Positions 1 to 64,000 of a stretch of DNA of 64,000 nt are shown one piece after another; position 1 is the stretch's first letter; each line of letters begins with the position of its first letter. The notes beneath the pieces were generated by a model. The model was not told where the DNA came from. It did no database searches and worked only from the letters and a program-made list of their open reading frames with translations. A program made the position numbers and the translations under genes. The DNA is from an uncultured Sphingorhabdus sp. Its GTDB lineage: Bacteria; Pseudomonadota; Alphaproteobacteria; Sphingomonadales; Sphingomonadaceae. The stretch is taken from assembly GCA_947501885.1 (NCBI GenBank), contig CANMXN010000001.1:868001-932000 (forward strand), in the 5' to 3' direction.

Positions 1-267
1 CGTACGCGGAAATCCATCAAATATAATGCCAACATCAGCATCCAATTTATCAATATGTTCGCCCAGAATTTGTGCCATTAATTCATCAGGAAATAATTTA
101 CCGCTCGACATAATATCTTGAGCCATTTTACCGACCTCGCTGCCTTCTTTAACAGCCGCACGCAAAATATCACCAGTAGAGAGTTGTACCATTCCAAACT
201 TATCTTCAATCAGCGCAGCTTGCGTTCCCTTACCCGCTCCGGGAGGTCCCAAAAGAATGATGTTCAT
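1..267 (-). CDS. adk: Adenylate kinase, N-terminal part (runs off the window)
   Basis: The 89 codons present encode the start of a nucleoside-monophosphate kinase that interconverts AMP, ADP and ATP in the cytosol. The N-terminus [17 protein letters not shown] carries the P-loop GPPGAGKGT. It is followed by [11 protein letters not shown] (AMP-binding region) and FDGFPRT at the window edge, all typical of adk. No stop codon is visible because the gene continues beyond base 1. It lies 43 nt after secY on the same strand, the usual end of the spc operon in alphaproteobacteria. The ORF is open to the edge, so the C-terminal LID domain cannot be judged. Confidence 0.97.
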
Positions 268-310
268 ACTAACCCCTCAATATTAGATATAATGCGAATG
301 ACGGCACTGA

Positions 311-1690
311 TTAACGGCGCGAACGTTTACCGCTCAATTTAGACTTTTTCATCAAATCACCATATTGGTGCGCGAGCAAATGGCTCTGAATTTGCGATAC
401 TGTATCAATGGTCACATTGACCACAATCAACAGACTTGTCCCGCCCAAAACAAAGAATTGCGTTTGCCCCGTTGCCCCCATCACATAATCAGGCAGCAAA
501 CAGACCAATGTCAAATAAGCGGCGCCCAAAACAGTGATACGTGTTAAAACATAATCAAGATAATCTTGGGTATTTTTACCAGGGCGAATACCAGGAATGA
601 AACCACCCGCTTTTTTCAAATTATCTGATGTTTCCTCTGGGTTGAAAACAACCGCAGTATAGAAGAAACAGAAAAATACGATCCCAATACCATAGAGCAA
701 CAAATAAGCAGGCTGGCCATGCTGTAAATATTGATTAAGCGTAATCACAAAATCACCTGTAGCACTCTCGCCTGCGACCGTTTCACCACCAAGCTGCGTA
801 AGCGTGACAGGCAACAATAATAATGAAGATGCGAAGATTGGCGGAATAACACCAGCAGTATTAATCTTAAGCGGCAGATGCGAACGATCTGCTTGCATCA
901 CACCGCGCTGCGTTGCGCGCTTTGGATATTGAATAAGCACGCGGCGTTGCGCGCGTTCCATAAAACAAATAAGCAATGTTAAGCCAATGAACATTGCGGC
1001 AAAAGCCATCAATGTAAGGCCGCTAATAGCATCGGTACGAGCGCCTTCTAAAAGATTGGCAACCAAGCGCGGCATTTGCGCGACGATACCCGCCATAATG
1101 ATAAGCGAGATGCCATTGCCGATTCCGCGCGCCGTAATTTGTTCACCAAGCCACATAAGGAATAATGTACCGCCAATAAGGCTTACCGTGGCGACAATAC
1201 GAAATAAGAAACCTGGATCAACAACGGCTTGAATACCACTAGAGGCAACCAATGATTCAAGGCCAGATGCTAGGAAATAGCCTTGGATAGCGGTCAAAAA
1301 TACAGTGCCATAGCGTGTATATTGGTTTAATTTTTTACGGCCAGACTCACCTTCTTTTTTAATCGCGGCAAGTTGCGGATTTAATGATGCAGCAAGCTGT
1401 ATCACAATCGATGCCGTAATATAGGGCATAACGCCGAGTGCAATCAAACTCATCCGTTCAAGGCTACCACCAGAAAATGTATTGAAAATATCTAATACGC
1501 CGCCCGTGCCAGCACTTTGATAGAGCTGTGCCTGCGCAACAGGGTCAATACCTGGCAGCGGAACAAAACTTAAAAGACGAAAAACAATGAGCGCGCCCAG
1601 AGTAAACCAAATACGGTTTTTTAGATCGGTTGCTTTCCCAAAATTGGAAAAGCTTATACCAGCAGCCATTTTCTCGGCATTTGAAGCCAT
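311..1690 (-). CDS. secY: Preprotein translocase subunit SecY
   Basis: This is the central channel subunit of the SecYEG inner-membrane translocon, 459 residues with about ten hydrophobic segments. Family signatures include the N-terminal RIWFTLGALIVFRLLSFVPLPGID, the plug-region GGSLERMSLIALGVMPYITASI, and the conserved cytosolic loop with RRVLIQYPKR and PLKINTAGVIPPIFASS. The basic C-terminus ends in KLSGKRSRR. It lies between rplO and adk. The 230-nt gap to rplO holds a hairpin, so secY expression may be tuned separately from the ribosomal proteins. Confidence 0.98.
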   Translation of the reverse strand: MASNAEKMAAGISFSNFGKATDLKNRIWFTLGALIVFRLLSFVPLPGIDPVAQAQLYQSAGTGGVLDIFNTFSGGSLERMSLIALGVMPYITASIVIQLAASLNPQLAAIKKEGESGRKKLNQYTRYGTVFLTAIQGYFLASGLESLVASSGIQAVVDPGFLFRIVATVSLIGGTLFLMWLGEQITARGIGNGISLIIMAGIVAQMPRLVANLLEGARTDAISGLTLMAFAAMFIGLTLLICFMERAQRRVLIQYPKRATQRGVMQADRSHLPLKINTAGVIPPIFASSLLLLPVTLTQLGGETVAGESATGDFVITLNQYLQHGQPAYLLLYGIGIVFFCFFYTAVVFNPEETSDNLKKAGGFIPGIRPGKNTQDYLDYVLTRITVLGAAYLTLVCLLPDYVMGATGQTQFFVLGGTSLLIVVNVTIDTVSQIQSHLLAHQYGDLMKKSKLSGKRSRR

Positions 1691-1818
1691 CGCGCCTTAA
1701 TCCTCTTTCTCAAGTATCATATCAATCTCAAGCCGCTATCAGCCCCTATCGATAGATTACTTTTTAATTCCATCCATCAAATATAATATTCAATGGCAAT
1801 ATTGGGTTTAAATGACAA

Positions 1819-1848
1819 ACCCCGCAATCCTATATTGGGAAGCGGGGT
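1819..1848 (-). terminator. Hairpin between rplO and secY, possible attenuator
   Basis: On the minus strand the bases ACCCCGC (1842-1848) pair with GCGGGGT (1819-1825) around a 16-nt loop. A moderately T-rich stretch (TTTGTCATTT) follows. It sits in the 230-nt non-coding gap between rplO and secY. The run of U is imperfect, so this may be a leaky terminator, an RNA-processing site or only a structured spacer. No other gene was seen in the gap. Confidence 0.35.
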
Positions 1849-1920
1849 CCGTATGACAAGTGCTAATTGACTTGTCTAAGCATAAAATATCGTCCCAAAG
1901 CCGATATTAGAGCTTATTTA

Positions 1921-2463
1921 TTATTTCTTATTTTTCTTTGCCGCTACTTTTTTCGCCATTGCTTCTTTTTTCGCCGCATTGACTTCTGCTGCTTTTGTAG
2001 AAGCTTTAGTGACAATTTCAACCTTGCCGCCTGCTTTTTCAACAGCCGCTACAGCCGCTTTAGAAGCACCTTCAACCGTGAAAGAGGCCTTAACCGTCAA
2101 TTCACCTTTAGCAAGCAAACGAACACCATCTTTACCGCCTCGACCAAGACCAGCAGCTTTTAATGCTTCATGATCAATAGTTTTTTTGGCATCCAATTTT
2201 TTGGCATCAATAAATTTTTGTACCATGCCCAAATTGACTTCAGCATAATCTTTACCAAATGGATTGTTAAAGCCGCGCTTTGGAATACGCATATGAAGCG
2301 GCATTTGCCCACCTTCAAAGCCGTTGATAGAAACACCACTACGGCTTTTTTGACCCTTTTGACCACGTCCGCCTGTTTTGCCTTTACCAGAACCAATACC
2401 GCGTCCTACCCGCATTTTGCGGTGACGGGCGCCTTCATTATCTTTAATTTCGTTTAATTTCAT
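1921..2463 (-). CDS. rplO: 50S ribosomal protein L15
   Basis: L15 is a late-assembly protein of the large subunit. The glycine-rich N-terminal region ([20 protein letters not shown]) and the [10 protein letters not shown] segment identify it. I chose the ATG at 2463 because the family begins MKLNE. An in-frame GTG three codons upstream (2472) is an alternative. The protein has 180 residues, longer than the usual 145 to 160. The excess is a C-terminal Ala/Lys-rich tail (roughly the last 30 residues) of the kind seen in several alphaproteobacterial ribosomal proteins. Confidence 0.96.
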
Positions 2464-2534
2464 TGTCTGCACTCGCTTTCGCTTTGTTCGCGCTATTATC
2501 GCTATTGATGAAAGACAAATTGCCTTTCGAAAAT

Positions 2535-2711
2535 TTAATCAACCACTTGTACCATATGACGAACTTTACGGATCATACCACGAACTTCGGGTGTATCTTC
2601 CAATTCGACAATACGGTGCATCTTATTCAAGCCCAAGCCAATCAATGTTTTTTCTTGGCGTTCTGGGCGGCGAATAGGAGAGCCTGTTTGTTTGATTTTA
2701 ATCTTGGCCAT
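2535..2711 (-). CDS. rpmD: 50S ribosomal protein L30
   Basis: A 58-residue ORF begins [19 protein letters not shown] and contains [20 protein letters not shown], both characteristic of bacterial L30. It ends [11 protein letters not shown]-stop. L30 binds 23S/5S rRNA on the large subunit. The gene is between rpsE (5 nt away) and rplO, its expected position in the spc operon. Length and order match the family. Confidence 0.96.
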
Positions 2712-2716
2712 TATGA

Positions 2717-3436
2717 TTACTCCGTAACCGCGTCAGCTTCGGCTTTAACTTCCGCCTTAGACGCTCCATCCGAACCTCGGCCGATCAAATCCGCAATTTT
2801 TTTGCCGCGGCGCTGTGCCACGGATTTAGGACTTGTTTGATCACCGAGCGCATCAAAAGTTGCGCGGATCATGTTATAAGGATTTGATGAACCAACGGAT
2901 TTTGTCACAACATCAGCAACACCCAAAGATTCAAAAACAGCACGCATCGGACCACCAGCAATAATACCAGTACCCGCTGGTGCGCTGCGCAATGTCACTT
3001 TACCTGCACCAAAACGGCCATTGCCATCATGATGCAAAGTACGGCCCTCTTTCAAAGGAACGCGAATCATTTTCTTCTTTGCAGCAGCCGTTGCTTTGTT
3101 AATGGCTTCTGGCACTTCGCGCGCTTTACCATGTCCAAAACCTGCGCGGCCTTGACCATCACCAACAACTACCAATGCAGCGAAACCAAAGCGCTTACCA
3201 CCTTTAACGGTTTTAGAAACACGGTTGATGTGCACCAATTTTTCAATCAGCTCATCGCCTTCTTCTTCGCGTGGTTTGCGATCATTGCGGCGACCACGGC
3301 CACGACCTTTATTATCACGGCCACCACGGCCTTCTTTTTTACCTTCTGGCGCAGCTTCTTTTGCAGCAGGTGCTTCGACACTAGCTGCTGCTTCTGGAGC
3401 GGCTTCAGCTTCTGTTTTATTTTCTTCTGCCATCAT
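2717..3436 (-). CDS. rpsE: 30S ribosomal protein S5
   Basis: S5 shapes the mRNA entry channel and decoding fidelity. The double-stranded-RNA-binding domain ([21 protein letters not shown]) and the C-terminal domain ([38 protein letters not shown]) are intact. At 239 residues it is longer than the E. coli protein. The first 60 residues are an Ala/Glu-rich stretch followed by a Gly/Arg-rich one, and the C-terminus also has a short acidic tail. Its ATG overlaps the rplR stop by one base (TAATG), which suggests translational coupling. Confidence 0.97.
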
Positions 3437-3783
3437 TAAAACTCCAATCCGCCTTCACGCGCAGCATCAGCCAGCGCTTTGACGCGTCCGTGGAAGAGAA
3501 AACCACCACGGTCAAAAACAACACTGGTCACACCAGCTTTTTTAGCAGCTTCAGCAACGCGCTTACCAACATCGGCAGCAGCTTTGCTATCAGCACCAAG
3601 CTTCACACCCTTATCATTGGAAGATGCAGAAGCAAGTGTACGCCCCTGTGCATCATCGATGATTTGTGCATAAATATGTCTGCCCGTGCGGTGGACAGAT
3701 AAACGAGGACGTCCAGCGACCTGCGCACGCAATTTCGAGCGTACACGTTGGCGGCGACGTTCAAAGAGAGATAGTTTCGCCAT
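3436..3783 (-). CDS. rplR: 50S ribosomal protein L18
   Basis: L18 binds 5S rRNA and places it on the large subunit. The 115-residue protein has the expected basic N-terminus ([11 protein letters not shown]), the [20 protein letters not shown] strand and the terminal [17 protein letters not shown] motif. It lies 3 nt after rplF and overlaps the rpsE start by one base, in standard spc order. Confidence 0.97.
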
Positions 3784-3786
3784 GGC

Positions 3787-4320
3787 TTACTTCTTCTTCC
3801 CTTCTTTACGGAATATATATTCGCCGCGATACTTAATGCCCTTGCCTTTATATGGCTCTGGCTTTCTCCATTGACGAATCTCGGCAGCAACCTGCCCTAC
3901 TTTTTGTTTATCCATTCCACTAATTTCAATAGTGGTTTGGTCCGGCGTCTTAATGTCGATACCTTCTGGAATATCAAAATTAACATCATGGCTGAAACCA
4001 AGCTGCAAGTTCAATATTTTACCATTCACTTTAGCACGATAACCAACACCATTGATTTCTAATACTTTAGAGAAACCCTCTGTCACACCTGTGATGAGAT
4101 TTTCTACCAATGTGCGTTGCATACCCCAGAAAGATATTGCTGTTTTAGATTTGTTCGCAGGAACGACAACCACCTGCCCATCTTCCACGGTATATGTCAC
4201 CGCTTCTGATGCTGGCATGCTCATTTCGCCCTTTGGCCCTTTCACGGACACCAATCCATTACCAACGCTGGCTGTTACGCCCGCTGGAATAGCAACTGGT
4301 TTTTTCCCGATGCGGCTCAT
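3787..4320 (-). CDS. rplF: 50S ribosomal protein L6
   Basis: L6 lies near the GTPase-associated centre of the large subunit. The 177-residue sequence begins [15 protein letters not shown] and ends with the L6 signature [16 protein letters not shown] followed by a lysine-rich tail. The start ATG shares one base with the rpsH stop (TGATG). Length and sequence are ordinary for the family. Confidence 0.97.
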
Positions 4321-4724
4321 CAGAACACCTCCGCTAAAATTTCGCCACCAACGTTGGATTCACGTGCTTCTGCATCAGATAGCACACCGCGTGGTGTCGA
4401 TACGATAGTGATACCAAGACCGTTGCGTACTACAGGAAGTTCTTGCGAACCCGAATAGACACGGCGACCTGGTTTTGAAACACGAGCCACATGCTGAATA
4501 GCAGGCGCGCCTTCAAAATATTTAAGTTCAATACGCAAGCCATTATGCTGACCTTTTGAACCGAAAGCTTCTTCGCTATAACCACGAATATAACCTTCAC
4601 GTTGCAAAACATCTAAAACGCGAGCGCGCAGCTTCGAGGAAGGAGAGACCACAGAGTCTTTCTTTGCTCGTTGGCCGTTACGAATGCGGGTGAGCAAATC
4701 ACCCAAAGGATCTGTCAATGCCAT
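4320..4724 (-). CDS. rpsH: 30S ribosomal protein S8
   Basis: S8 is a primary 16S rRNA-binding protein and, in E. coli, the translational repressor of the spc operon. The 134-residue sequence begins [20 protein letters not shown] and ends [13 protein letters not shown], with the conserved [20 protein letters not shown] near the C-terminus. It is 11 nt after rpsN and coupled to rplF by a one-base overlap. Whether S8 represses this operon as in E. coli is not visible here. Confidence 0.97.
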
Positions 4725-4735
4725 GATCTATATCC

Positions 4736-5041
4736 TTACCAGCTTGACTTAGTGATGCCAGGGATAAGGCCTTTATTAGCCAAATCACGTAGCTCGATCC
4801 GGCATAACCGGAACTTACGATAATATCCGCGAGGACGACCTGTTGTCTCACAACGGTTGCGAACCCGCGTTGGGTTACCATTGCGAGGAATCTCAGCCAT
4901 TTTCAAACGAGCGATCAAACGCTCGCTTTCATCTAGACTTTGGTCTTTCGCTATTGCTTTTAGCTTCGCATATTGACCAGAGAATTTCTTCACTAGCTTC
5001 TTACGTCGCTCATTTTTATTTACGGAACTCAGTTTCGCCAT
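4736..5041 (-). CDS. rpsN: 30S ribosomal protein S14, zinc-free type
   Basis: S14 is a small-subunit head protein. The 101-residue length and the lack of the paired CxxC motifs put it in the long, zinc-independent group. The conserved [21 protein letters not shown] block is present near residue 60 to 80, and the C-terminus is IPGITKSSW. It is between rplE and rpsH as expected. Confidence 0.97.
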
Positions 5042-5076
5042 GACTTAAGCTCTCATCCTTTCCATTAAAGACGCCA

Positions 5077-5658
5077 TTATGCGGCTGCCTTTTCATCATT
5101 TTGTTCTTGCGGAAATGGGAAGCCGAAAAGACGCAATAATTCGCGTGCTTCGTCATCCGTTTTTGCCGAAGTAGTTACGATCACATCCATACCGCGCACC
5201 ACGTCGATGGCGTCATAGCTGATCTCTGGGAAAATAATTTGCTCTTTCAAGCCCATCGCAAAATTACCGCGACCATCAAAACTTTTTGGGTTCAACCCGC
5301 GAAAGTCACGAATACGAGGCATAGCAATTGTTACCAAACGTTCGATAAATTCAAACATTTGCGTGCGGCGCAATGTTACCTTCACACCGATAGGCATGCC
5401 TTCACGCAATTTAAACGTTGCGATAGATTTTTTCGCACGCGTTATCACTGCTTTTTGACCTGCAATAAGTTCCATTTCGGCAAGAGCGGTGTTCACCTTT
5501 TTCTTGTCCTGAGAACCTTCACCCACACCCATATTAAGTGTGATTTTTTCAATTTTTGGCACCGCAAGATGATTGCTATAACCAAATTTCTCAGTCATCG
5601 CTTTTACGATTTCATCTTCATAGCGTTTTTTCATGCGTGGGATATATTTATCAGCCAT
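5077..5658 (-). CDS. rplE: 50S ribosomal protein L5
   Basis: L5 binds 5S rRNA and contacts the P-site tRNA. The 193-residue sequence shows [16 protein letters not shown], the [22 protein letters not shown] loop, and [24 protein letters not shown]. Its first eight bases overlap the end of rplX (ATGGCTGA), so termination of rplX directly exposes this start. Confidence 0.97.
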
Positions 5659-5971
5659 CGATCATTTCCCCTGATTTAACAGCAACACGAACTTTTTTGC
5701 CGTCTTTGTCTTCAAAACGAACGCGTGTGGCCTTGCCGTCTTTTGGATCAGCTACAGCAACATTGGAAATATCCATAGCCGCTTCAAATTTATCAATTCC
5801 GCCTTGCGGATTTTCTTGGCTTGGTTTGCGGTGGCGCGTTGCAATATTCATACCTGTAACAATAATTTTACCGTCTTTGGGCATAACTTTTGAAACTTCG
5901 CCAGTTTTGCCTTTATCTTTACCAGCCAAAACAACGACATTATCGCCTTTTTTAATCTTTGCCATAGCCAT
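5651..5971 (-). CDS. rplX: 50S ribosomal protein L24
   Basis: L24 is an assembly-initiating protein of the large subunit. The KOW motif is visible as [20 protein letters not shown] near the N-terminus. The protein has 106 residues if the first ATG (5971, overlapping the rplN stop as TAATG) is used. A second ATG two codons on (5965) is equally possible. Its end overlaps rplE by eight bases. Confidence 0.96.
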
Positions 5972-6339
5972 TATAGCACCTCCGGTGCGAGCGATATGAT
6001 CTTCATATGCTTTTTCGCACGTAGTTCACGAACCACTGGGCCAAAAATACGGGTACCAATAGGTTCTTTATTTGCATTCACCAATACAGCAGCGCTGCTG
6101 TCGAAACGAATAACTGTTCCGTCTGCGCGGCGAATATCTTTTGCAGTGCGGACAATAACAGCGCGATGAACATCACCTTTTTTGACCTTACCACGCGGCG
6201 CAGCTTCTTTCACTGATACCACAATGATGTCACCCACACCGGCAAAACGCCGTTTTGAACCGCCCAATACTTTGATGCATTGGACGCGCTTGGCACCGCT
6301 GTTATCAGCGACTTCAAGATTTGACTGCATCTGGATCAT
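5971..6339 (-). CDS. rplN: 50S ribosomal protein L14
   Basis: L14 forms an inter-subunit bridge. The 122-residue sequence starts [27 protein letters not shown] and ends [19 protein letters not shown], both textbook L14. It is 60 nt after rpsQ and overlaps rplX by one base. Confidence 0.98.
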
Positions 6340-6399
6340 GGATCCAATTCCTTTCGTCTGGCTTGCCGAACAATTCCGGTAGTTCCGTTAAAATTAACT

Positions 6400-6657
6400 T
6401 TATTCAGCGGCCGCTTTCGCTTCGCTGCCTTTATCCAAAACAACCCATGTCTTATTTTTAGAAATAGGTTTAGTTTCTTCGATACGAACCGTTTCACCGG
6501 TTTTGAATGTATTACTTTCGTCATGCGCATGATATTTTTTCGAACGACGAATAATTTTACCGTATAATGGGTGTTTCACTTTGCGCTCGACACGAACAAC
6601 AATTGTTTTGTCGTTAACATCGGATACCACCGTGCCGGTTAAGATGCGTTTTGGCAT
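6400..6657 (-). CDS. rpsQ: 30S ribosomal protein S17
   Basis: S17 is a primary 16S rRNA-binding protein with an OB fold. The 85-residue sequence begins [21 protein letters not shown] and has the signature [22 protein letters not shown], then [15 protein letters not shown] short acidic/alanine C-terminal tail (GSEAKAAAE) extends it slightly. It is 11 nt after rpmC. Confidence 0.97.
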
Positions 6658-6668
6658 ATTATAATTCC

Positions 6669-6878
6669 TTAAACCGATTTGGCGGCACTTGCGCGCTCAC
6701 CTTGTAATGTTTTAATGCGAGCAATATCGCGGCGAACAACACGAACTCGTGCTGGCTTTTCAAGCTGCCCCGTTGCTGTTTGGAAACGAAGATTAAATTG
6801 TTCTTTTTTCAATTCATTGAGCTGAACAGCCAATTCATCATCAGTTTTCACGCGAAGATCTTCTGTTTTACTCATCAT
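6669..6878 (-). CDS. rpmC: 50S ribosomal protein L29
   Basis: L29 sits at the peptide-exit tunnel rim, where trigger factor and SRP dock. The 69-residue protein carries the L29 pattern [20 protein letters not shown] and [14 protein letters not shown]. The start ATG overlaps the rplP stop by four bases (ATGA). A second ATG directly follows, so the first residue is uncertain by one codon. Confidence 0.96.
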
Positions 6879-7309
6879 TTCGCTCCTAGGTGCGATGTGT
6901 CGCCGAGACGAGCAACCACTTTGGTTCTGATAGGCAATTTCATTGCTGCACGCTCAAAAGCAACCGCAGCCAACGGGCCAGGGACACCATCAAGTTCAAA
7001 CAAGATACGGCCAGGCTTTACGCGCGCCGCCCAATATTCAACAGAGCCTTTACCCTTACCTTGGCGGACCTCAGCAGGCTTTTTCGACACAGGAACATCT
7101 GGGAATACACGGATCCACAAACGCCCTTGACGTTTAATATGGCGCGTAATCGCACGACGAGCTGCCTCAATCTGGCGCGCAGTAATACGCTCAGGCTCTA
7201 GCGCTTTTAGACCATATGAACCAAAGTTCAGATCGGTTCCGCCTTTTGCATTTCCGTGAATACGCCCTTTAAAGGTTTTACGGAATTTATGTTTCTTCGG
7301 TTGTAGCAT
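6875..7309 (-). CDS. rplP: 50S ribosomal protein L16
   Basis: L16 organises the A-site tRNA pocket of the large subunit. The 144-residue sequence starts [19 protein letters not shown] and includes [20 protein letters not shown] and the conserved RMGKGKG-like segment, here [20 protein letters not shown]. It lies 31 nt after rpsC and overlaps rpmC by four bases. Confidence 0.97.
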
Positions 7310-7340
7310 GATGCTTCGCCCTTATCTTTCTTAGTTTCTA

Positions 7341-8036
7341 TCAACGCGCCGGACGGACGCCAGACGTTTGCGCGTCCATCATCAATCGGTCTGTTGCCAT
7401 AGGATCATGACCTAGAATCTCGCCTTTGAAGATCCAAACCTTAATCCCAATAATACCATATGCTGTTAAAGCTTCTGCTTCTGCATAATCAACATTCGCA
7501 CGAAGCGTATGTAGAGGAACACGTCCTTCACGATACCATTCAACGCGCGCAATCTCTGCACCGCCCAAACGACCACCACAGGTGATTTTAATACCTTCGG
7601 CACCCAAACGTAGCGCCGATTGCACAGCACGCTTCATAGCACGGCGAAAAGCAATACGGCGGATCAATTGATCACCAACGCCTTGCGCAACCAATTTCGC
7701 ATCGATCTCTGGCTTACGAATTTCAACAATGTTCAATGACACATCACCAGTGGTGAAAGCTTTTAACTTTGAACGAAGCTTTTCAATGTCAGCCCCTTTT
7801 TTACCGATGATAACACCAGGGCGAGCAGCATAAATTGAAACGCGGCATGTTTTTGCTGGACGCTCAATCACCACTTTAGAAACAGCAGCTTGTGGAACCG
7901 TATCAAAGATGAATTTGCGCATTTTGATGTCTTCCACCAACTGCTGACCATATTCATGTCCTTCGGCGAACCAACGGCTATCCCAAGTACGGTTGATTTG
8001 AAGGCGAAGCCCAATAGGATTACTCTTTTGACCCAT
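7341..8036 (-). CDS. rpsC: 30S ribosomal protein S3
   Basis: S3 lines the mRNA entry tunnel and has helicase activity together with S4 and S5. The 231-residue sequence begins [22 protein letters not shown]. It contains the KH domain motif [14 protein letters not shown] near residue 75 to 90 and the C-terminal signature [21 protein letters not shown]. It is 2 nt after rplV. Length is normal. Confidence 0.98.
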
Positions 8037-8038
8037 GA

Positions 8039-8419
8039 TTAAGCCTCTTCTTCTTTTTCACGAACAACAATCCGAAGACGGCTGAACGGTTTGATGATTT
8101 GGTTGCCACGACCCCGCGCACGAGCACGAAAACGCTTCATAGTCAGCGCCTTACCAACACTCGCTTCTTGTACCACCAAGGAGTCAACATCCAGATTATG
8201 GTTGTTTTCCGCATTGGCGATTGCAGAGTTTAAAACTGACTTCACATCGCGTGCCATTGCTTTTTTAGAGAAGCTAAGGACATTTAATGCATCTTCAACT
8301 TTACGGCCACGAATAAGCTGCGCTACCAAGTTAAGTTTTTGAGCAGAACCGCGAATAGCAGTTGCCGTTGCTAGAGCTTCATTATCACCGACACGGCGAG
8401 GAGATTTTGCCTTGCCCAT
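8039..8419 (-). CDS. rplV: 50S ribosomal protein L22
   Basis: L22 has a beta-hairpin that lines the nascent-peptide exit tunnel. The 126-residue sequence shows [24 protein letters not shown] and the tunnel hairpin with [25 protein letters not shown]. It shares one base with the rpsS stop codon. Confidence 0.97.
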
Positions 8420-8694
8420 TATCGTTTACCCTTCTTGTCTGCACCATGACCGTAATAATTACGGGTTGGAGCAAATTCACCAAGCTTATGGCCAACCATA
8501 TCTTCGTTTACAGACACAGGGATAAATTTCTGGCCATTATAAACATTGAAGGTCAAGCCAACGAATTGCGGAAGAACCGTTGAACGACGTGACCAAGTTT
8601 TAATCGGTGTGCGAGCACCGCTTTCTTGAGCGTCTTCAGCTTTTTTCAGCAAATATAGATCCACAAAAGGACCTTTCCAAACAGAACGAGCCAT
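8419..8694 (-). CDS. rpsS: 30S ribosomal protein S19
   Basis: S19 belongs to the small-subunit head and contacts S13 and tRNA. The 91-residue sequence starts [20 protein letters not shown] and contains the signature [18 protein letters not shown] followed by [19 protein letters not shown]. It is 3 nt after rplB. Confidence 0.97.
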
Positions 8695-8697
8695 TAT

Positions 8698-9534
8698 TTA
8701 CCTCTTCTTCTTCGCGTGACGAGAACGAATAATCATACGATCTGTCTGCTTATTCTTACGAGTACGAGCACCCTTGGTTGGCTTACCCCAAGGCGTAACA
8801 GGGTGACGACCACCCGATGTACGACCTTCACCACCACCATGCGGGTGATCAACAGGGTTTTTCGCAACACCGCGCGTTAATGGACGTTTGCCTGCCCAAC
8901 GATTACGGCCTGCTTTTGCCAAAGTTTGGTTTGAATTATCGGGATTGGAAACAGCACCAACTGTACCCATGCAATCACCGCGAATATAACGTTGCTCGCC
9001 AGAGTTAAGGCGAACAATAACCATACCGCGATCACGGCCAACCAATTGTACATAAGTACCAGCAGCACGAGCGATCTGAGCCCCTTTATTAGGCTTCATT
9101 TCGATATTGTGACAAATAGTACCCACTGGCATTTGCGATAATAACATTGCATTACCCGGTTTCACATCGGTTTTTTCTGCCGCAAGAACCGTATCGCCAA
9201 CAGCCAAACGCTGCGGAGCAATGATATAGCTAAGCTCACCATCTTCATATTTAATCAATGCGATGAAAGCACTGCGGTTAGGATCATATTCGATCCGCTC
9301 AACCGTAGCTGGCATATCAAATTTGCGGCGCTTGAAATCGATGATACGATATTTTTGCTTGTGACCGCCGCCAATGCCGCGCGCCGTCACATGACCTTTA
9401 TTATTACGGCCACCGGTTTTATTCTTACCATGCACCAGCGCCTTAACAGGCTTGCCTTTAAACAAAGATGATTTGTCTACAAGAACAAGGCCGCGCCTTG
9501 CTGGGCTGGTTGGTTTATAACTTTTTAATGCCAT
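8698..9534 (-). CDS. rplB: 50S ribosomal protein L2
   Basis: L2 is a primary 23S rRNA-binding protein needed for subunit joining and peptidyl-transferase activity. The 278-residue sequence starts [15 protein letters not shown] and contains [22 protein letters not shown] and the C-terminal signature [20 protein letters not shown] with the conserved histidine. It is 10 nt after rplW. Confidence 0.98.
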
Positions 9535-9544
9535 GATTTAAGCC

Positions 9545-9853
9545 TTAAACCCCCGTTGTCACGTCGATCGTTTGACCTTCGGCCAAAGTCACAATCGCTT
9601 TTTTAACATCATTGCGGCGATATGGGCGTCCGCGCCAGCGCTTAACCTTACCTTTTTGGATAAGAGTATTTACGCGCTCCACTTTCACATCAAATAACGC
9701 CTCAATAGCAGCTTTAATTTGCGGCTTCGTACTATCAATACTCACCTTAAAGACCACCGCATTATTTTCACTCAGCAATGTCGATTTTTCGGTAATATGA
9801 GGTGCAACAATCACATCATAATGACGATTATCTATCATATCTTTTTTAGCCAT
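9545..9853 (-). CDS. rplW: 50S ribosomal protein L23
   Basis: L23 is the tunnel-exit docking site for trigger factor and SRP. The core [21 protein letters not shown] and [19 protein letters not shown] are typical. I start it at 9853 (MAKKDM...), where the ATG overlaps the rplD stop by eight bases (ATGGCTAA), the same arrangement as rplX/rplE. A longer reading frame to 9877 would run back into rplD and is less likely. The protein has 102 residues. Confidence 0.95.
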
Positions 9854-10472
9854 TGAAACGCGCCTCCAATTTTTCAACGCCAGCGCGTGTCAAGACCAAC
9901 GTGTCATGGTTCAAAATGTCATAAACATTCGCACCAGCAGCCAACATCACATCAAGGCCAAGCAAATTGGATGAAGCATTGCGGAAATTATCATTCACCG
10001 CTTCACCATCAATCACCAAAGCCGTGCGGCCAAAACCAAGCTTATCAAGCTGTGACTTAAGTGCAGCCGTTTTCGGTGCCTTCAAATCCAAATTATCCAA
10101 GACAATCAAGCTGCCATCTTTTGCTTTCGCAGACAAAGCCATTTTAAGGCCCAATGTACGAATTTTCTTGTTCAATGATGGGTTGAAATCACGCAGGCGA
10201 GCACCATGCGCTTTACCACCACCAATAAAGATAGGAGCACGGCGATCACCGTGACGCGCTGTACCGCCGCCTTTTTGACGACCGAATTTCTTACCCGTAC
10301 GCGCAATATCGCTACGCTCACGTGTTGGACGCGCAGTGGCCCGCTTCTTTTCACGTTGCCAATTGACGACGCGGTGCAAAATATCAGCGCGAGGCTCAAG
10401 ACCGAATATGTCATCTGACAATTCAATATCGCCTTTTGCTTTTGCTTCGAGGGTTTGTACTTTTAATTTCAT
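9846..10472 (-). CDS. rplD: 50S ribosomal protein L4
   Basis: L4 lines the exit tunnel and, in E. coli, autoregulates the S10 operon. The 208-residue protein includes the long basic loop [43 protein letters not shown] typical of L4 and a C-terminal globular region ending [19 protein letters not shown]. It is 3 nt after rplC. See the structured gap upstream of rplC for a possible target of autoregulation, which is inferred only. Confidence 0.97.
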
Positions 10473-10475
10473 GTC

Positions 10476-11270
10476 TTAGCCCTCCCCATCTGTCTTGGTT
10501 TCTGCAGCATTAGTTTCCGCTGGAGTATCTGCACCAGCTTCAACCGCTGTATCAACAGCTTCTGGAGCTTCTTTTGTTTCAACAGCATCATTATCAGCTT
10601 TTAAAGAAGCTGGGAATGGAGCACCTTCAGGAGCAGGTAATTTCACAGAATCACGCACTAAGAGCCAAGCATTTTTTGCACCTGGCACAGAACCCTTCAC
10701 AAAAATCAAACCACGATCTGTATCAGTACGAACGATTTCAAGATTTTGCTGTGTGCGTTGGCGGTCACCCATGTGGCCCGCCATCTTCTTGCCCTTAAAG
10801 ACTTTACCAGGATCTTGACGATTACCCGTTGAACCATGCGAACGGTGAGACAATGACACACCGTGCGTTGCACGAAGACCACCAAAGTTCCAGCGCTTCA
10901 TAGCACCCGCAAAACCCTTACCTTGCGTATGACCTGTCACATCAACCATTTGACCATCTACAAAATGATCAGCCGAAAGGACAGAACCTACAGGTAAAAG
11001 AGCTTCTTCGCTATCAACACGAAATTCTGCGATACGAGCCTTTGGCTCAACAGATGCTTTTGCAAGCTCTTCACGTTGCGGTTTATTAATATTTTTCGCT
11101 TTACGGACCCCAGAACCAACACGAACAGCCAAATAGCCATCGGTATCATTACTGCGGTTTCCGACCACTTGACATCCCTCAAGAGCCAATACGGTAACAG
11201 GGACATGCTGACCATCTTCTTGGAAGATGCGCATCATACCCATTTTTTTCGCGATCACGCCAGTGCGCAT
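10476..11270 (-). CDS. rplC: 50S ribosomal protein L3 with acidic C-terminal tail
   Basis: L3 nucleates large-subunit assembly and reaches the peptidyl-transferase centre. The core ([20 protein letters not shown] at the start; [44 protein letters not shown], containing the glutamine that PrmB methylates) is intact. At 264 residues it is about 50 longer than the usual protein. The excess is a C-terminal Ala/Glu/Thr-rich tail ending TKTDGEG. An SD-like AGGAGAAAGG stands just before the ATG. Confidence 0.97.
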
Positions 11271-11424
11271 GACCTTTCTCCTTCACAGAGGCCCATACAG
11301 CACCATTGCTCTACGGGCGTGATTAAAATTCTTCTAACCCAATTTTATGCTGTGCCCCGTCCGGGCTAGGTGCCGTTCATCCCACATGGGAGAAAAGCAA
11401 GACGGGAACGCAGCCCGACATTTT
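11271..11424 (-). promoter_or_regulatory. Structured leader upstream of rplC
   Basis: The gap between rpsJ and rplC has no credible reading frame. As minus-strand RNA it can fold. GTCGGGCT pairs with AGCCCGGAC (one bulge), TCCC/GGGA forms a hairpin inside it (TCCCATGTGGGA), and ACAGCA pairs with TGCTGT nearer the rplC start. The pairings were found by eye. Together with the promoter candidate just upstream, this looks like a 5' leader for the rplC-to-secY operon, perhaps a site for ribosomal-protein feedback. No known leader family was recognised. Confidence 0.4.
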
Positions 11425-11430
11425 CTAATG

Positions 11431-11460
11431 AAAATAATCGGCGGTATTCCTATTTTGCAA
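11431..11460 (-). promoter_or_regulatory. Candidate housekeeping promoter for rplC
   Basis: Read on the minus strand, TTGCAA (11455-11460) is followed after 18 nt by TATTTT (11431-11436). These resemble -35 and -10 elements and would start RNA near 11424. The match is partial (three mismatches in total), so it is suggestive only. Its place between the rpsJ hairpin and the structured rplC leader makes it plausible. Confidence 0.3.
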
Positions 11461-11482
11461 GAGTTACTGCACCCTTGAAACA

Positions 11483-11502
11483 CTGATATTTTCCAATATC
11501 AG
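11483..11502 (-). terminator. Hairpin just after rpsJ
   Basis: A perfect 8-bp inverted repeat with a 4-nt loop, CTGATATT-GGAA-AATATCAG on the minus strand, begins 17 nt after the rpsJ stop. The stem is AT-rich and the following bases (TGTTTC) are only weakly U-rich. It is therefore a poor intrinsic terminator and may instead protect or process the 3' end of rpsJ RNA. Confidence 0.35.
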
Positions 11503-11518
11503 ACGCCAAAACCGAAGT

Positions 11519-11830
11519 TTAAGCGAGTTTAATCTCTACATTCACACCAGCAGCTAGATCAAGCTTCATCAAAGCATCAACCGTTTCTGGTGTAGGTTGC
11601 ACAATATCGAGCAACCTTTTGTAAGTACGCACTTCAAACTGCTCACGTGATTTTTTGTTAACGTGAGGACCACGGTTCACCGTGAATTTCTCAATGCGGG
11701 TTGGCAATGGTATAGGACCACGGATTAAGGCGCCCGTACGGCGTGCCGTGTCAGCAATTTCATGCGTTGCTTGATCAAGAACGCGATGATCAAAAGCCTT
11801 AAGTCGAATACGAATATTCTGCGTTTCCAT
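11519..11830 (-). CDS. rpsJ: 30S ribosomal protein S10
   Basis: S10 is a small-subunit head protein and is also NusE in antitermination complexes. The 103-residue sequence starts [20 protein letters not shown] and has [27 protein letters not shown] and [19 protein letters not shown]. An ATG two codons upstream (11836) is also in frame, but the METQ start is the family norm. It is the only gene between the terminator-like hairpins after tuf and the hairpin before rplC, so its transcription probably relies on read-through or an unseen promoter. Confidence 0.97.
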
Positions 11831-11855
11831 AGTCATTTATACCAATATCAAAGAG

Positions 11856-11905
11856 CCAAAAAATAAATTCACCTTTACCTTGCTAGCAAGAAAGAAAAAG
11901 GTGAA
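11856..11905 (-). terminator. Strong intrinsic terminator downstream of tuf (second of two)
   Basis: On the minus strand TTCACCTTT (11897-11905) pairs with AAAGGTGAA (11868-11876). Inside this CTTGC-TA-GCAAG extends the stem, and TTTATTTTTT follows at once (about 11858-11867). This is a classic hairpin plus U-tract. It ends only about 25 nt before the rpsJ start, which leaves almost no room for an rpsJ promoter after it. Confidence 0.75.
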
Positions 11906-11947
11906 CCCAAAAATCTCAAGCCGCCCAGTCCAAACGAATCAGGCGGC
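11906..11947 (-). terminator. First terminator-like hairpin downstream of tuf
   Basis: On the minus strand GCCGCC (11942-11947) pairs with GGCGGC (11920-11925) across a 16-nt loop. It is followed by TTGAGATTTTTGGG. It starts 15 nt after the tuf stop. Together with the stronger hairpin that follows, it forms a tandem terminator or attenuator after the very highly expressed tuf gene. Confidence 0.55.
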
Positions 11948-11961
11948 GTGAGCGTTCTATA

Positions 11962-13152
11962 TTACTTAGTTATCGATCCGACAACCCCTGATCCAACAGT
12001 ACGACCACCTTCACGAATAGCAAAACGCAATCCTTGGTCCATAGCAATTGGCGCAATCAATTTCACATTGATGGTTACATTATCACCAGGCATCACCATT
12101 TCGGTGCCATCTGGAAGAATAACTTCACCCGTTACGTCCGTTGTACGGAAGTAGAATTGTGGACGATAGTTTGCGAAAAATGGTGTGTGACGACCACCTT
12201 CATCTTTTGAAAGCACGTAAACTTCCGCAGAGAATTCTGTGTGCGGCGTAACGCTACCAGGCTTACAAAGCACCTGACCACGCTCAACTTCTTCACGAGC
12301 AACACCGCGGATCAACGCGCCAATATTATCACCAGCCTCACCTGAATCAAGCAGCTTGCGGAACATTTCAACGCCCGTAACGGTTGTTTTGGCTGTTTCT
12401 TTAATGCCAACGATTTCAACTTCGTCACCAACATTCACAACGCCTGTTTCAACACGCCCCGTTACAACAGTACCACGACCAGAAATTGAGAACACATCTT
12501 CAACTGGCATCAAGAAGTCTTTGTCTACTGGACGATCAGGTTGCGGAATGAAATCATCAACAGCTTTCATAAGCTCAAGAATTTTTTCTTTACCGATATT
12601 ATCATCACGGCCTTCAAGTGCTGCAAGAGCAGAACCAGAAATGATAGGAATATCATCACCAGGAAAATCATATTCAGAAAGAAGTTCACGAATTTCCATT
12701 TCAACAAGCTCTAGAAGCTCTTCATCATCAACTTGGTCAACTTTGTTCATGAAAACAACCATAGCTGGCACACCAACTTGGCGAGCAAGCAAGATGTGTT
12801 CCTTGGTTTGCGGCATTGGACCATCAGCAGCATTCACCACCAAAATAGCACCATCCATTTGCGCAGCGCCAGTGATCATGTTTTTCACATAGTCAGCGTG
12901 ACCTGGGCAATCAACGTGCGCATAGTGACGACCTTCGGTTTCATATTCAACGTGAGCCGTTGAAATGGTGATGCCACGCTCACGCTCTTCAGGAGCTTTA
13001 TCGATGTTTGCAAAATCAACAGCTTCACCGCCGGTTGATTCAGCAAGTACTTTTGTAATCGCCGCTGTAAGTGTGGTTTTACCGTGGTCAACGTGACCAA
13101 TGGTGCCAATGTTACAGTGCGGCTTGTTCCGTTCAAACTTTGCTTTTGCCAT
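11962..13152 (-). CDS. tuf: Elongation factor Tu
   Basis: EF-Tu delivers aminoacyl-tRNA to the ribosome as a GTP complex. The 396-residue sequence has G1 GHVDHGKT, switch-[18 protein letters not shown]4 NKVD and the C-terminal domains through [33 protein letters not shown]. It follows fusA by 203 nt, a gap with no gene seen. On the minus strand that gap holds a good -35-like TTGACA (13221-13226), but no clear -10. Only one tuf copy is in the window. Confidence 0.98.
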
Positions 13153-13355
13153 TTTATCCTACCTTTATATTCAAACTATATGTTCTCATGCCCGCGCGCA
13201 GTGGCGCGATTGTGAGCAATTGTCAAGTGCTTGCGAAAAAATTGATGCTTGAAAGCGACATCTTTTTCACTTTTGCGTGAAATGGCATATCGTTCAAACA
13301 CGCCATATCACATTATCTACGAATCTAGATGGCGCTAATAGCGCAATCCCTACTC

Positions 13356-15449
13356 TTATGCCAGCTTCTCTTTCAATTCTTCTGCAACATTATTTGGTAC
13401 AGGTTCATAGTGAGAGAATTGCATGCTATATTGCGCACGGCCTTGCGTAAATGAACGCAGTTCATTCACATAACCAAACATATTAGCAAGCGGCACCATA
13501 GAATCGACGACCTGCGCGTTACCGCGACTATCAGTACCCTGGATTTGGCCACGGCGGCTGTTCATATCGCCGATCACATCACCCAAATATTCCTCTGGCG
13601 TTACCACTTCAACCTTCATCACAGGCTCAAGCAATTGAATGCCAGATTTTTGCGCTGCCTCGCGCATCGCTGCACGGCCTGCAATTTCAAATGCAAGAGC
13701 TGAGGAGTCAACATCATGGTAAGCGCCATCATAAAGACGAATATCGAAATCGATAATTGGGAAACCAATGAGCGATCCGCTCTCAGCCGTTTCACGCATA
13801 CCTTTTTCAACAGATGGGATATATTCTTTTGGAATGTTACCACCTTTAATCTCATCATTAAAAGTAATACCCGCTCCGCGCTCGCCTGGCGTTACTTCGA
13901 ACTTCACACGTGCAAATTGACCAGAACCACCAGATTGCTTCTTATGGGTATAATCAATTTCAACAGCACGGCTGAGCGATTCACGATAAGCCACCTGCGG
14001 TGCACCAACATTGGCTTCCACTTTAAATTCGCGCTTCATACGATCAACCAAAATATCAAGGTGAAGTTCACCCATGCCTTTGATGATGGTTTGACCTGAT
14101 TCATGATCAGTAGTCACACGGAATGATGGATCCTCTGCTGCCAGACGATTAAGCGCAACGCCCATTTTCTCTTGGTCAGCTTTTGTTTTTGGTTCCACAG
14201 AAAGTTCAATCACAGGCTCAGGGAACTCCATACGCTCCAAGATAATCGGATCAGATGATGCACAAAGCGTATCACCTGTGGTGGTCGCCTTCATACCTGC
14301 AAGCGCAACAATATCGCCCGCCATTGCCTCTTCAATATCTTTACGATCATTCGAGTGCATCTCAAGGATACGCCCGACTTTTTCTTTCTTATCCTTCACA
14401 GAGTTGAGGATCGTGCCTTTTTCAAGCTTACCGGAATAGATACGGCAGAATGTCAAAGAACCCACAAATGGATCGTTCATCACTTTAAATGCAAGGGCTG
14501 AAAATGGCTCATCATCGCTAGATGGGCGCGTAGCAGCGGTTTCACCATCAAGCAAAACACCATCAATGGCAGGCACATCAAGCGGGCTAGGCAGATAATC
14601 AATAACTGCATCAAGTAGCGGCTGAACACCTTTGTTTTTGAAAGCACTACCGCAGCACACAGGAACGAAGCTCTGGTTCAATGTGCCTTTACGAATTAAT
14701 GACTTCAGCGTTGGAACATCAGGTTCATTACCTTCTAGATATTGCTCCATCACATCATCGTCTTGCTCAACGGCAAGCTCGATGAGCTGCTCACGATATT
14801 GCGCAGCTTCATCGGCCATATCTGCTGGAATGTCACCATATTCAAATTCAGCACCAAGGCCATCATTTTTCCAAACGATAGAACGTTGGTTTACCAAATC
14901 TACAAGGCCAATCAAATCTGCCTCTATACCAATTGGCAAATAAAGAACCGCAGGCGTTGAACCCAAACGATCGATGATAGATTGCACACAATATTTGAAA
15001 TCAGCACCCGTGCGATCAAGCTTGTTAATGAAGCACATGCGCGGCACACCATATTTATCAGCCTGACGCCACACAGTTTCAGATTGTGGTTCAACACCCG
15101 CAACACCATCAAAACAAGCTACCGCACCATCGAGCACACGTAGAGAGCGTTCTACTTCAATCGTGAAATCAACGTGCCCTGGCGTATCAATAATGTTGAT
15201 ACGATGCTCATCACCCTTGCCATCATCAGCCGTCCAGAAACAAGTAGTAGCCGCAGAAGTAATGGTAATCCCACGCTCTTGCTCTTGCTCCATCCAATCC
15301 ATGGTTGCAGCGCCATCATGCACTTCGCCAATTTTATAGGATTTACCTGTATAATATAAGATGCGCTCGGTTGTTGTGGTTTTACCCGCATCAATATGCG
15401 CCATAATGCCGATATTACGATATTTATCCAGTTGATGGCTGCGTGCCAT
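13356..15449 (-). CDS. fusA: Elongation factor G
   Basis: EF-G catalyses GTP-driven translocation of the ribosome. The 697-residue protein has G1 AHIDAGKTT, switch-[12 protein letters not shown]4 [10 protein letters not shown] and full domains II to V (for example HVD-region [31 protein letters not shown] and the C-terminal [16 protein letters not shown]). It follows rpsG by 185 nt in standard str-operon order. Confidence 0.98.
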
Positions 15450-15559
15450 GATTTTTACTCCATAGTGGGGATGGCCAATACCATCCTGTTTATGATTGGC
15501 ATCTCAAATGATCTGCCCGTTAATAATGTGCCAATTAATATTTGGGCCTATAGTAAAGA

Positions 15560-15579
15560 GGGCTGGATAATACCAGCCC
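15560..15579 (-). terminator. GC-rich hairpin between rpsG and fusA
   Basis: A perfect 7-bp stem, GGGCTGG-TATTAT-CCAGCCC on the minus strand, lies 56 nt after the rpsG stop and is followed by TCTTTACTATAG. The U-tract is weak. It could be a leaky terminator or processing hairpin that sets the relative levels of S7 and EF-G. The rest of the 185-nt gap shows no gene. Confidence 0.45.
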
Positions 15580-15634
15580 CCAATATTACAATATGTAATT
15601 TTCCTCATCGCCTAACCAGCAAGAGGAAATATCA

Positions 15635-16105
15635 TTACCAGCGATAATGGGCAAATGCACGGTTAGCATCTGCCATTTTATGAGTGTCTTCGCGCTTCTT
15701 AACTGCGTTACCGCGGTTATTCGCTGCATCCATAAGCTCGCCTGAAAGACGCGCTGCCATAGTTGTTTCGCTGCGGCCACGCGCTGCACTCACCAACCAA
15801 CGAATGGCTAGCGCTTGAGCACGTTCTGGGCGCACATCAACTGGCACCTGATACGTTGCACCGCCGACACGGCGAGAGCGCACTTCTACTTGTGGTTTAA
15901 TATTATCCAAAGCTTCATGAAATATGCCCAATGGTTCTTTTTTGGCTTTGGCTTCAACAGCATCAAGCGCGCCATATACAATGCGCTCTGCGGTTGATTT
16001 CTTACCATCTACCATCAAATTGTTCATGAATTTTGAAAGAACCTGATCTCCAAACTTAGGATCAGGAAGGATTACCCGTTTCTCGGGACGACGACGACGT
16101 GCCAT
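15635..16105 (-). CDS. rpsG: 30S ribosomal protein S7
   Basis: S7 nucleates assembly of the 16S rRNA 3' domain. The 156-residue sequence starts [20 protein letters not shown] and has [54 protein letters not shown] and the terminal [13 protein letters not shown]. It is 15 nt after rpsL. Confidence 0.98.
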
Positions 16106-16120
16106 TTTCTATTCTCCTGA

Positions 16121-16492
16121 TTATTTAGGACGCTTAGCGCCATATTTGGAACGAGATTGTTTACGATCTTTCACGCCTTGGGTATCCAAAACGCCGCGAA
16201 GCACGTGATAACGCACACCGGGAAGATCGCGAACACGACCACCACGAATAAGAACAACACTATGCTCTTGCAAGTTATGGCCTTCACCAGGAATATAGCT
16301 AATAACTTCGCGTTGGTTAGTAAGACGCACTTTGGCAACCTTACGCAATGCGGAGTTAGGCTTTTTCGGAGTCGTTGTATAAACTCTTGTGCAAACACCG
16401 CGCTTTTGCGGATTTTGGTCCATAGCAGGTACTTTTGATTTTACCTTCTGTGGCACCCGGCCTTTGCGGACCAGCTGATTAATCGTTGGCAT
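16121..16492 (-). CDS. rpsL: 30S ribosomal protein S12
   Basis: S12 controls decoding accuracy and is the streptomycin-resistance locus. The 123-residue sequence has [11 protein letters not shown] with the lysine of the streptomycin site retained, and [13 protein letters not shown] including the aspartate methylthiolated by RimO. The wild-type residues suggest a streptomycin-sensitive allele. It is the first gene of the str operon here; rpoBC are not in the window. Confidence 0.98.
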
Positions 16493-16622
16493 AAAGTCTT
16501 CACCTTATATCTAGAAATTCTAGGGTTACTCTGATGATGCGAACCACCACCATTGTTTTGCCTAATGTAGTTTCGGAAACATAATCACAGGAAATACCCA
16601 TGACTGTGAAACAGAAGCGCGG

Positions 16623-16651
16623 CCTTTAACGAGGATTCGGTATAAGGTCAA
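16623..16651 (-). promoter_or_regulatory. Candidate promoter for the str operon
   Basis: On the minus strand TTGACC (16646-16651) and TAAAGG (16623-16628) are separated by exactly 17 nt and would start transcription near 16615, about 120 nt upstream of rpsL. The -35 is one base from consensus, while the -10 is weaker. It lies between the fic stop and rpsL. Confidence 0.4.
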
Positions 16652-16679
16652 GACAGATTAAAAATTACAAGATTATGAA

Positions 16680-17363
16680 TCAATGAAATTTAGGGTTTTT
16701 CTGTTCAATTGCTCCTGATGTATCAGCTTGCTCAAAAGTACTTGCCAACTGAACACTGAAATAATGTTTCAGCAACCCCTCCATCTCCGTCACATCTAAA
16801 GTTCCATTACTCCAGCTATTATCTGCGCTCTCTAATGCGTCATAATAAGGTTGCCGCCCTGCTGCTATTTGCTCTGGTATAGTTTGAGTTCCTGGCAATC
16901 TGTCCCCAATTTTAGCACACATCGCTAAATATGATACTGCTCGGGATGTTCTTCCATTACCGTCCAGAAAAGGATGTATCCAATTTAAACGCCACATCAA
17001 ATAAGCACATATCTCTAATGCCGATAATTCATCCCAATTATCATTAACATAATCACACATCTCTTCAATCAACCTAGGAACATCGCTCTCATGAGGAGGC
17101 TTATGTTTGCTTTTTTCTATAGCTACTGAAGATGGACGCCAAGTTCCAGCATATCTTGAAAGCTCATCCAAGGCTAGCTTATGAAGTGATAATATTATAG
17201 AAGGCCGTAATTTAAAACTTCGCCCATCTCTTGCAACTTCATCTATCAAATCCAAAACAGCATCAAATTGACGCACTGCATTTTCTGCTTCTTTTTTAGC
17301 AACTTCATCAGGATCAGTTAATAAATCTGGTTCACTGCCTACGCTTTCTCTTTCGCCTCCCAT
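16680..17363 (-). CDS. Fic-domain protein (probable AMP-transferase toxin)
   Basis: Fic enzymes usually transfer AMP from ATP to target proteins. The full active-site motif HPFLDGNGRTSR is present from His130 (227-residue protein), preceded by the core helices (ELSALEICAYLMWRLNWI). An AMP target-binding flap is likely around residues 83 to 92. The reading frame can be extended to a TTG at 17366, but the ATG at 17363 shares one base with the stop of the small upstream gene (TGATG). That coupling favours the ATG. The upstream 57-residue partner probably supplies the inhibitory helix, making this a class I-like toxin-antitoxin pair. The target is unknown. It lies just upstream of the str operon, an unusual address for such a pair. 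Confidence 0.85.
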   Translation of the reverse strand: MGGERESVGSEPDLLTDPDEVAKKEAENAVRQFDAVLDLIDEVARDGRSFKLRPSIILSLHKLALDELSRYAGTWRPSSVAIEKSKHKPPHESDVPRLIEEMCDYVNDNWDELSALEICAYLMWRLNWIHPFLDGNGRTSRAVSYLAMCAKIGDRLPGTQTIPEQIAAGRQPYYDALESADNSWSNGTLDVTEMEGLLKHYFSVQLASTFEQADTSGAIEQKNPKFH

Positions 17364-17536
17364 CAATCATCTCGTGGGGTATGCGCAACTACCTTATCAA
17401 CCATAGCTCTAGTAACGCGCTCATTTTCAATATGTGCATTACCATAAGCAAAACTGCGCCTCTGATCATCCTTATCAGATTTACTCATTGGCTTTGAACG
17501 TGCCATTTCCAGTAATTTTTCTATATCATTTGTCAT
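17363..17536 (-). CDS. Small Fic-partner protein, probable antitoxin
   Basis: This 57-residue ORF starts MTNDIEKLLEMARSKPMSK. Its core SFAYGNAHIENERVTRAMV resembles the inhibitory-helix segment of Fic antitoxins, where a glutamate (here Glu37, in IEN) blocks the ATP gamma-phosphate site. In the usual motif, [S/T]xxxE[G/N], the first position is Ser/Thr. Here that position is Asn33, so the match is close but not exact. The stop overlaps the fic ATG. Antitoxin function is inferred from this motif and from the gene overlap. Confidence 0.65.
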   Translation of the reverse strand: MTNDIEKLLEMARSKPMSKSDKDDQRRSFAYGNAHIENERVTRAMVDKVVAHTPRDD

Positions 17537-17621
17537 AGCAATGTCCTTAGTTAATATATTAATGCAGAAATGCTCTCATTTCGTCAAATAGTTTGCGATG
17601 AAATAATTGCATTCCGAGCTA

Positions 17622-18149
17622 TCAACCACGCTCTTTCAGTACTGCTTCTTCCACTCCTATTCGGTGCCGCAGCAAGATAGCATTAAACACCGAGAATAAG
17701 ACCGCTGCCCACCAAAGGCCGAGCAGCAGCGGCACTATGGCAATTTCTAACACCACCACTGTATAATTAGGATGGGCAAGAAATTTATATGGCCCTTTTT
17801 TAACACGCGGGAAATGCGGTGCGCTGATAATCCGCGTGGTCCACCAACGTCCAATCGATGCCAGTGTCCAAAATCGTAATATTTGCGAAAGGAAAAAAGC
17901 ATTCAGAATATAAGGGTTCAGTTCATGGTCGGGTTTTGCCAACATCACCATCACAATTATCCAACTGCCATGCAATAGTATGAAATAATGATAATGATCT
18001 GCGCCATATTCTTTTGCACCCTCGGATATAAGACGCGCTGTATTGCGCTTTGCATATACCAATTCTCCCAATCGCTGGATTAGCAAATAAGCCAGTACAA
18101 ATGTAACCCATGTCGGCGGCGCGCTTAATATTGCAAATATATCAGCCAT
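17622..18149 (-). CDS. Isoprenylcysteine carboxyl methyltransferase-like membrane protein
   Basis: The 175-residue protein has four to five hydrophobic segments. The ICMT-type C-terminal block FPRVKKGPYKFLAHPNYTVVVLEIAIVPLLLG contains the HPNY motif that binds S-adenosylmethionine, and the protein ends RIGVEEAVLKERG. I start it at the ATG at 18149, which overlaps the polyketide synthase stop by eight bases (ATGGCTGA); a longer frame runs back into that gene. Such ICMT-like proteins paired with type III polyketide synthases (BpsB, SrsB type) O-methylate alkylpyrones or alkylresorcinols. That role is inferred from the pairing. Confidence 0.82.
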   Translation of the reverse strand: MADIFAILSAPPTWVTFVLAYLLIQRLGELVYAKRNTARLISEGAKEYGADHYHYFILLHGSWIIVMVMLAKPDHELNPYILNAFFLSQILRFWTLASIGRWWTTRIISAPHFPRVKKGPYKFLAHPNYTVVVLEIAIVPLLLGLWWAAVLFSVFNAILLRHRIGVEEAVLKERG

Positions 18150-19209
18150 GCACAGCTCCTTTGGGATCCAATATGCCGACAGCCGCCGTAAACCCTGGGC
18201 CAAGCGCCGTCATGACGATCGGCTTGGTCGGATTATCGATCAATAAATCTTTGAGGACAAATAATATCGTTGGTGAGGACATATTACCATGTTGGCGCAG
18301 CACATTGCGTGTTGTATCTATATTGCCTACATCATTGCCAAAATAATCATCCAAAGCGTCTACCACTCGTCCCCCGCCAGGATGGCAAGCGGGTTCTCCC
18401 ATATCGCGGCGGTTGATATTGTGCGCCGTCAAAAATACATCGCAAAATGGTGCGAAATCTTGCGTTACAAAGCTAGGAATATCGCGCGCTAATACCAGAT
18501 CAAACCCCGTATCACTTATATCCCAACCCATCATATCGCGCGTATCAGGCCATGTCTTTTGATCAAAGGCGCGGAAAGTGGGCGCATTGCCCCGCCCTTC
18601 TTTTCCGCTTAACACTACTGCCGCACAACCATCGGCAAAAAGAGCAGTGGCGATCATATTCTTCTTGTCAAATTGGCTATAATCATAAGATAGGCTGCAA
18701 AGCTCCAGCGCAATTAACAGGACATTTTGCCCTTCAATATTACCGCTTTTCACATCGGCCAATTGATCGGCCAGCCGCAGGCCCAATAATCCGCCCGCAC
18801 AACCATATCCAAAAACAGGGACGGTTTGAATATTATCCCGGAAACCCAATTCTTTTATCATAGCCGCTGGGATAGAAGGCGTTACTGTACCAGTCGTCGA
18901 GATGTAGATAATAGCATCAATATCGGCGGGCCTCAGATTTGCCTCATCTAATGCTTTTTGCGCCGCTTCTTGCGCCAGAACCATAGCAGTATCGGCATAT
19001 ATTACACTGCGTTCTTGCCAACTGCGTTCTTTCAAATAAAAGTCCGCTGGTCTTGTTAAATAGCGATTGGTGATGCCGCTATTACTTAATATTTGCTCAA
19101 GCCGAGATGGCAGCGCCGTTCCTCTTGCTCGTGCCAAAATTTCAAGCACGTCATTCTGGTGTATTTTATGAGGGGGCAATGCGGTGGAAATTGATTTTAA
19201 ATAGGACAC
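18142..19209 (-). CDS. Type III polyketide synthase (chalcone synthase-like)
   Basis: This 355-residue enzyme is a homodimeric thiolase-fold synthase that extends an acyl-CoA with malonyl units. The catalytic triad is visible: Cys137 in FGYGCAGG, His276 in CHPGGGRVVDAL and Asn309 in RQHGNMSSPT. Bacterial relatives coupled to ICMT-like methyltransferases make long-chain alkylpyrones or alkylresorcinols for membranes. The overlapping downstream gene fits that class. The starter substrate and product cannot be read from sequence. Confidence 0.88.
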   Translation of the reverse strand: MSYLKSISTALPPHKIHQNDVLEILARARGTALPSRLEQILSNSGITNRYLTRPADFYLKERSWQERSVIYADTAMVLAQEAAQKALDEANLRPADIDAIIYISTTGTVTPSIPAAMIKELGFRDNIQTVPVFGYGCAGGLLGLRLADQLADVKSGNIEGQNVLLIALELCSLSYDYSQFDKKNMIATALFADGCAAVVLSGKEGRGNAPTFRAFDQKTWPDTRDMMGWDISDTGFDLVLARDIPSFVTQDFAPFCDVFLTAHNINRRDMGEPACHPGGGRVVDALDDYFGNDVGNIDTTRNVLRQHGNMSSPTILFVLKDLLIDNPTKPIVMTALGPGFTAAVGILDPKGAVHG

Positions 19210-19295
19210 ATAGGGCCTTCGCTCTTTATCCGATGCTTGTTACACTGCAGCATTAATAAAGATAAGATTTTACTGCGATAGAAAAAGCCCGCAAA

Positions 19296-20390
19296 TCAAC
19301 CCAATATGCCCAATGTTAATAAGAGAAATAGGAAGAGTATGATTACAAAAAATATGCCAATACATAATAAGAATAACCGAACGATAGTTTGCATCCTAGA
19401 GAGCTGATACGCATATTTAATTTGTTTATAGAGATGCAACAAAGGAATGAAAACCAGTGCGGGAATAGTCCATCCACCGCTGACGCCCAGAGCATTTATT
19501 ACCGCCATGAAGATAAATAATAAGCTCATAAAGCTAATCGAATAGATGGTGAAAATCGCATGATCATAGAAATGATATCCACGAAGGCCAATCATCGCGA
19601 ACCAAACGAAAGGGATGGACAATGGGATGAGCAGCCATGCAAATTTATAACCATTAGACTTCATTTTATAGAATGTTAATGCAGTGTTTTCATTAGTTAA
19701 TTTAATACCATCCACCAATTTTTTAGCAAAGATTCCATTCTTATCGGCCCATTCATCCATTCCATCGGTATGAATAATTGATCCATCATTTTGAAAAATG
19801 GTCGCATCCTCTGGTATAATTTCTCCACCGCCTTGAACATGCTTCTCTGCAATATATTCATTACCAGGGCTTACCAATGATAATGCCGTTTCTAACCCTT
19901 TGAGTTTTTCCTCATTATCTACACCTTCATCATCCACTAATTCACCATCGGCAATATCACGCTTCACAAATGCAATTTGCTCCTCAAGGGCTTGGTTACC
20001 TATGTCTCTAACTTCTTCAAAAGTGTTTTCATCATTATTGATATCAGATAAATTCGGGCCTCTAATAAATGAAAAAACGGCAAACATCATAAATATCGAG
20101 AATAGAAATATCGCCATTGGTGATATATATTGCGCTCTTTTTCCAGCAATATATTCGCGCGTCAAAACCCCAGGCTTGAACGAAAGCATTGGTAATGTGC
20201 GCCAAAATTTACCATCAAAATGCAGCACTCCGTGTAAAAAGTCATGCCATATCGCGCCTATAGAACGGTGGATATGGGCGCTCTGGCCACATTGTGCACA
20301 ATAGGAGTTTTGAAGCAGTTCATTACAATTCAGGCAATGATTCACAATATTGTCACCCAAATTATCGCTTTTATCTTTATTTCGCGCCAT
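19296..20390 (-). CDS. DUF3667-type membrane protein with N-terminal zinc ribbon
   Basis: The start at 20390 (MARNKDKSDN...) is chosen because the upstream gene ends at 20399. The 364-residue protein opens with a zinc-ribbon-like Cys19xxCys22...Cys31xxCys34 pattern, then the DUF3667 hallmark HDFLHGVLHFDGKFWRTLPMLSFKPGVLTREYI and GKRAQYISP. About five membrane spans follow, the last at the C-terminus. Between spans 1 and 2 is a long acidic soluble segment, roughly residues 90 to 220. The function of the family is unknown. Confidence 0.75.
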   Translation of the reverse strand: MARNKDKSDNLGDNIVNHCLNCNELLQNSYCAQCGQSAHIHRSIGAIWHDFLHGVLHFDGKFWRTLPMLSFKPGVLTREYIAGKRAQYISPMAIFLFSIFMMFAVFSFIRGPNLSDINNDENTFEEVRDIGNQALEEQIAFVKRDIADGELVDDEGVDNEEKLKGLETALSLVSPGNEYIAEKHVQGGGEIIPEDATIFQNDGSIIHTDGMDEWADKNGIFAKKLVDGIKLTNENTALTFYKMKSNGYKFAWLLIPLSIPFVWFAMIGLRGYHFYDHAIFTIYSISFMSLLFIFMAVINALGVSGGWTIPALVFIPLLHLYKQIKYAYQLSRMQTIVRLFLLCIGIFFVIILFLFLLLTLGILG

Positions 20391-20398
20391 AATTATTT

Positions 20399-21775
20399 CT
20401 ATGCCCGTACACTTTCCCAAGGCCCTGTTATCGCAAAGGTATAAGTCGGCGCATAAAGATTGACGAACATAATCTGCCCATCGGGTGAGAAACATGCTCC
20501 TGCAAATTCGGTTTGTACTTGGCTGCGGCCAAACAAATATGTCTTACCGTCTTTATTAACCCCGCGCAGATGATTATCAACAATGGCCGTATATTGATCT
20601 TCGCATACCATCAAATGACCATTGGGCATAACGCATAAATTATCACCATAATTATAAAATGCAGGATCATTAGACTCTAAAAATAACGACAATGTACCTG
20701 ACGGCACGGCTTTATCATTGCCATCATCAAGCGGGTTCGGAGTATATCGGAAAATCTGTCCATATTTCGCTTTACCGCCGCTAGTACTCACAAAATAAAG
20801 CTGATCTTCATCCCATATCACGCCTTCACCACGCGCAAATATAGCGGCTCCTGCTTTATGGCCGCGAATGCGCAAATCATCATTGAGGTTTTCGACATCA
20901 TCTAAATCAATCCACTTAACACTATATTCTTCACCGCGTATCATGTGTATCGTGTCACTATCCCACCTGCGTGTATCTATGATCCCGACTTTATTAAATG
21001 CCAATGCTTGTAGCTTACCGCCTTTTGCTAATTCGCCTTTCACATTGGGAATGAAGCGATAAAATAGGCTATCATTGCTGTCTTCGGTTAAATAGACAAT
21101 GCCCGTGCGCGGGTCGACACAGACAGCTTCATGGTTGAAACGGCCCATGTCCTTGAGCGGCACAGGATCCGCCATTTTGCCTTCCTCGATTGGTACTTCA
21201 AACACATAACCATGATCTTTATTACCATCACCGCCTGCTTTTTCAGTAGTTTCTTCACAGCTAAGCCAACTACCCCATGGTGTTATGCCGCCCGAACAAT
21301 TTCTGATCGTACCATTGAGCGAGAGCCATTCGCGTTCTAATGTATGCGTCTTAGTATCGTAAATAAGCGTCGTTGTTCCGCCTGGTAGTGGATAGCCGCG
21401 TTCTTTATGGGTATCATAGCTTTTGAAACCCGCTTTAGGTTGCTCGCGCAATGCCCCTTCTCTAATCTGGCTAGGCCGCAGTTCATGGTTACGCACAAGG
21501 GCTACTTTACCATCACCCAGATCGATGCATCCCATACCATCAGCAGCATTGGGCACAACATAACCATCATCCATCACATTACCGAGACGCGAAATAACCT
21601 TATAGGAAAAACCCTCAGGCAAATCGAGTAGAGCATTTGGGTCTCTGATCAAATTACCATATCCTGCCACTTCATTTTTGCTACCTGTGGGGATTTCGGC
21701 AAAGCTTCTTGCTGCCAATGCTGTAAGCGCTGCACCACCAATACCCACACCCAATTGTCTTCTGCTGATTTTCAT
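20399..21775 (-). CDS. PhoX/DUF839-family secreted protein
   Basis: The start at 21775 gives a Tat-type signal (MKISRRQLGVGIGGAALTALAARSFA), with a GAGGAT Shine-Dalgarno sequence just before it. The 458-residue protein shows the PhoX/DUF839 pattern: GMGCIDLGDGKVALVRNHEL, NCSGGITPWGSWLSCEET, GRFNHEAVCVDPRTGIVYLTED, and FAGACFSPDGQIMFVNLYAPTYTFAITGPW near the end. Family members are calcium-dependent periplasmic phosphatases or beta-propeller proteins of unknown role. Phosphatase activity is possible but unproven, and there is no Pho-related neighbour. Confidence 0.82.
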   Translation of the reverse strand: MKISRRQLGVGIGGAALTALAARSFAEIPTGSKNEVAGYGNLIRDPNALLDLPEGFSYKVISRLGNVMDDGYVVPNAADGMGCIDLGDGKVALVRNHELRPSQIREGALREQPKAGFKSYDTHKERGYPLPGGTTTLIYDTKTHTLEREWLSLNGTIRNCSGGITPWGSWLSCEETTEKAGGDGNKDHGYVFEVPIEEGKMADPVPLKDMGRFNHEAVCVDPRTGIVYLTEDSNDSLFYRFIPNVKGELAKGGKLQALAFNKVGIIDTRRWDSDTIHMIRGEEYSVKWIDLDDVENLNDDLRIRGHKAGAAIFARGEGVIWDEDQLYFVSTSGGKAKYGQIFRYTPNPLDDGNDKAVPSGTLSLFLESNDPAFYNYGDNLCVMPNGHLMVCEDQYTAIVDNHLRGVNKDGKTYLFGRSQVQTEFAGACFSPDGQIMFVNLYAPTYTFAITGPWESVRA

Positions 21776-21918
21776 ATCTATATCCTCATATGATAGTCGC
21801 AATAGCCTTTATATGATAGTTGTGACACATATATGGCGATTTACAATTTCTTTCACCTTGGCCTACAGCCATATCGCTGTTAGGGGCTGCATCAAAGATA
21901 TTTATTTGAGAAGATAAT

Positions 21919-23433
21919 ATGAGCAATACAACCGAAACCACACGCCCTATAAAAACACGCCCTATAAAAACACGCATTGCACCCAGCCCAACGGGCGATC
22001 CACACGTTGGCACAGCTTATATCGCGCTGATGAACCATTGTTTCACCAAAAAACATGGTGGGCAAACCATATTGCGGATTGAAGATACTGACCAAGTGCG
22101 TTCCACTCGCGCATCCGAAGATATGATTATCAAATCCTTGCGCTGGCTTGGACTTGATTGGGATGAAGGGCCAGATGTTGGCGGCCCCAATGGTCCCTAT
22201 CGTCAGAGCGAACGCAGCGAAATCTATACACAGCATGCACAGAAACTGCTTGATGATGGCAATGCCTTCAAATGTTATTGCGATTCAGAACGTTTGGATG
22301 CGATGCGCAAAGCGCAGACGAAATCAGGCATGCCGCCGCGCTATGATGGCACATGTTTGCGCCTTAATCATGAGGATCATGAAAAATATGATGCTAAGAA
22401 TACACCTTATGTCGTGCGTCTCAAAATTCCCGTCGAGGGCAAATGCATAGTAAATGATACAATCCGCGGAACCATCGAGTTTGAATGGCCCGAGGTGGAC
22501 ATGCAAGTGCTCATGAAATCCGATGGATTGCCGACCTATCATCTGGCCAATGTGGTGGACGATCATTTGATGGGTATCACCCATGTTATGCGTGGTGAGG
22601 AATGGATTAGTTCTGCGCCCAAACATCTCTTGCTCTATCAATATTTTGATTGGGAAGCTCCGGTGTTAACGCATCTGCCGCTACTTAGAAATTTGGATAA
22701 GTCCAAACTTTCCAAACGCAAGAACCCCACCAGCATTCTCTATTTTGAGCGAGCAGGCTATTTGCCTGAAGCTCTGCTCAATTTTTTGGGGCTTTTTGCA
22801 CGCGCTTCTTCGGAAGGCGAGGAAATGATGAGCCTCGAAGATATGGTCAAAGATTTTGATGCCAAACATATATCGCTCGGCGGTCCTGTGTTTGATATGG
22901 ACAAATTAGATTGGCTCAATGGCCGTTACTTGCGCGAGAATATGGATAGCGATACCTTTTTGGATAAGGTCAAAACATGGACGCTCAATGATGAATATCT
23001 AAAACCTATCGCTGAAATGGCGCAAAGCCGTATCACAAAATTATCCGACCTTGGTGATTTGCTGAGCTTTTTCTTCATGAATCGTATTGCGCATCAAAGC
23101 GCAGAAAATTTGCGCCAAGTGAAACTAGAAGAATTGACCCAACGCCAAATATACCATCTGGTGTTGATGCAATTTGATGCAGCAGCTCTTTGGGATAAAG
23201 CAGCGATAGAAGGCATTTTGCGCCATACAGCCGAGAAATTGGATATTAAGCTCAAATTCCTTATCCAATCTATGTATTTGGCGACAACAGGCTCTATGCA
23301 GTCCGTCCCACTATTTGATGCGATCACTCATTTGGGCCGCGACATTATGCGTCAACGTTTGCGTCATGCTATAGAATTATTAGGCGCACCGACCAAAAAA
23401 GAAGCGAAAACTTGGGAAGATATGCTGCGCTAA
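21919..23433 (+). CDS. gltX: Glutamyl-tRNA synthetase (GltX)
   Basis: This class I synthetase charges tRNA with glutamate. The 504-residue protein has the HIGH-equivalent RIAPSPTGDPHVGTAY, the family motif FRIEDTDQ-like LRIEDTDQVRS, and KLSKR (KMSKS equivalent) in LDKSKLSKRKNP. Alphaproteobacteria often carry two paralogues, one of which charges tRNA-Gln for amidation; which one this is cannot be told. The N-terminus contains a duplicated RPIKT caused by a 15-bp tandem DNA repeat (21941-21970), and a shorter internal start is not obvious. Confidence 0.95.
   Translation: MSNTTETTRPIKTRPIKTRIAPSPTGDPHVGTAYIALMNHCFTKKHGGQTILRIEDTDQVRSTRASEDMIIKSLRWLGLDWDEGPDVGGPNGPYRQSERSEIYTQHAQKLLDDGNAFKCYCDSERLDAMRKAQTKSGMPPRYDGTCLRLNHEDHEKYDAKNTPYVVRLKIPVEGKCIVNDTIRGTIEFEWPEVDMQVLMKSDGLPTYHLANVVDDHLMGITHVMRGEEWISSAPKHLLLYQYFDWEAPVLTHLPLLRNLDKSKLSKRKNPTSILYFERAGYLPEALLNFLGLFARASSEGEEMMSLEDMVKDFDAKHISLGGPVFDMDKLDWLNGRYLRENMDSDTFLDKVKTWTLNDEYLKPIAEMAQSRITKLSDLGDLLSFFFMNRIAHQSAENLRQVKLEELTQRQIYHLVLMQFDAAALWDKAAIEGILRHTAEKLDIKLKFLIQSMYLATTGSMQSVPLFDAITHLGRDIMRQRLRHAIELLGAPTKKEAKTWEDMLR
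21941..21970 (+). repeat. 15-bp tandem duplication in the gltX N-terminus
   Basis: The unit CACGCCCTATAAAAA occurs twice back to back, exactly, within codons 8 to 18 of gltX. It keeps the frame and repeats RPIKT in the protein, just before the conserved RIAPSPTG. It probably arose by slippage and may vary between strains. Confidence 0.9.
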
Positions 23434-23492
23434 TATTAGTTAGCAATAGTGATATCTATCATATTTGATTTGGTGAATAGGCTATGATTGGC

Positions 23493-24461
23493 CTAAAAAA
23501 TACGTGTGAGCGTAAAATAGGCTCCAAAAGTACCAACCGAATATATTAAAGCCCATCTAATTTTATCTTCAGAAAGCCATGTCACACGGCGAATCACCAT
23601 CAAGAGCGCTCCAGCTAAAAGGATGAATAATATCTGCCCCAACTCAATCCCTACATTAAACAATGCTAACGCCCATAACTCTTGCCCTTTTGGCAAGCCA
23701 ATTTCTGATAAGGCTCCTGCAAAACCTAGGCCATGTAATAATCCAAAGGCTGCTGACACTATCCAAGGATAGCGGATTGTAAGACTAGTTTTACCTTGCG
23801 ATTTTCGCTGTGCTTCGATTGCCAAAAAGAATATTGATAGAGCAATCAACAATTCCACTGGACCGCTCGGCACATTCAACAAACCAAGCGCAGTGATGCC
23901 TAATGTGATACTATGGCCCAATGTAAAAGCGGTAATCACCCATAATATTTGCCGCCTCGCAACGATGAGCAAAAGCGCCAATACAAAGAGCAGATGATCC
24001 CAACCCAGCAGCATATGCTCCGCGCCAATACCCAAATATTCACTCAGGCCAGCGCCTTGCGTCTCTGCAAGATTAAGGCTGGGTCTTGTAGGACGTAAAA
24101 TATGAATTTGTTCTTCTTGGCCGCGCTTTTTGATACGCACAAATACATCCGTTAAAGTGCGGTCTAATCCATCTATTGTGATCAAACCATCATCAAGCGG
24201 GCATTTGCTTTTCCAACTTTCAACAATGATATTTCCGACAATCTTTTGCGCGCTATCATTGGGTAATTTGCATTGTGATGGCAAAATAGGGAACAGCTTT
24301 AATTTTCGTCCATCAGTAATCGGAAGCTTCCACTCAATATGAAGGATATCATCATCCTCTTGCAAAATTTCGAGTGCTGCTGGACGTACCTCATGCGCGC
24401 TGGCAGGCATGCTCAAGATAAACATGATAATAATCACAAAAATGCGACAAATGTTCACCAT
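23493..24461 (-). CDS. HupE/UreJ-family membrane protein with secreted N-terminal domain
   Basis: A signal peptide (IFVIIIMFILSMPASA) precedes an extracytoplasmic domain of about 110 residues. Then comes the HupE/UreJ membrane core with GAEHMLLGWDHLLFVLALLL, AFTLGHSITLGITALG and AAFGLLHGLGFAGAL. The conserved histidines (HMLLGWDHL, GHS, HGLGFAGAL) suggest metal transport or sensing, as in the hydrogenase and urease accessory homologues. No hydrogenase or urease gene is near. It overlaps the upstream parvulin gene by seven bases. Confidence 0.82.
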   Translation of the reverse strand: MVNICRIFVIIIMFILSMPASAHEVRPAALEILQEDDDILHIEWKLPITDGRKLKLFPILPSQCKLPNDSAQKIVGNIIVESWKSKCPLDDGLITIDGLDRTLTDVFVRIKKRGQEEQIHILRPTRPSLNLAETQGAGLSEYLGIGAEHMLLGWDHLLFVLALLLIVARRQILWVITAFTLGHSITLGITALGLLNVPSGPVELLIALSIFFLAIEAQRKSQGKTSLTIRYPWIVSAAFGLLHGLGFAGALSEIGLPKGQELWALALFNVGIELGQILFILLAGALLMVIRRVTWLSEDKIRWALIYSVGTFGAYFTLTRIF

Positions 24462-25279
24462 TCTTCGACAATGATCCGATAAGATGAGCGTAATTCATTC
24501 ACTTTTTCGGCTTTACGGCTTAGCTGTTGATCGGCTGTCCAAGCCTCCAACACTTGCGGCCGTACCGCTTTAAAATCGGCCTGCACGGGCGTGTCCACCC
24601 CTTCAATACGAACGATATGCAAACCAAAAGCACTGCCAATAGGCGCGCTCCATTGCCCTGACTCTAGCGCGAAAATAGCGGTCGAAAATTCAGGGCCAAA
24701 CAGCCGAGAAACCTCAACTTTTGGGACCACTGCATAGGATCGTTTTTGGATGAATGGATCTCCTAAGCCTTGCCATTCCACTCCCGATTTTAGCGCTGCT
24801 AACACCTCTTGTGCTTTGCGCTCTAAGCCATCGCCATGTCTTTCTGGCGAGAGATAGACATGGTTGAAACTACGCCGTTCATTGCTGGTAAATTTATCTT
24901 TATTATCAGCATGGTATGCACGCAAAATATCATCAGAAGGGTTCTCAACCTGTGCATCTGCACTAATAATAAAATCCATTTTCTGCGCCATTCTGCGGCG
25001 GATAATCACATCTTCATCCTCTAGCCCAAGACGCTGTGCTTCGCGCACCAAAACTTCTTCTTTTACATATTGATCAATGATATAATCTCGGTCTTTGGCA
25101 CTAGGCTCGCGCCCCGAGGTGCTTGACCAAGCTTTGCTAAGGCGATCTAATTCAGCGCTACTAACAATGATGGTACGGCCCAATTCTCCTTGGTAACTGC
25201 CCCATAGATTATGGATAATTACCAATAATCCGCCTAATAAAAGGAAATGAAAAATTGGCTCGTTAAACAATTTTTTCAT
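24455..25279 (-). CDS. Membrane-anchored parvulin-type peptidyl-prolyl isomerase
   Basis: The 274-residue protein has one N-terminal membrane anchor (FHFLLLGGLLVIIHNLWG), a SurA-like helical region (VSSAELDRLSKAW..., DQYVKEEVLVREAQRLGLEDED) and a PPIC/rotamase-like C-terminal half with GLHIVRIEGVDTP. It would act in the periplasm on folding of secreted partners. It lies between a DUF3604 lipoprotein (15 nt upstream) and a HupE-like protein (overlapping). This fixed trio suggests it matures one of these two. Confidence 0.8.
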   Translation of the reverse strand: MKKLFNEPIFHFLLLGGLLVIIHNLWGSYQGELGRTIIVSSAELDRLSKAWSSTSGREPSAKDRDYIIDQYVKEEVLVREAQRLGLEDEDVIIRRRMAQKMDFIISADAQVENPSDDILRAYHADNKDKFTSNERRSFNHVYLSPERHGDGLERKAQEVLAALKSGVEWQGLGDPFIQKRSYAVVPKVEVSRLFGPEFSTAIFALESGQWSAPIGSAFGLHIVRIEGVDTPVQADFKAVRPQVLEAWTADQQLSRKAEKVNELRSSYRIIVEEW

Positions 25280-25294
25280 AAGGTTAAGCCATAA

Positions 25295-27199
25295 TCACCC
25301 GTTAGAAGGCGTATACCAAATTGGCGACGACCATGCGCGTTCTTGAATAGTTTTTTGCAAATTAGGATTGGGTTCAACACCAGCACGAACCGCATCCCAA
25401 GTGGACCAGCGGCAAACAGGATTTTCCAACACGCGCACATAATAAGAGGCACGTTGATCAACCTTATGCTCCGGGTCACGCCAGAAAGTTTTCAGCTCTG
25501 GCGATCCGCTATCGCTTGATATGCTACAATCCTTCAAATTCACGCTCGCGCCATTATCAGGGCAACGGAAATTAGCATCGGGCGCCGCACCATCGCTGCA
25601 CGCCACATCAAAGACTTTCTCATTCGCTTTGCCGCCTTCAACCCACACTTTCACAACCTGCAAACGCTGTAATGGTGCGCTCATCGGGTCTCGCATGGCC
25701 CAAATAAGAAAGTTCGGGACTTTGCCTTCACCAATTAAATCTCCGCCCATAGGAACGCCGCTTTTATAGGCCTTTACAACCAATTGCGGGTCATCTAATA
25801 GTGATTTATCATAATCAAAACCAGCGAAGAAACGAACCTTTATACGCGTTCCCGTAGTAGCAAATGCTTCTTTACGGCGCATTGCTGCAAAAATACTCTC
25901 ACGGGTATTTTCTTCGGCCCAAACCGCCGCATAACCCGATGCGCCCCAGCGCGAGAACCAATTATCGGCATTGGGATCCAATATCACCCCTTCCCAGCTC
26001 TTTTTGCCATTAGGCGGAACCGAACCACGGCGCTCAGCCGTACCATCAATAATACCAACTTTAGACCAGAAATTTTTCTCATCAAAAGAACCACCCGCAA
26101 CATGGCTATCGGTTGAACCAATTAGGCCAAATTTAAATGGATTAGCCCCCAATTTTTCATCTAATAACAATCCACTGCCAAAGGCTTCACGTACATAACT
26201 ACCTTCATTTTTTGACTTTATCTGTGATGAGAGCAGATATTCATAAATACCAAAATCGGCCCATTCATCATTCGGTGATAATGTTGGATGTGTCTCTGAT
26301 GTACCCTTCACTTGGGTAATCTCAACAATAGGTTCATTGCGCAGACGTTTATCGGCATAGGCCTTGGTGAGTGGCGCGCCATCATAGGTTTCAAGTTTAA
26401 ACATTTCGCCATCGGAAACATTGCTATTATGCGGAATAGAAAGCACATCATTGCCGCCCGCTCGTTGATCATCCATCCAAGTCCATAGATCTTCAGGGTT
26501 GGTCGAATCCAATGTTGAAAAAGGCAAATCGGGGGCCTGGTCTTTAAATACGACATTGCGGTGCAAATTACCGCCAGCAAACCCACCATCTTGGCCGCGT
26601 GTAACCCTAACCGCTGTATATTCATAAGCAGAAAAAGTGGTGAATTTCCCTGGCTGATTATATTTATCAGCAGCATCAATTGTTTGCTTCCAAACATCTT
26701 TGGTTATTTTTTCATCATAAACGCCAGGCATCTTTACGCCATTGCGAATCGCACCACCAACCAATGCAAAAGCCGCTAAGATTTTATCATTGTCGGTACT
26801 AAACATATCCTTGGCAATATCGAGCTTAGAAAGTTCCGTACCCGGAGTATTCATAGCGGGTAAATGCCCCAAATAGGCTGCATGATCGGTTACCGCCATA
26901 AAGTCTAATTTGGGTCCTTCGAGTGTTAAATCATAACCCGATGGATGCGTTATAGTTTCGCCCATACCAAATTTATAGGCATCATCGGGCGTGGTGCGAA
27001 CATTGAAGATATAAGCGTCAAAACTGTTGCGCGTATGGATATGCAAATCACCGAAATAAGCATTGCGGTCAGCATTAGGTTGTTCGGCATTTTCGCCTAT
27101 TCCCAGTTCACTATCGCTATTTTCACTACTATTTTCTTGACCGCAACTGCTCAACAAAGCGACAAGCGCTGCAGCTGTCATATATTGCTTTATCATCAT
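25295..27199 (-). CDS. DUF3604 lipoprotein with PHP-like metal site
   Basis: The start at 27199 is chosen for the SD sequence GGGGGAGAG directly upstream and for a lipoprotein signal (MMIKQYMTAAALVALLSSCG, lipid-anchored Cys19). The mature 616-residue protein has the DUF3604 hallmark YFGDLHIHTRNSFDAY, the PHP-like TDHAAYLG, RDPEHKVDQRASYYVRVLENP and a C-terminal SSPIWYTPSNG. The His/Asp motifs imply a divalent-metal hydrolase fold. Activity and substrate are unknown. It heads a three-gene set with a parvulin and a HupE-like protein. Confidence 0.82.
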   Translation of the reverse strand: MMIKQYMTAAALVALLSSCGQENSSENSDSELGIGENAEQPNADRNAYFGDLHIHTRNSFDAYIFNVRTTPDDAYKFGMGETITHPSGYDLTLEGPKLDFMAVTDHAAYLGHLPAMNTPGTELSKLDIAKDMFSTDNDKILAAFALVGGAIRNGVKMPGVYDEKITKDVWKQTIDAADKYNQPGKFTTFSAYEYTAVRVTRGQDGGFAGGNLHRNVVFKDQAPDLPFSTLDSTNPEDLWTWMDDQRAGGNDVLSIPHNSNVSDGEMFKLETYDGAPLTKAYADKRLRNEPIVEITQVKGTSETHPTLSPNDEWADFGIYEYLLSSQIKSKNEGSYVREAFGSGLLLDEKLGANPFKFGLIGSTDSHVAGGSFDEKNFWSKVGIIDGTAERRGSVPPNGKKSWEGVILDPNADNWFSRWGASGYAAVWAEENTRESIFAAMRRKEAFATTGTRIKVRFFAGFDYDKSLLDDPQLVVKAYKSGVPMGGDLIGEGKVPNFLIWAMRDPMSAPLQRLQVVKVWVEGGKANEKVFDVACSDGAAPDANFRCPDNGASVNLKDCSISSDSGSPELKTFWRDPEHKVDQRASYYVRVLENPVCRWSTWDAVRAGVEPNPNLQKTIQERAWSSPIWYTPSNG

Positions 27200-27313
27200 T
27201 CTCTCCCCCAATGCTATTGATTGCAGGCTCTCACCTCCGCACAGCATTTTATTTCTCTGTTAATTTAATGGAACAGTTAAATAAAAAAGGCAAGTCTGAT
27301 ATAAAACAGATAT

Positions 27314-27928
27314 TTATGATTTCAGAGCACGGGCTGCTGCTGCATTGGCCGTAATAAGCGCTTCATCTGGTTCACCTTTGGGCACAACCCAAGAACCGCC
27401 AACACATAATATTTGGTCAATCGCTAACCAATTAGGAGCAGAGTTTACGTTAATGCCGCCAGTTGGACAAAAAAGTGCATCACCAAAAGGGGCCGCTAAT
27501 GCTTTAAGTGCTGGAGCTCCGCCAGCAGCTTCCGCAGGGAAAAATTTAAAATGCTTCAACCCCAAGTCCATACCCAGCATAATATCACCAGCATTGGCCG
27601 TACCTGGCAAAAAGGGTATATCTGCATCAATAGCAGCGCGGCCCAAATTCTCTGTTAGCCCAGGAGATACGATAAATTCAGACCCTGCATCAATTGCTTG
27701 ATTCAACTCATCAGGGTTAAGCACTGTACCCGCCCCCACAATAGCACCCTCAACGGTTTTCATGGCCTTGATAACATCAAGAGCAGCATCAGTACGCAGC
27801 GTTACTTCTAATACACGTAAACCACCAGCGACCAAGGCTCGCGCGATAGGCACCGCATGTGCAACATCATGAACCACCAAAACAGGTATAACAGGCGCCA
27901 TTCGCATTAATGTACCGATTTTGTTCAT
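27314..27928 (-). CDS. eda: 2-dehydro-3-deoxy-phosphogluconate (KDPG) aldolase
   Basis: Eda splits KDPG into pyruvate and glyceraldehyde-3-phosphate, the last step of the Entner-Doudoroff pathway. The 204-residue protein has GGLRVLEVTLRT with the catalytic glutamate, GAGTVLNPDEL, and the Schiff-base lysine in LKHFKFFPAEAAGG, then FCPTGGINVNSAP. It follows glk by 31 nt and completes the edd-glk-eda operon. Confidence 0.96.
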   Translation of the reverse strand: MNKIGTLMRMAPVIPVLVVHDVAHAVPIARALVAGGLRVLEVTLRTDAALDVIKAMKTVEGAIVGAGTVLNPDELNQAIDAGSEFIVSPGLTENLGRAAIDADIPFLPGTANAGDIMLGMDLGLKHFKFFPAEAAGGAPALKALAAPFGDALFCPTGGINVNSAPNWLAIDQILCVGGSWVVPKGEPDEALITANAAAARALKS

Positions 27929-27959
27929 AATATATCCTTAATCCGTATATAGTGTAATT

Positions 27960-28928
27960 TTATTTCCTAGCCTTTATATAACCAGCAGCAGCTCCATATA
28001 AACCAGGCTCATCATAAAACAACTGTTGAACAGTAATTTGCTCCATCTTTGAACGGAAACGCCCTTTTGCGGTAAATCGCGAACAAAAACCAGATGTTGG
28101 CATATGATCAGCCAATCTTGCTCCTAATCCACCTGTCAAGATGACCTTATTAGCGCCATGTGCTAGCGCCATATCACCTGCGATAGAACCATAAGATAAA
28201 AAGAAGCGATCAAGAGCAGCTACTGCTTTTTCATCATCGCCAGAAATAGCCAATGCCCATAATTCTCTATCATCTACATCTAATCTCTTCCCTTCTTTAG
28301 TAAGGGCATAATATAGAGACCGAAGCGCAGGACCGCTCAATACACGTTCAACCGATACACGGCCATGCTGAGCGCGCAAACCAGATAATAATCCATCTTC
28401 CCAGCTATCAAGCGGCGCAAAATCAACATGTCCGCCTTCTGTCTCTCCGACAGAATAACCTTCTTCACACACAGTTAAATGAGCAACACCTAACCCAGTC
28501 CCTGGTCCCAATATTGTTGTCACACCATATTGAGGAGCTTTTTCAGGGCCACATAAATGGCTAAAATGCTCATCGCTTAACATAGCAACACTATGAGCCA
28601 CTGCTTCAAAATCATTCAATAATATAAAGTCATCAACGTCTATTTCTTTGGCCAAAGTCGCTCTATTGATAACCCAACTATTATTTGTCAAACTTATATG
28701 TTCGCCATCAACAGGTCCTGCTATTGCAATTGCCGCACAACGGGGAAATGGCCCCGATAAATGTATCTTGCTCATTGCTACATAATCATGCCATGCAAGG
28801 GCCAGTGTCGCATAATCTGCTGTATGCAATTTCTTCGTATGGGAGAGGCTGATAACCTTTTCATTATCAATCTCTGCAATTGCAAAACGCGCATGCGTTC
28901 CACCAATATCCGCTATTACTATTTTCAT
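27960..28928 (-). CDS. glk: Glucokinase
   Basis: This ATP-dependent kinase makes glucose-6-phosphate, the feed of the Entner-Doudoroff route. The 322-residue protein has the phosphate-binding ADIGGTHARFAIAEI, the sugar-site AIAIAGPVDGEHISLTNNSW, LLNDFEAVAHS and GPGTGLGVA of the bacterial Glk group. It is 3 nt after edd and 31 nt before eda. Confidence 0.95.
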   Translation of the reverse strand: MKIVIADIGGTHARFAIAEIDNEKVISLSHTKKLHTADYATLALAWHDYVAMSKIHLSGPFPRCAAIAIAGPVDGEHISLTNNSWVINRATLAKEIDVDDFILLNDFEAVAHSVAMLSDEHFSHLCGPEKAPQYGVTTILGPGTGLGVAHLTVCEEGYSVGETEGGHVDFAPLDSWEDGLLSGLRAQHGRVSVERVLSGPALRSLYYALTKEGKRLDVDDRELWALAISGDDEKAVAALDRFFLSYGSIAGDMALAHGANKVILTGGLGARLADHMPTSGFCSRFTAKGRFRSKMEQITVQQLFYDEPGLYGAAAGYIKARK

Positions 28929-28931
28929 TGT

Positions 28932-30752
28932 TTATAAATCCGCTTCGCTCAGCATTGCACTACCACCTTGTTCAGCAGGATCGCTATAACGTCGCAGCAT
29001 TGCAAATAATTCTCTTCCTGTTCCTATTGCTGGCGCCGGACATTTTTCTATCATCCTAGCGTTCCATTCATCAGCATCAACCAATGCTGATAAAACTCCT
29101 GACTTTGCACATACGCGCACTATATCGCCATCGCGCAGTTTCGCGAGTGGGCCTCCATGATAAGCCTCTGGCGATATATGAATAGCCGCAGGCACTTTAC
29201 CACTAGCCCCTGACATACGGCCATCTGTAACAAAAGCAATTTTATGGCCGCGATCTTGCAGCACACCCAATGATGCCGTTAATTTGTGCAGCTCAGGCAT
29301 GCCATTGGCGGCAGGTCCTTGGAAACGGCACACTATAACCGTATCTTGATCCAGTTCGCCGGCTTTAAAAGCGGTTACTACATCATTTTGATCATGAAAA
29401 ATACGTGCTGGGGCTTCAATCGTCCATCGGCTTTTATCAACCGCGCTAACCTTCATCGTGCTACGTCCCAAATTGCCCTGTAGAAGCCGCATTCCGCCAT
29501 CAGGCTGAAAAGGGTTAGCCGCTGGCCGCAACATTGTTTCATCGGCGCTTGTATCGGGCGCATTCACATATTTTAATTTGTCGCCTTCAAGTGTCGGTTG
29601 CTTTGCACCATCCAAAAGCGATGCACCATAAACCGTCATTATATCATTGTGAGCAAGGCCAGCTTGCACCAATTCTCTAATCGCAAATGGCATACCGCCA
29701 GCCGCTGCAAAATGATTAACGTCTCCCATTCCATTGGGGTAGATGCTGGCAATTAAAGGAACAACAGATGACAGATCATCAATATCATCCCAGTTTAATA
29801 TGATGCCTGCTGCCCGCGCTATCGCTGGCAAATGAATCACATGATTGGTAGAACCTCCCGTAGCAAGCAAGCCTACCACAGCATTCACAATAGCTTTTTC
29901 ATCAATGCAGTGGCCAAGAGGCTTATATTGTTCCCCATCCCAACCATTATGCGTAATTTGATGGACAGCATGACGCGTAAGTTCTTGGCGCAATTTATTC
30001 CCTGGATTAACAAAGCTGCTGCCAGGTACATGCAGCCCCATCATCTCCATCATCATTTGATTGCTATTGGCGGTTCCAAAAAATGTGCAAGTCCCTGCTC
30101 CATGATAGCTAGCAGATTCGGCTTCTAATAATTCTTCTTTAGTGGCTTTTCCTTCGGCATATAATTGCCGCACGCGCACTTTTTCTTTATTGGCAAGACC
30201 AGATGGCATTGGACCAGCGGGAATTAAAATGGTTGGCAAATGGCCAAAACGAAGCGCACCTATGAGCAAACCAGGCACGATTTTATCGCAAATCCCCAAC
30301 AATAATGCGCCTTCAAACATCCCATGGCTCAGTGCAACCGCTGTCGACATGGCAATGACATCGCGGCTGAACAGAGATAGCTCCATTCCTGCTTGTCCTT
30401 GGGTCACACCATCACACATAGCGGGAACGCCTCCAGCAATTTGTGCGGTTGCACCTTGTTCACGCGCAAATATCTTAATCTGTTCAGGGTAACGCCCATA
30501 AGGTTGATGCGCCGAGAGCATATCATTATAAGCGGTCACAATCCCGATATTCATGGTTTTACCAGATTTTATAGCGGACTTATCATCGCCACTCGCTGCA
30601 AAACCATGCGCCAAATTACCACAAGACATAGTAGGGCGATGAACGCCTTCTTCACGTTGGCGTTCAATAAGATTCAAATAAGCACTGCGAGTCTCTTTTG
30701 ATCTTTCGATTATTCTATCGGTAACCCGTGTTAACACCGGATTCATAACCAT
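28932..30752 (-). CDS. edd: 6-phosphogluconate dehydratase
   Basis: Edd is an iron-sulfur dehydratase that makes KDPG from 6-phosphogluconate. The 606-residue protein has the IlvD/Edd signatures [74 protein letters not shown] and [19 protein letters not shown], with the cluster-ligating cysteines present. It starts the edd-glk-eda operon. zwf and pgl are not nearby. Two palindromes lie 80 to 140 nt upstream of its start. Confidence 0.96.
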
Positions 30753-30832
30753 CTAATATTCCCCAAAAAAAACCTGCTATAGCTTTTAATCTATCTTTCC
30801 CTGCACATAAATATGTCATGCTTCAAGAAACA

Positions 30833-30890
30833 AATTATTTCAGCAAATAATTCATCCTACAGAGCAGCATATATGACAAGCTTGTCATAT
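30833..30890 (-). promoter_or_regulatory. Two palindromes upstream of edd, candidate operators
   Basis: The element AATTATTT-CAGC-AAATAATT (30833-30852) is a perfect 8-bp inverted repeat with a 4-nt centre. Nearby, ATATGACAAGCTTGTCATAT (30871-30890) is a perfect 20-bp palindrome with no spacer. Their starts are 38 nt apart. They lie in the non-coding 267-nt stretch between hppD and edd. The second has the TTGTCA/TGACAA half-sites common for dimeric regulators. Regulation of edd-glk-eda by them is inferred. Confidence 0.45.
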
Positions 30891-30930
30891 GCTAGAGAAA
30901 CTATTAGAAATTTGTTATTTTTTTGAATAG

Positions 30931-30970
30931 AATATAAAAATGCCCCGATGATAATAGTATCAGCGGAGCA
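30931..30970 (-). terminator. Intrinsic terminator of hppD
   Basis: On the minus strand TGCTCCG pairs with CGGGGCA (one G-U pair), with an inner TGATA-CTAT-TATCA helix, and is followed by TTTTTATATT. It begins about 50 nt after the hppD stop. This is a convincing Rho-independent terminator that separates hppD from the edd promoter region. Confidence 0.8.
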
Positions 30971-31019
30971 CAGGTTTTGCAGTTTATAACATTAGTATAA
31001 TTACTGCTAAATGCTTAGA

Positions 31020-32105
31020 TTAAGCTGGCTCGCTCTCTTTTAAAACACCGCGTGCGATTTGATCGCGTTCGATGCTTTCAAATAAGGCTTTGAAATTGCC
31101 TTCGCCAAATCCATCATCGCCTTTGCGCTGAATAAATTCAAAAAAGACGGGACCAATTTGTGCTTCGGCAAAAATTTGCAAGAGCAATCTTGGCTCGCCG
31201 CCTTCGGTTGTACCATCAAGCAATATACCGCGCGATTTTAGCACATCTGCATCTTCGCCATGCCCAGGTAAACGTTCATCCAACATATCATAATATGTTT
31301 CAGGAGGAGCCGTCATAAAGGGAACACCAAGTGTTTTTAAACGGTCCCAGCAGGCCACCAAATCATCGCATATCAAGGCGATATGCTGGATACCCTCACC
31401 ATTAAATTCACGCAAAAATTCTTCGATTTGACCTTTGCCGCCTTCGCCTTCCTCGTTGAGCGGGATTTTTATCTTACCATCTGGTGCCGTTAGTGCTTTT
31501 GAAGTTAGCCCCGTATATTCACCTTTAATGTCAAAGAAACGAATTTCGCGGAAATTAAACAAGCTCTCGTAATAATCAGCCCAATAGGCCATACGGCCAC
31601 TATAAACATTATGAGTCAAATGATCGATAATATGGAAACCAGCACCAACAGGATTACGCTCCACACCCTCTAAATATTCAAAATCGATATCATAAATTGA
31701 TAGATTATCGCCATAGCGGTCCACCAAATATAATATCGCACCACCAATCCCGCGGATCGCGGGTATATGCAGTTCCATCGGCCCTGTTTCAACATGCACA
31801 GGTTCCGCACCCTTAGCGAGTAGATGGTCATAGGCTTTACGCGCGTCTTTCACTCGAAATGCCATACCGCAAGCCGATGGACCATGTTCGCGGGCAAAAA
31901 ACCAAGCAGCAGATTTGGGTTCATAATTGATGATAAGGTTAATTTCACCTTGGCGCCATAAACGAACATCTTTGCTACGATGATTGGCGATATGAGTAAA
32001 TCCTGCCATTGTTAATACAGGTTCTAATACGCCTTTTTCTGGGGCGCAAAATTCAATAAACTCAAACCCGTCTAATCCCGCTGGATTATCATATAAATCG
32101 GCCAT
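31020..32105 (-). CDS. hppD: 4-hydroxyphenylpyruvate dioxygenase
   Basis: This non-haem iron enzyme turns 4-hydroxyphenylpyruvate into homogentisate in tyrosine breakdown. The 361-residue protein has the two vicinal-oxygen-chelate halves. The iron ligands are visible in the C-terminal domain: His in [16 protein letters not shown], His in [11 protein letters not shown], and Glu in [20 protein letters not shown]. It stands alone and is divergent from acs. hmgA and fahA are not in the window. Confidence 0.95.
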
Positions 32106-32285
32106 AGAAGCTTCCTTGTATTAACAATTATAATATTAGTTTCATTTGTAACTATAGAGGATTCGAACGCCTTTGTCTAGTGGCTATGAGATCAACATTA
32201 ATATGACTCTTCCGACAAATATATTGAAACCAAAGACACAATATGGTCAAAAGCGGCAATGTCAAAATCATAGCAAAATGAGAGA

Positions 32286-34226
32286 ATGATTATGAATGAT
32301 ATGATTAAGCGTCCAAGCTCCGCAGGAACAAGCCATTGCAACGCCGAAGACTATAGCAAATTATATCAGCAAAGTATCAATGACCCCGATAGTTTTTGGC
32401 GCGATCAATCTGCGCGCATAGATTGGGATAAAGCACCAACTATCATTTCCAATAGCAGCTATGATCCTGTTTCCATCAAATGGTATGAAGATGGCATCCT
32501 CAACATATGTTATAATGCAATTGATCGGCATGTTGAGGCAGGAAAAGGTGATGTAACGGCGATAATTTGGGAAGCCGATAGCCCCGAAGCGCAAGGCCGC
32601 ACCCTCACATATGCACAGCTTCAAGCCGAAGTCATTAAAATGGCAAATTGCCTGAAAGAAATGGGCGTTACAAAAGGCGACCGCGTCACCATTTATATGC
32701 CAATGATTGTGGAGGGCGCTATCTCTATGCTGGCATGTGCGCGCATTGGTGCCATTCACAGCGTTGTTTTTGGTGGTTTCTCACCCGAGGCCCTATCAGG
32801 CCGCATCATCGATTGTGATAGCAAATTTGTGATAACGGCCGATGGCGGTTTCCGCGGCGGAAAAACCGTACCGCTAAAAGCCAATGTTGATGCTGCGCTC
32901 GACAAAGAAGGCTGCGATGTAAGCGGCGTATTGGTGGTGAAACATGCTGGCAATGACATAGATATGCAAAAAGACCGCGACCATGATTATCATGCACTAG
33001 CAAAAACAGTTTCCGATATCTGTCCATGCGAACCAATGAATGCAGAAGACCCACTTTTCATCCTTTATACATCGGGTTCCACTGGCAAACCCAAGGGCGT
33101 TTTGCACACGACAGGCGGTTATGCGGTATGGGCTGCGACCACTTTTCATTATGTATTTGACTATCAAGCAGGCGAGATATTTTGGTGTAGCGCCGATATT
33201 GGTTGGGTAACGGGACATAGCTATATTGTCTATGGGCCGCTGCTCAATGGTGCCACCGAGATCATGTTCGAGGGCGTACCGAACTATCCCGATCATGGCC
33301 GTTTCTGGGAAGTGGTTGCCAAACATAAGGTCAATATTTTTTATACTGCGCCCACAGCCATCCGCGCGCTCATGCGTGAAGGCGATGAACCCGTAAAAGC
33401 CCATGACCGCGGCTCTATTCGTTTGCTGGGTACGGTGGGTGAACCTATCAACCCAGAGGCTTGGCGTTGGTATTATGATGTAGTTGGCGATACGCAATCC
33501 CCCATTGTTGATACATGGTGGCAAACCGAAACAGGCGGCGTTATGATAACCACATTGCCCAATGCGCATGATATGAAACCCGGCAGCGCGGGCAAGCCGT
33601 TTTTTGGTATCAACCCGCAGTTGGTCGATAATGACGGTCATGTGTTGGAAGGTGCAAGTGATGGTAATCTCTGCATGACCGCGAGTTGGCCTGGCCAAGC
33701 GCGCACCGTTTATGGCGATCATGAACGTTTTGTGCAGACCTATTTTTCAACCTATAAAGGCAAATATTTCACGGGCGATGGATGCCGCCGCGATGAAGAT
33801 GATTATTATTGGATAACGGGGCGCATTGATGATGTGATTAATGTATCGGGCCACCGCATGGGTACCGCCGAAGTTGAAAGCGCATTGGTATCCCATCCTC
33901 TTGTCGCCGAAGCTGCTGTGGTGGGCTATCCGCATGACATAAAGGGTCAAGGTATTTATTGCTACGTCACCCTTAATGCTGGAGTGGATAGCGATGATGA
34001 ATTAACCGCCACTTTGCGCAATCATGTTCGTACAGAAATTGGTCCAATAGCAACACCCGATCATCTGCATTTCACCCCTGCCCTACCCAAAACTCGTTCG
34101 GGCAAAATCATGCGCAGAATATTACGAAAGATTGCCGAAAATGACTACGGATCATTGGGTGATACATCCACACTCGCCGATCCATCTCTGGTCGATGGGT
34201 TAATTGAAGGGCGATTAAACCGATAG
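32286..34226 (+). CDS. acs: Acetyl-CoA synthetase
   Basis: Acs activates acetate to acetyl-CoA through acetyl-AMP. The 646-residue protein has the P-loop-like [63 protein letters not shown] and the C-terminal lysine, normally controlled by acetylation, in [16 protein letters not shown]. The first ATG (32286) is used, though a second lies two codons on. It is upstream of the lysine-type operon and ends 97 nt before it. Confidence 0.96.
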
Positions 34227-34290
34227 CAGCACATATTAAAAATATTACACCCAATTGATTAAATATCATTTGTAATTAAATTATATTAAT

Positions 34291-34315
34291 GCTCTGATAA
34301 ATAGATATTCAGAGC
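34291..34315 (+). promoter_or_regulatory. Inverted repeat at the start of the lysine operon
   Basis: GCTCTGA (34291-34297) and TCAGAGC (34309-34315) form a perfect 7-bp hairpin with an 11-nt loop. It ends where the presumed Shine-Dalgarno sequence GAGGG begins, 8 nt before the ATG. It could be an operator or an RNA element that limits ribosome access. The nearby sequence TGTAATTAAATTATA (34271-34285) is also palindrome-like but AT-rich. Confidence 0.35.
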
Positions 34316-34323
34316 GAGGGATT

Positions 34324-35385
34324 ATGAAAAAAATTGCAATTTTGGGATTGGGTAATGTCGGATCATTAGCGGCTGTGTTGCTGCATGATTCAGGTTTTGA
34401 CGTTATTGGTGTGGATCAGCATGATGCGCCAGATAAAGCTTATGAAACCCGCCAGATAGATTTAAATGATGAGGATTTGGTGGTATCTTTATTTGGTGAA
34501 ATTGACGCGGTGTTATCCTGCCTACCTTATGATTTAAATGCCAAATTGGCTGTTCAAGCTTGCGATGCGGGCATTCATTATTTCGATCTCACCGAAGATG
34601 TACCTACCACCCAATCTATCATTGAACTATCCAAACGCTCCAAGGGGTTAATGGCACCACAATGCGGATTAGCTCCCGGTTTTGTGGGCATAGTTGGCAG
34701 CGATTTAATCGGTAAATTTGATACAGCGCGTAATTGCCGTATGCGTGTAGGAGCGCTTCCTCAAAACCCAACGGGTTTAATGGGCTATGCTTTTAATTGG
34801 TCACCAGCGGGCGTGGTCAATGAATATCTCAACGATTGCGAAGTGATTGAAGGTGGCGAACGCAAAACACTTTCCTCGATGGAATGGCACGAAACCATCT
34901 ATATCGATGGGATGGAATTAGAGGCCTTTACCACATCGGGCGGCCTTGGGACAATGTGTGAAACTTTCCATGGCAAGGTTGCCAATTTGGATTATAAAAC
35001 TATGCGTTATCCAGGTCATATGAAATTGATGAATTTCTTTTTCCACGAGCTATTAATGCGTCAGCGCCGCGAAGAAGCAGGCGAAATATTAGTACATGCA
35101 AAACCACCCGTAAAAGACGATATTGTTTATGTGCATATCAGCTGTGAAGGCGAGCAAAATGGACGCGCCGCCCGCGAAGAATTTGTGCGCGGTTATCGCC
35201 CAAAAATGATAGCAGGCGAAATGCGCACCGCTATAGCATGGACAACAGCTGCATCGGTTGTCGCTGTCATCGAAATGGTGCGCGATGGGAAATTGCCTAA
35301 TGCAGGTTTCTTGAAACAAGAAGATATCAGCTTTGATGATTTTATCAGCACGCCAACTGGTGCATTATATGCTAGCGAAACATGA
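34324..35385 (+). CDS. Saccharopine dehydrogenase-family enzyme, lysine-6-dehydrogenase-like
   Basis: The 353-residue protein starts with a dinucleotide-binding fold (AILGLGNVGSLAAVLL). From memory it matches lysine 6-dehydrogenase across its length: APGFVGIVGSDLIGKFD, SPAGVVNEYLNDCEVIEGGERKTLSS, ELEAFTTSGGLGTMCETF and LDYKTMRYPGHMKLM. Such enzymes oxidise the epsilon-amino carbon to a semialdehyde and ammonia with NAD(P). It is the first gene of a tight operon (14, 12 and 1 nt gaps) with an ALDH7, a KamA-like and an aminotransferase gene. The substrate may be lysine or beta-lysine. Confidence 0.8.
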   Translation: MKKIAILGLGNVGSLAAVLLHDSGFDVIGVDQHDAPDKAYETRQIDLNDEDLVVSLFGEIDAVLSCLPYDLNAKLAVQACDAGIHYFDLTEDVPTTQSIIELSKRSKGLMAPQCGLAPGFVGIVGSDLIGKFDTARNCRMRVGALPQNPTGLMGYAFNWSPAGVVNEYLNDCEVIEGGERKTLSSMEWHETIYIDGMELEAFTTSGGLGTMCETFHGKVANLDYKTMRYPGHMKLMNFFFHELLMRQRREEAGEILVHAKPPVKDDIVYVHISCEGEQNGRAAREEFVRGYRPKMIAGEMRTAIAWTTAASVVAVIEMVRDGKLPNAGFLKQEDISFDDFISTPTGALYASET

Positions 35386-35399
35386 GATAAGGACAGATT

Positions 35400-36908
35400 A
35401 TGAATTACGCAGAAGAAGTCACCGACATTTTCAAAGCCATCGGCGCGGATCACGACCTACAAAATGGTGATCTAGCCGTCACCTCTCCACTGAATGGTGA
35501 GGTGATAGCCCATGTCACAATGACAAAGGCCGATGAGGTCGCAAATATAGTGCAAAAATCCCATACAGCCTTTGAGCAATGGCGCACATTTACAGCACCA
35601 AGACGCGGTGAATTGCTACGCTTATTGGGTGAAGAATTGCGCACCCACAAAGACGCATTGGGCCGTTTGGTCAGTATAGAAGCAGGCAAAATCCCATCTG
35701 AGGGTTTAGGCGAAGTCCAAGAAATGATCGATATTTGCGATTTCGCAGTTGGCCTATCACGCCAATTATATGGCCTAACCATTGTGTCAGAACGCCCTGG
35801 CCACCGCATGATGGAAAATTGGCACCCTTTGGGCGTCGTTGGTATTATTTCAGCCTTTAATTTCCCTGTTGCAGTTTGGTCATGGAATAGCGCTTTGGCG
35901 CTGGTGACAGGCAATAGTATCCTATGGAAACCATCCGAGAAAACGCCTCTAACGGCCATAGCCTGCCAAGCGATATTACAGCGCGCACTCGCCAAATTTG
36001 GCGATGCTCCCGATAATCTTGCGCAGCTCATTATTGGTGCGGGTGATGTCGGCAATGCGATGGTTGAAAATCATAATGTAGCCCTAATCTCCGCTACAGG
36101 TTCAACCCGTATGGGCCGCATTGTAGGCCCCAAAGTTGCAGCACGTTTTGGCAAAAGCATCCTCGAGCTAGGCGGCAATAATGCGATGATCATTGCGCCA
36201 TCCGCGGATCTTGAAATGGCTACTAATGCAGCTGCTTTTGGGGCTATGGGAACGGCGGGACAGCGTTGTACCTCGACGCGCAGATTATTCGTACATGATG
36301 ATGTTTACGATCAAATCGTTCCGCGTATTAAGAGTGCCTATAAATCCATTAGCGTCGGTAATCCGCTTGATGGAGACAATTTGGTCGGTCCGCTTATCGA
36401 CAAAGATGCTTTTGATAATATGCAAGCATCCTTGAGCAAAGCGCGAGAACAAGGTGCGCATATCCAAGGCGGCGAGCGTCATGATACAGGCAATGAAAAT
36501 GCTTATTATGTGCGCCCTGCCGTTGCAGAAATTAGTGAACATGAAGGCATTGTTTTACAAGAAACATTTGCGCCGATCTTATACATTATGCGCTATAGCG
36601 AGTTGAGCGATGCCATCGCCATGCAAAACGCCGTGGGTGCTGGGTTATCATCGGCTATATTCACGCTAAACCTGCGCGAAGCAGAGACCTTCCTGAGTGC
36701 GATGGGCAGCGATTGCGGTATTGCTAATGTCAATATTGGTACATCAGGCGCAGAAATTGGCGGTGCTTTTGGCGGCGAAAAAGAAACGGGCGGTGGCCGC
36801 GAATCTGGCAGCGATGCTTGGAAAGCTTATATGCGCCGTGCTACCAATACGATTAATTATTCATCTGATTTACCATTGGCACAAGGTGTGTCATTCGATA
36901 TCGATTAA
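35400..36908 (+). CDS. Aldehyde dehydrogenase, ALDH7 (aminoadipate-semialdehyde dehydrogenase) type
   Basis: This NAD-dependent enzyme of 502 residues closely follows the ALDH7/antiquitin pattern: GVVGIISAFNFPVAVWSWN, NSILWKPSEKTPLTA, SILELGGNNAMIIAPSADL with the catalytic glutamate, and GTAGQRCTSTRRLFVHD with the catalytic cysteine. ALDH7 oxidises 2-aminoadipate 6-semialdehyde to aminoadipate. In this operon the 3-amino isomer is also a possible substrate (inference). It is 14 nt after the dehydrogenase gene. Confidence 0.92.
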   Translation: MNYAEEVTDIFKAIGADHDLQNGDLAVTSPLNGEVIAHVTMTKADEVANIVQKSHTAFEQWRTFTAPRRGELLRLLGEELRTHKDALGRLVSIEAGKIPSEGLGEVQEMIDICDFAVGLSRQLYGLTIVSERPGHRMMENWHPLGVVGIISAFNFPVAVWSWNSALALVTGNSILWKPSEKTPLTAIACQAILQRALAKFGDAPDNLAQLIIGAGDVGNAMVENHNVALISATGSTRMGRIVGPKVAARFGKSILELGGNNAMIIAPSADLEMATNAAAFGAMGTAGQRCTSTRRLFVHDDVYDQIVPRIKSAYKSISVGNPLDGDNLVGPLIDKDAFDNMQASLSKAREQGAHIQGGERHDTGNENAYYVRPAVAEISEHEGIVLQETFAPILYIMRYSELSDAIAMQNAVGAGLSSAIFTLNLREAETFLSAMGSDCGIANVNIGTSGAEIGGAFGGEKETGGGRESGSDAWKAYMRRATNTINYSSDLPLAQGVSFDID

Positions 36909-36920
36909 TGGAGAAAATAT

Positions 36921-38372
36921 ATGACCGTTATTGAAACCAAGCCATTAAGAGCCGCCAAATATCAACCCAGCGAGAAAGAAGCCGCTTATATCTCCACCGT
37001 GAAAAACGGCAAATATGATCGGCAAATCATAGCAGGTTTACAAAAGTTCGTCACAGGCAATGTACCCGACGATATGAAAGCTTTTTACAGCGCCGATGAA
37101 TTAGATGCATTGGTTGGTTTACGGTCTTCTCCTGCCGATGTTGAAACGCGGATGCCCGTCAAAATTACCCGCCATTATTTCGATATAGCCAAAAATAGCC
37201 CCGCCATTCGGCAGCTTGTAAAGGCTAGTCCTAACGAAACAATGGACTTAGAAGGCGCCCCAGACCCAGGCAATCAGATGAGTTATAGCCCTGTTGAAGG
37301 GTTAATCCACAAATATGAATTGGGTCTCATCTATGTTGCATCGACCTGCTCCGCGCATTGCCGATTTTGCTATCGCGAAGAATTAATCGCCAAAAAAGAG
37401 ATTGAGCGTGATGATGGCAGCACCAAGGCAAAAGGCCTCGCGCAAATCGGCGAACTTACTGATTATATTATCGAACATAATCGCATTGTTAAGGAAAATG
37501 GCGGTATCCATCCAGAAACAGGGCGCGAGAAATTGCGTGAGATTCTGATGTCAGGCGGTGATCCGATGGTATTGGGTAATAAGAACCTTGCCCAATGGTT
37601 TGCAGCTCTTGCGACCGCGGGAGTTGAAAACATTCGGCTAGGAACCAAAGAGCTAGCCTTTTATCCTGATCGTTTTGATGCAACATTTTTTGACATGCTT
37701 GATGGGTTTCATGAAGCCTATCCTGAAGTCAAATTACGTTTCATGATCCATTTTAATCATCCCGATGAATTTTTACAAAAAAATGCCGATGGCGTTTATA
37801 TGCAAAAAGAAGGCGGCGGATTGGTTTGGATTGAGAATACCAAAAAAGCGATAGACCAATTGGCGTCGCGCAACTGGCTCACCATTGATAATCAATCACC
37901 GCTCATTCGCGGTATCAATAACGATCCTGATGCGCTGCGTATCATGCAGCGCGAATTACGCCGTAATCGCGTTGAAAATCATTATTTCTTTTGCGGCCGT
38001 GACATTGTTGGACATAAAGCTTTTAATATTCCCATTGAACAAGCATGGCAGATTCTCAACGAATCACAAAAAGGACTCTCTGGTATCGAAGCTCATGCAC
38101 GGCTCTCTATCACCCATTATTTGGGCAAGACCGAGGTTGTTGCCGTTACCAATGAGCCTGCACCAAATGTAAAAGGCGGCGAAAACGGCCTTATCATCAT
38201 GAAACTGTTGCGCGGGGCAGCCGATGCTCCATTGCGCGGGAGAGTTGCTATTATGGGCCGCAATCCAGAGGCGATTTGGTTTGATGGGTATGATGACCGC
38301 GTCATATTAGATGAAGCAGGTTTATTCACTATCAAAGATCCCACAACTGAGGCACAAGCTCAAAAGGCATAA
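36921..38372 (+). CDS. kamA: KamA-family radical SAM aminomutase
   Basis: The 483-residue protein has the radical-SAM cluster motif CSAHCRFC (Cys143, Cys147, Cys150), ILMSGGDPMVL and LGTKELAFYPDRF, then NQSPLIRGINNDPDALRIMQREL, in the order of lysine 2,3-aminomutase. A lysine in ITHYLGKTEVV may be the PLP lysine. The family moves the alpha-amino group to C3 (L-lysine to L-beta-lysine). The sequence is clearly divergent from clostridial KamA around the substrate-carboxylate and amino-binding segments, so another amino acid is possible. A GGAGAA SD precedes the ATG. Confidence 0.78.
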   Translation: MTVIETKPLRAAKYQPSEKEAAYISTVKNGKYDRQIIAGLQKFVTGNVPDDMKAFYSADELDALVGLRSSPADVETRMPVKITRHYFDIAKNSPAIRQLVKASPNETMDLEGAPDPGNQMSYSPVEGLIHKYELGLIYVASTCSAHCRFCYREELIAKKEIERDDGSTKAKGLAQIGELTDYIIEHNRIVKENGGIHPETGREKLREILMSGGDPMVLGNKNLAQWFAALATAGVENIRLGTKELAFYPDRFDATFFDMLDGFHEAYPEVKLRFMIHFNHPDEFLQKNADGVYMQKEGGGLVWIENTKKAIDQLASRNWLTIDNQSPLIRGINNDPDALRIMQRELRRNRVENHYFFCGRDIVGHKAFNIPIEQAWQILNESQKGLSGIEAHARLSITHYLGKTEVVAVTNEPAPNVKGGENGLIIMKLLRGAADAPLRGRVAIMGRNPEAIWFDGYDDRVILDEAGLFTIKDPTTEAQAQKA

Positions 38373-38373
38373 T

Positions 38374-39681
38374 ATGAATAAGAGCGAAGAATTATATGAA
38401 CGTGCGCTACAAATCCTTCCTGGAGGATGTAGCCGTAATACGGTTCTTCGCAAACCTCATCCGCTTTACCACAGTCATGCCAATGGCGCTTTTATTACCG
38501 ATGTAGAAGGCGTTAAGCGTTGTGATTTTGCCAATAATATGGCGGCGCTCATTCATGGTCATGCGCATCCTGCTATTACTGAGGCAGTAACGCAGCAACT
38601 CAGCAAAGGCAGTGCTTCAACCTTTGCAAGCGAAATTGAAATTATATTCGCAGAGCATCTTATTGCGCGTAGTCCTTCGTTCGAGAAATTACGTTTTGTC
38701 AATAGCGGAACCGAAGCCGTTATGGCAGGGATAAAGGCAGCGCGAGCATATAGCGGAAAAGCCAAAATTGCCAAAGTAGAGGGCGCTTATCATGGGCTTT
38801 ATGATTATGCGGAGGCAAGCCAAACTGCCAAACCCGATAATTGGGGAACATCTGAAAACCCCCAAAGCGTAGCTGTTGCGCATGGAACACCACAATCTGC
38901 ACTTGATGATGTGATTATCATCCCTTTCAATGATATTGAAACATCCTTAAAAATATTAAATGTCCATAAAGATGATTTGGCGACATTATTAATTGATCTC
39001 ATGCCGCACCGTGTGGCGCTACACCCTGCCAATAAGGACTATGTCGAGGCCCTATTCAATTGGACACGCGAAAATAATATTTTGTTTTTTTGTGATGAAG
39101 TCATTACCTATCGCAGCGAATATGGCGGGGCGCAAAGTTGGTATGATATTGACCCTGATCTCACTGCCATGGGCAAGATGATTGGCGGCGGCTTCCCCGT
39201 TGGTGCGATTGCTGGAAAAGCTTCTATCATGGATGTGATGAATCCACTAAACAAACCAATTCTCTTTCCACATAGCGGCACATTTTCAGCCAACCCGATA
39301 ACAATGGTCGCGGGATATACGGCCATGTCCCTATTTGATCGAGATACTGTTACCGCGCTCAACAAACTTACCCAATATTGCCGTGACAAGATTACAGAGG
39401 CTATCAACATTGCCGATGTTGACGCCTGTGTTGCTGGCGCTGGGTCGATGTTCCGCCTGCATATGCGCCGCGATATACCCAATGATTATCGCAGTGCCTA
39501 TCAAGCTGAGAATAAAGAAATTTCATTTTTACTGGACCATCTTTTCGATAATGGCTTTTCCATGATTAATACATGTTCAGGGGCCTTATCCACAGTGATG
39601 GAAAAAAGGGATATAGACAATTTTGCTGATATATTGTTGGATGGGCTTCGCGCATTGAAGGCTAGGCGCACACTATACTAG
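38374..39681 (+). CDS. Class III aminotransferase, GSAM-like, beta-amino-acid type
   Basis: The start at 38374 is one base after the kamA stop. The 435-residue PLP enzyme has RFVNSGTEAVMAGI, the PLP-aspartate FFCDEVITYRS and the Schiff-base Lys268 in AMGKMIGGGFPVGA, then PHSGTFSANPITMVAGY. Its N-terminal PGGCSRNTVLRKPHPLY has an arginine (Arg21) where beta-amino-acid transaminases of this fold bind the substrate carboxylate; GSAM has a different sequence there. It is therefore more likely a beta-amino-acid aminotransferase than hemL. A 16-bp tandem repeat covers its stop codon. Confidence 0.78.
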   Translation: MNKSEELYERALQILPGGCSRNTVLRKPHPLYHSHANGAFITDVEGVKRCDFANNMAALIHGHAHPAITEAVTQQLSKGSASTFASEIEIIFAEHLIARSPSFEKLRFVNSGTEAVMAGIKAARAYSGKAKIAKVEGAYHGLYDYAEASQTAKPDNWGTSENPQSVAVAHGTPQSALDDVIIIPFNDIETSLKILNVHKDDLATLLIDLMPHRVALHPANKDYVEALFNWTRENNILFFCDEVITYRSEYGGAQSWYDIDPDLTAMGKMIGGGFPVGAIAGKASIMDVMNPLNKPILFPHSGTFSANPITMVAGYTAMSLFDRDTVTALNKLTQYCRDKITEAINIADVDACVAGAGSMFRLHMRRDIPNDYRSAYQAENKEISFLLDHLFDNGFSMINTCSGALSTVMEKRDIDNFADILLDGLRALKARRTLY

Positions 39682-39693
39682 GCGCACGCTATA
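39662..39693 (+). repeat. 16-bp near-perfect tandem repeat over the aminotransferase stop
   Basis: CTAGGCGCACACTATA (39662-39677) and CTAGGCGCACGCTATA (39678-39693) are adjacent and differ at one base. The first copy encodes the C-terminal ARRTLY region and the second contains the stop codon. A slippage duplication is the simplest explanation. Confidence 0.85.
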
Positions 39694-39712
39694 AAAGCAG
39701 AAAGCATATCAT

Positions 39713-41671
39713 ATGAAACTTGGTTGTTGTTACTATCCCGAACATTGGCCAGAGCAAGAATGGGCGCAAAATGCAGCCCATATGCATGCAATGGGTCTAT
39801 CAACTATTCGCATCGGTGAATTTGCATGGAGCCGCATAGAGTCTAAACAAGGCACATATGATTGGGCATGGCTTGATCGCGCAATAGAGAGCCTAGCCAA
39901 AGAAGGCCTTCACATCATATTGGGCACACCAACAGCGACGCCGCCCAAATGGTTAGTTGATGCGATGCCCGATATGATTGCTATTGATGCCAATGGCCGT
40001 CCTCGCAAATTTGGATCGCGGCGGCATTATTGTTTTTCGCACATGGGCTATCGCAAAGAGTGCGAGCGCATTACCAGCGAAATGGCCAAACGTTATGGTA
40101 AACATGAGGCTGTCATAGCTTGGCAAACCGACAATGAATATGGGTGCCATGACACAGTATTAAGCTATTCAAATGCTGCGCGAGATGCATTTCAAATATG
40201 GCTTAAAAATAAATATAGCGATATTGAGAGCTTAAATAGCGCTTGGGGCAATGTCTTTTGGAGCATGGAATATCAGAGCTTTACAGCCATTGATCTGCCC
40301 AATCTCACCGTTACCGAAGCAAACCCAGCACATAGATTAGACTATCGCCGCTTTGCATCTGATGAAGTAATATCATTCAACCAATTACAGGTTGATATTA
40401 TCCGTCAACATTCACCACAGCGCGATATTACGCATAATTTTATGGGTTTCTATACTGATTTTGACCATCATAAGCTGGGCCAAGATTTGGATATAGCAAC
40501 ATGGGATAGCTATCCGTTGGGATTTCTCGAAACATATCCTTTCAGCGAAGAAGAGCGCAACCAATATGCGCGCCAAGGCCATCCTGACATAGCCGCTTTT
40601 CATCATGATCTGTACCGCGGATGCTCTAATGGACGTTGGGGCGTTATGGAACAACAGCCAGGCCCCGTTAATTGGGCCAAGCATAATCCGGCACCACTCG
40701 ATGGCATGGTCAGATTATGGACACTCGAGGCGATGGCCCATGGTGCTGAATTTTGTTCCTATTTTCGTTGGCGGCAAGTGCCTTTTGCCCAAGAACAAAT
40801 GCATGCAGGTCTGTTGCGTGTAGATGGTGAGGAAGCGCAAGGTGCAATCGAAGCACGGCAAGCGGCACAAGACATAGAGAGCATAAAGGCTCAACAAATA
40901 ACAGATGACAGTTCAAATGTTGCGCTCATATTTGACTATGAAGCGCAATGGTTATTTGAAACACAGCCGCAAGGAGCAAGCTTTCAATATATCTGGTTGG
41001 TATTTGAACATTATACCGCCTTGCGAAAATTGGGCTTAAACGTTGACATAGTGCCAAAAGACGCTGACCTTAGCTCCTATGCAATGATCATCATTCCTAG
41101 TTTGCCTATTATTGATGATGATTTTCTTGCTAAGATCAAAACGCTCACTGTGCCGATATTATTTGGCCCGCGCAGTGGCAGCAAAACCAAAGATTTTGCA
41201 ATTCCTGACAATCTAGCACCGGGACCATTACAGGAATTAATCGATCTAAAAGTGATCCGTGTTGAGAGTTTACGTGATGGACTGCATTACTTCGGAACAA
41301 GCAGCAATAGCGATGACTTTCGTATAGATCATTGGATGGAAAGTATCGAATGCAGTGCAGAAATTATAGAAAAATGCAGCAATGATAATGCTATATTATG
41401 CCGTAATGGCAATATCCATTATCTCACCGCTTGGCCCTACCCAATGCTCTTGCAAAATATCATATCAAATATGGCTAAAGATACAGATTTAGCTATTGTA
41501 GAATTACCCGATACATTGCGTATCAGGCGTAAGGATAATCTCATATATGCTTTCAATTATGGTCTTAAAGACATTGATCTTTCTGACATAGATGATCGTT
41601 GGGATGATCGCGATTATATCATTGGCAGTGAAGATATCAAAGCTGCAGATTTTTCCATTTTCAAAGCTTGA
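39713..41671 (+). CDS. GH42 beta-galactosidase
   Basis: The 652-residue enzyme has the GH42 pattern from the start (KLGCCYYPEHWPEQEW, IRIGEFAWSRIE). The acid/base glutamate lies in AWQTDNEYGCH and the nucleophile glutamate in WGVMEQQPGPVNW. Residues 375 to 560 match the trimerisation/glutamine-amidotransferase-like domain. There is no signal peptide, so the enzyme is cytosolic. It follows the aminotransferase gene by 31 nt with no evident link to lysine. Its stop is one base from that of the LuxO-like gene, within a shared hairpin. Confidence 0.9.
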   Translation: MKLGCCYYPEHWPEQEWAQNAAHMHAMGLSTIRIGEFAWSRIESKQGTYDWAWLDRAIESLAKEGLHIILGTPTATPPKWLVDAMPDMIAIDANGRPRKFGSRRHYCFSHMGYRKECERITSEMAKRYGKHEAVIAWQTDNEYGCHDTVLSYSNAARDAFQIWLKNKYSDIESLNSAWGNVFWSMEYQSFTAIDLPNLTVTEANPAHRLDYRRFASDEVISFNQLQVDIIRQHSPQRDITHNFMGFYTDFDHHKLGQDLDIATWDSYPLGFLETYPFSEEERNQYARQGHPDIAAFHHDLYRGCSNGRWGVMEQQPGPVNWAKHNPAPLDGMVRLWTLEAMAHGAEFCSYFRWRQVPFAQEQMHAGLLRVDGEEAQGAIEARQAAQDIESIKAQQITDDSSNVALIFDYEAQWLFETQPQGASFQYIWLVFEHYTALRKLGLNVDIVPKDADLSSYAMIIIPSLPIIDDDFLAKIKTLTVPILFGPRSGSKTKDFAIPDNLAPGPLQELIDLKVIRVESLRDGLHYFGTSSNSDDFRIDHWMESIECSAEIIEKCSNDNAILCRNGNIHYLTAWPYPMLLQNIISNMAKDTDLAIVELPDTLRIRRKDNLIYAFNYGLKDIDLSDIDDRWDDRDYIIGSEDIKAADFSIFKA

Positions 41672-41688
41672 CTAACCAAGCTTTGAAA
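41659..41688. terminator. 12-bp perfect hairpin spanning two convergent stop codons
   Basis: TTTCAAAGCTTG (41659-41670) and CAAGCTTTGAAA (41677-41688) are perfect reverse complements around the 6-nt loop ACTAAC. The loop contains the end of the GH42 stop (TGA, 41669-41671) and the LuxO-like stop (TAG on the minus strand, 41672-41674). It would fold in RNA from either strand, so it could end both transcripts. There is no clear U-tract. Confidence 0.6.
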
Positions 41689-43165
41689 GATGATCAATAT
41701 CCACATTTTCTTGTGGTATATCCGCCAGCCATTTCTCACGCTTGCGATATAATGTCGATGGGCTAACTGCTAATTTTTTAGCAGCTTTCGTCACGCTTCC
41801 CCCGCAACTTGCTATTGTTTGCTCCACGACCATTTGTTCAATTTGATCCAGCGTCCGTCCTTCAATCCAATCTAAATTGTGCAAAGATACAGCTTGATTA
41901 GCGGCTTCTATTGCCTGCATAGCAGCCGCTTCCAAATTAGCAGAATTGATAGCCAATGGCTGTGATTTAACATGCTCAATATCATTGGGCGCAATAAATT
42001 CAGGGAGCATATCAATACCTAGCATCGGACCATCATACATAACAGCAGCGCGGCGCATTAAATTTTGTAATTCGCGGACATTACCAGGCCATTGATGTGT
42101 CTGTAATGCTTGTACCAATGAAGGTTCCATTGTTGAGAATGTCTTACCTTCCTCACCCGCATAATGTTGCAAAAATTCATTAGCAAGCAGCAATATATCA
42201 TCACCGCGTGCGCGTAGCGGCGGCAATTCTAATGGCACCACGGCTAGACGATAATAAAGGTCTTCACGAAAACGCCCTGCCCGCACCTCTTCCTGCGGGT
42301 TACGGTTCGTTGCGCAGATGATGCGTACATCAACATCTTCTGTTTTTGTTGCGCCAACACGCTGCACAGTGCCCGTTTGCAAAAACCGCAACAATTTCAC
42401 TTGCAACTTTAATTCCATCTCACAAATTTCATCAAGAAATAAAGTTCCGCCATTGGCGGCCTGCACTGCGCCAACTCGGTCTGTAATAGCACCCGTAAAA
42501 CTACCTTTCAAATGGCCAAAAAGCTCGGATTCCAATAAGTCTTCGGGAATAGCACCACAGTTAATCGCTATAAACGGTTTTTTTGCGCGAGGGCCTTTTT
42601 GATGAATAGCATCCGCACAAACTTCCTTACCCGTGCCACTTTCACCCGTAATAAATATAGTCGCTTTAGAGTGGCTAATATTATCAATTTGTTGATATAT
42701 ACGCTTCATTGGATCACAATTGCCAATAAAGCCCGCATAGCCATTTTCTTGAACTATGGGTTTTACGTCTTCAACTTGCGTGGCATTAGCCGCCTTACTA
42801 GCAACCGCACTTTTTACGGCCGCTACTAAACGTGCAGGCGCCAATGGTTTAACCATAAAATCATAAGCGCCAAGGCGCATTGCATCAATTGCACGATTGA
42901 TAGAACCATCTGCTGTAGCCACTATTATTGCATTACGCGCGACCACATTTTTATTATTATTAAGCCAATCCAAACCATCACCATCAGGCAATTGCAGGTC
43001 TAATAAGATCGCATCAAAGCCCGTTGGATGATTTGCTATTTGTTCATTTGCACTCGCCAAACTATCAACAATGACAGATTGAAAACCAGCACTTTCTAAA
43101 TCACCTGCATAGGCTAATGAAAGTGATGCAATATCTTCTATAATCAATATAATAGGTTTAAGCAT
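41672..43165 (-). CDS. LuxO-like sigma54-dependent response regulator
   Basis: The 497-residue activator has a receiver (acidic pair Glu10/Asp11, phospho-acceptor Asp56, Lys106), an AAA+ domain with Walker A GESGTGK (174-180), the sigma54 loop GSFTGA (221-226) and Walker B TLFLDE (241-246), and a Fis-type HTH at the C-terminus (GGSVTKAAKKLAVSPSTLYRK). Its AAA+ stretch closely resembles Vibrio LuxO (GFIGNCDPMKRIYQQID, FITGESGTGKEVCADAIH). The first residue of the sigma54 loop differs from the usual GAFTGA (Ser for Ala). Its ATG overlaps the H-NOX stop by eight bases (ATGCTTAA). It probably binds the TTGCA-N3-TGCAA boxes upstream. Confidence 0.9.
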   Translation of the reverse strand: MLKPIILIIEDIASLSLAYAGDLESAGFQSVIVDSLASANEQIANHPTGFDAILLDLQLPDGDGLDWLNNNKNVVARNAIIVATADGSINRAIDAMRLGAYDFMVKPLAPARLVAAVKSAVASKAANATQVEDVKPIVQENGYAGFIGNCDPMKRIYQQIDNISHSKATIFITGESGTGKEVCADAIHQKGPRAKKPFIAINCGAIPEDLLESELFGHLKGSFTGAITDRVGAVQAANGGTLFLDEICEMELKLQVKLLRFLQTGTVQRVGATKTEDVDVRIICATNRNPQEEVRAGRFREDLYYRLAVVPLELPPLRARGDDILLLANEFLQHYAGEEGKTFSTMEPSLVQALQTHQWPGNVRELQNLMRRAAVMYDGPMLGIDMLPEFIAPNDIEHVKSQPLAINSANLEAAAMQAIEAANQAVSLHNLDWIEGRTLDQIEQMVVEQTIASCGGSVTKAAKKLAVSPSTLYRKREKWLADIPQENVDIDHLSKLG

Positions 43166-43700
43166 TGACCATATCCTTTATTATAAAGCTTGCCCTTGTC
43201 CCGCCATCAGCAAAGCTCCATTGCAGATCACGCTGATCATCAAAATGCTCCATACATCCCTGTACCAGACCAAAGGCAACAGCAGCCATTGGACGATGTG
43301 ATTGATAAGTAAGCGTAAAACCTTTTTCATCTTTCCGACTTTCCACATGCGGCGGCCGCGCATCAGGGTATAAAACTCGAACCTCATTGTGGATGTGGCT
43401 TCCAACATGGGCCAATAAATCCTCTGCGTTAGAATATGCTTGCATAATATCAGGGTAGAGAATGAGAAATCTATTATAGAGAAATTTGCCGAAGAGACGA
43501 CATAGTTCAGCAGCATCAATACCAGATACAATTGATGCTTGTTCAACCATAGATAAGGCATATTCCGCAGGATAATTACCCACTGATGTAAAAGCTCCGT
43601 CATTAGGCAATTCAGAAGCTGTTATTACTTGATCAACAAATTCTGCTGATTTCACATGCTCCATAAAATGCACTAGTTCCGTGAATATTACGCCCTTCAT
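43158..43700 (-). CDS. H-NOX haem nitric-oxide-binding sensor
   Basis: The 180-residue stand-alone H-NOX protein begins MKGVIFTELVHFMEHV. It carries the haem-site residues of the family: proximal His104 in HNEVRVLYPDARPP and the haem-carboxylate motif YxSxR as Tyr132-Ser134-Arg136. Stand-alone bacterial H-NOX proteins bind NO and control a partner histidine kinase. This gene is followed by the LuxO-like gene and preceded by a sigma54 promoter. An AAGGAT SD precedes the ATG. The kinase partner is probably the one at 53982-56285. Confidence 0.92.
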   Translation of the reverse strand: MKGVIFTELVHFMEHVKSAEFVDQVITASELPNDGAFTSVGNYPAEYALSMVEQASIVSGIDAAELCRLFGKFLYNRFLILYPDIMQAYSNAEDLLAHVGSHIHNEVRVLYPDARPPHVESRKDEKGFTLTYQSHRPMAAVAFGLVQGCMEHFDDQRDLQWSFADGGTRASFIIKDMVNA

Positions 43701-43759
43701 ATTTCATCCTTCATTCTCATAATTGGCAGATCAATTCTGCATAATATGCAAAATGATAA

Positions 43760-43775
43760 AGCAACGCTCGTGCCA
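43760..43775 (-). promoter_or_regulatory. Sigma54 promoter of the H-NOX/LuxO-like operon
   Basis: On the minus strand TGGCACG-AGCG-TTGCT occupies 43775 down to 43760, with the invariant GG and GC separated by 10 nt. This matches the -24/-12 consensus TGGCACG-N4-TTGCW at every position. The expected start is near 43749, about 50 nt before the H-NOX ATG. Activator boxes lie on its upstream side. Confidence 0.85.
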
Positions 43776-43817
43776 ATCTCAATTCACATCAAAAACTACC
43801 ATTTCGCATCATATCTT

Positions 43818-43875
43818 TTGCAAAATGCAATAATCTTGATTTGCAATATGCAATAAAAAGGTTTGCAAATTGCAA
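43818..43875. promoter_or_regulatory. Three LuxO-type activator boxes
   Basis: Three perfect inverted repeats TTGCA-N3-TGCAA stand at 43818-43830 (N3 AAA), 43841-43853 (ATA) and 43863-43875 (AAT). They begin 23 and 22 nt apart, about two helix turns. They lie between two divergent sigma54 promoters, about 50 nt and 70 nt from their -24 elements, ideal for an enhancer-binding activator. The motif equals the LuxO site TTGCAWWWTGCAA that I recall from Vibrio qrr promoters. The rest of the 358-nt gap 43701-44058 shows no gene. Confidence 0.85.
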
Positions 43876-43938
43876 AGATCATCAAGTTTTTTCTGATCAT
43901 CTCTCTCATTTCAGACCATTTTGAACCAATTTTATAAT

Positions 43939-43954
43939 TGGCACGGCCATTGCA
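43939..43954 (+). promoter_or_regulatory. Sigma54 promoter of the polysaccharide-export operon
   Basis: TGGCACG-GCCA-TTGCA is an exact match to the sigma54 -24/-12 consensus (GG at 43940-43941, GC at 43952-43953). It predicts a start near 43965 and a leader of about 95 nt ahead of the export gene at 44059. Three activator boxes are upstream. Confidence 0.88.
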
Positions 43955-44058
43955 ATTTAAAATTCCGAAAATGCAAAGGTCTATATGGCCGTATTAATTA
44001 ATGGATCAGATTTGTTGCAAAATAATGCGTCATCATTGGTCGGATTTAGGAATAAAAA

Positions 44059-45243
44059 ATGATAAAGAAATTTATAATCGCATTGTCCATCACATCCCTA
44101 TTATCGGGTTGCGCTACTATGCGTCGGCCTACAAATGAACATGGTAGTTTCTATGCATGGCAACAACCTCTTAGCGATCAAGAAAAGCAGCTTCATTGTC
44201 AATCAACTATAACGCCAGCAGAGATTAATAACCTCGACTATGTCACCCCCAATCATTATTTATCAAACGCCAGCCTTCTTAATCCTAGCGACACTATAGA
44301 GCTTGTCGTAGCGGGCGATAAAGATAGCTTAACAGGCAGTTATAATATTGCTGATAATGGTGAGATATCATTGTTGGGCCAATATAGGATAAAACTTGCG
44401 GGCAAAACACTCATCGAAGCACAGACCCTCATTGCCAATCTACTCTTTCAAAAAGGCCTTATTCGAAGAAGTTCTCATGGTGTTCAACTTTCTATTACTG
44501 AATTAGGCAGCATCAATATTGCCGTAAAAGGGGCTGTTTTTTCTCAAGGTGTTTTGCGTATCGGTAACCGCACTCCCGAAACACGCACTGTGAATTTTAG
44601 CAATATTGAATATGGCGATTCCAACCCAGGGCGCAGCATCAGCACAGCATTACGAGCCGCAGGTGGTGTTAGGCCAGATGCTGAAATCAAAAATATATAT
44701 CTAATCCGTGATAATAGCTGGACTCAAATAGACTTGCGCGGTGCCATCACAGGTGCCCCTATTAAAGATATCCTCTTATCATCAGGAGATACAGTCATTG
44801 TTCCGTCTATTGGTTGCTTACAAGAGTCTTTGGTACGACCAACAGCCATTACACAACCAGGCATTGTTATATATTTATCAAACCTATCTCGTCCTGCTCT
44901 TAATAATGCATCATCATCTATCAACATCGATAGAACCAAAGTCCCTTATGGAACTCGCCTTTCGCAAGCTATGGTAGCAGCCAATTGCGTTGGTGGATCA
45001 TCCATGAATGCAGCAAGACAAGTGGTTTTAATGTCTCGTAATCCCTTTACAGGACAATCAGTTGTCATCTCACGCTCTGTAGAAAAATTGGTTCGCGAAG
45101 CAGATCGTGACAGCAAGGACCCCTATCTCATGCCGGGCGACAGCATAGCATGTTATGACAGTTTGGCCATGAACTTACGCGATGTTGTGAGCGTATTTAG
45201 CGAGACAATCTCACCCCTTATATTATTTAATAGTCTGGATTGA
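44059..45243 (+). CDS. Outer-membrane polysaccharide export lipoprotein (Wza/OPX family)
   Basis: The 394-residue protein has a lipoprotein signal (IIALSITSLLSGC). The polysaccharide export domain follows (PSDTIELVVAGDKDSLTGSYNIADNGEISLLG) and then SLBB-like repeats, for example GAVFSQGVLRIG and YGTRLSQAMVAANCVGGSSM. It would form the outer-membrane exit pore of an exopolysaccharide system. It opens the operon with the chain-length and polymerase genes and sits under a sigma54 promoter. Confidence 0.9.
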   Translation: MIKKFIIALSITSLLSGCATMRRPTNEHGSFYAWQQPLSDQEKQLHCQSTITPAEINNLDYVTPNHYLSNASLLNPSDTIELVVAGDKDSLTGSYNIADNGEISLLGQYRIKLAGKTLIEAQTLIANLLFQKGLIRRSSHGVQLSITELGSINIAVKGAVFSQGVLRIGNRTPETRTVNFSNIEYGDSNPGRSISTALRAAGGVRPDAEIKNIYLIRDNSWTQIDLRGAITGAPIKDILLSSGDTVIVPSIGCLQESLVRPTAITQPGIVIYLSNLSRPALNNASSSINIDRTKVPYGTRLSQAMVAANCVGGSSMNAARQVVLMSRNPFTGQSVVISRSVEKLVREADRDSKDPYLMPGDSIACYDSLAMNLRDVVSVFSETISPLILFNSLD

Positions 45244-45246
45244 TCC

Positions 45247-46674
45247 ATGTCATATATCGATAAAATAGACTTTGATAATGCGGTTTTGCTTGGTAAAAAT
45301 ATTATCAAACATCGCAAAACATCATGGAAGAAACTACATTGGCGCGAGCGCCGCTATCTTATCACAGCAGGTTTAACCTTCATTGCAATTTGGGTATTAA
45401 CAGCCACTTATTTATTGGCGACACCACCCAAATATGAAAGCGAATTCTCTCTCATATTACCCGGTAGCGGCAGCGGTGGTTCGCTCAATGTTGAGAGTAT
45501 TGGTCAAGCGCAGTCTTCCTCTTCTTCTGCCTTTGCGAGCGCCACATTAAGCCCAACGGAAAATTATAAAAGATTGCTTACAACCAATCGTACCTTGCGC
45601 AATGCTGCCATTAGCATTGGTGAGGATGCTGATAAATTTCCATCACCTAAAATTGAACTGATTGACCAAACCAATTTAATCATCGTTGAAATTACAGGTG
45701 GAAGTGCGCAACAAGCAAGCAAGCGTGCGAGTGCGGTCAAAGATCAGTTTTTATTGCAATTACAAGACTTACGCAAAGATGAAGCGGTGCAACGCGAAAT
45801 TGTAGACTCAAAAAATCTAAAATTACTGGAACAAAAAGTTCAAATCACCCAGCAAAAATTGTTAGAGTTTCAGGCCAAAAATGGACTGGTATCACTTGAC
45901 CAATTTAACAACCGCATCGCTAATTTAGATGCATTGCAAGAAAAAGAGCGTGAGCAACGAACAATGCTACGCGGAAAGTCCGCCGAAACAAGACGCTATT
46001 CTGCCATATTAGGAACAGGTGTAAGCGGAGCAAATAGAGCTTTGAGGCTACGTTCTGATCCTATTTTTCAGGAATTAGCACAAAAATATGCCAAACTTGA
46101 AGTACAAACCGAAGAAAAATCAGCGACCTTGGGCGATAATCATGGCGAGTTGATCGTCAGTAAAGATGAGCGTGATAATATACGCAATGCATTACTGAAA
46201 CGTGGTCGCGCTATCACGGGCCTCGGTAACAATGCCATATTGAAAAATATCGATATAAGCGTTGCTGGCGGCAGGTCAAACTTGATGCAAGGTATGGCCA
46301 TGGCAGAATCAGAGAAATCAAGCATCAATGCTAGCCTTCGCGAAATAAAGCGTGATATTAATAAATTATCGGCCAATAGGAGCGCGCTAGTTACCAAAGC
46401 GTCTGAGCTTGCTGATCTTATCCGTGACCACCGAGTTGCCGAGGCTGTATTTTCATCAGCTTTGGCACGCCTAGACACCAACAAACAAGATCCATTTGCA
46501 TCTTACCCTCTTGTACAAGTCTTGGAGGCTCCATCAATACCGAAGGCACCAGCTAGTCCATCAAAAACACTGGCTATCATTGGCGCCATAGCAGCTACAA
46601 TTTTCCTCATTATTGGATTGACATTATTATGGTTACGTCAGCGGATCATCCGCAAAATCTTCAAGAAAAAATAA
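45247..46674 (+). CDS. Polysaccharide co-polymerase (chain-length determinant), no kinase domain
   Basis: The 475-residue protein is of the Wzz/Wzc type. A first membrane span follows the basic segment (residues about 37 to 60, FIAIWVLTATYLLATPP). A long periplasmic coiled-coil region follows, then a C-terminal span (LAIIGAIAATIFLIIGLTLLWL) with a short basic tail. No Walker-type tyrosine kinase domain is attached and none is seen next to it. It regulates polymer length between polymerase and exporter. It is 3 nt after the export gene. Confidence 0.86.
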   Translation: MSYIDKIDFDNAVLLGKNIIKHRKTSWKKLHWRERRYLITAGLTFIAIWVLTATYLLATPPKYESEFSLILPGSGSGGSLNVESIGQAQSSSSSAFASATLSPTENYKRLLTTNRTLRNAAISIGEDADKFPSPKIELIDQTNLIIVEITGGSAQQASKRASAVKDQFLLQLQDLRKDEAVQREIVDSKNLKLLEQKVQITQQKLLEFQAKNGLVSLDQFNNRIANLDALQEKEREQRTMLRGKSAETRRYSAILGTGVSGANRALRLRSDPIFQELAQKYAKLEVQTEEKSATLGDNHGELIVSKDERDNIRNALLKRGRAITGLGNNAILKNIDISVAGGRSNLMQGMAMAESEKSSINASLREIKRDINKLSANRSALVTKASELADLIRDHRVAEAVFSSALARLDTNKQDPFASYPLVQVLEAPSIPKAPASPSKTLAIIGAIAATIFLIIGLTLLWLRQRIIRKIFKKK

Positions 46675-47891
46675 TTTTCTTTGCCATAATTTGCACATGG
46701 TATCTATGGTTGGTGGGCGGTCTATACATCGCAGGCCCTGTAATTGGCGTTACCCTTATAGCGATTGTGGTTGCACATTATTTCTTAGCACCCAGCTTGC
46801 CAAAAGAGCAGCAGATTAAAGCACCCAATCTGTTGATTTGGTCTTGGATATTGGGAATGTTTGCGCTGCTCATCATATTATGGATTGGGCATTCTAATTA
46901 TAAATTGGGAACGGCTGCAACAATCAAATCATCAATAGGTTGGGCCAAGGGATGGGCGCTACTTGCCATGTTCATATTGGCTGGCGCTGTACTCCCCATT
47001 AGAAGCGAGATTATCTATCGTGCTATTTGCCGTTTAAGCAAATATAGCCTCATCATTTTACCCATATTTTTGATCGCACCTTATATTGGTTTACCTCAAA
47101 CATTATGGGTATCACCTTTAAAAATAATTGGCGGATCAGGTAATGAATATTTCGCTGCAACACTTTACACAATTGAACCTGGCGTTGGAACGGCAAGATG
47201 GCAATTTTTTGCGCCATGGTCGCCAGCCGCTGGCATGATAGCGCTCATACATTTTTTATGCGCACTTGAAGAAAAAGACATAAAATGGAAAGTAATCGGA
47301 TTAGTCGCCTCGCTTGCGATCATGCTCTTATCACAATCACGATTGGCCATCGTTGCCTTAGTGGTAATATGGCCATTTGCATTCGCAGCATCACAAGCCA
47401 GCCGCCCTTACCTCTGGTTTATGGCGCTACCCATATTATTGCTATTAGGTTGGTTTGCTATCGATATTATAAATTTTGTTGATAGCTTGATTCAGAGCTT
47501 CTCTGGTGCGAGAGCCGATTCATCGCGCGTGCGAGCCGCACTAGGGCGCATCGCAATAGAGCGATGGCAGAATGAGGCTTATTGGTTCGGCCATGCCGTT
47601 GTTGAACGCGGGCCGCACTTGGTTGAATATATGCCCATTGGTAGCCATCATAGTTGGTTTGGTTTACTTTTTGTGAAGGGTATTACTGGTTTTTTTGCAC
47701 TGGCAGTACCGCTTTTCATGAGCTTCCTTTATCTGATTTATAATGCTCATAAATATCACCAGTCACGTCTTGCATTAGCAATGCTAACATTATTGATACT
47801 CTACAGCTTTGGCGAGAATTTGGAGATATTAGCCTATCTCTATTGGCCCGCATTGATATTAATTGGCAAGGGCTTGATGCCAAAGGCCTAA
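46629..47891 (+). CDS. O-antigen polymerase/ligase-like membrane protein (Wzy/WaaL type)
   Basis: The 420-residue protein is very hydrophobic (roughly ten or more spans). It carries the Wzy/WaaL-type loop around residues 290 to 345 (RADSSRVRAALGRIAIERW, then MPIGSHHSWFGLLFVKGITGF), which holds conserved His and Arg residues. It overlaps the co-polymerase gene by 46 nt; a later start would cut the first span. It would polymerise repeat units in the periplasm. Confidence 0.82.
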   Translation: MVTSADHPQNLQEKIIFFAIICTWYLWLVGGLYIAGPVIGVTLIAIVVAHYFLAPSLPKEQQIKAPNLLIWSWILGMFALLIILWIGHSNYKLGTAATIKSSIGWAKGWALLAMFILAGAVLPIRSEIIYRAICRLSKYSLIILPIFLIAPYIGLPQTLWVSPLKIIGGSGNEYFAATLYTIEPGVGTARWQFFAPWSPAAGMIALIHFLCALEEKDIKWKVIGLVASLAIMLLSQSRLAIVALVVIWPFAFAASQASRPYLWFMALPILLLLGWFAIDIINFVDSLIQSFSGARADSSRVRAALGRIAIERWQNEAYWFGHAVVERGPHLVEYMPIGSHHSWFGLLFVKGITGFFALAVPLFMSFLYLIYNAHKYHQSRLALAMLTLLILYSFGENLEILAYLYWPALILIGKGLMPKA

Positions 47892-47939
47892 GTATGGAAA
47901 GTCTATTGCATAGATAGCACAATAAAATAACAATATTGA

Positions 47940-48965
47940 TTATGCAGCCTTAAGCGAAATAATATCATCGCATAAGAGTTGAGCGATATATTTATCCCAA
48001 GTTTTTATGGTATTATCAGCCATTTTACTGCATGATTTTCTTGCTTCCATTGCCATAAAGTTCAATGGTAGTTGGCGCAAAGATGAGAGCGTTATTGAGG
48101 CATTATCATGATCTCGAAAGTCAATAGTAAGCCCTGCATTACCAATTTGTTCAATCAAAGCACCCACAGGACTAACCAATATCGGTCTTGATGCGGCTCG
48201 TGCTTCTGTTGCAACCAAGCCATATGTCTCAAAATATGACGGTATCGCTATGACATCACATTGCTGCATAAAATCATGCAAATTATCGACAAGTCCGTAA
48301 AATTTTATCCTCGGATTATTACAGCTTAGTTTTTGCAAATATTCCTCATCAGGACCATAACCGCCAATAATTAAGTGAATATCTTGATTATCTACTTTCA
48401 AAAAGGATTGGATTAAATCTTCAAATCCCTTTTCTTTAACCAAGCGCCCATAACTTCCAATCACAAGCGGCTTATTATCGTTTATAATTGGCAATGGTAA
48501 TGCAAATAAACTTTCTATTTCACTCCAAGGGTTGATAATATGAAGTTTATCCGAAGGTGTTATTTCAATATCTCTTAGCCATTTAGATTGTGTTTTCGAT
48601 ACGCAAATTATTTTATCAAACAAAGTATATGATAATCGCAACATTGTTCTAAACCGATTGGTATCGGTGACGCTATATGCTTCCCATTCAGGAGAATAAC
48701 TATGTTCCATATGAACAATTTTGCAATATTTATTGCGCTTTCTCAACGAATATAAATAAGGAAGGTTCGCCCAGCTTGGCGAGAAATGGGTGATGATAAT
48801 ATCCGCATCATATTTTGGTGCCAATTTCCATTCACTCGTCACCTCGACGATAGTCGATTCATATTTTAACGCCAAAATATCCTGTTCAAAAACCTCTAAA
48901 TTTTTCGTTACACCGCCCAATGACATGTCCGCTATCAAATGAATGACCTTAGGTTTCATAATCAT
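47940..48965 (-). CDS. Family 4-like glycosyltransferase
   Basis: The 341-residue GT-B enzyme has an N-terminal VIHLIADMSLGGVTKNLE and the C-terminal donor site LVIGSYGRLVKEKGFEDLIQSF, GYGPDEEYLQKL and PSYFETYGLVATEARAASRPIL with the EX7E-type glutamates. It would add a sugar to the lipid-linked repeat unit on the cytosolic face. It is last in the flippase operon. Its ATG overlaps the upstream gene by four bases (ATGA). Confidence 0.85.
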   Translation of the reverse strand: MIMKPKVIHLIADMSLGGVTKNLEVFEQDILALKYESTIVEVTSEWKLAPKYDADIIITHFSPSWANLPYLYSLRKRNKYCKIVHMEHSYSPEWEAYSVTDTNRFRTMLRLSYTLFDKIICVSKTQSKWLRDIEITPSDKLHIINPWSEIESLFALPLPIINDNKPLVIGSYGRLVKEKGFEDLIQSFLKVDNQDIHLIIGGYGPDEEYLQKLSCNNPRIKFYGLVDNLHDFMQQCDVIAIPSYFETYGLVATEARAASRPILVSPVGALIEQIGNAGLTIDFRDHDNASITLSSLRQLPLNFMAMEARKSCSKMADNTIKTWDKYIAQLLCDDIISLKAA

Positions 48966-49954
48966 ACAGCAGACTTTCTGCCTGTCCAGCCTTTTACCAA
49001 TTGACTAACCAATGGTTCGGGGAAATAACGTGAGACCAATGCAGCGCCAATAGTAACCATCGTTTTTATCGGTTCACGCAGTAACGGCGCACGGCTTAAC
49101 TGCAGCGATTCTTTAATAAGGATTAGCGCGAAGGCACCATCCCCCAATTGTACTGAACGCCGCGCCAAATAACGCAATTGATAAGCGCGCGCGATAGCAC
49201 CAAAATTATTGATAAATTCGGGAGAACGCTCCTGCACCTTCTGATACATGCGGTCCCAACTCTGATATTGTGCAACTATATTAGCAGATAAGCCGCCACC
49301 AACGATACGATAGCGGGTTAATAAAGGTTCTAGACCTTCAAATTTATAGGGGCTAGTAAGAGCAATTCTGACCCATAATTCAATATCCTCAGATTGTCGG
49401 AAGCTCTCATCAAAATAACATATACGCTTTGTATCTTTAGGGTGACGAAATGCAATTTGATCGAGCACATGGCGACGAATAACCGGCGATGATCCATTCC
49501 CGATAGGATTACGCTGGAAAATATATTCCGCAGTAATATCTGTTAGTTTTGGGGTTTGTGCTTGCTTCAACGGCACGCTATTTTCATCAATAAAACGTGA
49601 TCCGCTATAGCTAACACCAATACGAATATTGCTATCAAGATGGATCTTATGCAACGATAACTTCTCTTTATGCCACAGATCATCACTATCTAAAAATGCA
49701 ATATATTCACCTTTGGCAGCATTAATGCCTGTATTACGAGCACCAGCCAAACCAAGGTTTTCTTGTGATATAATTTTTATCCGATCATCATCAAATGATT
49801 GACAGACCTCCAAACTACTATCATTTCCGTCATCATCAATGATGAGCAATTCAAAGTTTTCATAACTTTGATTCAAAACCGATTGAATTGATTCCGCTAC
49901 ATATTTTTCAACATTATAAACGGGCATTACAATTGAGATTAATGTGTCTTGCAT
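48962..49954 (-). CDS. Family 2 glycosyltransferase
   Basis: The 330-residue GT-A enzyme begins ISIVMPVYNVEKYVAESIQSVLNQSYENFELLIIDDDGND and has the metal-binding SDD-type motif IAFLDSDDLWHKEKL near residue 90, then ARNTGINAAKGE. The C-terminus is basic (GWTGRKSAV). It is 20 nt after a related family 2 gene. The two share architecture and probably arose by duplication, with different sugar specificity. Confidence 0.87.
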   Translation of the reverse strand: MQDTLISIVMPVYNVEKYVAESIQSVLNQSYENFELLIIDDDGNDSSLEVCQSFDDDRIKIISQENLGLAGARNTGINAAKGEYIAFLDSDDLWHKEKLSLHKIHLDSNIRIGVSYSGSRFIDENSVPLKQAQTPKLTDITAEYIFQRNPIGNGSSPVIRRHVLDQIAFRHPKDTKRICYFDESFRQSEDIELWVRIALTSPYKFEGLEPLLTRYRIVGGGLSANIVAQYQSWDRMYQKVQERSPEFINNFGAIARAYQLRYLARRSVQLGDGAFALILIKESLQLSRAPLLREPIKTMVTIGAALVSRYFPEPLVSQLVKGWTGRKSAV

Positions 49955-49974
49955 GATTTATTCCTAGTCATATT

Positions 49975-50901
49975 TTATGAGAAAATTTGAATGCGGGTCG
50001 AGCGCGGCAATATAAGCCCAACACCCGCCGAGATAAGCGTTAACCAACCGCGTTTCTTATCACGTAAGAAAGCCTTCCAATCGGAAAACAGCCCCTTAAT
50101 TGCATAATCAAATGCAACCCTAGCTGGTGCACCAGCGCGCAGCGCTCTTCGCGCAAGATAGCGCAAATAAATAGCCTTAGAATCATAATATTCCGCTTTA
50201 TTGGAATATGTTTTTGCTAGCTTTTTCCAACCTGCATACATGGCTGGTAAATTAACCGATAGACCATCAGGACTAAGTCTATAGTCAACCAGATATTTAT
50301 CAATACCGCTAATGTGATAACCGCACTGAATGAGACGTGCCAAAATCTCTTGATCTTCAGCATGGGTCATATCTTCATCAAATCCGCCAATATCCAAAAA
50401 TACAGCGCGGGACACAACAAAATTTGATGTTGTACACACTAGATTTTCTGCGATCACATCTTTGATAGTAAGCGCAGTATGAGGTACTGTTGAATATGTT
50501 CGTATATTTTTTTGATCATCTTCAACGAATGCAATTTTGGCAAAACTAGCATTAATATTGGGACAATTCTCATGCAGTTCGCGGTGCGATAATAATTTAT
50601 CTATCGTCCATAAATCATCAGCATCTAAAAATGCCAAAAACCGACCTCGCGCTAACTCGGCTCCTAAATTGCGTGTTTTAGAAACACCTTGGTTACTTTG
50701 AGAAATAACTTTAATGCGATCATCAACGTTCGCCATATCAAGCATGATGGCTAAACTTTGATCACTAGAACCATCATCAATCATGATAATCTCAAAGCTT
50801 GTCTCGCTTTGATCCAATATCGAATTGATTGTTTTCTTTAGATGTTCCTGCGCATTATATACAGGCATAATAATTGAAAAATAAGGGGCTGGCATGTTCA
50901 T
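49975..50901 (-). CDS. Family 2 glycosyltransferase
   Basis: The 308-residue GT-A enzyme shows FSIIMPVYNAQEHLKKTINSILDQSETSFEIIMIDDGSSDQS and the DXD-type segment LAFLDADDLWTIDKL. It overlaps the upstream flippase stop by four bases (ATGA) and resembles its downstream neighbour in layout. It probably adds one sugar of the polysaccharide repeat. Confidence 0.87.
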   Translation of the reverse strand: MNMPAPYFSIIMPVYNAQEHLKKTINSILDQSETSFEIIMIDDGSSDQSLAIMLDMANVDDRIKVISQSNQGVSKTRNLGAELARGRFLAFLDADDLWTIDKLLSHRELHENCPNINASFAKIAFVEDDQKNIRTYSTVPHTALTIKDVIAENLVCTTSNFVVSRAVFLDIGGFDEDMTHAEDQEILARLIQCGYHISGIDKYLVDYRLSPDGLSVNLPAMYAGWKKLAKTYSNKAEYYDSKAIYLRYLARRALRAGAPARVAFDYAIKGLFSDWKAFLRDKKRGWLTLISAGVGLILPRSTRIQIFS

Positions 50902-52178
50902 ACTCCTGCTTGAAACTTAGTTATATTGTCTTGAAATAAAGGATAAAAAATATAAAAACCGAATGGCAAGGCTATGATCATCATGCCAAATACCCATGAT
51001 GCAGCCCCTTCATACAGGCCATATTGCGCACCAATTGCCATAGCACCTAAGGAAGCAATGCTCACGCATAGGCCTGCTAAGGCATCAATATTAGCGCGAT
51101 CATTTGCGCGCAGCCAAGCCGTGGTAAGTGCAAGGCAAACCATTGGTATCGATGCCAATGCCAATATTTGAATTAAAGACGTGGCATGAACCCATTTGTC
51201 ACCAAATATAATAGGGACATAATAAGGAGCCAATATATATTGAGCAGCGGCCACACTACCAAATATGAAAAGACCAGCAGCAATAGCGAGCTTCATTTTA
51301 TTAAAACGATCCGCCTCATTATCACATATATGGGGATAGATTACAGTGCCAAATGCGGTGATGAGAGCAGATACGATGCCAATGCCAGCATTAAACGCAA
51401 AATAATATGTACCAAGTGCGCTAACCCCAAGAACTGCGCCAACAATCAATTTATCCGCCTGACTGCGGATAGCCATCAAACTATCCGTCATCAATACAGA
51501 CAGTCCAAAACGCACCATAGAGCGCATATCAATAGTACCATATGACGGGTCAACTTGCCAATGCTCGCTGCGACGCATGAGAATTAACCATATTGGCGCC
51601 GTTAAAAGCTTAGGCAAAACAATCGACCAAGGACTTACCCATATCAAAAGCATGATACATGTTAAAATATGATCGCTAATGGTTTGGATGGCTTCTATTT
51701 TTGCGCATATCGTCATTTTTTTTGCACGCATTAAACGGAAACATTGCACCAACCCCCCAGGCATAAAGAAATATACCAAACATAGAACAGCCAGCATTTG
51801 AGCAGAGAGTTTTTGATCAAATATCATGTAAAGGCCCAGAGCAATAAGCGCTTGAATAGCAGCCACTAAAGGGCACCATATCCAAAAAACACGATGCGCG
51901 CTGTTGCACGTTTTCTCAAAATCTTTATCACTTGAAGATATAATTTTTTGCCCTACCCCAATATTAGCAAGGACACGGGTTAGTTCAAAAATTGTAAGCG
52001 TTAGTGCTGCAACTCCAACCAATTCTGGAACCAATTGCCGCGCAATGATTATCACAACTATGAGACGAACAATACGCACTGCTAACTGCGCCAAACCATA
52101 AGCCATAAGCGCATTTATGATTGGCAGCTTACCACCTTCTGCAAAGCTATTTTTTAATGTTACAACGATGGAATTCAT
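50898..52178 (-). CDS. Wzx-type polysaccharide flippase (first copy)
   Basis: The start is placed at 52178 (MNSIVVTLKNS), with AGGGA before it and after a sigma54-like promoter. A longer frame to 52283 would begin upstream of that promoter. The 426-residue MOP-family protein has twelve or more hydrophobic segments and the N-terminal ALMAYGLAQLAVRIVRLIVVIIIARQL typical of the family. It flips lipid-linked repeat units across the inner membrane. It heads an operon with three glycosyltransferases. Confidence 0.83.
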   Translation of the reverse strand: MNSIVVTLKNSFAEGGKLPIINALMAYGLAQLAVRIVRLIVVIIIARQLVPELVGVAALTLTIFELTRVLANIGVGQKIISSSDKDFEKTCNSAHRVFWIWCPLVAAIQALIALGLYMIFDQKLSAQMLAVLCLVYFFMPGGLVQCFRLMRAKKMTICAKIEAIQTISDHILTCIMLLIWVSPWSIVLPKLLTAPIWLILMRRSEHWQVDPSYGTIDMRSMVRFGLSVLMTDSLMAIRSQADKLIVGAVLGVSALGTYYFAFNAGIGIVSALITAFGTVIYPHICDNEADRFNKMKLAIAAGLFIFGSVAAAQYILAPYYVPIIFGDKWVHATSLIQILALASIPMVCLALTTAWLRANDRANIDALAGLCVSIASLGAMAIGAQYGLYEGAASWVFGMMIIALPFGFYIFYPLFQDNITKFQAGV

Positions 52179-52208
52179 ATTCTGGTCCCTAATGATTGAG
52201 ATTATCAA

Positions 52209-52224
52209 TTCAAAAGATGTGCCA
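52209..52224 (-). promoter_or_regulatory. Sigma54-like promoter of the flippase operon (imperfect)
   Basis: On the minus strand TGGCACA-TCTT-TTGAA covers 52224 down to 52209. The -24 half is perfect and the spacing is right, but the normally invariant -12 GC is GA. The predicted start, near 52197, is just upstream of the ATG at 52178. Two activator boxes lie on its upstream side at 52308-52340. It is credible by position but weak by sequence. Confidence 0.45.
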
Positions 52225-52307
52225 GAAAAAATATAGCTTATTTTCAATAGGTTAAATTTAGGCGATATTAATTTGTCTCGCAATTAGCCAATATAAACAT
52301 CCATTAT

Positions 52308-52340
52308 TCGCAAATTGCTGTTACTTTTTGCAAAATGCAA
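52308..52340. promoter_or_regulatory. Two LuxO-type boxes, one perfect and one degenerate
   Basis: The box TTGCA-AAA-TGCAA at 52328-52340 is perfect and identical to one upstream of the H-NOX gene. A degenerate box, TCGCA-AAT-TGCTG, is at 52308-52320, its centre 20 nt away. Both lie between the flippase and WecG-type promoters. The distance to the WecG-type -24 element is about 90 nt. This makes the two loci likely members of one regulon. Confidence 0.75.
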
Positions 52341-52427
52341 ATTCAATAAACCTATTATATTCAATAATTTGATGATTAATTTACAATTAACTATATAAGT
52401 TTTTGTAAAAATACATATCTGCAATCT

Positions 52428-52443
52428 TGGCACACACAATGCT
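52428..52443 (+). promoter_or_regulatory. Sigma54 promoter of the WecG/sugar-transferase gene
   Basis: TGGCACA-CACA-ATGCT has GG at 52429-52430 and GC at 52441-52442 separated by 10 nt, an almost exact -24/-12 element. The predicted start is near 52453. That excludes the in-frame TTG at 52427, which lies inside the promoter, and supports the ATG at 52475. Confidence 0.8.
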
Positions 52444-52474
52444 CATATTTCTGCATTATATATGGAGAAATAAA

Positions 52475-53941
52475 ATGAGCTATATTGCATCCAACAATGA
52501 ATTCGCAGCTTTAAAATTAGAAACTCAAGAAAAAAAAATAGTTTCGAATATTAGCAGCATTTCAACCAACTTAGCCCTTGCCTTAAACAAGAAAAAATCA
52601 ATCCCCTTATTTGATCTTCCGCTTATCAATGCTTCTTTGCAAGAGACTGCAGACACAATTGTCAGTGCCGCTGCATTGGGAGAGAGAAACACCTTACAAT
52701 TTATCAATGCCCATTGCGTCAATATATATAAAAAGGACGAAAACTATCGCAATGCAATTGACAATGTTGACGCTATTCTACCAGACGGATCAGGTCTTAG
52801 GCTCGCAGGGAAAATGGCTGGCACAGATTATATTCCAAACCTAAATGGCACAGATTTATTTCCCCTCCTTTGTGAAAAACTATCCAAAACTACGCAATCC
52901 ATTTTTCTATTCGGCGGCAAGCAGGGAATAGCAACAGCTACCAGCAAAAATATGCGTAATATATATTCTGGACTTAAGGTCGCAGGTGCGCAGCATGGTT
53001 ATTTCTCTGATGACGAGGAAGAAGATATCATTGAACAAATTAATGCATCAGGCGCAAGCATTGTCCTAATCGGTATGGGCGTGCCGCAACAAGAAATATG
53101 GATTGCAAAAAATCGTAGCAAATTAAAAGCACCAATTATCATGGGCGTAGGCGGGTTATTTGATTATTATTCTGGGCGAATACCGCGCGCACCTGTGTTT
53201 ATGAGACAGACAGGTATCGAATGGGTGTGGCGTTTTCTATGCGAGCCCAAGAGATTGGCAGGCCGCTATATCACTGGAAATATTATGTTTCTCAAACATG
53301 CTATTGGACATGCATTAAATACTCGCGGTTATAAAAAACGCTATTCAGATGCTACCAAACGGACATTAGATATGGCGATAGCTTTATTAGCACTGATACT
53401 TCTTGGTCCATTAGCAGCAGCCATTTGTTTATTCATTACGTTGGAAGATAGAGGCTCTCCTTTTTTCAAACAAACCCGCATTGGTGAGGATGGTAAACCG
53501 TTTAAAATATGGAAATTTCGTTCCATGTATAGCGATGCGGAAGCTCGTAAAATAGAGTTAAGCAAGCTTAACGAACGCGATTCTGTTTGTTTTAAGATGA
53601 AGGATGATCCGCGCATTACCACCATCGGTAAATTCATTAGACGAGCATCCATTGATGAACTCCCACAAATATTCAATGTTCTAACGGGTGATATGTCAAT
53701 CGTAGGTCCAAGACCAGCCCTGCCCAATGAAGTATTAACTTACGGGCAAAAAGAGAGGCAAAGACTAGATGGAAAACCTGGTATTACTTGCACTTGGCAA
53801 GTATCTGGTCGTGCTGATATTCCTTTTGAAGAGCAGGTCGAATTAGATCTAGAATATTTGAAGAAAAAATCCTTATGGCAAGATATCAAATTGATATTCA
53901 AAACAATACCTGCAGTAATTTCAGGAAAAGGAGCATATTAA
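52475..53941 (+). CDS. Fusion of a WecG/TagA glycosyltransferase and a polyprenyl-phosphate sugar transferase
   Basis: The ATG at 52475 follows GGAGA and lies downstream of the sigma54 promoter. Residues about 40 to 255 form a GT26 domain (FINAHCVNIYKKD, DAILPDGSGLRLAG, LNGTDLFPLLCEKL, GVGGLFDYYSGRI). Residues 280 to 488 form a bacterial sugar transferase (KRTLDMAIALLALILLGPLAAA, GKPFKIWKFRSMYSDAE, DELPQIFNVLTGDMSIVGPRP, KPGITCTWQVSGRADIPF) with one membrane segment. One protein would prime undecaprenyl phosphate and add the next sugar. The total is 488 residues. Confidence 0.88.
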   Translation: MSYIASNNEFAALKLETQEKKIVSNISSISTNLALALNKKKSIPLFDLPLINASLQETADTIVSAAALGERNTLQFINAHCVNIYKKDENYRNAIDNVDAILPDGSGLRLAGKMAGTDYIPNLNGTDLFPLLCEKLSKTTQSIFLFGGKQGIATATSKNMRNIYSGLKVAGAQHGYFSDDEEEDIIEQINASGASIVLIGMGVPQQEIWIAKNRSKLKAPIIMGVGGLFDYYSGRIPRAPVFMRQTGIEWVWRFLCEPKRLAGRYITGNIMFLKHAIGHALNTRGYKKRYSDATKRTLDMAIALLALILLGPLAAAICLFITLEDRGSPFFKQTRIGEDGKPFKIWKFRSMYSDAEARKIELSKLNERDSVCFKMKDDPRITTIGKFIRRASIDELPQIFNVLTGDMSIVGPRPALPNEVLTYGQKERQRLDGKPGITCTWQVSGRADIPFEEQVELDLEYLKKKSLWQDIKLIFKTIPAVISGKGAY

Positions 53942-53981
53942 CTCTATTGCCGCAAAACATAAAGCATTGATAATTGATGGT

Positions 53982-56285
53982 TTAATTTTTGCGGCGCTCT
54001 AGCAAATTCTGGCTATTTTCAAACGCAGAGAGAGTTTTATTATATATTTCAATGGTCTCAGATAATATACCATAATCTCCTAAGCTATTATTATCTCGCA
54101 AATACTGCATGGATTCAAGCAATTTATGTGCACCAAAACCATTACAAATACCCGTTAAAGCATGGAAGCTCGTTGAAACTTCCTTTTCATCGGATTGCCT
54201 CCATGCTTGCTGAAAGCGGCAAAACCAATTTTTCAAATCATCTACAATAGCGGCTTGCAACATTGCTTTTTTATCTTCTGGAACAGAGGATATTTGATGA
54301 CGCAATTTTCCCAAATCAATATATTCGATAACATCAAAATCTGGGACCGGTGCTTTGTGTTTCTTTGCTGCATTATCATTATAAATATATAATTGCAGAT
54401 CATTATCATCTGTGCCGTCAAAGGCTAAACTTAATATTTGATGCAAAGCAGATAGGCTAATAGGCTTGGAAATCAATCCATTCATACCAGACGCTAAAAT
54501 CGATTCTTTTTCATCATCCGCGGCAAATGCGGTTACAGCCAGAATAGTAACATCATTGCCCTGTTCTCTAATGATTTTAGTCGCTTCCATACCATTGAGA
54601 TGCGGCATAGAAACATCCATTAATATTGCATCAAATTGATTGATCTGTGATAGTTCAACTGCTTGGCGGCCATCCATAGCCACTTGATAATCGCAACCCA
54701 GTTTTTCCAACATTGAAGTTACCACCATACGATTGGCCGCAACATCTTCTGCAACTAATAGATTTGGTTTCTTCCCATCAATCGTTAGTGCCTTAATATT
54801 ATTATCACTCTGGCTAACGGATAGATAATCATCTTTTGAAACCATAGCCACAGGAATTTCAAACCAGAAATCACTGCCCTCATTTAACTTACTATTCACA
54901 CCAATATTGCCATTCATCGCCGTAATTATCCGCCTGCATATCGACAAACCAAGGCCACTGCCTTGAATGTTAAAATCATCTTGATGCTCACCGCGCTCTA
55001 AATCCTCAAACAACATTTTCTGCATTGATGCGCTAATGCCATTGCCCGTATCTTTAACAGATATCTTCAGATTCCCATGCTTTTCATCATGTTTTATATT
55101 GGCCGATACCGTTATCTTGCCTCTATCGGTATATTTAATCGCATTGCTAATGAGATTATCTAAAAGTTGGCGAACACGCGTTGGATCCGTTGAAATATAA
55201 ACAGAGCATTCATCACTGACATCGGCTTCTATTTGTAAATCTTTCTTATCGGCTAATTGCTTCCATGTATCGGTCGTATTTTTTATGAAAGACGGAATCT
55301 CAACTGGTTGCGATTCAACATCAAGCAACCAACCATCCGAGCGGGCATATTCAATTATGTCGGCCAATAAAAATAATAATTGATCACCACTATTTTGTGC
55401 CAACTCTAACTGACGCTTCTGCTCGTCATTTAATTCGGAAAGCCCTAACAGTTCTAATGTGGCCAAAATAGCATTCATAGGCGTTCGAATATCATGGCTC
55501 ATCATAGCCAAAAAACGCGATTTAGACTTATTCGCATTTACAGCAACCTCACGTGCATCTCGCAATGCATTGCTGAGCATTTCCATTGCTTTTACGCGAT
55601 CACTAAGTTGCGATGACATTTTTTGTAGCTGTTTATAGCGGCGCTCACTCAATGCCAATAATGTTTTCTCATGGCGTTCAGCACGTCTCTCCATAGTAAT
55701 ATCACGAACAGCACCATAACATATAATAGCACCATCATCCGCACTCACTTTTTGCTCAGCAGACCATCTCAACCAACGCATGCGACCATAATTATCTTGT
55801 ATACGGACATCATGTTCTAAGGCATTATCAATCAAACCGCCTTGAAACGCATTATCCAGAATTGCATCTATATCATCATGATCACGTGGGTGAACCATTG
55901 CTCTTAGTTGACGCAAATTATTAATCTCATTTTTTGCACCAATGATCTTAGAAAAATTACGCGATCCAATAAAACGAATATCCTTATCGATATGGAATGT
56001 AGCAACATTTGCTAAACGCTGTGCATTGACCAAATATTGTGAAGTTTGATCCATCTTACGAAGCAATTCTTCTTCTTTTTGGTTTAAACGAATATCCATT
56101 TGTACGATACGCCTGCTCTTGCTTTCCAGCAAGGCTTCGGCTTCTTCACGCGCTATTTCACTGCGCTTTAAACGTCGCTCTAATAATGCAATTTTTTCTA
56201 CATATTGAGATATATCTATATCATTCTGATAAGCATCATTATGCTCATCATCGCTATCCCCAATATGTACAAAGTTTGAATCCAT
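53982..56285 (-). CDS. Hybrid histidine kinase with PAS, receiver and HPt domains (probable H-NOX partner)
   Basis: The 767-residue kinase has no membrane span. Order: N-terminal coiled coil (residues 28 to 85, LLERRLKRSEIAREEAEALL), PAS/PAC (83 to 205), second coiled coil, HisKA with His264 in MMSHDIRTPMN, HATPase (NLISNAIKYTDRG, KDTGNGI, GSGLGLSICRR), receiver with Asp557 (LLVAEDVAANR, ILMDVSMPHLNG, ISKPIS) and HPt with His708 (SFHALTGICNGFGAHKL). The N-terminal coiled coil resembles H-NOX-associated kinases. It can run a full phosphorelay to the LuxO-like regulator. Its -10 kb distance from the H-NOX gene is unusual. Confidence 0.88.
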   Translation of the reverse strand: MDSNFVHIGDSDDEHNDAYQNDIDISQYVEKIALLERRLKRSEIAREEAEALLESKSRRIVQMDIRLNQKEEELLRKMDQTSQYLVNAQRLANVATFHIDKDIRFIGSRNFSKIIGAKNEINNLRQLRAMVHPRDHDDIDAILDNAFQGGLIDNALEHDVRIQDNYGRMRWLRWSAEQKVSADDGAIICYGAVRDITMERRAERHEKTLLALSERRYKQLQKMSSQLSDRVKAMEMLSNALRDAREVAVNANKSKSRFLAMMSHDIRTPMNAILATLELLGLSELNDEQKRQLELAQNSGDQLLFLLADIIEYARSDGWLLDVESQPVEIPSFIKNTTDTWKQLADKKDLQIEADVSDECSVYISTDPTRVRQLLDNLISNAIKYTDRGKITVSANIKHDEKHGNLKISVKDTGNGISASMQKMLFEDLERGEHQDDFNIQGSGLGLSICRRIITAMNGNIGVNSKLNEGSDFWFEIPVAMVSKDDYLSVSQSDNNIKALTIDGKKPNLLVAEDVAANRMVVTSMLEKLGCDYQVAMDGRQAVELSQINQFDAILMDVSMPHLNGMEATKIIREQGNDVTILAVTAFAADDEKESILASGMNGLISKPISLSALHQILSLAFDGTDDNDLQLYIYNDNAAKKHKAPVPDFDVIEYIDLGKLRHQISSVPEDKKAMLQAAIVDDLKNWFCRFQQAWRQSDEKEVSTSFHALTGICNGFGAHKLLESMQYLRDNNSLGDYGILSETIEIYNKTLSAFENSQNLLERRKN

Positions 56286-56359
56286 TAAGCAGTTTTAATA
56301 AAACATACTTACGATAGGGTAAATTTCACGTCCAATATGGCAAAATTGCTTTAGCTAGC

Positions 56360-57847
56360 TCAACTATTTTCTGATATCTTCATAGATATACCCATGAGTT
56401 TAAGGGCAACTAAATATAATATACTGCATAATAAAACGCCTGCCATTAACCCCATAATTCCATATGACAATATATAATCACGCATAAATAATGTTGGTAA
56501 TGCCGCGAAAGTTCCAGCTATTATAGGCTTAAAATAAGTGATATTAATAATTTGCACATCATATAATTTATGTGCAGACCAAAGGCGCAAATATGTCAAT
56601 ATCATCATCGCAAAAGCAAAACCGCCCGCTGCACCAAATATACCAAAATAATAAACACCAATATATACAGCAATAATCTCTACAGTAATGGTAATAATAA
56701 CATTACGCGAGGCCGTTAGAGGGTTTCTAAATATTATCGGCAATTCTACCAAACCACTCGATCCATCCATAATCTCACCGCATAATAATAAACCCATCAA
56801 TAGACCAGCAGCAGCAAAGCTTACATCAAATAATTCCATATTGGGGACTGCAAAAATTGTGAACGATAAGCTGGCTCCCAAACTTGCTGCAAAGACCCAA
56901 CGGCAAGTTTTTTGTAGATATTCTCCTATTGTCTGCGTCGATTGTGTCTGTGCTAATATGGGGGCGGCCATGGGTTCAAATAAATGCCTAAATTTTTCAA
57001 CAACAGTACCCAATTGCTGGCCCAGATAATAAATACCTGTTACATCCGAACTCGTAAAATAACCTAAGATAATGATGTCAATCCGCCGAAAGCCAAAGGT
57101 TGCTGCATCCACAATTGCAATAGGCGCGCTTTCTCGTCCTAATGAAAATACAGCCTTCAAATTTACAGAACCAATGTTAATTAAGTCATTTCTAATCAAT
57201 TGGATAAAACCCAAGAATGCGAAAAATGCTGACATGCACAAAGATAATAAATAGGCTGTAATCAAAACAGTCATTGGACTAAAATGAAGGTTTTGAACAA
57301 AAAGAAAATAGCCCACCATTGATAGTAAAAAGAAGCTCCATGGTTTTACCAATCCTTTGACCAGAGCTTCCCATCTAATGATGCGGCGTGAACGCGTTAA
57401 TGTCAGCATCATCTCTGTCATCGAAATGATAAAAATAGCCGTAGCAGTATAGAAAGGTACGGCAGATTCTACCGAGAATAATAAAGGCCAGAAAGCCCCT
57501 AAAATAAGTGATAGTCCGCCTCCCACTATTGCTGTCAAACAAAGGGCATTAGTCACTAATTTAGCGCTACCTAGCTCATCAAATTTATGGCGGTCGAAAT
57601 AGGCCATTATGGTTTTTGGAAGACCTAGGGTTGCGAGAGCAGCTAACAATTCAACAGCTGCAACGGCTTCTCCCAAATAGCCAAAATTTCCTACACCATA
57701 GAGCTTAACAACAAATATTATGAGCAAAATTCTCGCAACAACGCGAGCCATAGAACCCGAAAAAGTTGCTACAACGGCACGCCGTAAATCACTAAAATCT
57801 CTTGCGCTATTGTTTTCAGATGGAGAATCATCCGGTTGATTTTTCAT
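56360..57847 (-). CDS. Second Wzx-type polysaccharide flippase
   Basis: The 495-residue MOP-family protein has about twelve to fourteen membrane segments, starting FSGSMARVVARILLIIFVVKLYGVGNFGYLGEAVAAVELLAALATLGLPKTIMAYF and ending with hydrophobic spans. It is not closely similar to the first flippase. It lies 74 nt upstream of the kinase gene on the same strand and is divergent from a glycerophosphotransferase-like gene. Two flippases in one locus suggest two polymers or a recent addition. Confidence 0.82.
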   Translation of the reverse strand: MKNQPDDSPSENNSARDFSDLRRAVVATFSGSMARVVARILLIIFVVKLYGVGNFGYLGEAVAAVELLAALATLGLPKTIMAYFDRHKFDELGSAKLVTNALCLTAIVGGGLSLILGAFWPLLFSVESAVPFYTATAIFIISMTEMMLTLTRSRRIIRWEALVKGLVKPWSFFLLSMVGYFLFVQNLHFSPMTVLITAYLLSLCMSAFFAFLGFIQLIRNDLINIGSVNLKAVFSLGRESAPIAIVDAATFGFRRIDIIILGYFTSSDVTGIYYLGQQLGTVVEKFRHLFEPMAAPILAQTQSTQTIGEYLQKTCRWVFAASLGASLSFTIFAVPNMELFDVSFAAAGLLMGLLLCGEIMDGSSGLVELPIIFRNPLTASRNVIITITVEIIAVYIGVYYFGIFGAAGGFAFAMMILTYLRLWSAHKLYDVQIINITYFKPIIAGTFAALPTLFMRDYILSYGIMGLMAGVLLCSILYLVALKLMGISMKISENS

Positions 57848-57892
57848 ATTAATTTATCATCGCCATAAAGAATTCTTCATTTGAACCATGTC

Positions 57893-57923
57893 TTGACACA
57901 TTTCAGTCCTAATTCACTAAATA
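57893..57923 (+). promoter_or_regulatory. Weak housekeeping promoter candidate
   Basis: TTGACA (57893-57898) is a perfect -35, but the best -10 like sequence, TAAATA (57918-57923), is 19 nt away and matches poorly. It lies upstream of the ATG at 57965. No LuxO-type box or sigma54 element was seen here. Confidence 0.25.
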
Positions 57924-57964
57924 TTATTTGTGTGATCAATTCGATAAATCTGGATAGAGTTGAA

Positions 57965-59251
57965 ATGGTAGAAAATCAAACAAGCAATATAAATGCCATC
58001 AAAACTGATACATTCAGACGTATTGGTTTTTTATTCAATCATGACAGCTTGCATCAAATAGCGCATAGTGCGCCCATCATTCCATGGTTGCAGCGTGTTG
58101 CCCCCAATGCCCATGTCGAGATCTTAACATCAAGCCAAGCACAAACCGAAGCTGTATCATCACATCTTGATACCAGCTTAGACCGTCCGCCATTTCATGC
58201 ATTACAGCAGAGCAAATTTGGCAAATTTGTTGAAAAATCCCTAGGTAGCATTTTACCGATTAGGCGTATAAGCGATCTATTAGGTAATAGAAATTTGCTA
58301 AAACAATATGATGCGTTGGTTGTCCCCGAAACGACAAGCACGATATTGAAAACACATTTACAGGTAAATGACGTTAAACTAATATTTATGCCGCATGGCG
58401 CAGGAGATCGGCAGATTTCATTTTCACCAGACATTAAAAATTTTGACTATGTCTTGGTGCCTGGCAAAAAAACACAAAAACAGATGTTGAAAGCAGATGT
58501 CATTCGCCCCGATAATAACAAAATTGTTGGTTACCCTAAATTTGATTCACCAGCATTGGGGACACGCAAAAAATTCTTTGATAATGATAAACCCGTTATC
58601 TTATATAATCCGCATTTTGACCCCAAATTATCATCATGGTTCAAATTTGGTGAAAAGATTTTAGATTATTTTGCCAATCAAGATCGCTATAATCTTATAT
58701 TTGCACCGCATGTTATGCTATTTCAACGGACTATATTGGGTTCTGTTGAACACCGAATGGTAAAGTTTAGACGCACATTACCTCAGCGTTTCAAAGGCCT
58801 TCCTCATATTCATATTGATACGGGCAGCATCAATTCGGTTGATATGACTTATACCCGTGCAGCTGATATATATATGGGTGATGTTAGCAGCCAAATATAT
58901 GAATTTATCGAACGGCCTCGCTCAGCTATTTTTCTAAATTCACATGATGCCCTTTGGGAAGGCAATGACTATTATAAGTTTTGGAATTTTGGTGACGTAA
59001 TTGACGATATAAGCAGCCTTGAAGTCGCGCTAAGACATGCTGAAACGCTCAATCCTCATTATGCAAAAATTCAGGGTGAAACATTTCTAAACAGTTTTGA
59101 TTTTGATCCCCAACAGCCCTCAGCCCAGCGTGCCGCATTAGCTATTGCGGATTATATGGGACTTGATACTATCAATATCCAATCTGATAATGATATTCGA
59201 CCTGCATATAACAATGTTATTCCACTGAATATGCACCGTAAAAAGGCTTAG
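57965..59251 (+). CDS. CDP-glycerol glycerophosphotransferase-like protein
   Basis: The start at 57965 (MVENQTSNIN) is preferred. An upstream TTG at 57881 would add 28 residues and overlap the promoter candidate. The 428-residue protein shows the GT-B type pattern of the TagF/TagB family in DVKLIFMPHGAGDRQISF, YVLVPGKKTQKQMLKAD, ILYNPHFDPKLSSWFKFG, NLIFAPHVMLFQ and AADIYMGDVSSQIYEFI. Donor and acceptor are unknown; a glycerol-phosphate or related sidechain on the polysaccharide is possible. Confidence 0.78.
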   Translation: MVENQTSNINAIKTDTFRRIGFLFNHDSLHQIAHSAPIIPWLQRVAPNAHVEILTSSQAQTEAVSSHLDTSLDRPPFHALQQSKFGKFVEKSLGSILPIRRISDLLGNRNLLKQYDALVVPETTSTILKTHLQVNDVKLIFMPHGAGDRQISFSPDIKNFDYVLVPGKKTQKQMLKADVIRPDNNKIVGYPKFDSPALGTRKKFFDNDKPVILYNPHFDPKLSSWFKFGEKILDYFANQDRYNLIFAPHVMLFQRTILGSVEHRMVKFRRTLPQRFKGLPHIHIDTGSINSVDMTYTRAADIYMGDVSSQIYEFIERPRSAIFLNSHDALWEGNDYYKFWNFGDVIDDISSLEVALRHAETLNPHYAKIQGETFLNSFDFDPQQPSAQRAALAIADYMGLDTINIQSDNDIRPAYNNVIPLNMHRKKA

Positions 59252-59262
59252 CGCTCTAAAAA

Positions 59263-59880
59263 ATGGCCATTATTATTGCTCTGTGCATCCTCATCATAAT
59301 TTATATTATAATTATGATGGTTATCAAAGCTGGGAAAGCCGATACATTCGATCTGCTCTGGATGCAACGTCTTCATTTTCATGTTGATCAAAGCGAAAAA
59401 ACACAAAGACCAAAAGTACGGCGCCTCATGCTAGATAGCACAGCGCTTGGCGGGGATACGTTTTTGGTTATTTTTTCTCTTATGGTAATTGCTATATCTG
59501 CAACCATCGAGAGTTGGTCTTTACTATATTCTTATCTTACTACTGCATTGATAGCACGTGCACTGGGTTATATTTTAAAAAAGATAGTGAATAGAAAACG
59601 GCCAGCACTCCTTGCTAATGCGCCCCAAATGTTTACGACCAGCTTTCCTAGTGTTCACACTATGATGGCAACAGCGCTTTATCTATGGCTCGGCTTCATT
59701 ATGCCGCAAATCATAGGCTTATCTCCCAACATAATATTACAACTATTTTGTACCATATTAATCATGGTTATTGGGTTTAGCCGATTATATTTAGCCGTTC
59801 ATTGGCCGAGTGATGTATTCGCAGGGTTAATCGCTGGCCTCATCGTAATTTTATCTATCCAAGCTATATCCCATGCTTAA
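59263..59880 (+). CDS. PAP2-family membrane phosphatase
   Basis: The 205-residue membrane protein has the three phosphatase motifs of the family: KKIVNRKRP, SFPSVHTM (PSxH) and SRLYLAVHWPSDV. It starts with a long hydrophobic segment (IIIALCILIIIYIIIMMVIKA). Such enzymes dephosphorylate undecaprenyl pyrophosphate or lipid phosphates, which would recycle carrier during exopolysaccharide synthesis. It is 11 nt after the TagF-like gene. Confidence 0.85.
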   Translation: MAIIIALCILIIIYIIIMMVIKAGKADTFDLLWMQRLHFHVDQSEKTQRPKVRRLMLDSTALGGDTFLVIFSLMVIAISATIESWSLLYSYLTTALIARALGYILKKIVNRKRPALLANAPQMFTTSFPSVHTMMATALYLWLGFIMPQIIGLSPNIILQLFCTILIMVIGFSRLYLAVHWPSDVFAGLIAGLIVILSIQAISHA

Positions 59881-59917
59881 TTTGCATAACAGATTACAAA
59901 ATATTCTAAGTCTATAG

Positions 59918-61048
59918 ATGAAGAAAAATATTACATTATTCCACTATCGACTAGATCATGGCGGTATCGATCGGGTTGCTGCAATATTAGCAGGTGGTTT
60001 TGCGACGGCAGGTTATAATACAACATTGCTGTTATTTTGTGCAAATGGTAGCGGCGAAGATATATATTTTCCAGATATGGATAGGCGAGTGAATATTATC
60101 TATTTGGGAGATAGCCAATCCAGCCGTACGCAGGATTTATTACGCTTATTTCCCAAAGCTGTGCAATGGTTAAAAAATAACCCAGTCGATTATTTACTGT
60201 CGACCTGTAATAATATGAATTGGATTACCGCACTTGCCGCTTGGCGATCGCAATGTGATGCCAAAATTATCTTTAAAACCACCAATCCTATCATACGAAA
60301 AGCCGATAATCGCCTTTATGCCGCAATACGGAGATTTGGTTATGCAAAAGCATTTCAGAGCACTGATAAAATATTAACGCTGAGCGAAGCCGAAAGCGAG
60401 CAATTACGGAAATATTTTCCTGCATCTGCTGATAAATTTCAGGCCGTCATCAACCCCTATGTTACGCCAGAGATGCTATATGTAGCTGATAACAAACCGA
60501 CAATTGATGCTCTCGCACAAGGTCAAAAATTCATATTATCTATAGGCAGGTTTGAAGTTCAAAAAAATATACCATTGCTCATTCGCTCATACGCAAAACT
60601 ACCAGAAGCAATCAGAGAAGAATATAAACTCGTCATTTTGGGTGATGGCAGCTTAAAACATGAATGCGAGAGACTGGCTTCGGATTTAAGCGTTGCAAAT
60701 GACATCTATATGCCTGGGTTTGCCGCTAATGTTACTGACTATCTCCATACAGCAGAGCTCTATATTATGACATCTGAATATGAAGGTCTACCTGCCGTCA
60801 TATTTGAGGCGCTTGCCGCTAATTGTCCAATATTAACAACCAATTGTTTTTTGGCTGCACGCGAGATAATTGAACCATTAGATGCTTGTCACATAATTGA
60901 AGATGAAGCACCTAGCAACATAGCAAATATGATAAAAAAAATGTTAGGTGATAATAATAAAAGCCATAAGCTGAGCCAAGCCGCGCAAAAATATTCCATT
61001 GAAAATGGTATTGCCGATCATATTCATAAGTTGAGTACTTTACTATAG
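59918..61048 (+). CDS. Family 4-like glycosyltransferase
   Basis: The 376-residue GT-B protein begins NITLFHYRLDHGGIDRVAAIL and has LSIGRFEVQKNIPLLIRSYAKL, VILGDGSLKHECERLA and SEYEGLPAVIFEALAANCPI with the EX7E-like pair. It is 37 nt after the PAP2 gene and is followed by a phosphomannose isomerase, consistent with mannose-type donor use. The sugar is not determined by sequence. Confidence 0.86.
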   Translation: MKKNITLFHYRLDHGGIDRVAAILAGGFATAGYNTTLLLFCANGSGEDIYFPDMDRRVNIIYLGDSQSSRTQDLLRLFPKAVQWLKNNPVDYLLSTCNNMNWITALAAWRSQCDAKIIFKTTNPIIRKADNRLYAAIRRFGYAKAFQSTDKILTLSEAESEQLRKYFPASADKFQAVINPYVTPEMLYVADNKPTIDALAQGQKFILSIGRFEVQKNIPLLIRSYAKLPEAIREEYKLVILGDGSLKHECERLASDLSVANDIYMPGFAANVTDYLHTAELYIMTSEYEGLPAVIFEALAANCPILTTNCFLAAREIIEPLDACHIIEDEAPSNIANMIKKMLGDNNKSHKLSQAAQKYSIENGIADHIHKLSTLL

Positions 61049-61076
61049 GGTAATTTTAACAATATATAGCTATGTA

Positions 61077-61877
61077 ATGAGTATGAAATTATCTTCGCAT
61101 ATTGTCGAAAAACCATGGGGACGCACCGATTTACCCAATGGCTTTACCAATCCTAATGGTTTCAAAATTGGAGAAATCTGGTATGATCATGCACAGAAAC
61201 AGCTCCCTTTATTGGTAAAATGGCTGTTCACATCAGAGAAATTATCGGTTCAAGTTCATCCCAATGACGATCAAGCGCGACAATATGGTCTTTCCTCTGG
61301 CAAAGAAGAATGCTGGGTCATTACCGATGCAAAACCAGGTGCAACCCTAGGTATTGGCACAAGACAAGCAATTAATAAGGAGGAGTTAAGAGCGCTATCT
61401 CTGAGCGGAGAGATAGAAAATATCATCGATTGGAAAAGCGTTAAAGCGGGTGATTATTACTATATTCCTGCTGGCACGGTCCATGCGATTGGCCCTGATG
61501 TGACGCTAATAGAAGTGCAACAAAATGCCGATATTACCTACCGATTATATGATTATGGTAGGCCACGTGAATTGCATTTAGATCATGGAATAGAGGTGTC
61601 AAATGCAAAAATTTATGATGACGAAAGATCAGGGTCATTAGATAGATTACCGTTACAAAAACTTGTTTCAGGACCATTTTTTCACCTCTGGCATTGTCGA
61701 GGCTCGCAAAATATTCATCAACTTAAAAATGAACGCTATAGCTGGATTATCCCGATCACAGGTTATATCGACATAGGAAATGAAACTTTGAAAACAGGTG
61801 ATTGTGGTTATGCAAAATTTGATAAAACCATCAACATATCTGACGATTCTACTTTCCTAGTTGCCCAAGAAATTTAA
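61077..61877 (+). CDS. manA: Type I phosphomannose isomerase
   Basis: The 266-residue cupin enzyme interconverts fructose-6-phosphate and mannose-6-phosphate, the first step to GDP-mannose. The zinc-site motifs are seen: KLSVQVHPNDDQ, GKEECWVITDA and IPAGTVHAIG with its histidine, then QQNADITYRLYDYGRPRELHLDHG. It is shorter than the E. coli enzyme (about 390), as is common in this subgroup. A second ATG two codons in is a possible start. Confidence 0.9.
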   Translation: MSMKLSSHIVEKPWGRTDLPNGFTNPNGFKIGEIWYDHAQKQLPLLVKWLFTSEKLSVQVHPNDDQARQYGLSSGKEECWVITDAKPGATLGIGTRQAINKEELRALSLSGEIENIIDWKSVKAGDYYYIPAGTVHAIGPDVTLIEVQQNADITYRLYDYGRPRELHLDHGIEVSNAKIYDDERSGSLDRLPLQKLVSGPFFHLWHCRGSQNIHQLKNERYSWIIPITGYIDIGNETLKTGDCGYAKFDKTINISDDSTFLVAQEI

Positions 61878-61880
61878 CCT

Positions 61881-62588
61881 CTATACATCTTGCCGTTCGC
61901 GTGTCATGCGAAACTCTATCTTCTTGTCATAAGGTGCACCAATAATAAGGCGCTGCACATATATGCTAGGCAAATGAATGGCATCTGCGTCAAGGCTACC
62001 GACAGGAACAATCTCTTCTACCTCTGCAACGCAAATTTTACCCGCCGTTGCCATGGGTTGATTAAAATTACGCGCTGTTTTGCGGAAAACCAAATTTCCA
62101 GATTCATCGGCTTTCCAAGCCTTTACCAAACTGACATCAGCATGAATAGCCCGTTCGAGCAGATAATCTTGCCCATCAAAATTCTTCACTTCTTTACCTA
62201 TGGCGATGTCCGTACCAACACCAGTTTTCGTATAAAAACCCTCAATACCAGCACCACCAGCGCGGCAGCGCTCGGCTAATGTACCTTGCGGTGCAAATTC
62301 CACCTCAATATCACCATCCAAATACTGCCGCTCAAACTCTTTATTTTCTCCAACATAAGAAGAGATCATCTTTTTAATTTGGCGATTGTTAAGCAAATGC
62401 CATAAACCATGACCATTCGCCCCTGCATTATTGGATGCGATCGTTAAGTCTTTAACGCCATCTTTTACCATGGCATCGATCAGTTTTTCAGGGACCCCAC
62501 ATAAGCCGAATCCGCCAACGCATAAATGCATGCCATCAAACAATAATCCATTGAGAGCGCTGATTGCATCTTTATATATTTTTTGCAC
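61881..62588 (-). CDS. 3-oxoacid CoA-transferase subunit A
   Basis: The 235-residue protein has the alpha-subunit motifs GMHLCVGGFGLCGVPEKLIDAM, SNNAGANGHGLWHLLNNRQIKKMISSYVGENKEFER and EFAPQGTLAERCRAGGAGIEGF. It is of the ScoA class and transfers CoA between succinyl-CoA and an oxoacid such as acetoacetate. The start is a GTG (62588). The matching beta subunit is not next to it: the downstream gene is phosphomannose isomerase on the other strand and no B subunit occurs in the window. Confidence 0.9.
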   Translation of the reverse strand: MQKIYKDAISALNGLLFDGMHLCVGGFGLCGVPEKLIDAMVKDGVKDLTIASNNAGANGHGLWHLLNNRQIKKMISSYVGENKEFERQYLDGDIEVEFAPQGTLAERCRAGGAGIEGFYTKTGVGTDIAIGKEVKNFDGQDYLLERAIHADVSLVKAWKADESGNLVFRKTARNFNQPMATAGKICVAEVEEIVPVGSLDADAIHLPSIYVQRLIIGAPYDKKIEFRMTRERQDV

Positions 62589-62619
62589 CTACTAGGCCTT
62601 TCAAAATCATTATTTTACA

Positions 62620-62639
62620 ACATATATGATGGTATATGT
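62620..62639. promoter_or_regulatory. Palindrome between the CoA-transferase and cobT starts
   Basis: ACATATA (62620-62626) and TATATGT (62633-62639) form a perfect 7-bp inverted repeat with a 6-nt centre. It lies in the 256-nt gap between two divergent genes, 32 nt upstream of the CoA-transferase start. The sequence is AT-rich, so operator function is only a guess. No gene is seen in the gap. Confidence 0.3.
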
Positions 62640-62844
62640 ACATAAACAACCAATAGATAGCATATTCATGACAAGGTTTATTCCAGTTAGATTCTATGAG
62701 GTTTCACATCAATGCCATGCAAGTGACATATAAAATAGCAAGACGCTCTATTGAAGATTATCTTTTCTATAAATATGATTATTTTTCACTTATGATCATT
62801 ATCGATTGATTTATGCTTCCAAGCAAAGCTAATGCTAAGGCCTT

Positions 62845-64000
62845 ATGAGTAACCGTACATCTCTTGATGATTTTAAAGCCGTTTTAACAGGCGTTTCGCG
62901 TGCTATCGCCGATAATGCAGAAGTAGAAATTGCCTATAGCGCTGACACGCCTTCACAGGCTGGCAATCACATAAAAATACCTATGCCGCAGCGTGATCTT
63001 CCTGCTGACCAAGTTGCATTGGCACGTGGCTATGCGGACAGCTTTTCACTGCGGCTCAAACATCATGATGAAGCGCAGCATTTCCAAGAACGCCCCAACG
63101 AAGCTGTTGCCGCCGCCGTTTTTGATGCCTTAGAAACAGCCCGTATAGAGGCTTTGGGCGCTCATTCTATGGAAGGCGTAGCCGATAATTTAAACCAAGC
63201 GTTAGAAAACCGCTTATTGGCTGATCCAATATCACGCGCTGAAAACCGCGATGAAGTGCCGCTGTCAACGGCAATTCAGCTCATTGCACGTGAACGTATA
63301 ACAGGCACTGCCATTCCAGATCAAGCAGCAGACGGCGTCAATATGGTGCGCGATTGGGTGGAAAATAAAGCAGGTAATGACATTGACGCCTTGGGCCTAG
63401 TGCTTGACAATCAAGAGGCATTTGCCAAATTGTCGCAGACCTTACTTGAGCATCTCGAGCTTACCGAGGGCGATGCTAATCCCGATGAAAGCGATAGCGA
63501 TGATCAAGATGATTCTTCTGAAGAGCAAGATGAAGGCGAAAGCGATCAAGATGCATCTGGCGATAGTGCCGAATCCGATGCTCGCGCAGAACAGCAAGAA
63601 GGCGAAGGCGAGGAGAGCCAAGGCGATATCGAAGAAAGCGATATGGATGATGATCAAGGGTCAGAAGGCGATATGGGCGATGAAGGGATGCAGCCTGTAT
63701 CCCCGCAGCGCCGCAATTGGGATGGACTGCCGCAAAGCGAGTATAAATTTTATACCAATGATCATGATGAAATTATTGAAGCTTCGGAACTGGCCGATCC
63801 TGATGAATTAGAACGATTACGCAAATATCTCGATACGCAAATAGAGAGTCTACAAGGCACTGTCACTAAGCTAGCTAACCGTTTACAACGCCGATTGATG
63901 GCACAGCAAAACCGTAGCTGGGATTTTGACCAAGAAGAAGGTTTGCTTGATGCAGCGCGCCTAGCGCGTGTTGTCACGGCACCTGGACAATCGCTATCTT
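62845..64000 (+). CDS. cobT: Cobaltochelatase subunit CobT (runs off the window)
   Basis: The open frame from the ATG at 62845 continues to the last base without a stop (385 codons). It begins MSNRTSLDDFKAVLTGVSRAIA and shows the CobT pattern with ERPNEAVAAAVFDALETARIEALG and a very acidic central stretch rich in Asp, Glu and Ser (about residues 208 to 280). It is followed by RRNWDGLPQSEYKFYTNDHDEI. The MIDAS-type C-terminal domain lies beyond the window. CobT with CobS and CobN inserts cobalt into hydrogenobyrinate in aerobic B12 synthesis. Confidence 0.92.
   Translation, partial: MSNRTSLDDFKAVLTGVSRAIADNAEVEIAYSADTPSQAGNHIKIPMPQRDLPADQVALARGYADSFSLRLKHHDEAQHFQERPNEAVAAAVFDALETARIEALGAHSMEGVADNLNQALENRLLADPISRAENRDEVPLSTAIQLIARERITGTAIPDQAADGVNMVRDWVENKAGNDIDALGLVLDNQEAFAKLSQTLLEHLELTEGDANPDESDSDDQDDSSEEQDEGESDQDASGDSAESDARAEQQEGEGEESQGDIEESDMDDDQGSEGDMGDEGMQPVSPQRRNWDGLPQSEYKFYTNDHDEIIEASELADPDELERLRKYLDTQIESLQGTVTKLANRLQRRLMAQQNRSWDFDQEEGLLDAARLARVVTAPGQSLS

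Follow-up and report, generated by a model that had tools for sequence, protein, structure and literature searches.

Does the four-gene cluster in this window (the whole 64,000-nucleotide stretch analyzed, from an uncultured Sphingorhabdus sp.) encode a lysine degradation route, and in what order would its enzymes act? The genes are four plus-strand ORFs separated by gaps of 14, 12, and 1 bases (Table 1), which bears out the operon claimed in the original prediction. For the aminotransferase we prefer the ATG at 38374, 1 base past the aminomutase stop, to a longer form of the ORF that begins at 38311. The best explanation, and in our judgment a probable one, is a lysine catabolic operon that proceeds via 2-aminoadipate, 3-aminoadipate, and 3-oxoadipate. 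The gene families, the operon, the conserved linkage, and a residue exchange in the aminomutase can be read from the sequences, from which we infer every substrate in the route.

Table 1. Features of the window relevant to the proposed lysine route
Feature	Position	Strand	Details
Lysine-6-dehydrogenase-like gene	34324-35385	+	353 aa; PF03435, PF16653; 3abi is the best PDB match
ALDH7, piperideine-6-carboxylate / 2-aminoadipate semialdehyde dehydrogenase	35400-36908	+	502 aa; NF050084
Arg-type KamA-family radical SAM, PLP-dependent aminomutase	36921-38372	+	483 aa; proposed 2-aminoadipate 2,3-aminomutase
Class III aminotransferase with PGGCSR	38374-39681	+	about 435 aa; proposed 3-aminoadipate transaminase
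Lone 3-oxoacid CoA-transferase subunit A	61881-62588	-	TIGR02429, 237.7 bits

Lysine is the likely input of the operon. The dehydrogenase has saccharopine-dehydrogenase-type NAD(P) and C-terminal domains (29.4 and 75 bits, respectively, both above the Pfam cut-off), and its closest solved relative (69.4 bits) is named an L-lysine 6-dehydrogenase in a passage of PMC10413350. It is predicted to convert lysine to 2-aminoadipate 6-semialdehyde, in equilibrium with piperideine-6-carboxylate. ALDH7 would then convert the semialdehyde to 2-aminoadipate. Its score of 806.8 bits to the L-piperidine-6-carboxylate dehydrogenase equivalog (cut-off 730) is that of an ordinary piperideine-6-carboxylate dehydrogenase, and its PDB matches are 6dbb, 6rtr (Pcd), and 2jg7.

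The aminomutase is related to KamA, with a top score of 92.7 bits that lies under the cut-off of all six NCBIfam models matched. At an E-value of 0.001, a Pfam search with this protein gave no match, and it was not among the PF04055 matches in its own genome. A fold search with a structure predicted from 44 alignment rows ranked KamA (2a5h) first (E 3.6e-15); the superposition is weak (TM-score 0.57/0.66, rmsd 7.7), and residue mapping therefore relies on sequence alignment. Like KamA, the enzymes of this group keep the CxxxCxxC radical SAM motif (82 of 82 aminomutases) and the equivalents of the PLP lysine K337 and of R134 (79 of 79 aligned; Lys403 and Arg152 in the window). Unlike KamA, they have Arg at the position of D293 and Ser or Thr at that of D330 (Arg360 and Ser396 in the window). 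This exchange occurs in all 82 proteins: the 79 that were aligned and the three (L072, L079, and L085) that are in neither the alignment nor the tree and whose motifs were read separately. The canonical KamA controls L010 and L011 keep Asp at both positions of this lysine-binding pair, and the window protein scores 79.2 bits to TIGR03820 (lysine 2,3-aminomutase KamA/AblA), whose cut-off is 525.4.

According to a passage of PMC3965090, glutamate 2,3-aminomutase is marked by replacement of the lysine-binding Asp residues with Lys and Asn. The enzyme studied here is similar in that a basic residue replaces one of these Asp residues, and it differs in having Arg with Ser/Thr and in scoring 89.6 bits to TIGR04368 (glutamate 2,3-aminomutase; cut-off 650). 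On the basis of residues and scores, we rejected both KamA and glutamate 2,3-aminomutase as names for this protein. Arg with Ser/Thr at the KamA Asp-pair positions fits an acidic substrate. The Arg alone cannot separate aminoadipate from glutamate, and by alignment three distant KamA relatives also have it, so it is not peculiar to the proposed pathway. We propose that the enzyme, working through standard radical SAM/PLP chemistry, would shift the C2 amino group of 2-aminoadipate to C3 and so produce 3-aminoadipate. If so, Arg at the D293 position would provide a rule for finding KamA relatives that possibly act on acidic amino acids. A candidate electron donor for the aminomutase is FdxA, which relatives have.

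The predicted 3-aminoadipate would be converted to 3-oxoadipate by the aminotransferase, a class III, GSAM-like protein that scores below the GSAM cut-offs (296.2 bits against 527.3 for TIGR00713). The PGGCSR motif reported earlier is indeed present, and 48 of the 51 cluster aminotransferases carry PGGCSR or PGGVSR. We surveyed related loci, taking the best 80 of 100 confirmed ones as relatives; counts over 82 loci include the window. At 52 of 82 loci, window counted, aminotransferase and aminomutase are no more than 12 kb apart, an association that exceeds chance. CoA-transferase subunits A and B are linked to the aminomutase in 40 and 38 loci, respectively, and a PcaF-like thiolase in 13. 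The aminotransferase and both 3-oxoacid CoA-transferase subunits accompany the aminomutase in 36 of the 82 loci, 13 of which also have the thiolase. This context supports 3-aminoadipate as the aminotransferase substrate and, through the CoA-transferase and thiolase neighbors, supports well the earlier proposal that 3-oxoadipate is the end product. No CoA-transferase was found nearby in 15 of the 52 aminotransferase-linked loci, including the window, and no pathway gene near the aminomutase in 26 of 82; some of the contigs concerned end there.

Linkage to the first two genes is much rarer: ALDH7 in 8 of 82 loci, the lysine dehydrogenase in 6, and either one in 9. The full set of four genes recurs together with a CoA-transferase at L030, L049, and L085, the last of these (Acidimicrobiales) having aminomutase, both CoA-transferase subunits, aminotransferase, ALDH7, and dehydrogenase in a single run, yet at 32 of the 36 core loci, defined by the aminotransferase plus both CoA-transferase subunits, neither dehydrogenase nor ALDH7 is nearby. 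Paired dehydrogenase and ALDH7 genes occur on contigs without the aminotransferase (for example, C22 of G081, C7 of G088, and C64 of G072). All four Colwellia genomes examined (the survey has seven Colwellia loci) have a second locus that combines PcaF and the aminotransferase with both CoA-transferase subunits; in these core-bearing genomes, dehydrogenase and ALDH7 were not found by score. This separation is readily accounted for if the aminomutase follows the two enzymes and takes 2-aminoadipate; it fits poorly with their acting between aminomutase and aminotransferase.

Such intermediate action is what the original prediction required. There the aminomutase converts lysine to beta-lysine, the dehydrogenase oxidizes the epsilon amino group, ALDH7 yields 3-aminoadipate, and transamination gives 3-oxoadipate. 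The gene set and end product are identical, and the aminomutase does belong to the KamA family in the wide sense. However, beta-lysine as first intermediate is at odds with the loss of both lysine-binding Asp residues in 82 of 82 proteins, with an ALDH7 that scores as the ordinary enzyme, and with the unlinked core, including the Colwellia genomes and the separate dehydrogenase-ALDH7 pairs. We regard this order of reactions as quite improbable, and the earlier order was probably wrong.

How would 3-oxoadipate enter central metabolism? In relatives, a PcaIJ-type CoA-transferase and a PcaF thiolase would complete the route to succinyl-CoA and acetyl-CoA, and the predicted exit through CoA transfer and thiolysis is supported by context in these genomes. 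All 12 thiolases tested alone (10 of the 13 linked and two of the four from Colwellia) exceed the cut-off of TIGR02430 (3-oxoadipyl-CoA thiolase), and a genome search adds PcaF-grade thiolases for L034 and the remaining two Colwellia. In a survey of the genomes of 50 of the 80 loci, picked for spread, PcaF above cut-off was identified in 36, against none of 14 controls; these thiolases may serve other routes. An aminotransferase match of at least 50% identity is present in 42 of the 50, one of them partial. Once, at L059, a 3-oxoadipate:acetyl-CoA acetyltransferase takes the place of CoA-transferase and thiolase (NF053568, 477 bits; cut-off 350). With one exit or the other, the route would end with succinyl-CoA and acetyl-CoA or acetoacetate.

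ALDH7 scores above its cut-off in 33 of the 50 genomes, and dehydrogenase-like matches at E 1e-40 or better were identified in 18, every one ALDH7-positive. Of the 17 without ALDH7 above cut-off, two have fragments, and the other 15 have nothing near the cut-off and no close match to the dehydrogenase. Lysine aminotransferase was rejected as the semialdehyde source in these 15 (0 of 15 above cut-off), and saccharopine-type C-terminal domains, found in six of them, were not traced to lysine breakdown. ALDH7-negative genomes, lone aminomutases, and the basic residue shared with the enzyme of PMC3965090, as a passage there describes it, would suit a glutamate 2,3-aminomutase that makes beta-glutamate as an osmolyte, with the aminotransferase module degrading beta-glutamate to 3-oxoglutarate. 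We consider this unlikely: the TIGR04368 score and the residue pair described above both oppose it, the neighbors score as 3-oxoadipate enzymes, and ALDH7 or the dehydrogenase is among them in nine loci.

In the window's own genome, the best thiolase reaches 307.9 bits against the PcaF cut-off of 597, and a search for BKACE (the family that includes kce) gave no match. The sole paired CoA-transferase adjoins a fumarylacetoacetate-hydrolase-type gene and may therefore serve acetoacetate. The lone subunit A in the window was dropped as a pathway part because no subunit B adjoins it. The aminomutase gene had no match in any of 24 congeners searched and is thus an accessory gene in this genus. Accessory status and the lack of a PcaF-grade thiolase or BKACE would both fit if only the dehydrogenase and ALDH7 served lysine breakdown here, the aminomutase and aminotransferase making a beta-amino acid for some other purpose or having arrived recently without an exit. 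We regard this as quite improbable too, given one tight operon with gaps of 1 to 14 bases and the recurrence of the same four genes with a CoA-transferase at three other loci.

The proposed route via 3-aminoadipate shares its first steps, from lysine to 2-aminoadipate by a dehydrogenase and ALDH7, with established pathways (saccharopine, pipecolate, lysine 6-dehydrogenase). In those pathways, 2-aminoadipate proceeds via 2-oxoadipate, whereas here it would proceed via 3-aminoadipate. Glutaryl-CoA is described in a passage of PMC5653290 as the endpoint of almost all such routes in MetaCyc. The clusters of relatives have CoA-transferases and thiolases of the same families as the lower beta-ketoadipate pathway (PcaIJ, PcaF), but the 3-oxoadipate would originate from an amino acid rather than an aromatic ring. 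As far as the relevant section of PMC3149608 describes it, the fermentative Kce/Kat route also pairs a KamA-type enzyme with a HemL-like beta-aminotransferase (Kat); its intermediates are beta-lysine, 3,5-diaminohexanoate, and 3-aminobutyryl-CoA, whereas the aminotransferase here would take a free acid. Among the papers listed in our searches of one open library, none dealt with a lysine route via 3-aminoadipate and 3-oxoadipate, and none came up for 3-aminoadipate.

Aminomutase loci occur in genomes labeled Pseudomonadota, Planctomycetota, Actinomycetota, and Chloroflexota, and Cucumibacter marinus and a Zongyanglinia species are cultured bacteria that carry the cluster. More broadly, we think it fairly likely that 2-aminoadipate 2,3-aminomutase, a new activity, heads a modular, multi-phylum route from lysine into the beta-ketoadipate pathway that bypasses 2-oxoadipate and glutaryl-CoA and has interchangeable exits (PcaIJ with PcaF, or a 3-oxoadipate cleavage enzyme). 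If this is correct, lysine catabolism would gain a route that includes a new radical SAM reaction, and PcaIJ and PcaF encoded next to an aminomutase of this kind would signal lysine use, not aromatic degradation. A function would also be provided for the aminomutase on a Mesorhizobium plasmid, labeled a hypothetical protein in the one annotated record. In a tree of 83 rows (L094 excluded), pathway-linked and lone aminomutases are mixed (12 label changes; 24.7 on average after shuffling), which means that lone genes are not a single old, separate family. Nine lone aminomutases from Acidimicrobiia, which carry Thr, form their own clade and may have another function.

The four genes that the original prediction grouped as an operon do lie head to tail on one strand, with intergenic gaps of 14, 12, and 1 bases. 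The first encodes a lysine-6-dehydrogenase-like protein (LysDH) with saccharopine-dehydrogenase-type domains (PF03435 and PF16653, both above cut-off). Its closest solved structure, 3abi, is an L-lysine 6-dehydrogenase according to an excerpt of PMC10413350. The second is by score a clear piperideine-6-carboxylate dehydrogenase of the ALDH7 type (806.8 bits versus a cut-off of 730). The third, the putative aminomutase, matched six NCBIfam models and passed none of the six cut-offs (top score 92.7 bits versus 600), and a Pfam search of the protein gave no match. It matches 2a5h in sequence, and 2a5h is also the top structure match (model pLDDT 83); the protein is related to lysine 2,3-aminomutase (KamA) but has diverged strongly from it. 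The fourth gene encodes a class III aminotransferase of GSAM-like type that carries PGGCSR; PGGCSR or PGGVSR occurs in 48 of the 51 aminotransferases of the cluster, and we take this type of motif to mark beta-amino-acid aminotransferases. The G+C content of the operon (0.46) is within one SD of the 1.5 kb mean of the window (0.432, SD 0.031). The operon is accessory, because no aminomutase match was found in any of the 24 congeners searched, some with incomplete genomes.

Coordinates of the features discussed
Location	Coordinates	Strand	Feature
Window	34324-39681	+	Four-gene operon
Window	61881-62588		Lone 3-oxoacid CoA-transferase subunit A, no subunit B beside it
L085 (Acidimicrobiales)	10001-16780	single direction	Aminomutase, CoA-transferase subunits A and B, aminotransferase, ALDH7, LysDH
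L059	5101-5946		BKACE gene directly after the aminotransferase
L012 (Mesorhizobium plasmid)	19137-20049		No listed gene; reads like a CoA-transferase alpha subunit, frame apparently disturbed near the end
L123 (Acidimicrobiia)	8065-11929		Two class III aminotransferase genes with a 381-aa ORF between them

The neighboring genes point to the product of the pathway. We surveyed the neighbors of 82 aminomutases: those of the window and a Mesorhizobium plasmid, and 80 from genome contigs (the best 80 of 100 confirmed). Within 12 kb of the aminomutase we identified the aminotransferase at 52 loci, CoA-transferase subunits A and B at 40 and 38, a LysR regulator at 37, the ferredoxin FdxA at 18, a thiolase like PcaF (3-oxoadipyl-CoA thiolase) at 13, ALDH7 at 8, and LysDH at 6. 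The aminotransferase occurs with both CoA-transferase subunits at 36 of the 82 loci, and with the thiolase as well at 13. Each of the 12 thiolases tested alone exceeded the equivalog cut-off for 3-oxoadipyl-CoA thiolase, and a genome search added three above it, from L034 and two Colwellia; together these cover every linked thiolase except the ones at L043 and L089. The CoA-transferase of L025 belongs to the PcaI/PcaJ family, which also includes ScoAB. At L059, a gene of the BKACE family stands in place of the CoA-transferase and thiolase; its protein scores in NCBIfam as 3-oxoadipate:acetyl-CoA acetyltransferase (477 bits versus a cut-off of 350). Two unrelated 3-oxoadipate-using systems thus adjoin the same aminomutase-aminotransferase pair in relatives, so 3-oxoadipate is the likely product, as originally predicted, and the aminotransferase probably acts on 3-aminoadipate. 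No CoA-transferase was found nearby at 15 aminotransferase-linked loci, including the window. The alpha-like stretch of the Mesorhizobium plasmid adjoins a CoA-transferase beta subunit gene, with a BREX defense locus upstream. The two aminotransferases at L123 are 44% and 41% identical to that of the window.

The window's own genome encodes three CoA-transferase subunits, the lone subunit A and one pair. The pair adjoins a fumarylacetoacetate-hydrolase-type gene and may function in tyrosine breakdown; 4-hydroxyphenylpyruvate dioxygenase is also encoded in the window. This genome has no thiolase near the PcaF cut-off (top score 307.9) and no BKACE was found, so the route can be traced there only as far as 3-oxoadipate.

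The second question is the order of steps. If lysine were first converted to beta-lysine, as originally predicted, the dehydrogenase and ALDH7 would act between the aminomutase and aminotransferase. ALDH7 or LysDH is near the aminomutase at only 9 of 82 loci, and neither is nearby at 32 of the 36 loci with the aminotransferase and both CoA-transferase subunits. In all four Colwellia genomes examined, the aminomutase stands alone, and a second locus holds both CoA-transferase subunits, the aminotransferase, and PcaF; genome-wide, these four have no ALDH7 above cut-off and no close LysDH. We therefore correct the order. 2-Aminoadipate would be the input of a core comprising the aminomutase, aminotransferase, and CoA-transferase, with LysDH and ALDH7 as one supply module among others, so that a core without them nearby is no puzzle. 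LysDH and ALDH7 adjoin each other away from the contig of the aminotransferase in several genomes (G081 C22, G088 C7, G072 C64, G074 C63, and G077 C42). The six genes of L085 recur at L049, on one strand with FdxA, and at L030, with LysDH on the opposite strand. Overall, conversion of lysine via 2-aminoadipate and 3-aminoadipate to 3-oxoadipate is the best explanation and a fairly probable one, with activities proposed from sequence.

We also searched the genomes to which 50 of the 80 loci belong; these share ancestry, so no probability is attached to the counts. ALDH7 was above cut-off in 33, the aminotransferase present at at least 50% identity in 42 (one partial), and PcaF above cut-off in 36 (versus 0 of 14 control genomes). 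LysDH-like matches at E 1e-40 or better occur in 18, all among the 33 with ALDH7. This tempers the linkage argument for the order of steps, because most unlinked genomes still have ALDH7 elsewhere. ALDH7 did not exceed cut-off in 17, two of which carry fragments; in the other 15 the top score was at most 301.4 bits versus 730, and none has a lysine 6-aminotransferase above cut-off. Saccharopine-type domains occur in six of the 15 and were not traced to lysine. A marine bacterium has another enzyme that deaminates lysine at C-6 (PMC9854754, in excerpt). This enzyme, presumably lysine epsilon-oxidase, may be considered as well.

Aligning a canonical KamA (L010) with 2a5h set the KamA numbering, with D293 in YQCD and D330 in VVDAPGGGGK337; we take these to be the Asp residues that hold lysine. 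An excerpt of PMC3965090 supports such a role in kind: in glutamate 2,3-aminomutase the lysine-binding Asp residues give way to Lys and Asn, which are linked there to glutamate binding. Both Asp are retained in the two canonical KamA controls (L010 and L011), whereas the 79 aligned family members all have Arg at the D293 position, with Ser (70) or Thr (9) at D330; the PLP lysine is retained in all 79, as is the equivalent of R134. Three outside these rows (L072, L079, and L085), read separately by motif, also have Arg and Ser, and CxxxCxxC is present in all 82. The family thus does not look like the lysine enzyme, and by analogy with glutamate 2,3-aminomutase, the combination of Arg and Ser/Thr suggests that the substrate is acidic. 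The neighboring genes, rather than these residues by themselves, indicate which acid is bound. The Arg exchange extends beyond the 3-oxoadipate pathway, because three more distant plasmid relatives (L093, L094, and L095) also carry it; at the D330 position they have Ile, Ser, or Pro. L095, from Rhizobium, bears the annotation lysine 2,3-aminomutase, and its Arg makes annotations of this kind doubtful; the others lie on unannotated stretches in Paenibacillus and Rhodococcus.

Nearly all MetaCyc lysine routes, as of 2017, end at glutaryl-CoA (PMC5653290, in excerpt). We found no report in the open PMC literature of a 2-aminoadipate aminomutase or of lysine degradation via 3-aminoadipate, nor the term 3-aminoadipate itself; reports may exist elsewhere. 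The closest precedent described is fermentative lysine degradation by a KamA-type enzyme together with Kat, a beta-aminotransferase resembling HemL; it differs in its intermediates (PMC3149608, in excerpt). The proposed pathway would be lysine catabolism assembled from known families, with one new enzyme activity.

The nine Thr-type aminomutases, all from Acidimicrobiia (L067-L070, L073, L076-L078, and L081), form one clade in the tree, have none of the pathway neighbors within 12 kb, and may have another function. The aminomutase of a contig labeled Blastopirellula (Planctomycetota; L048) is nested among those of Paracoccaceae, which would reflect either a recent transfer or misbinning of the contig.
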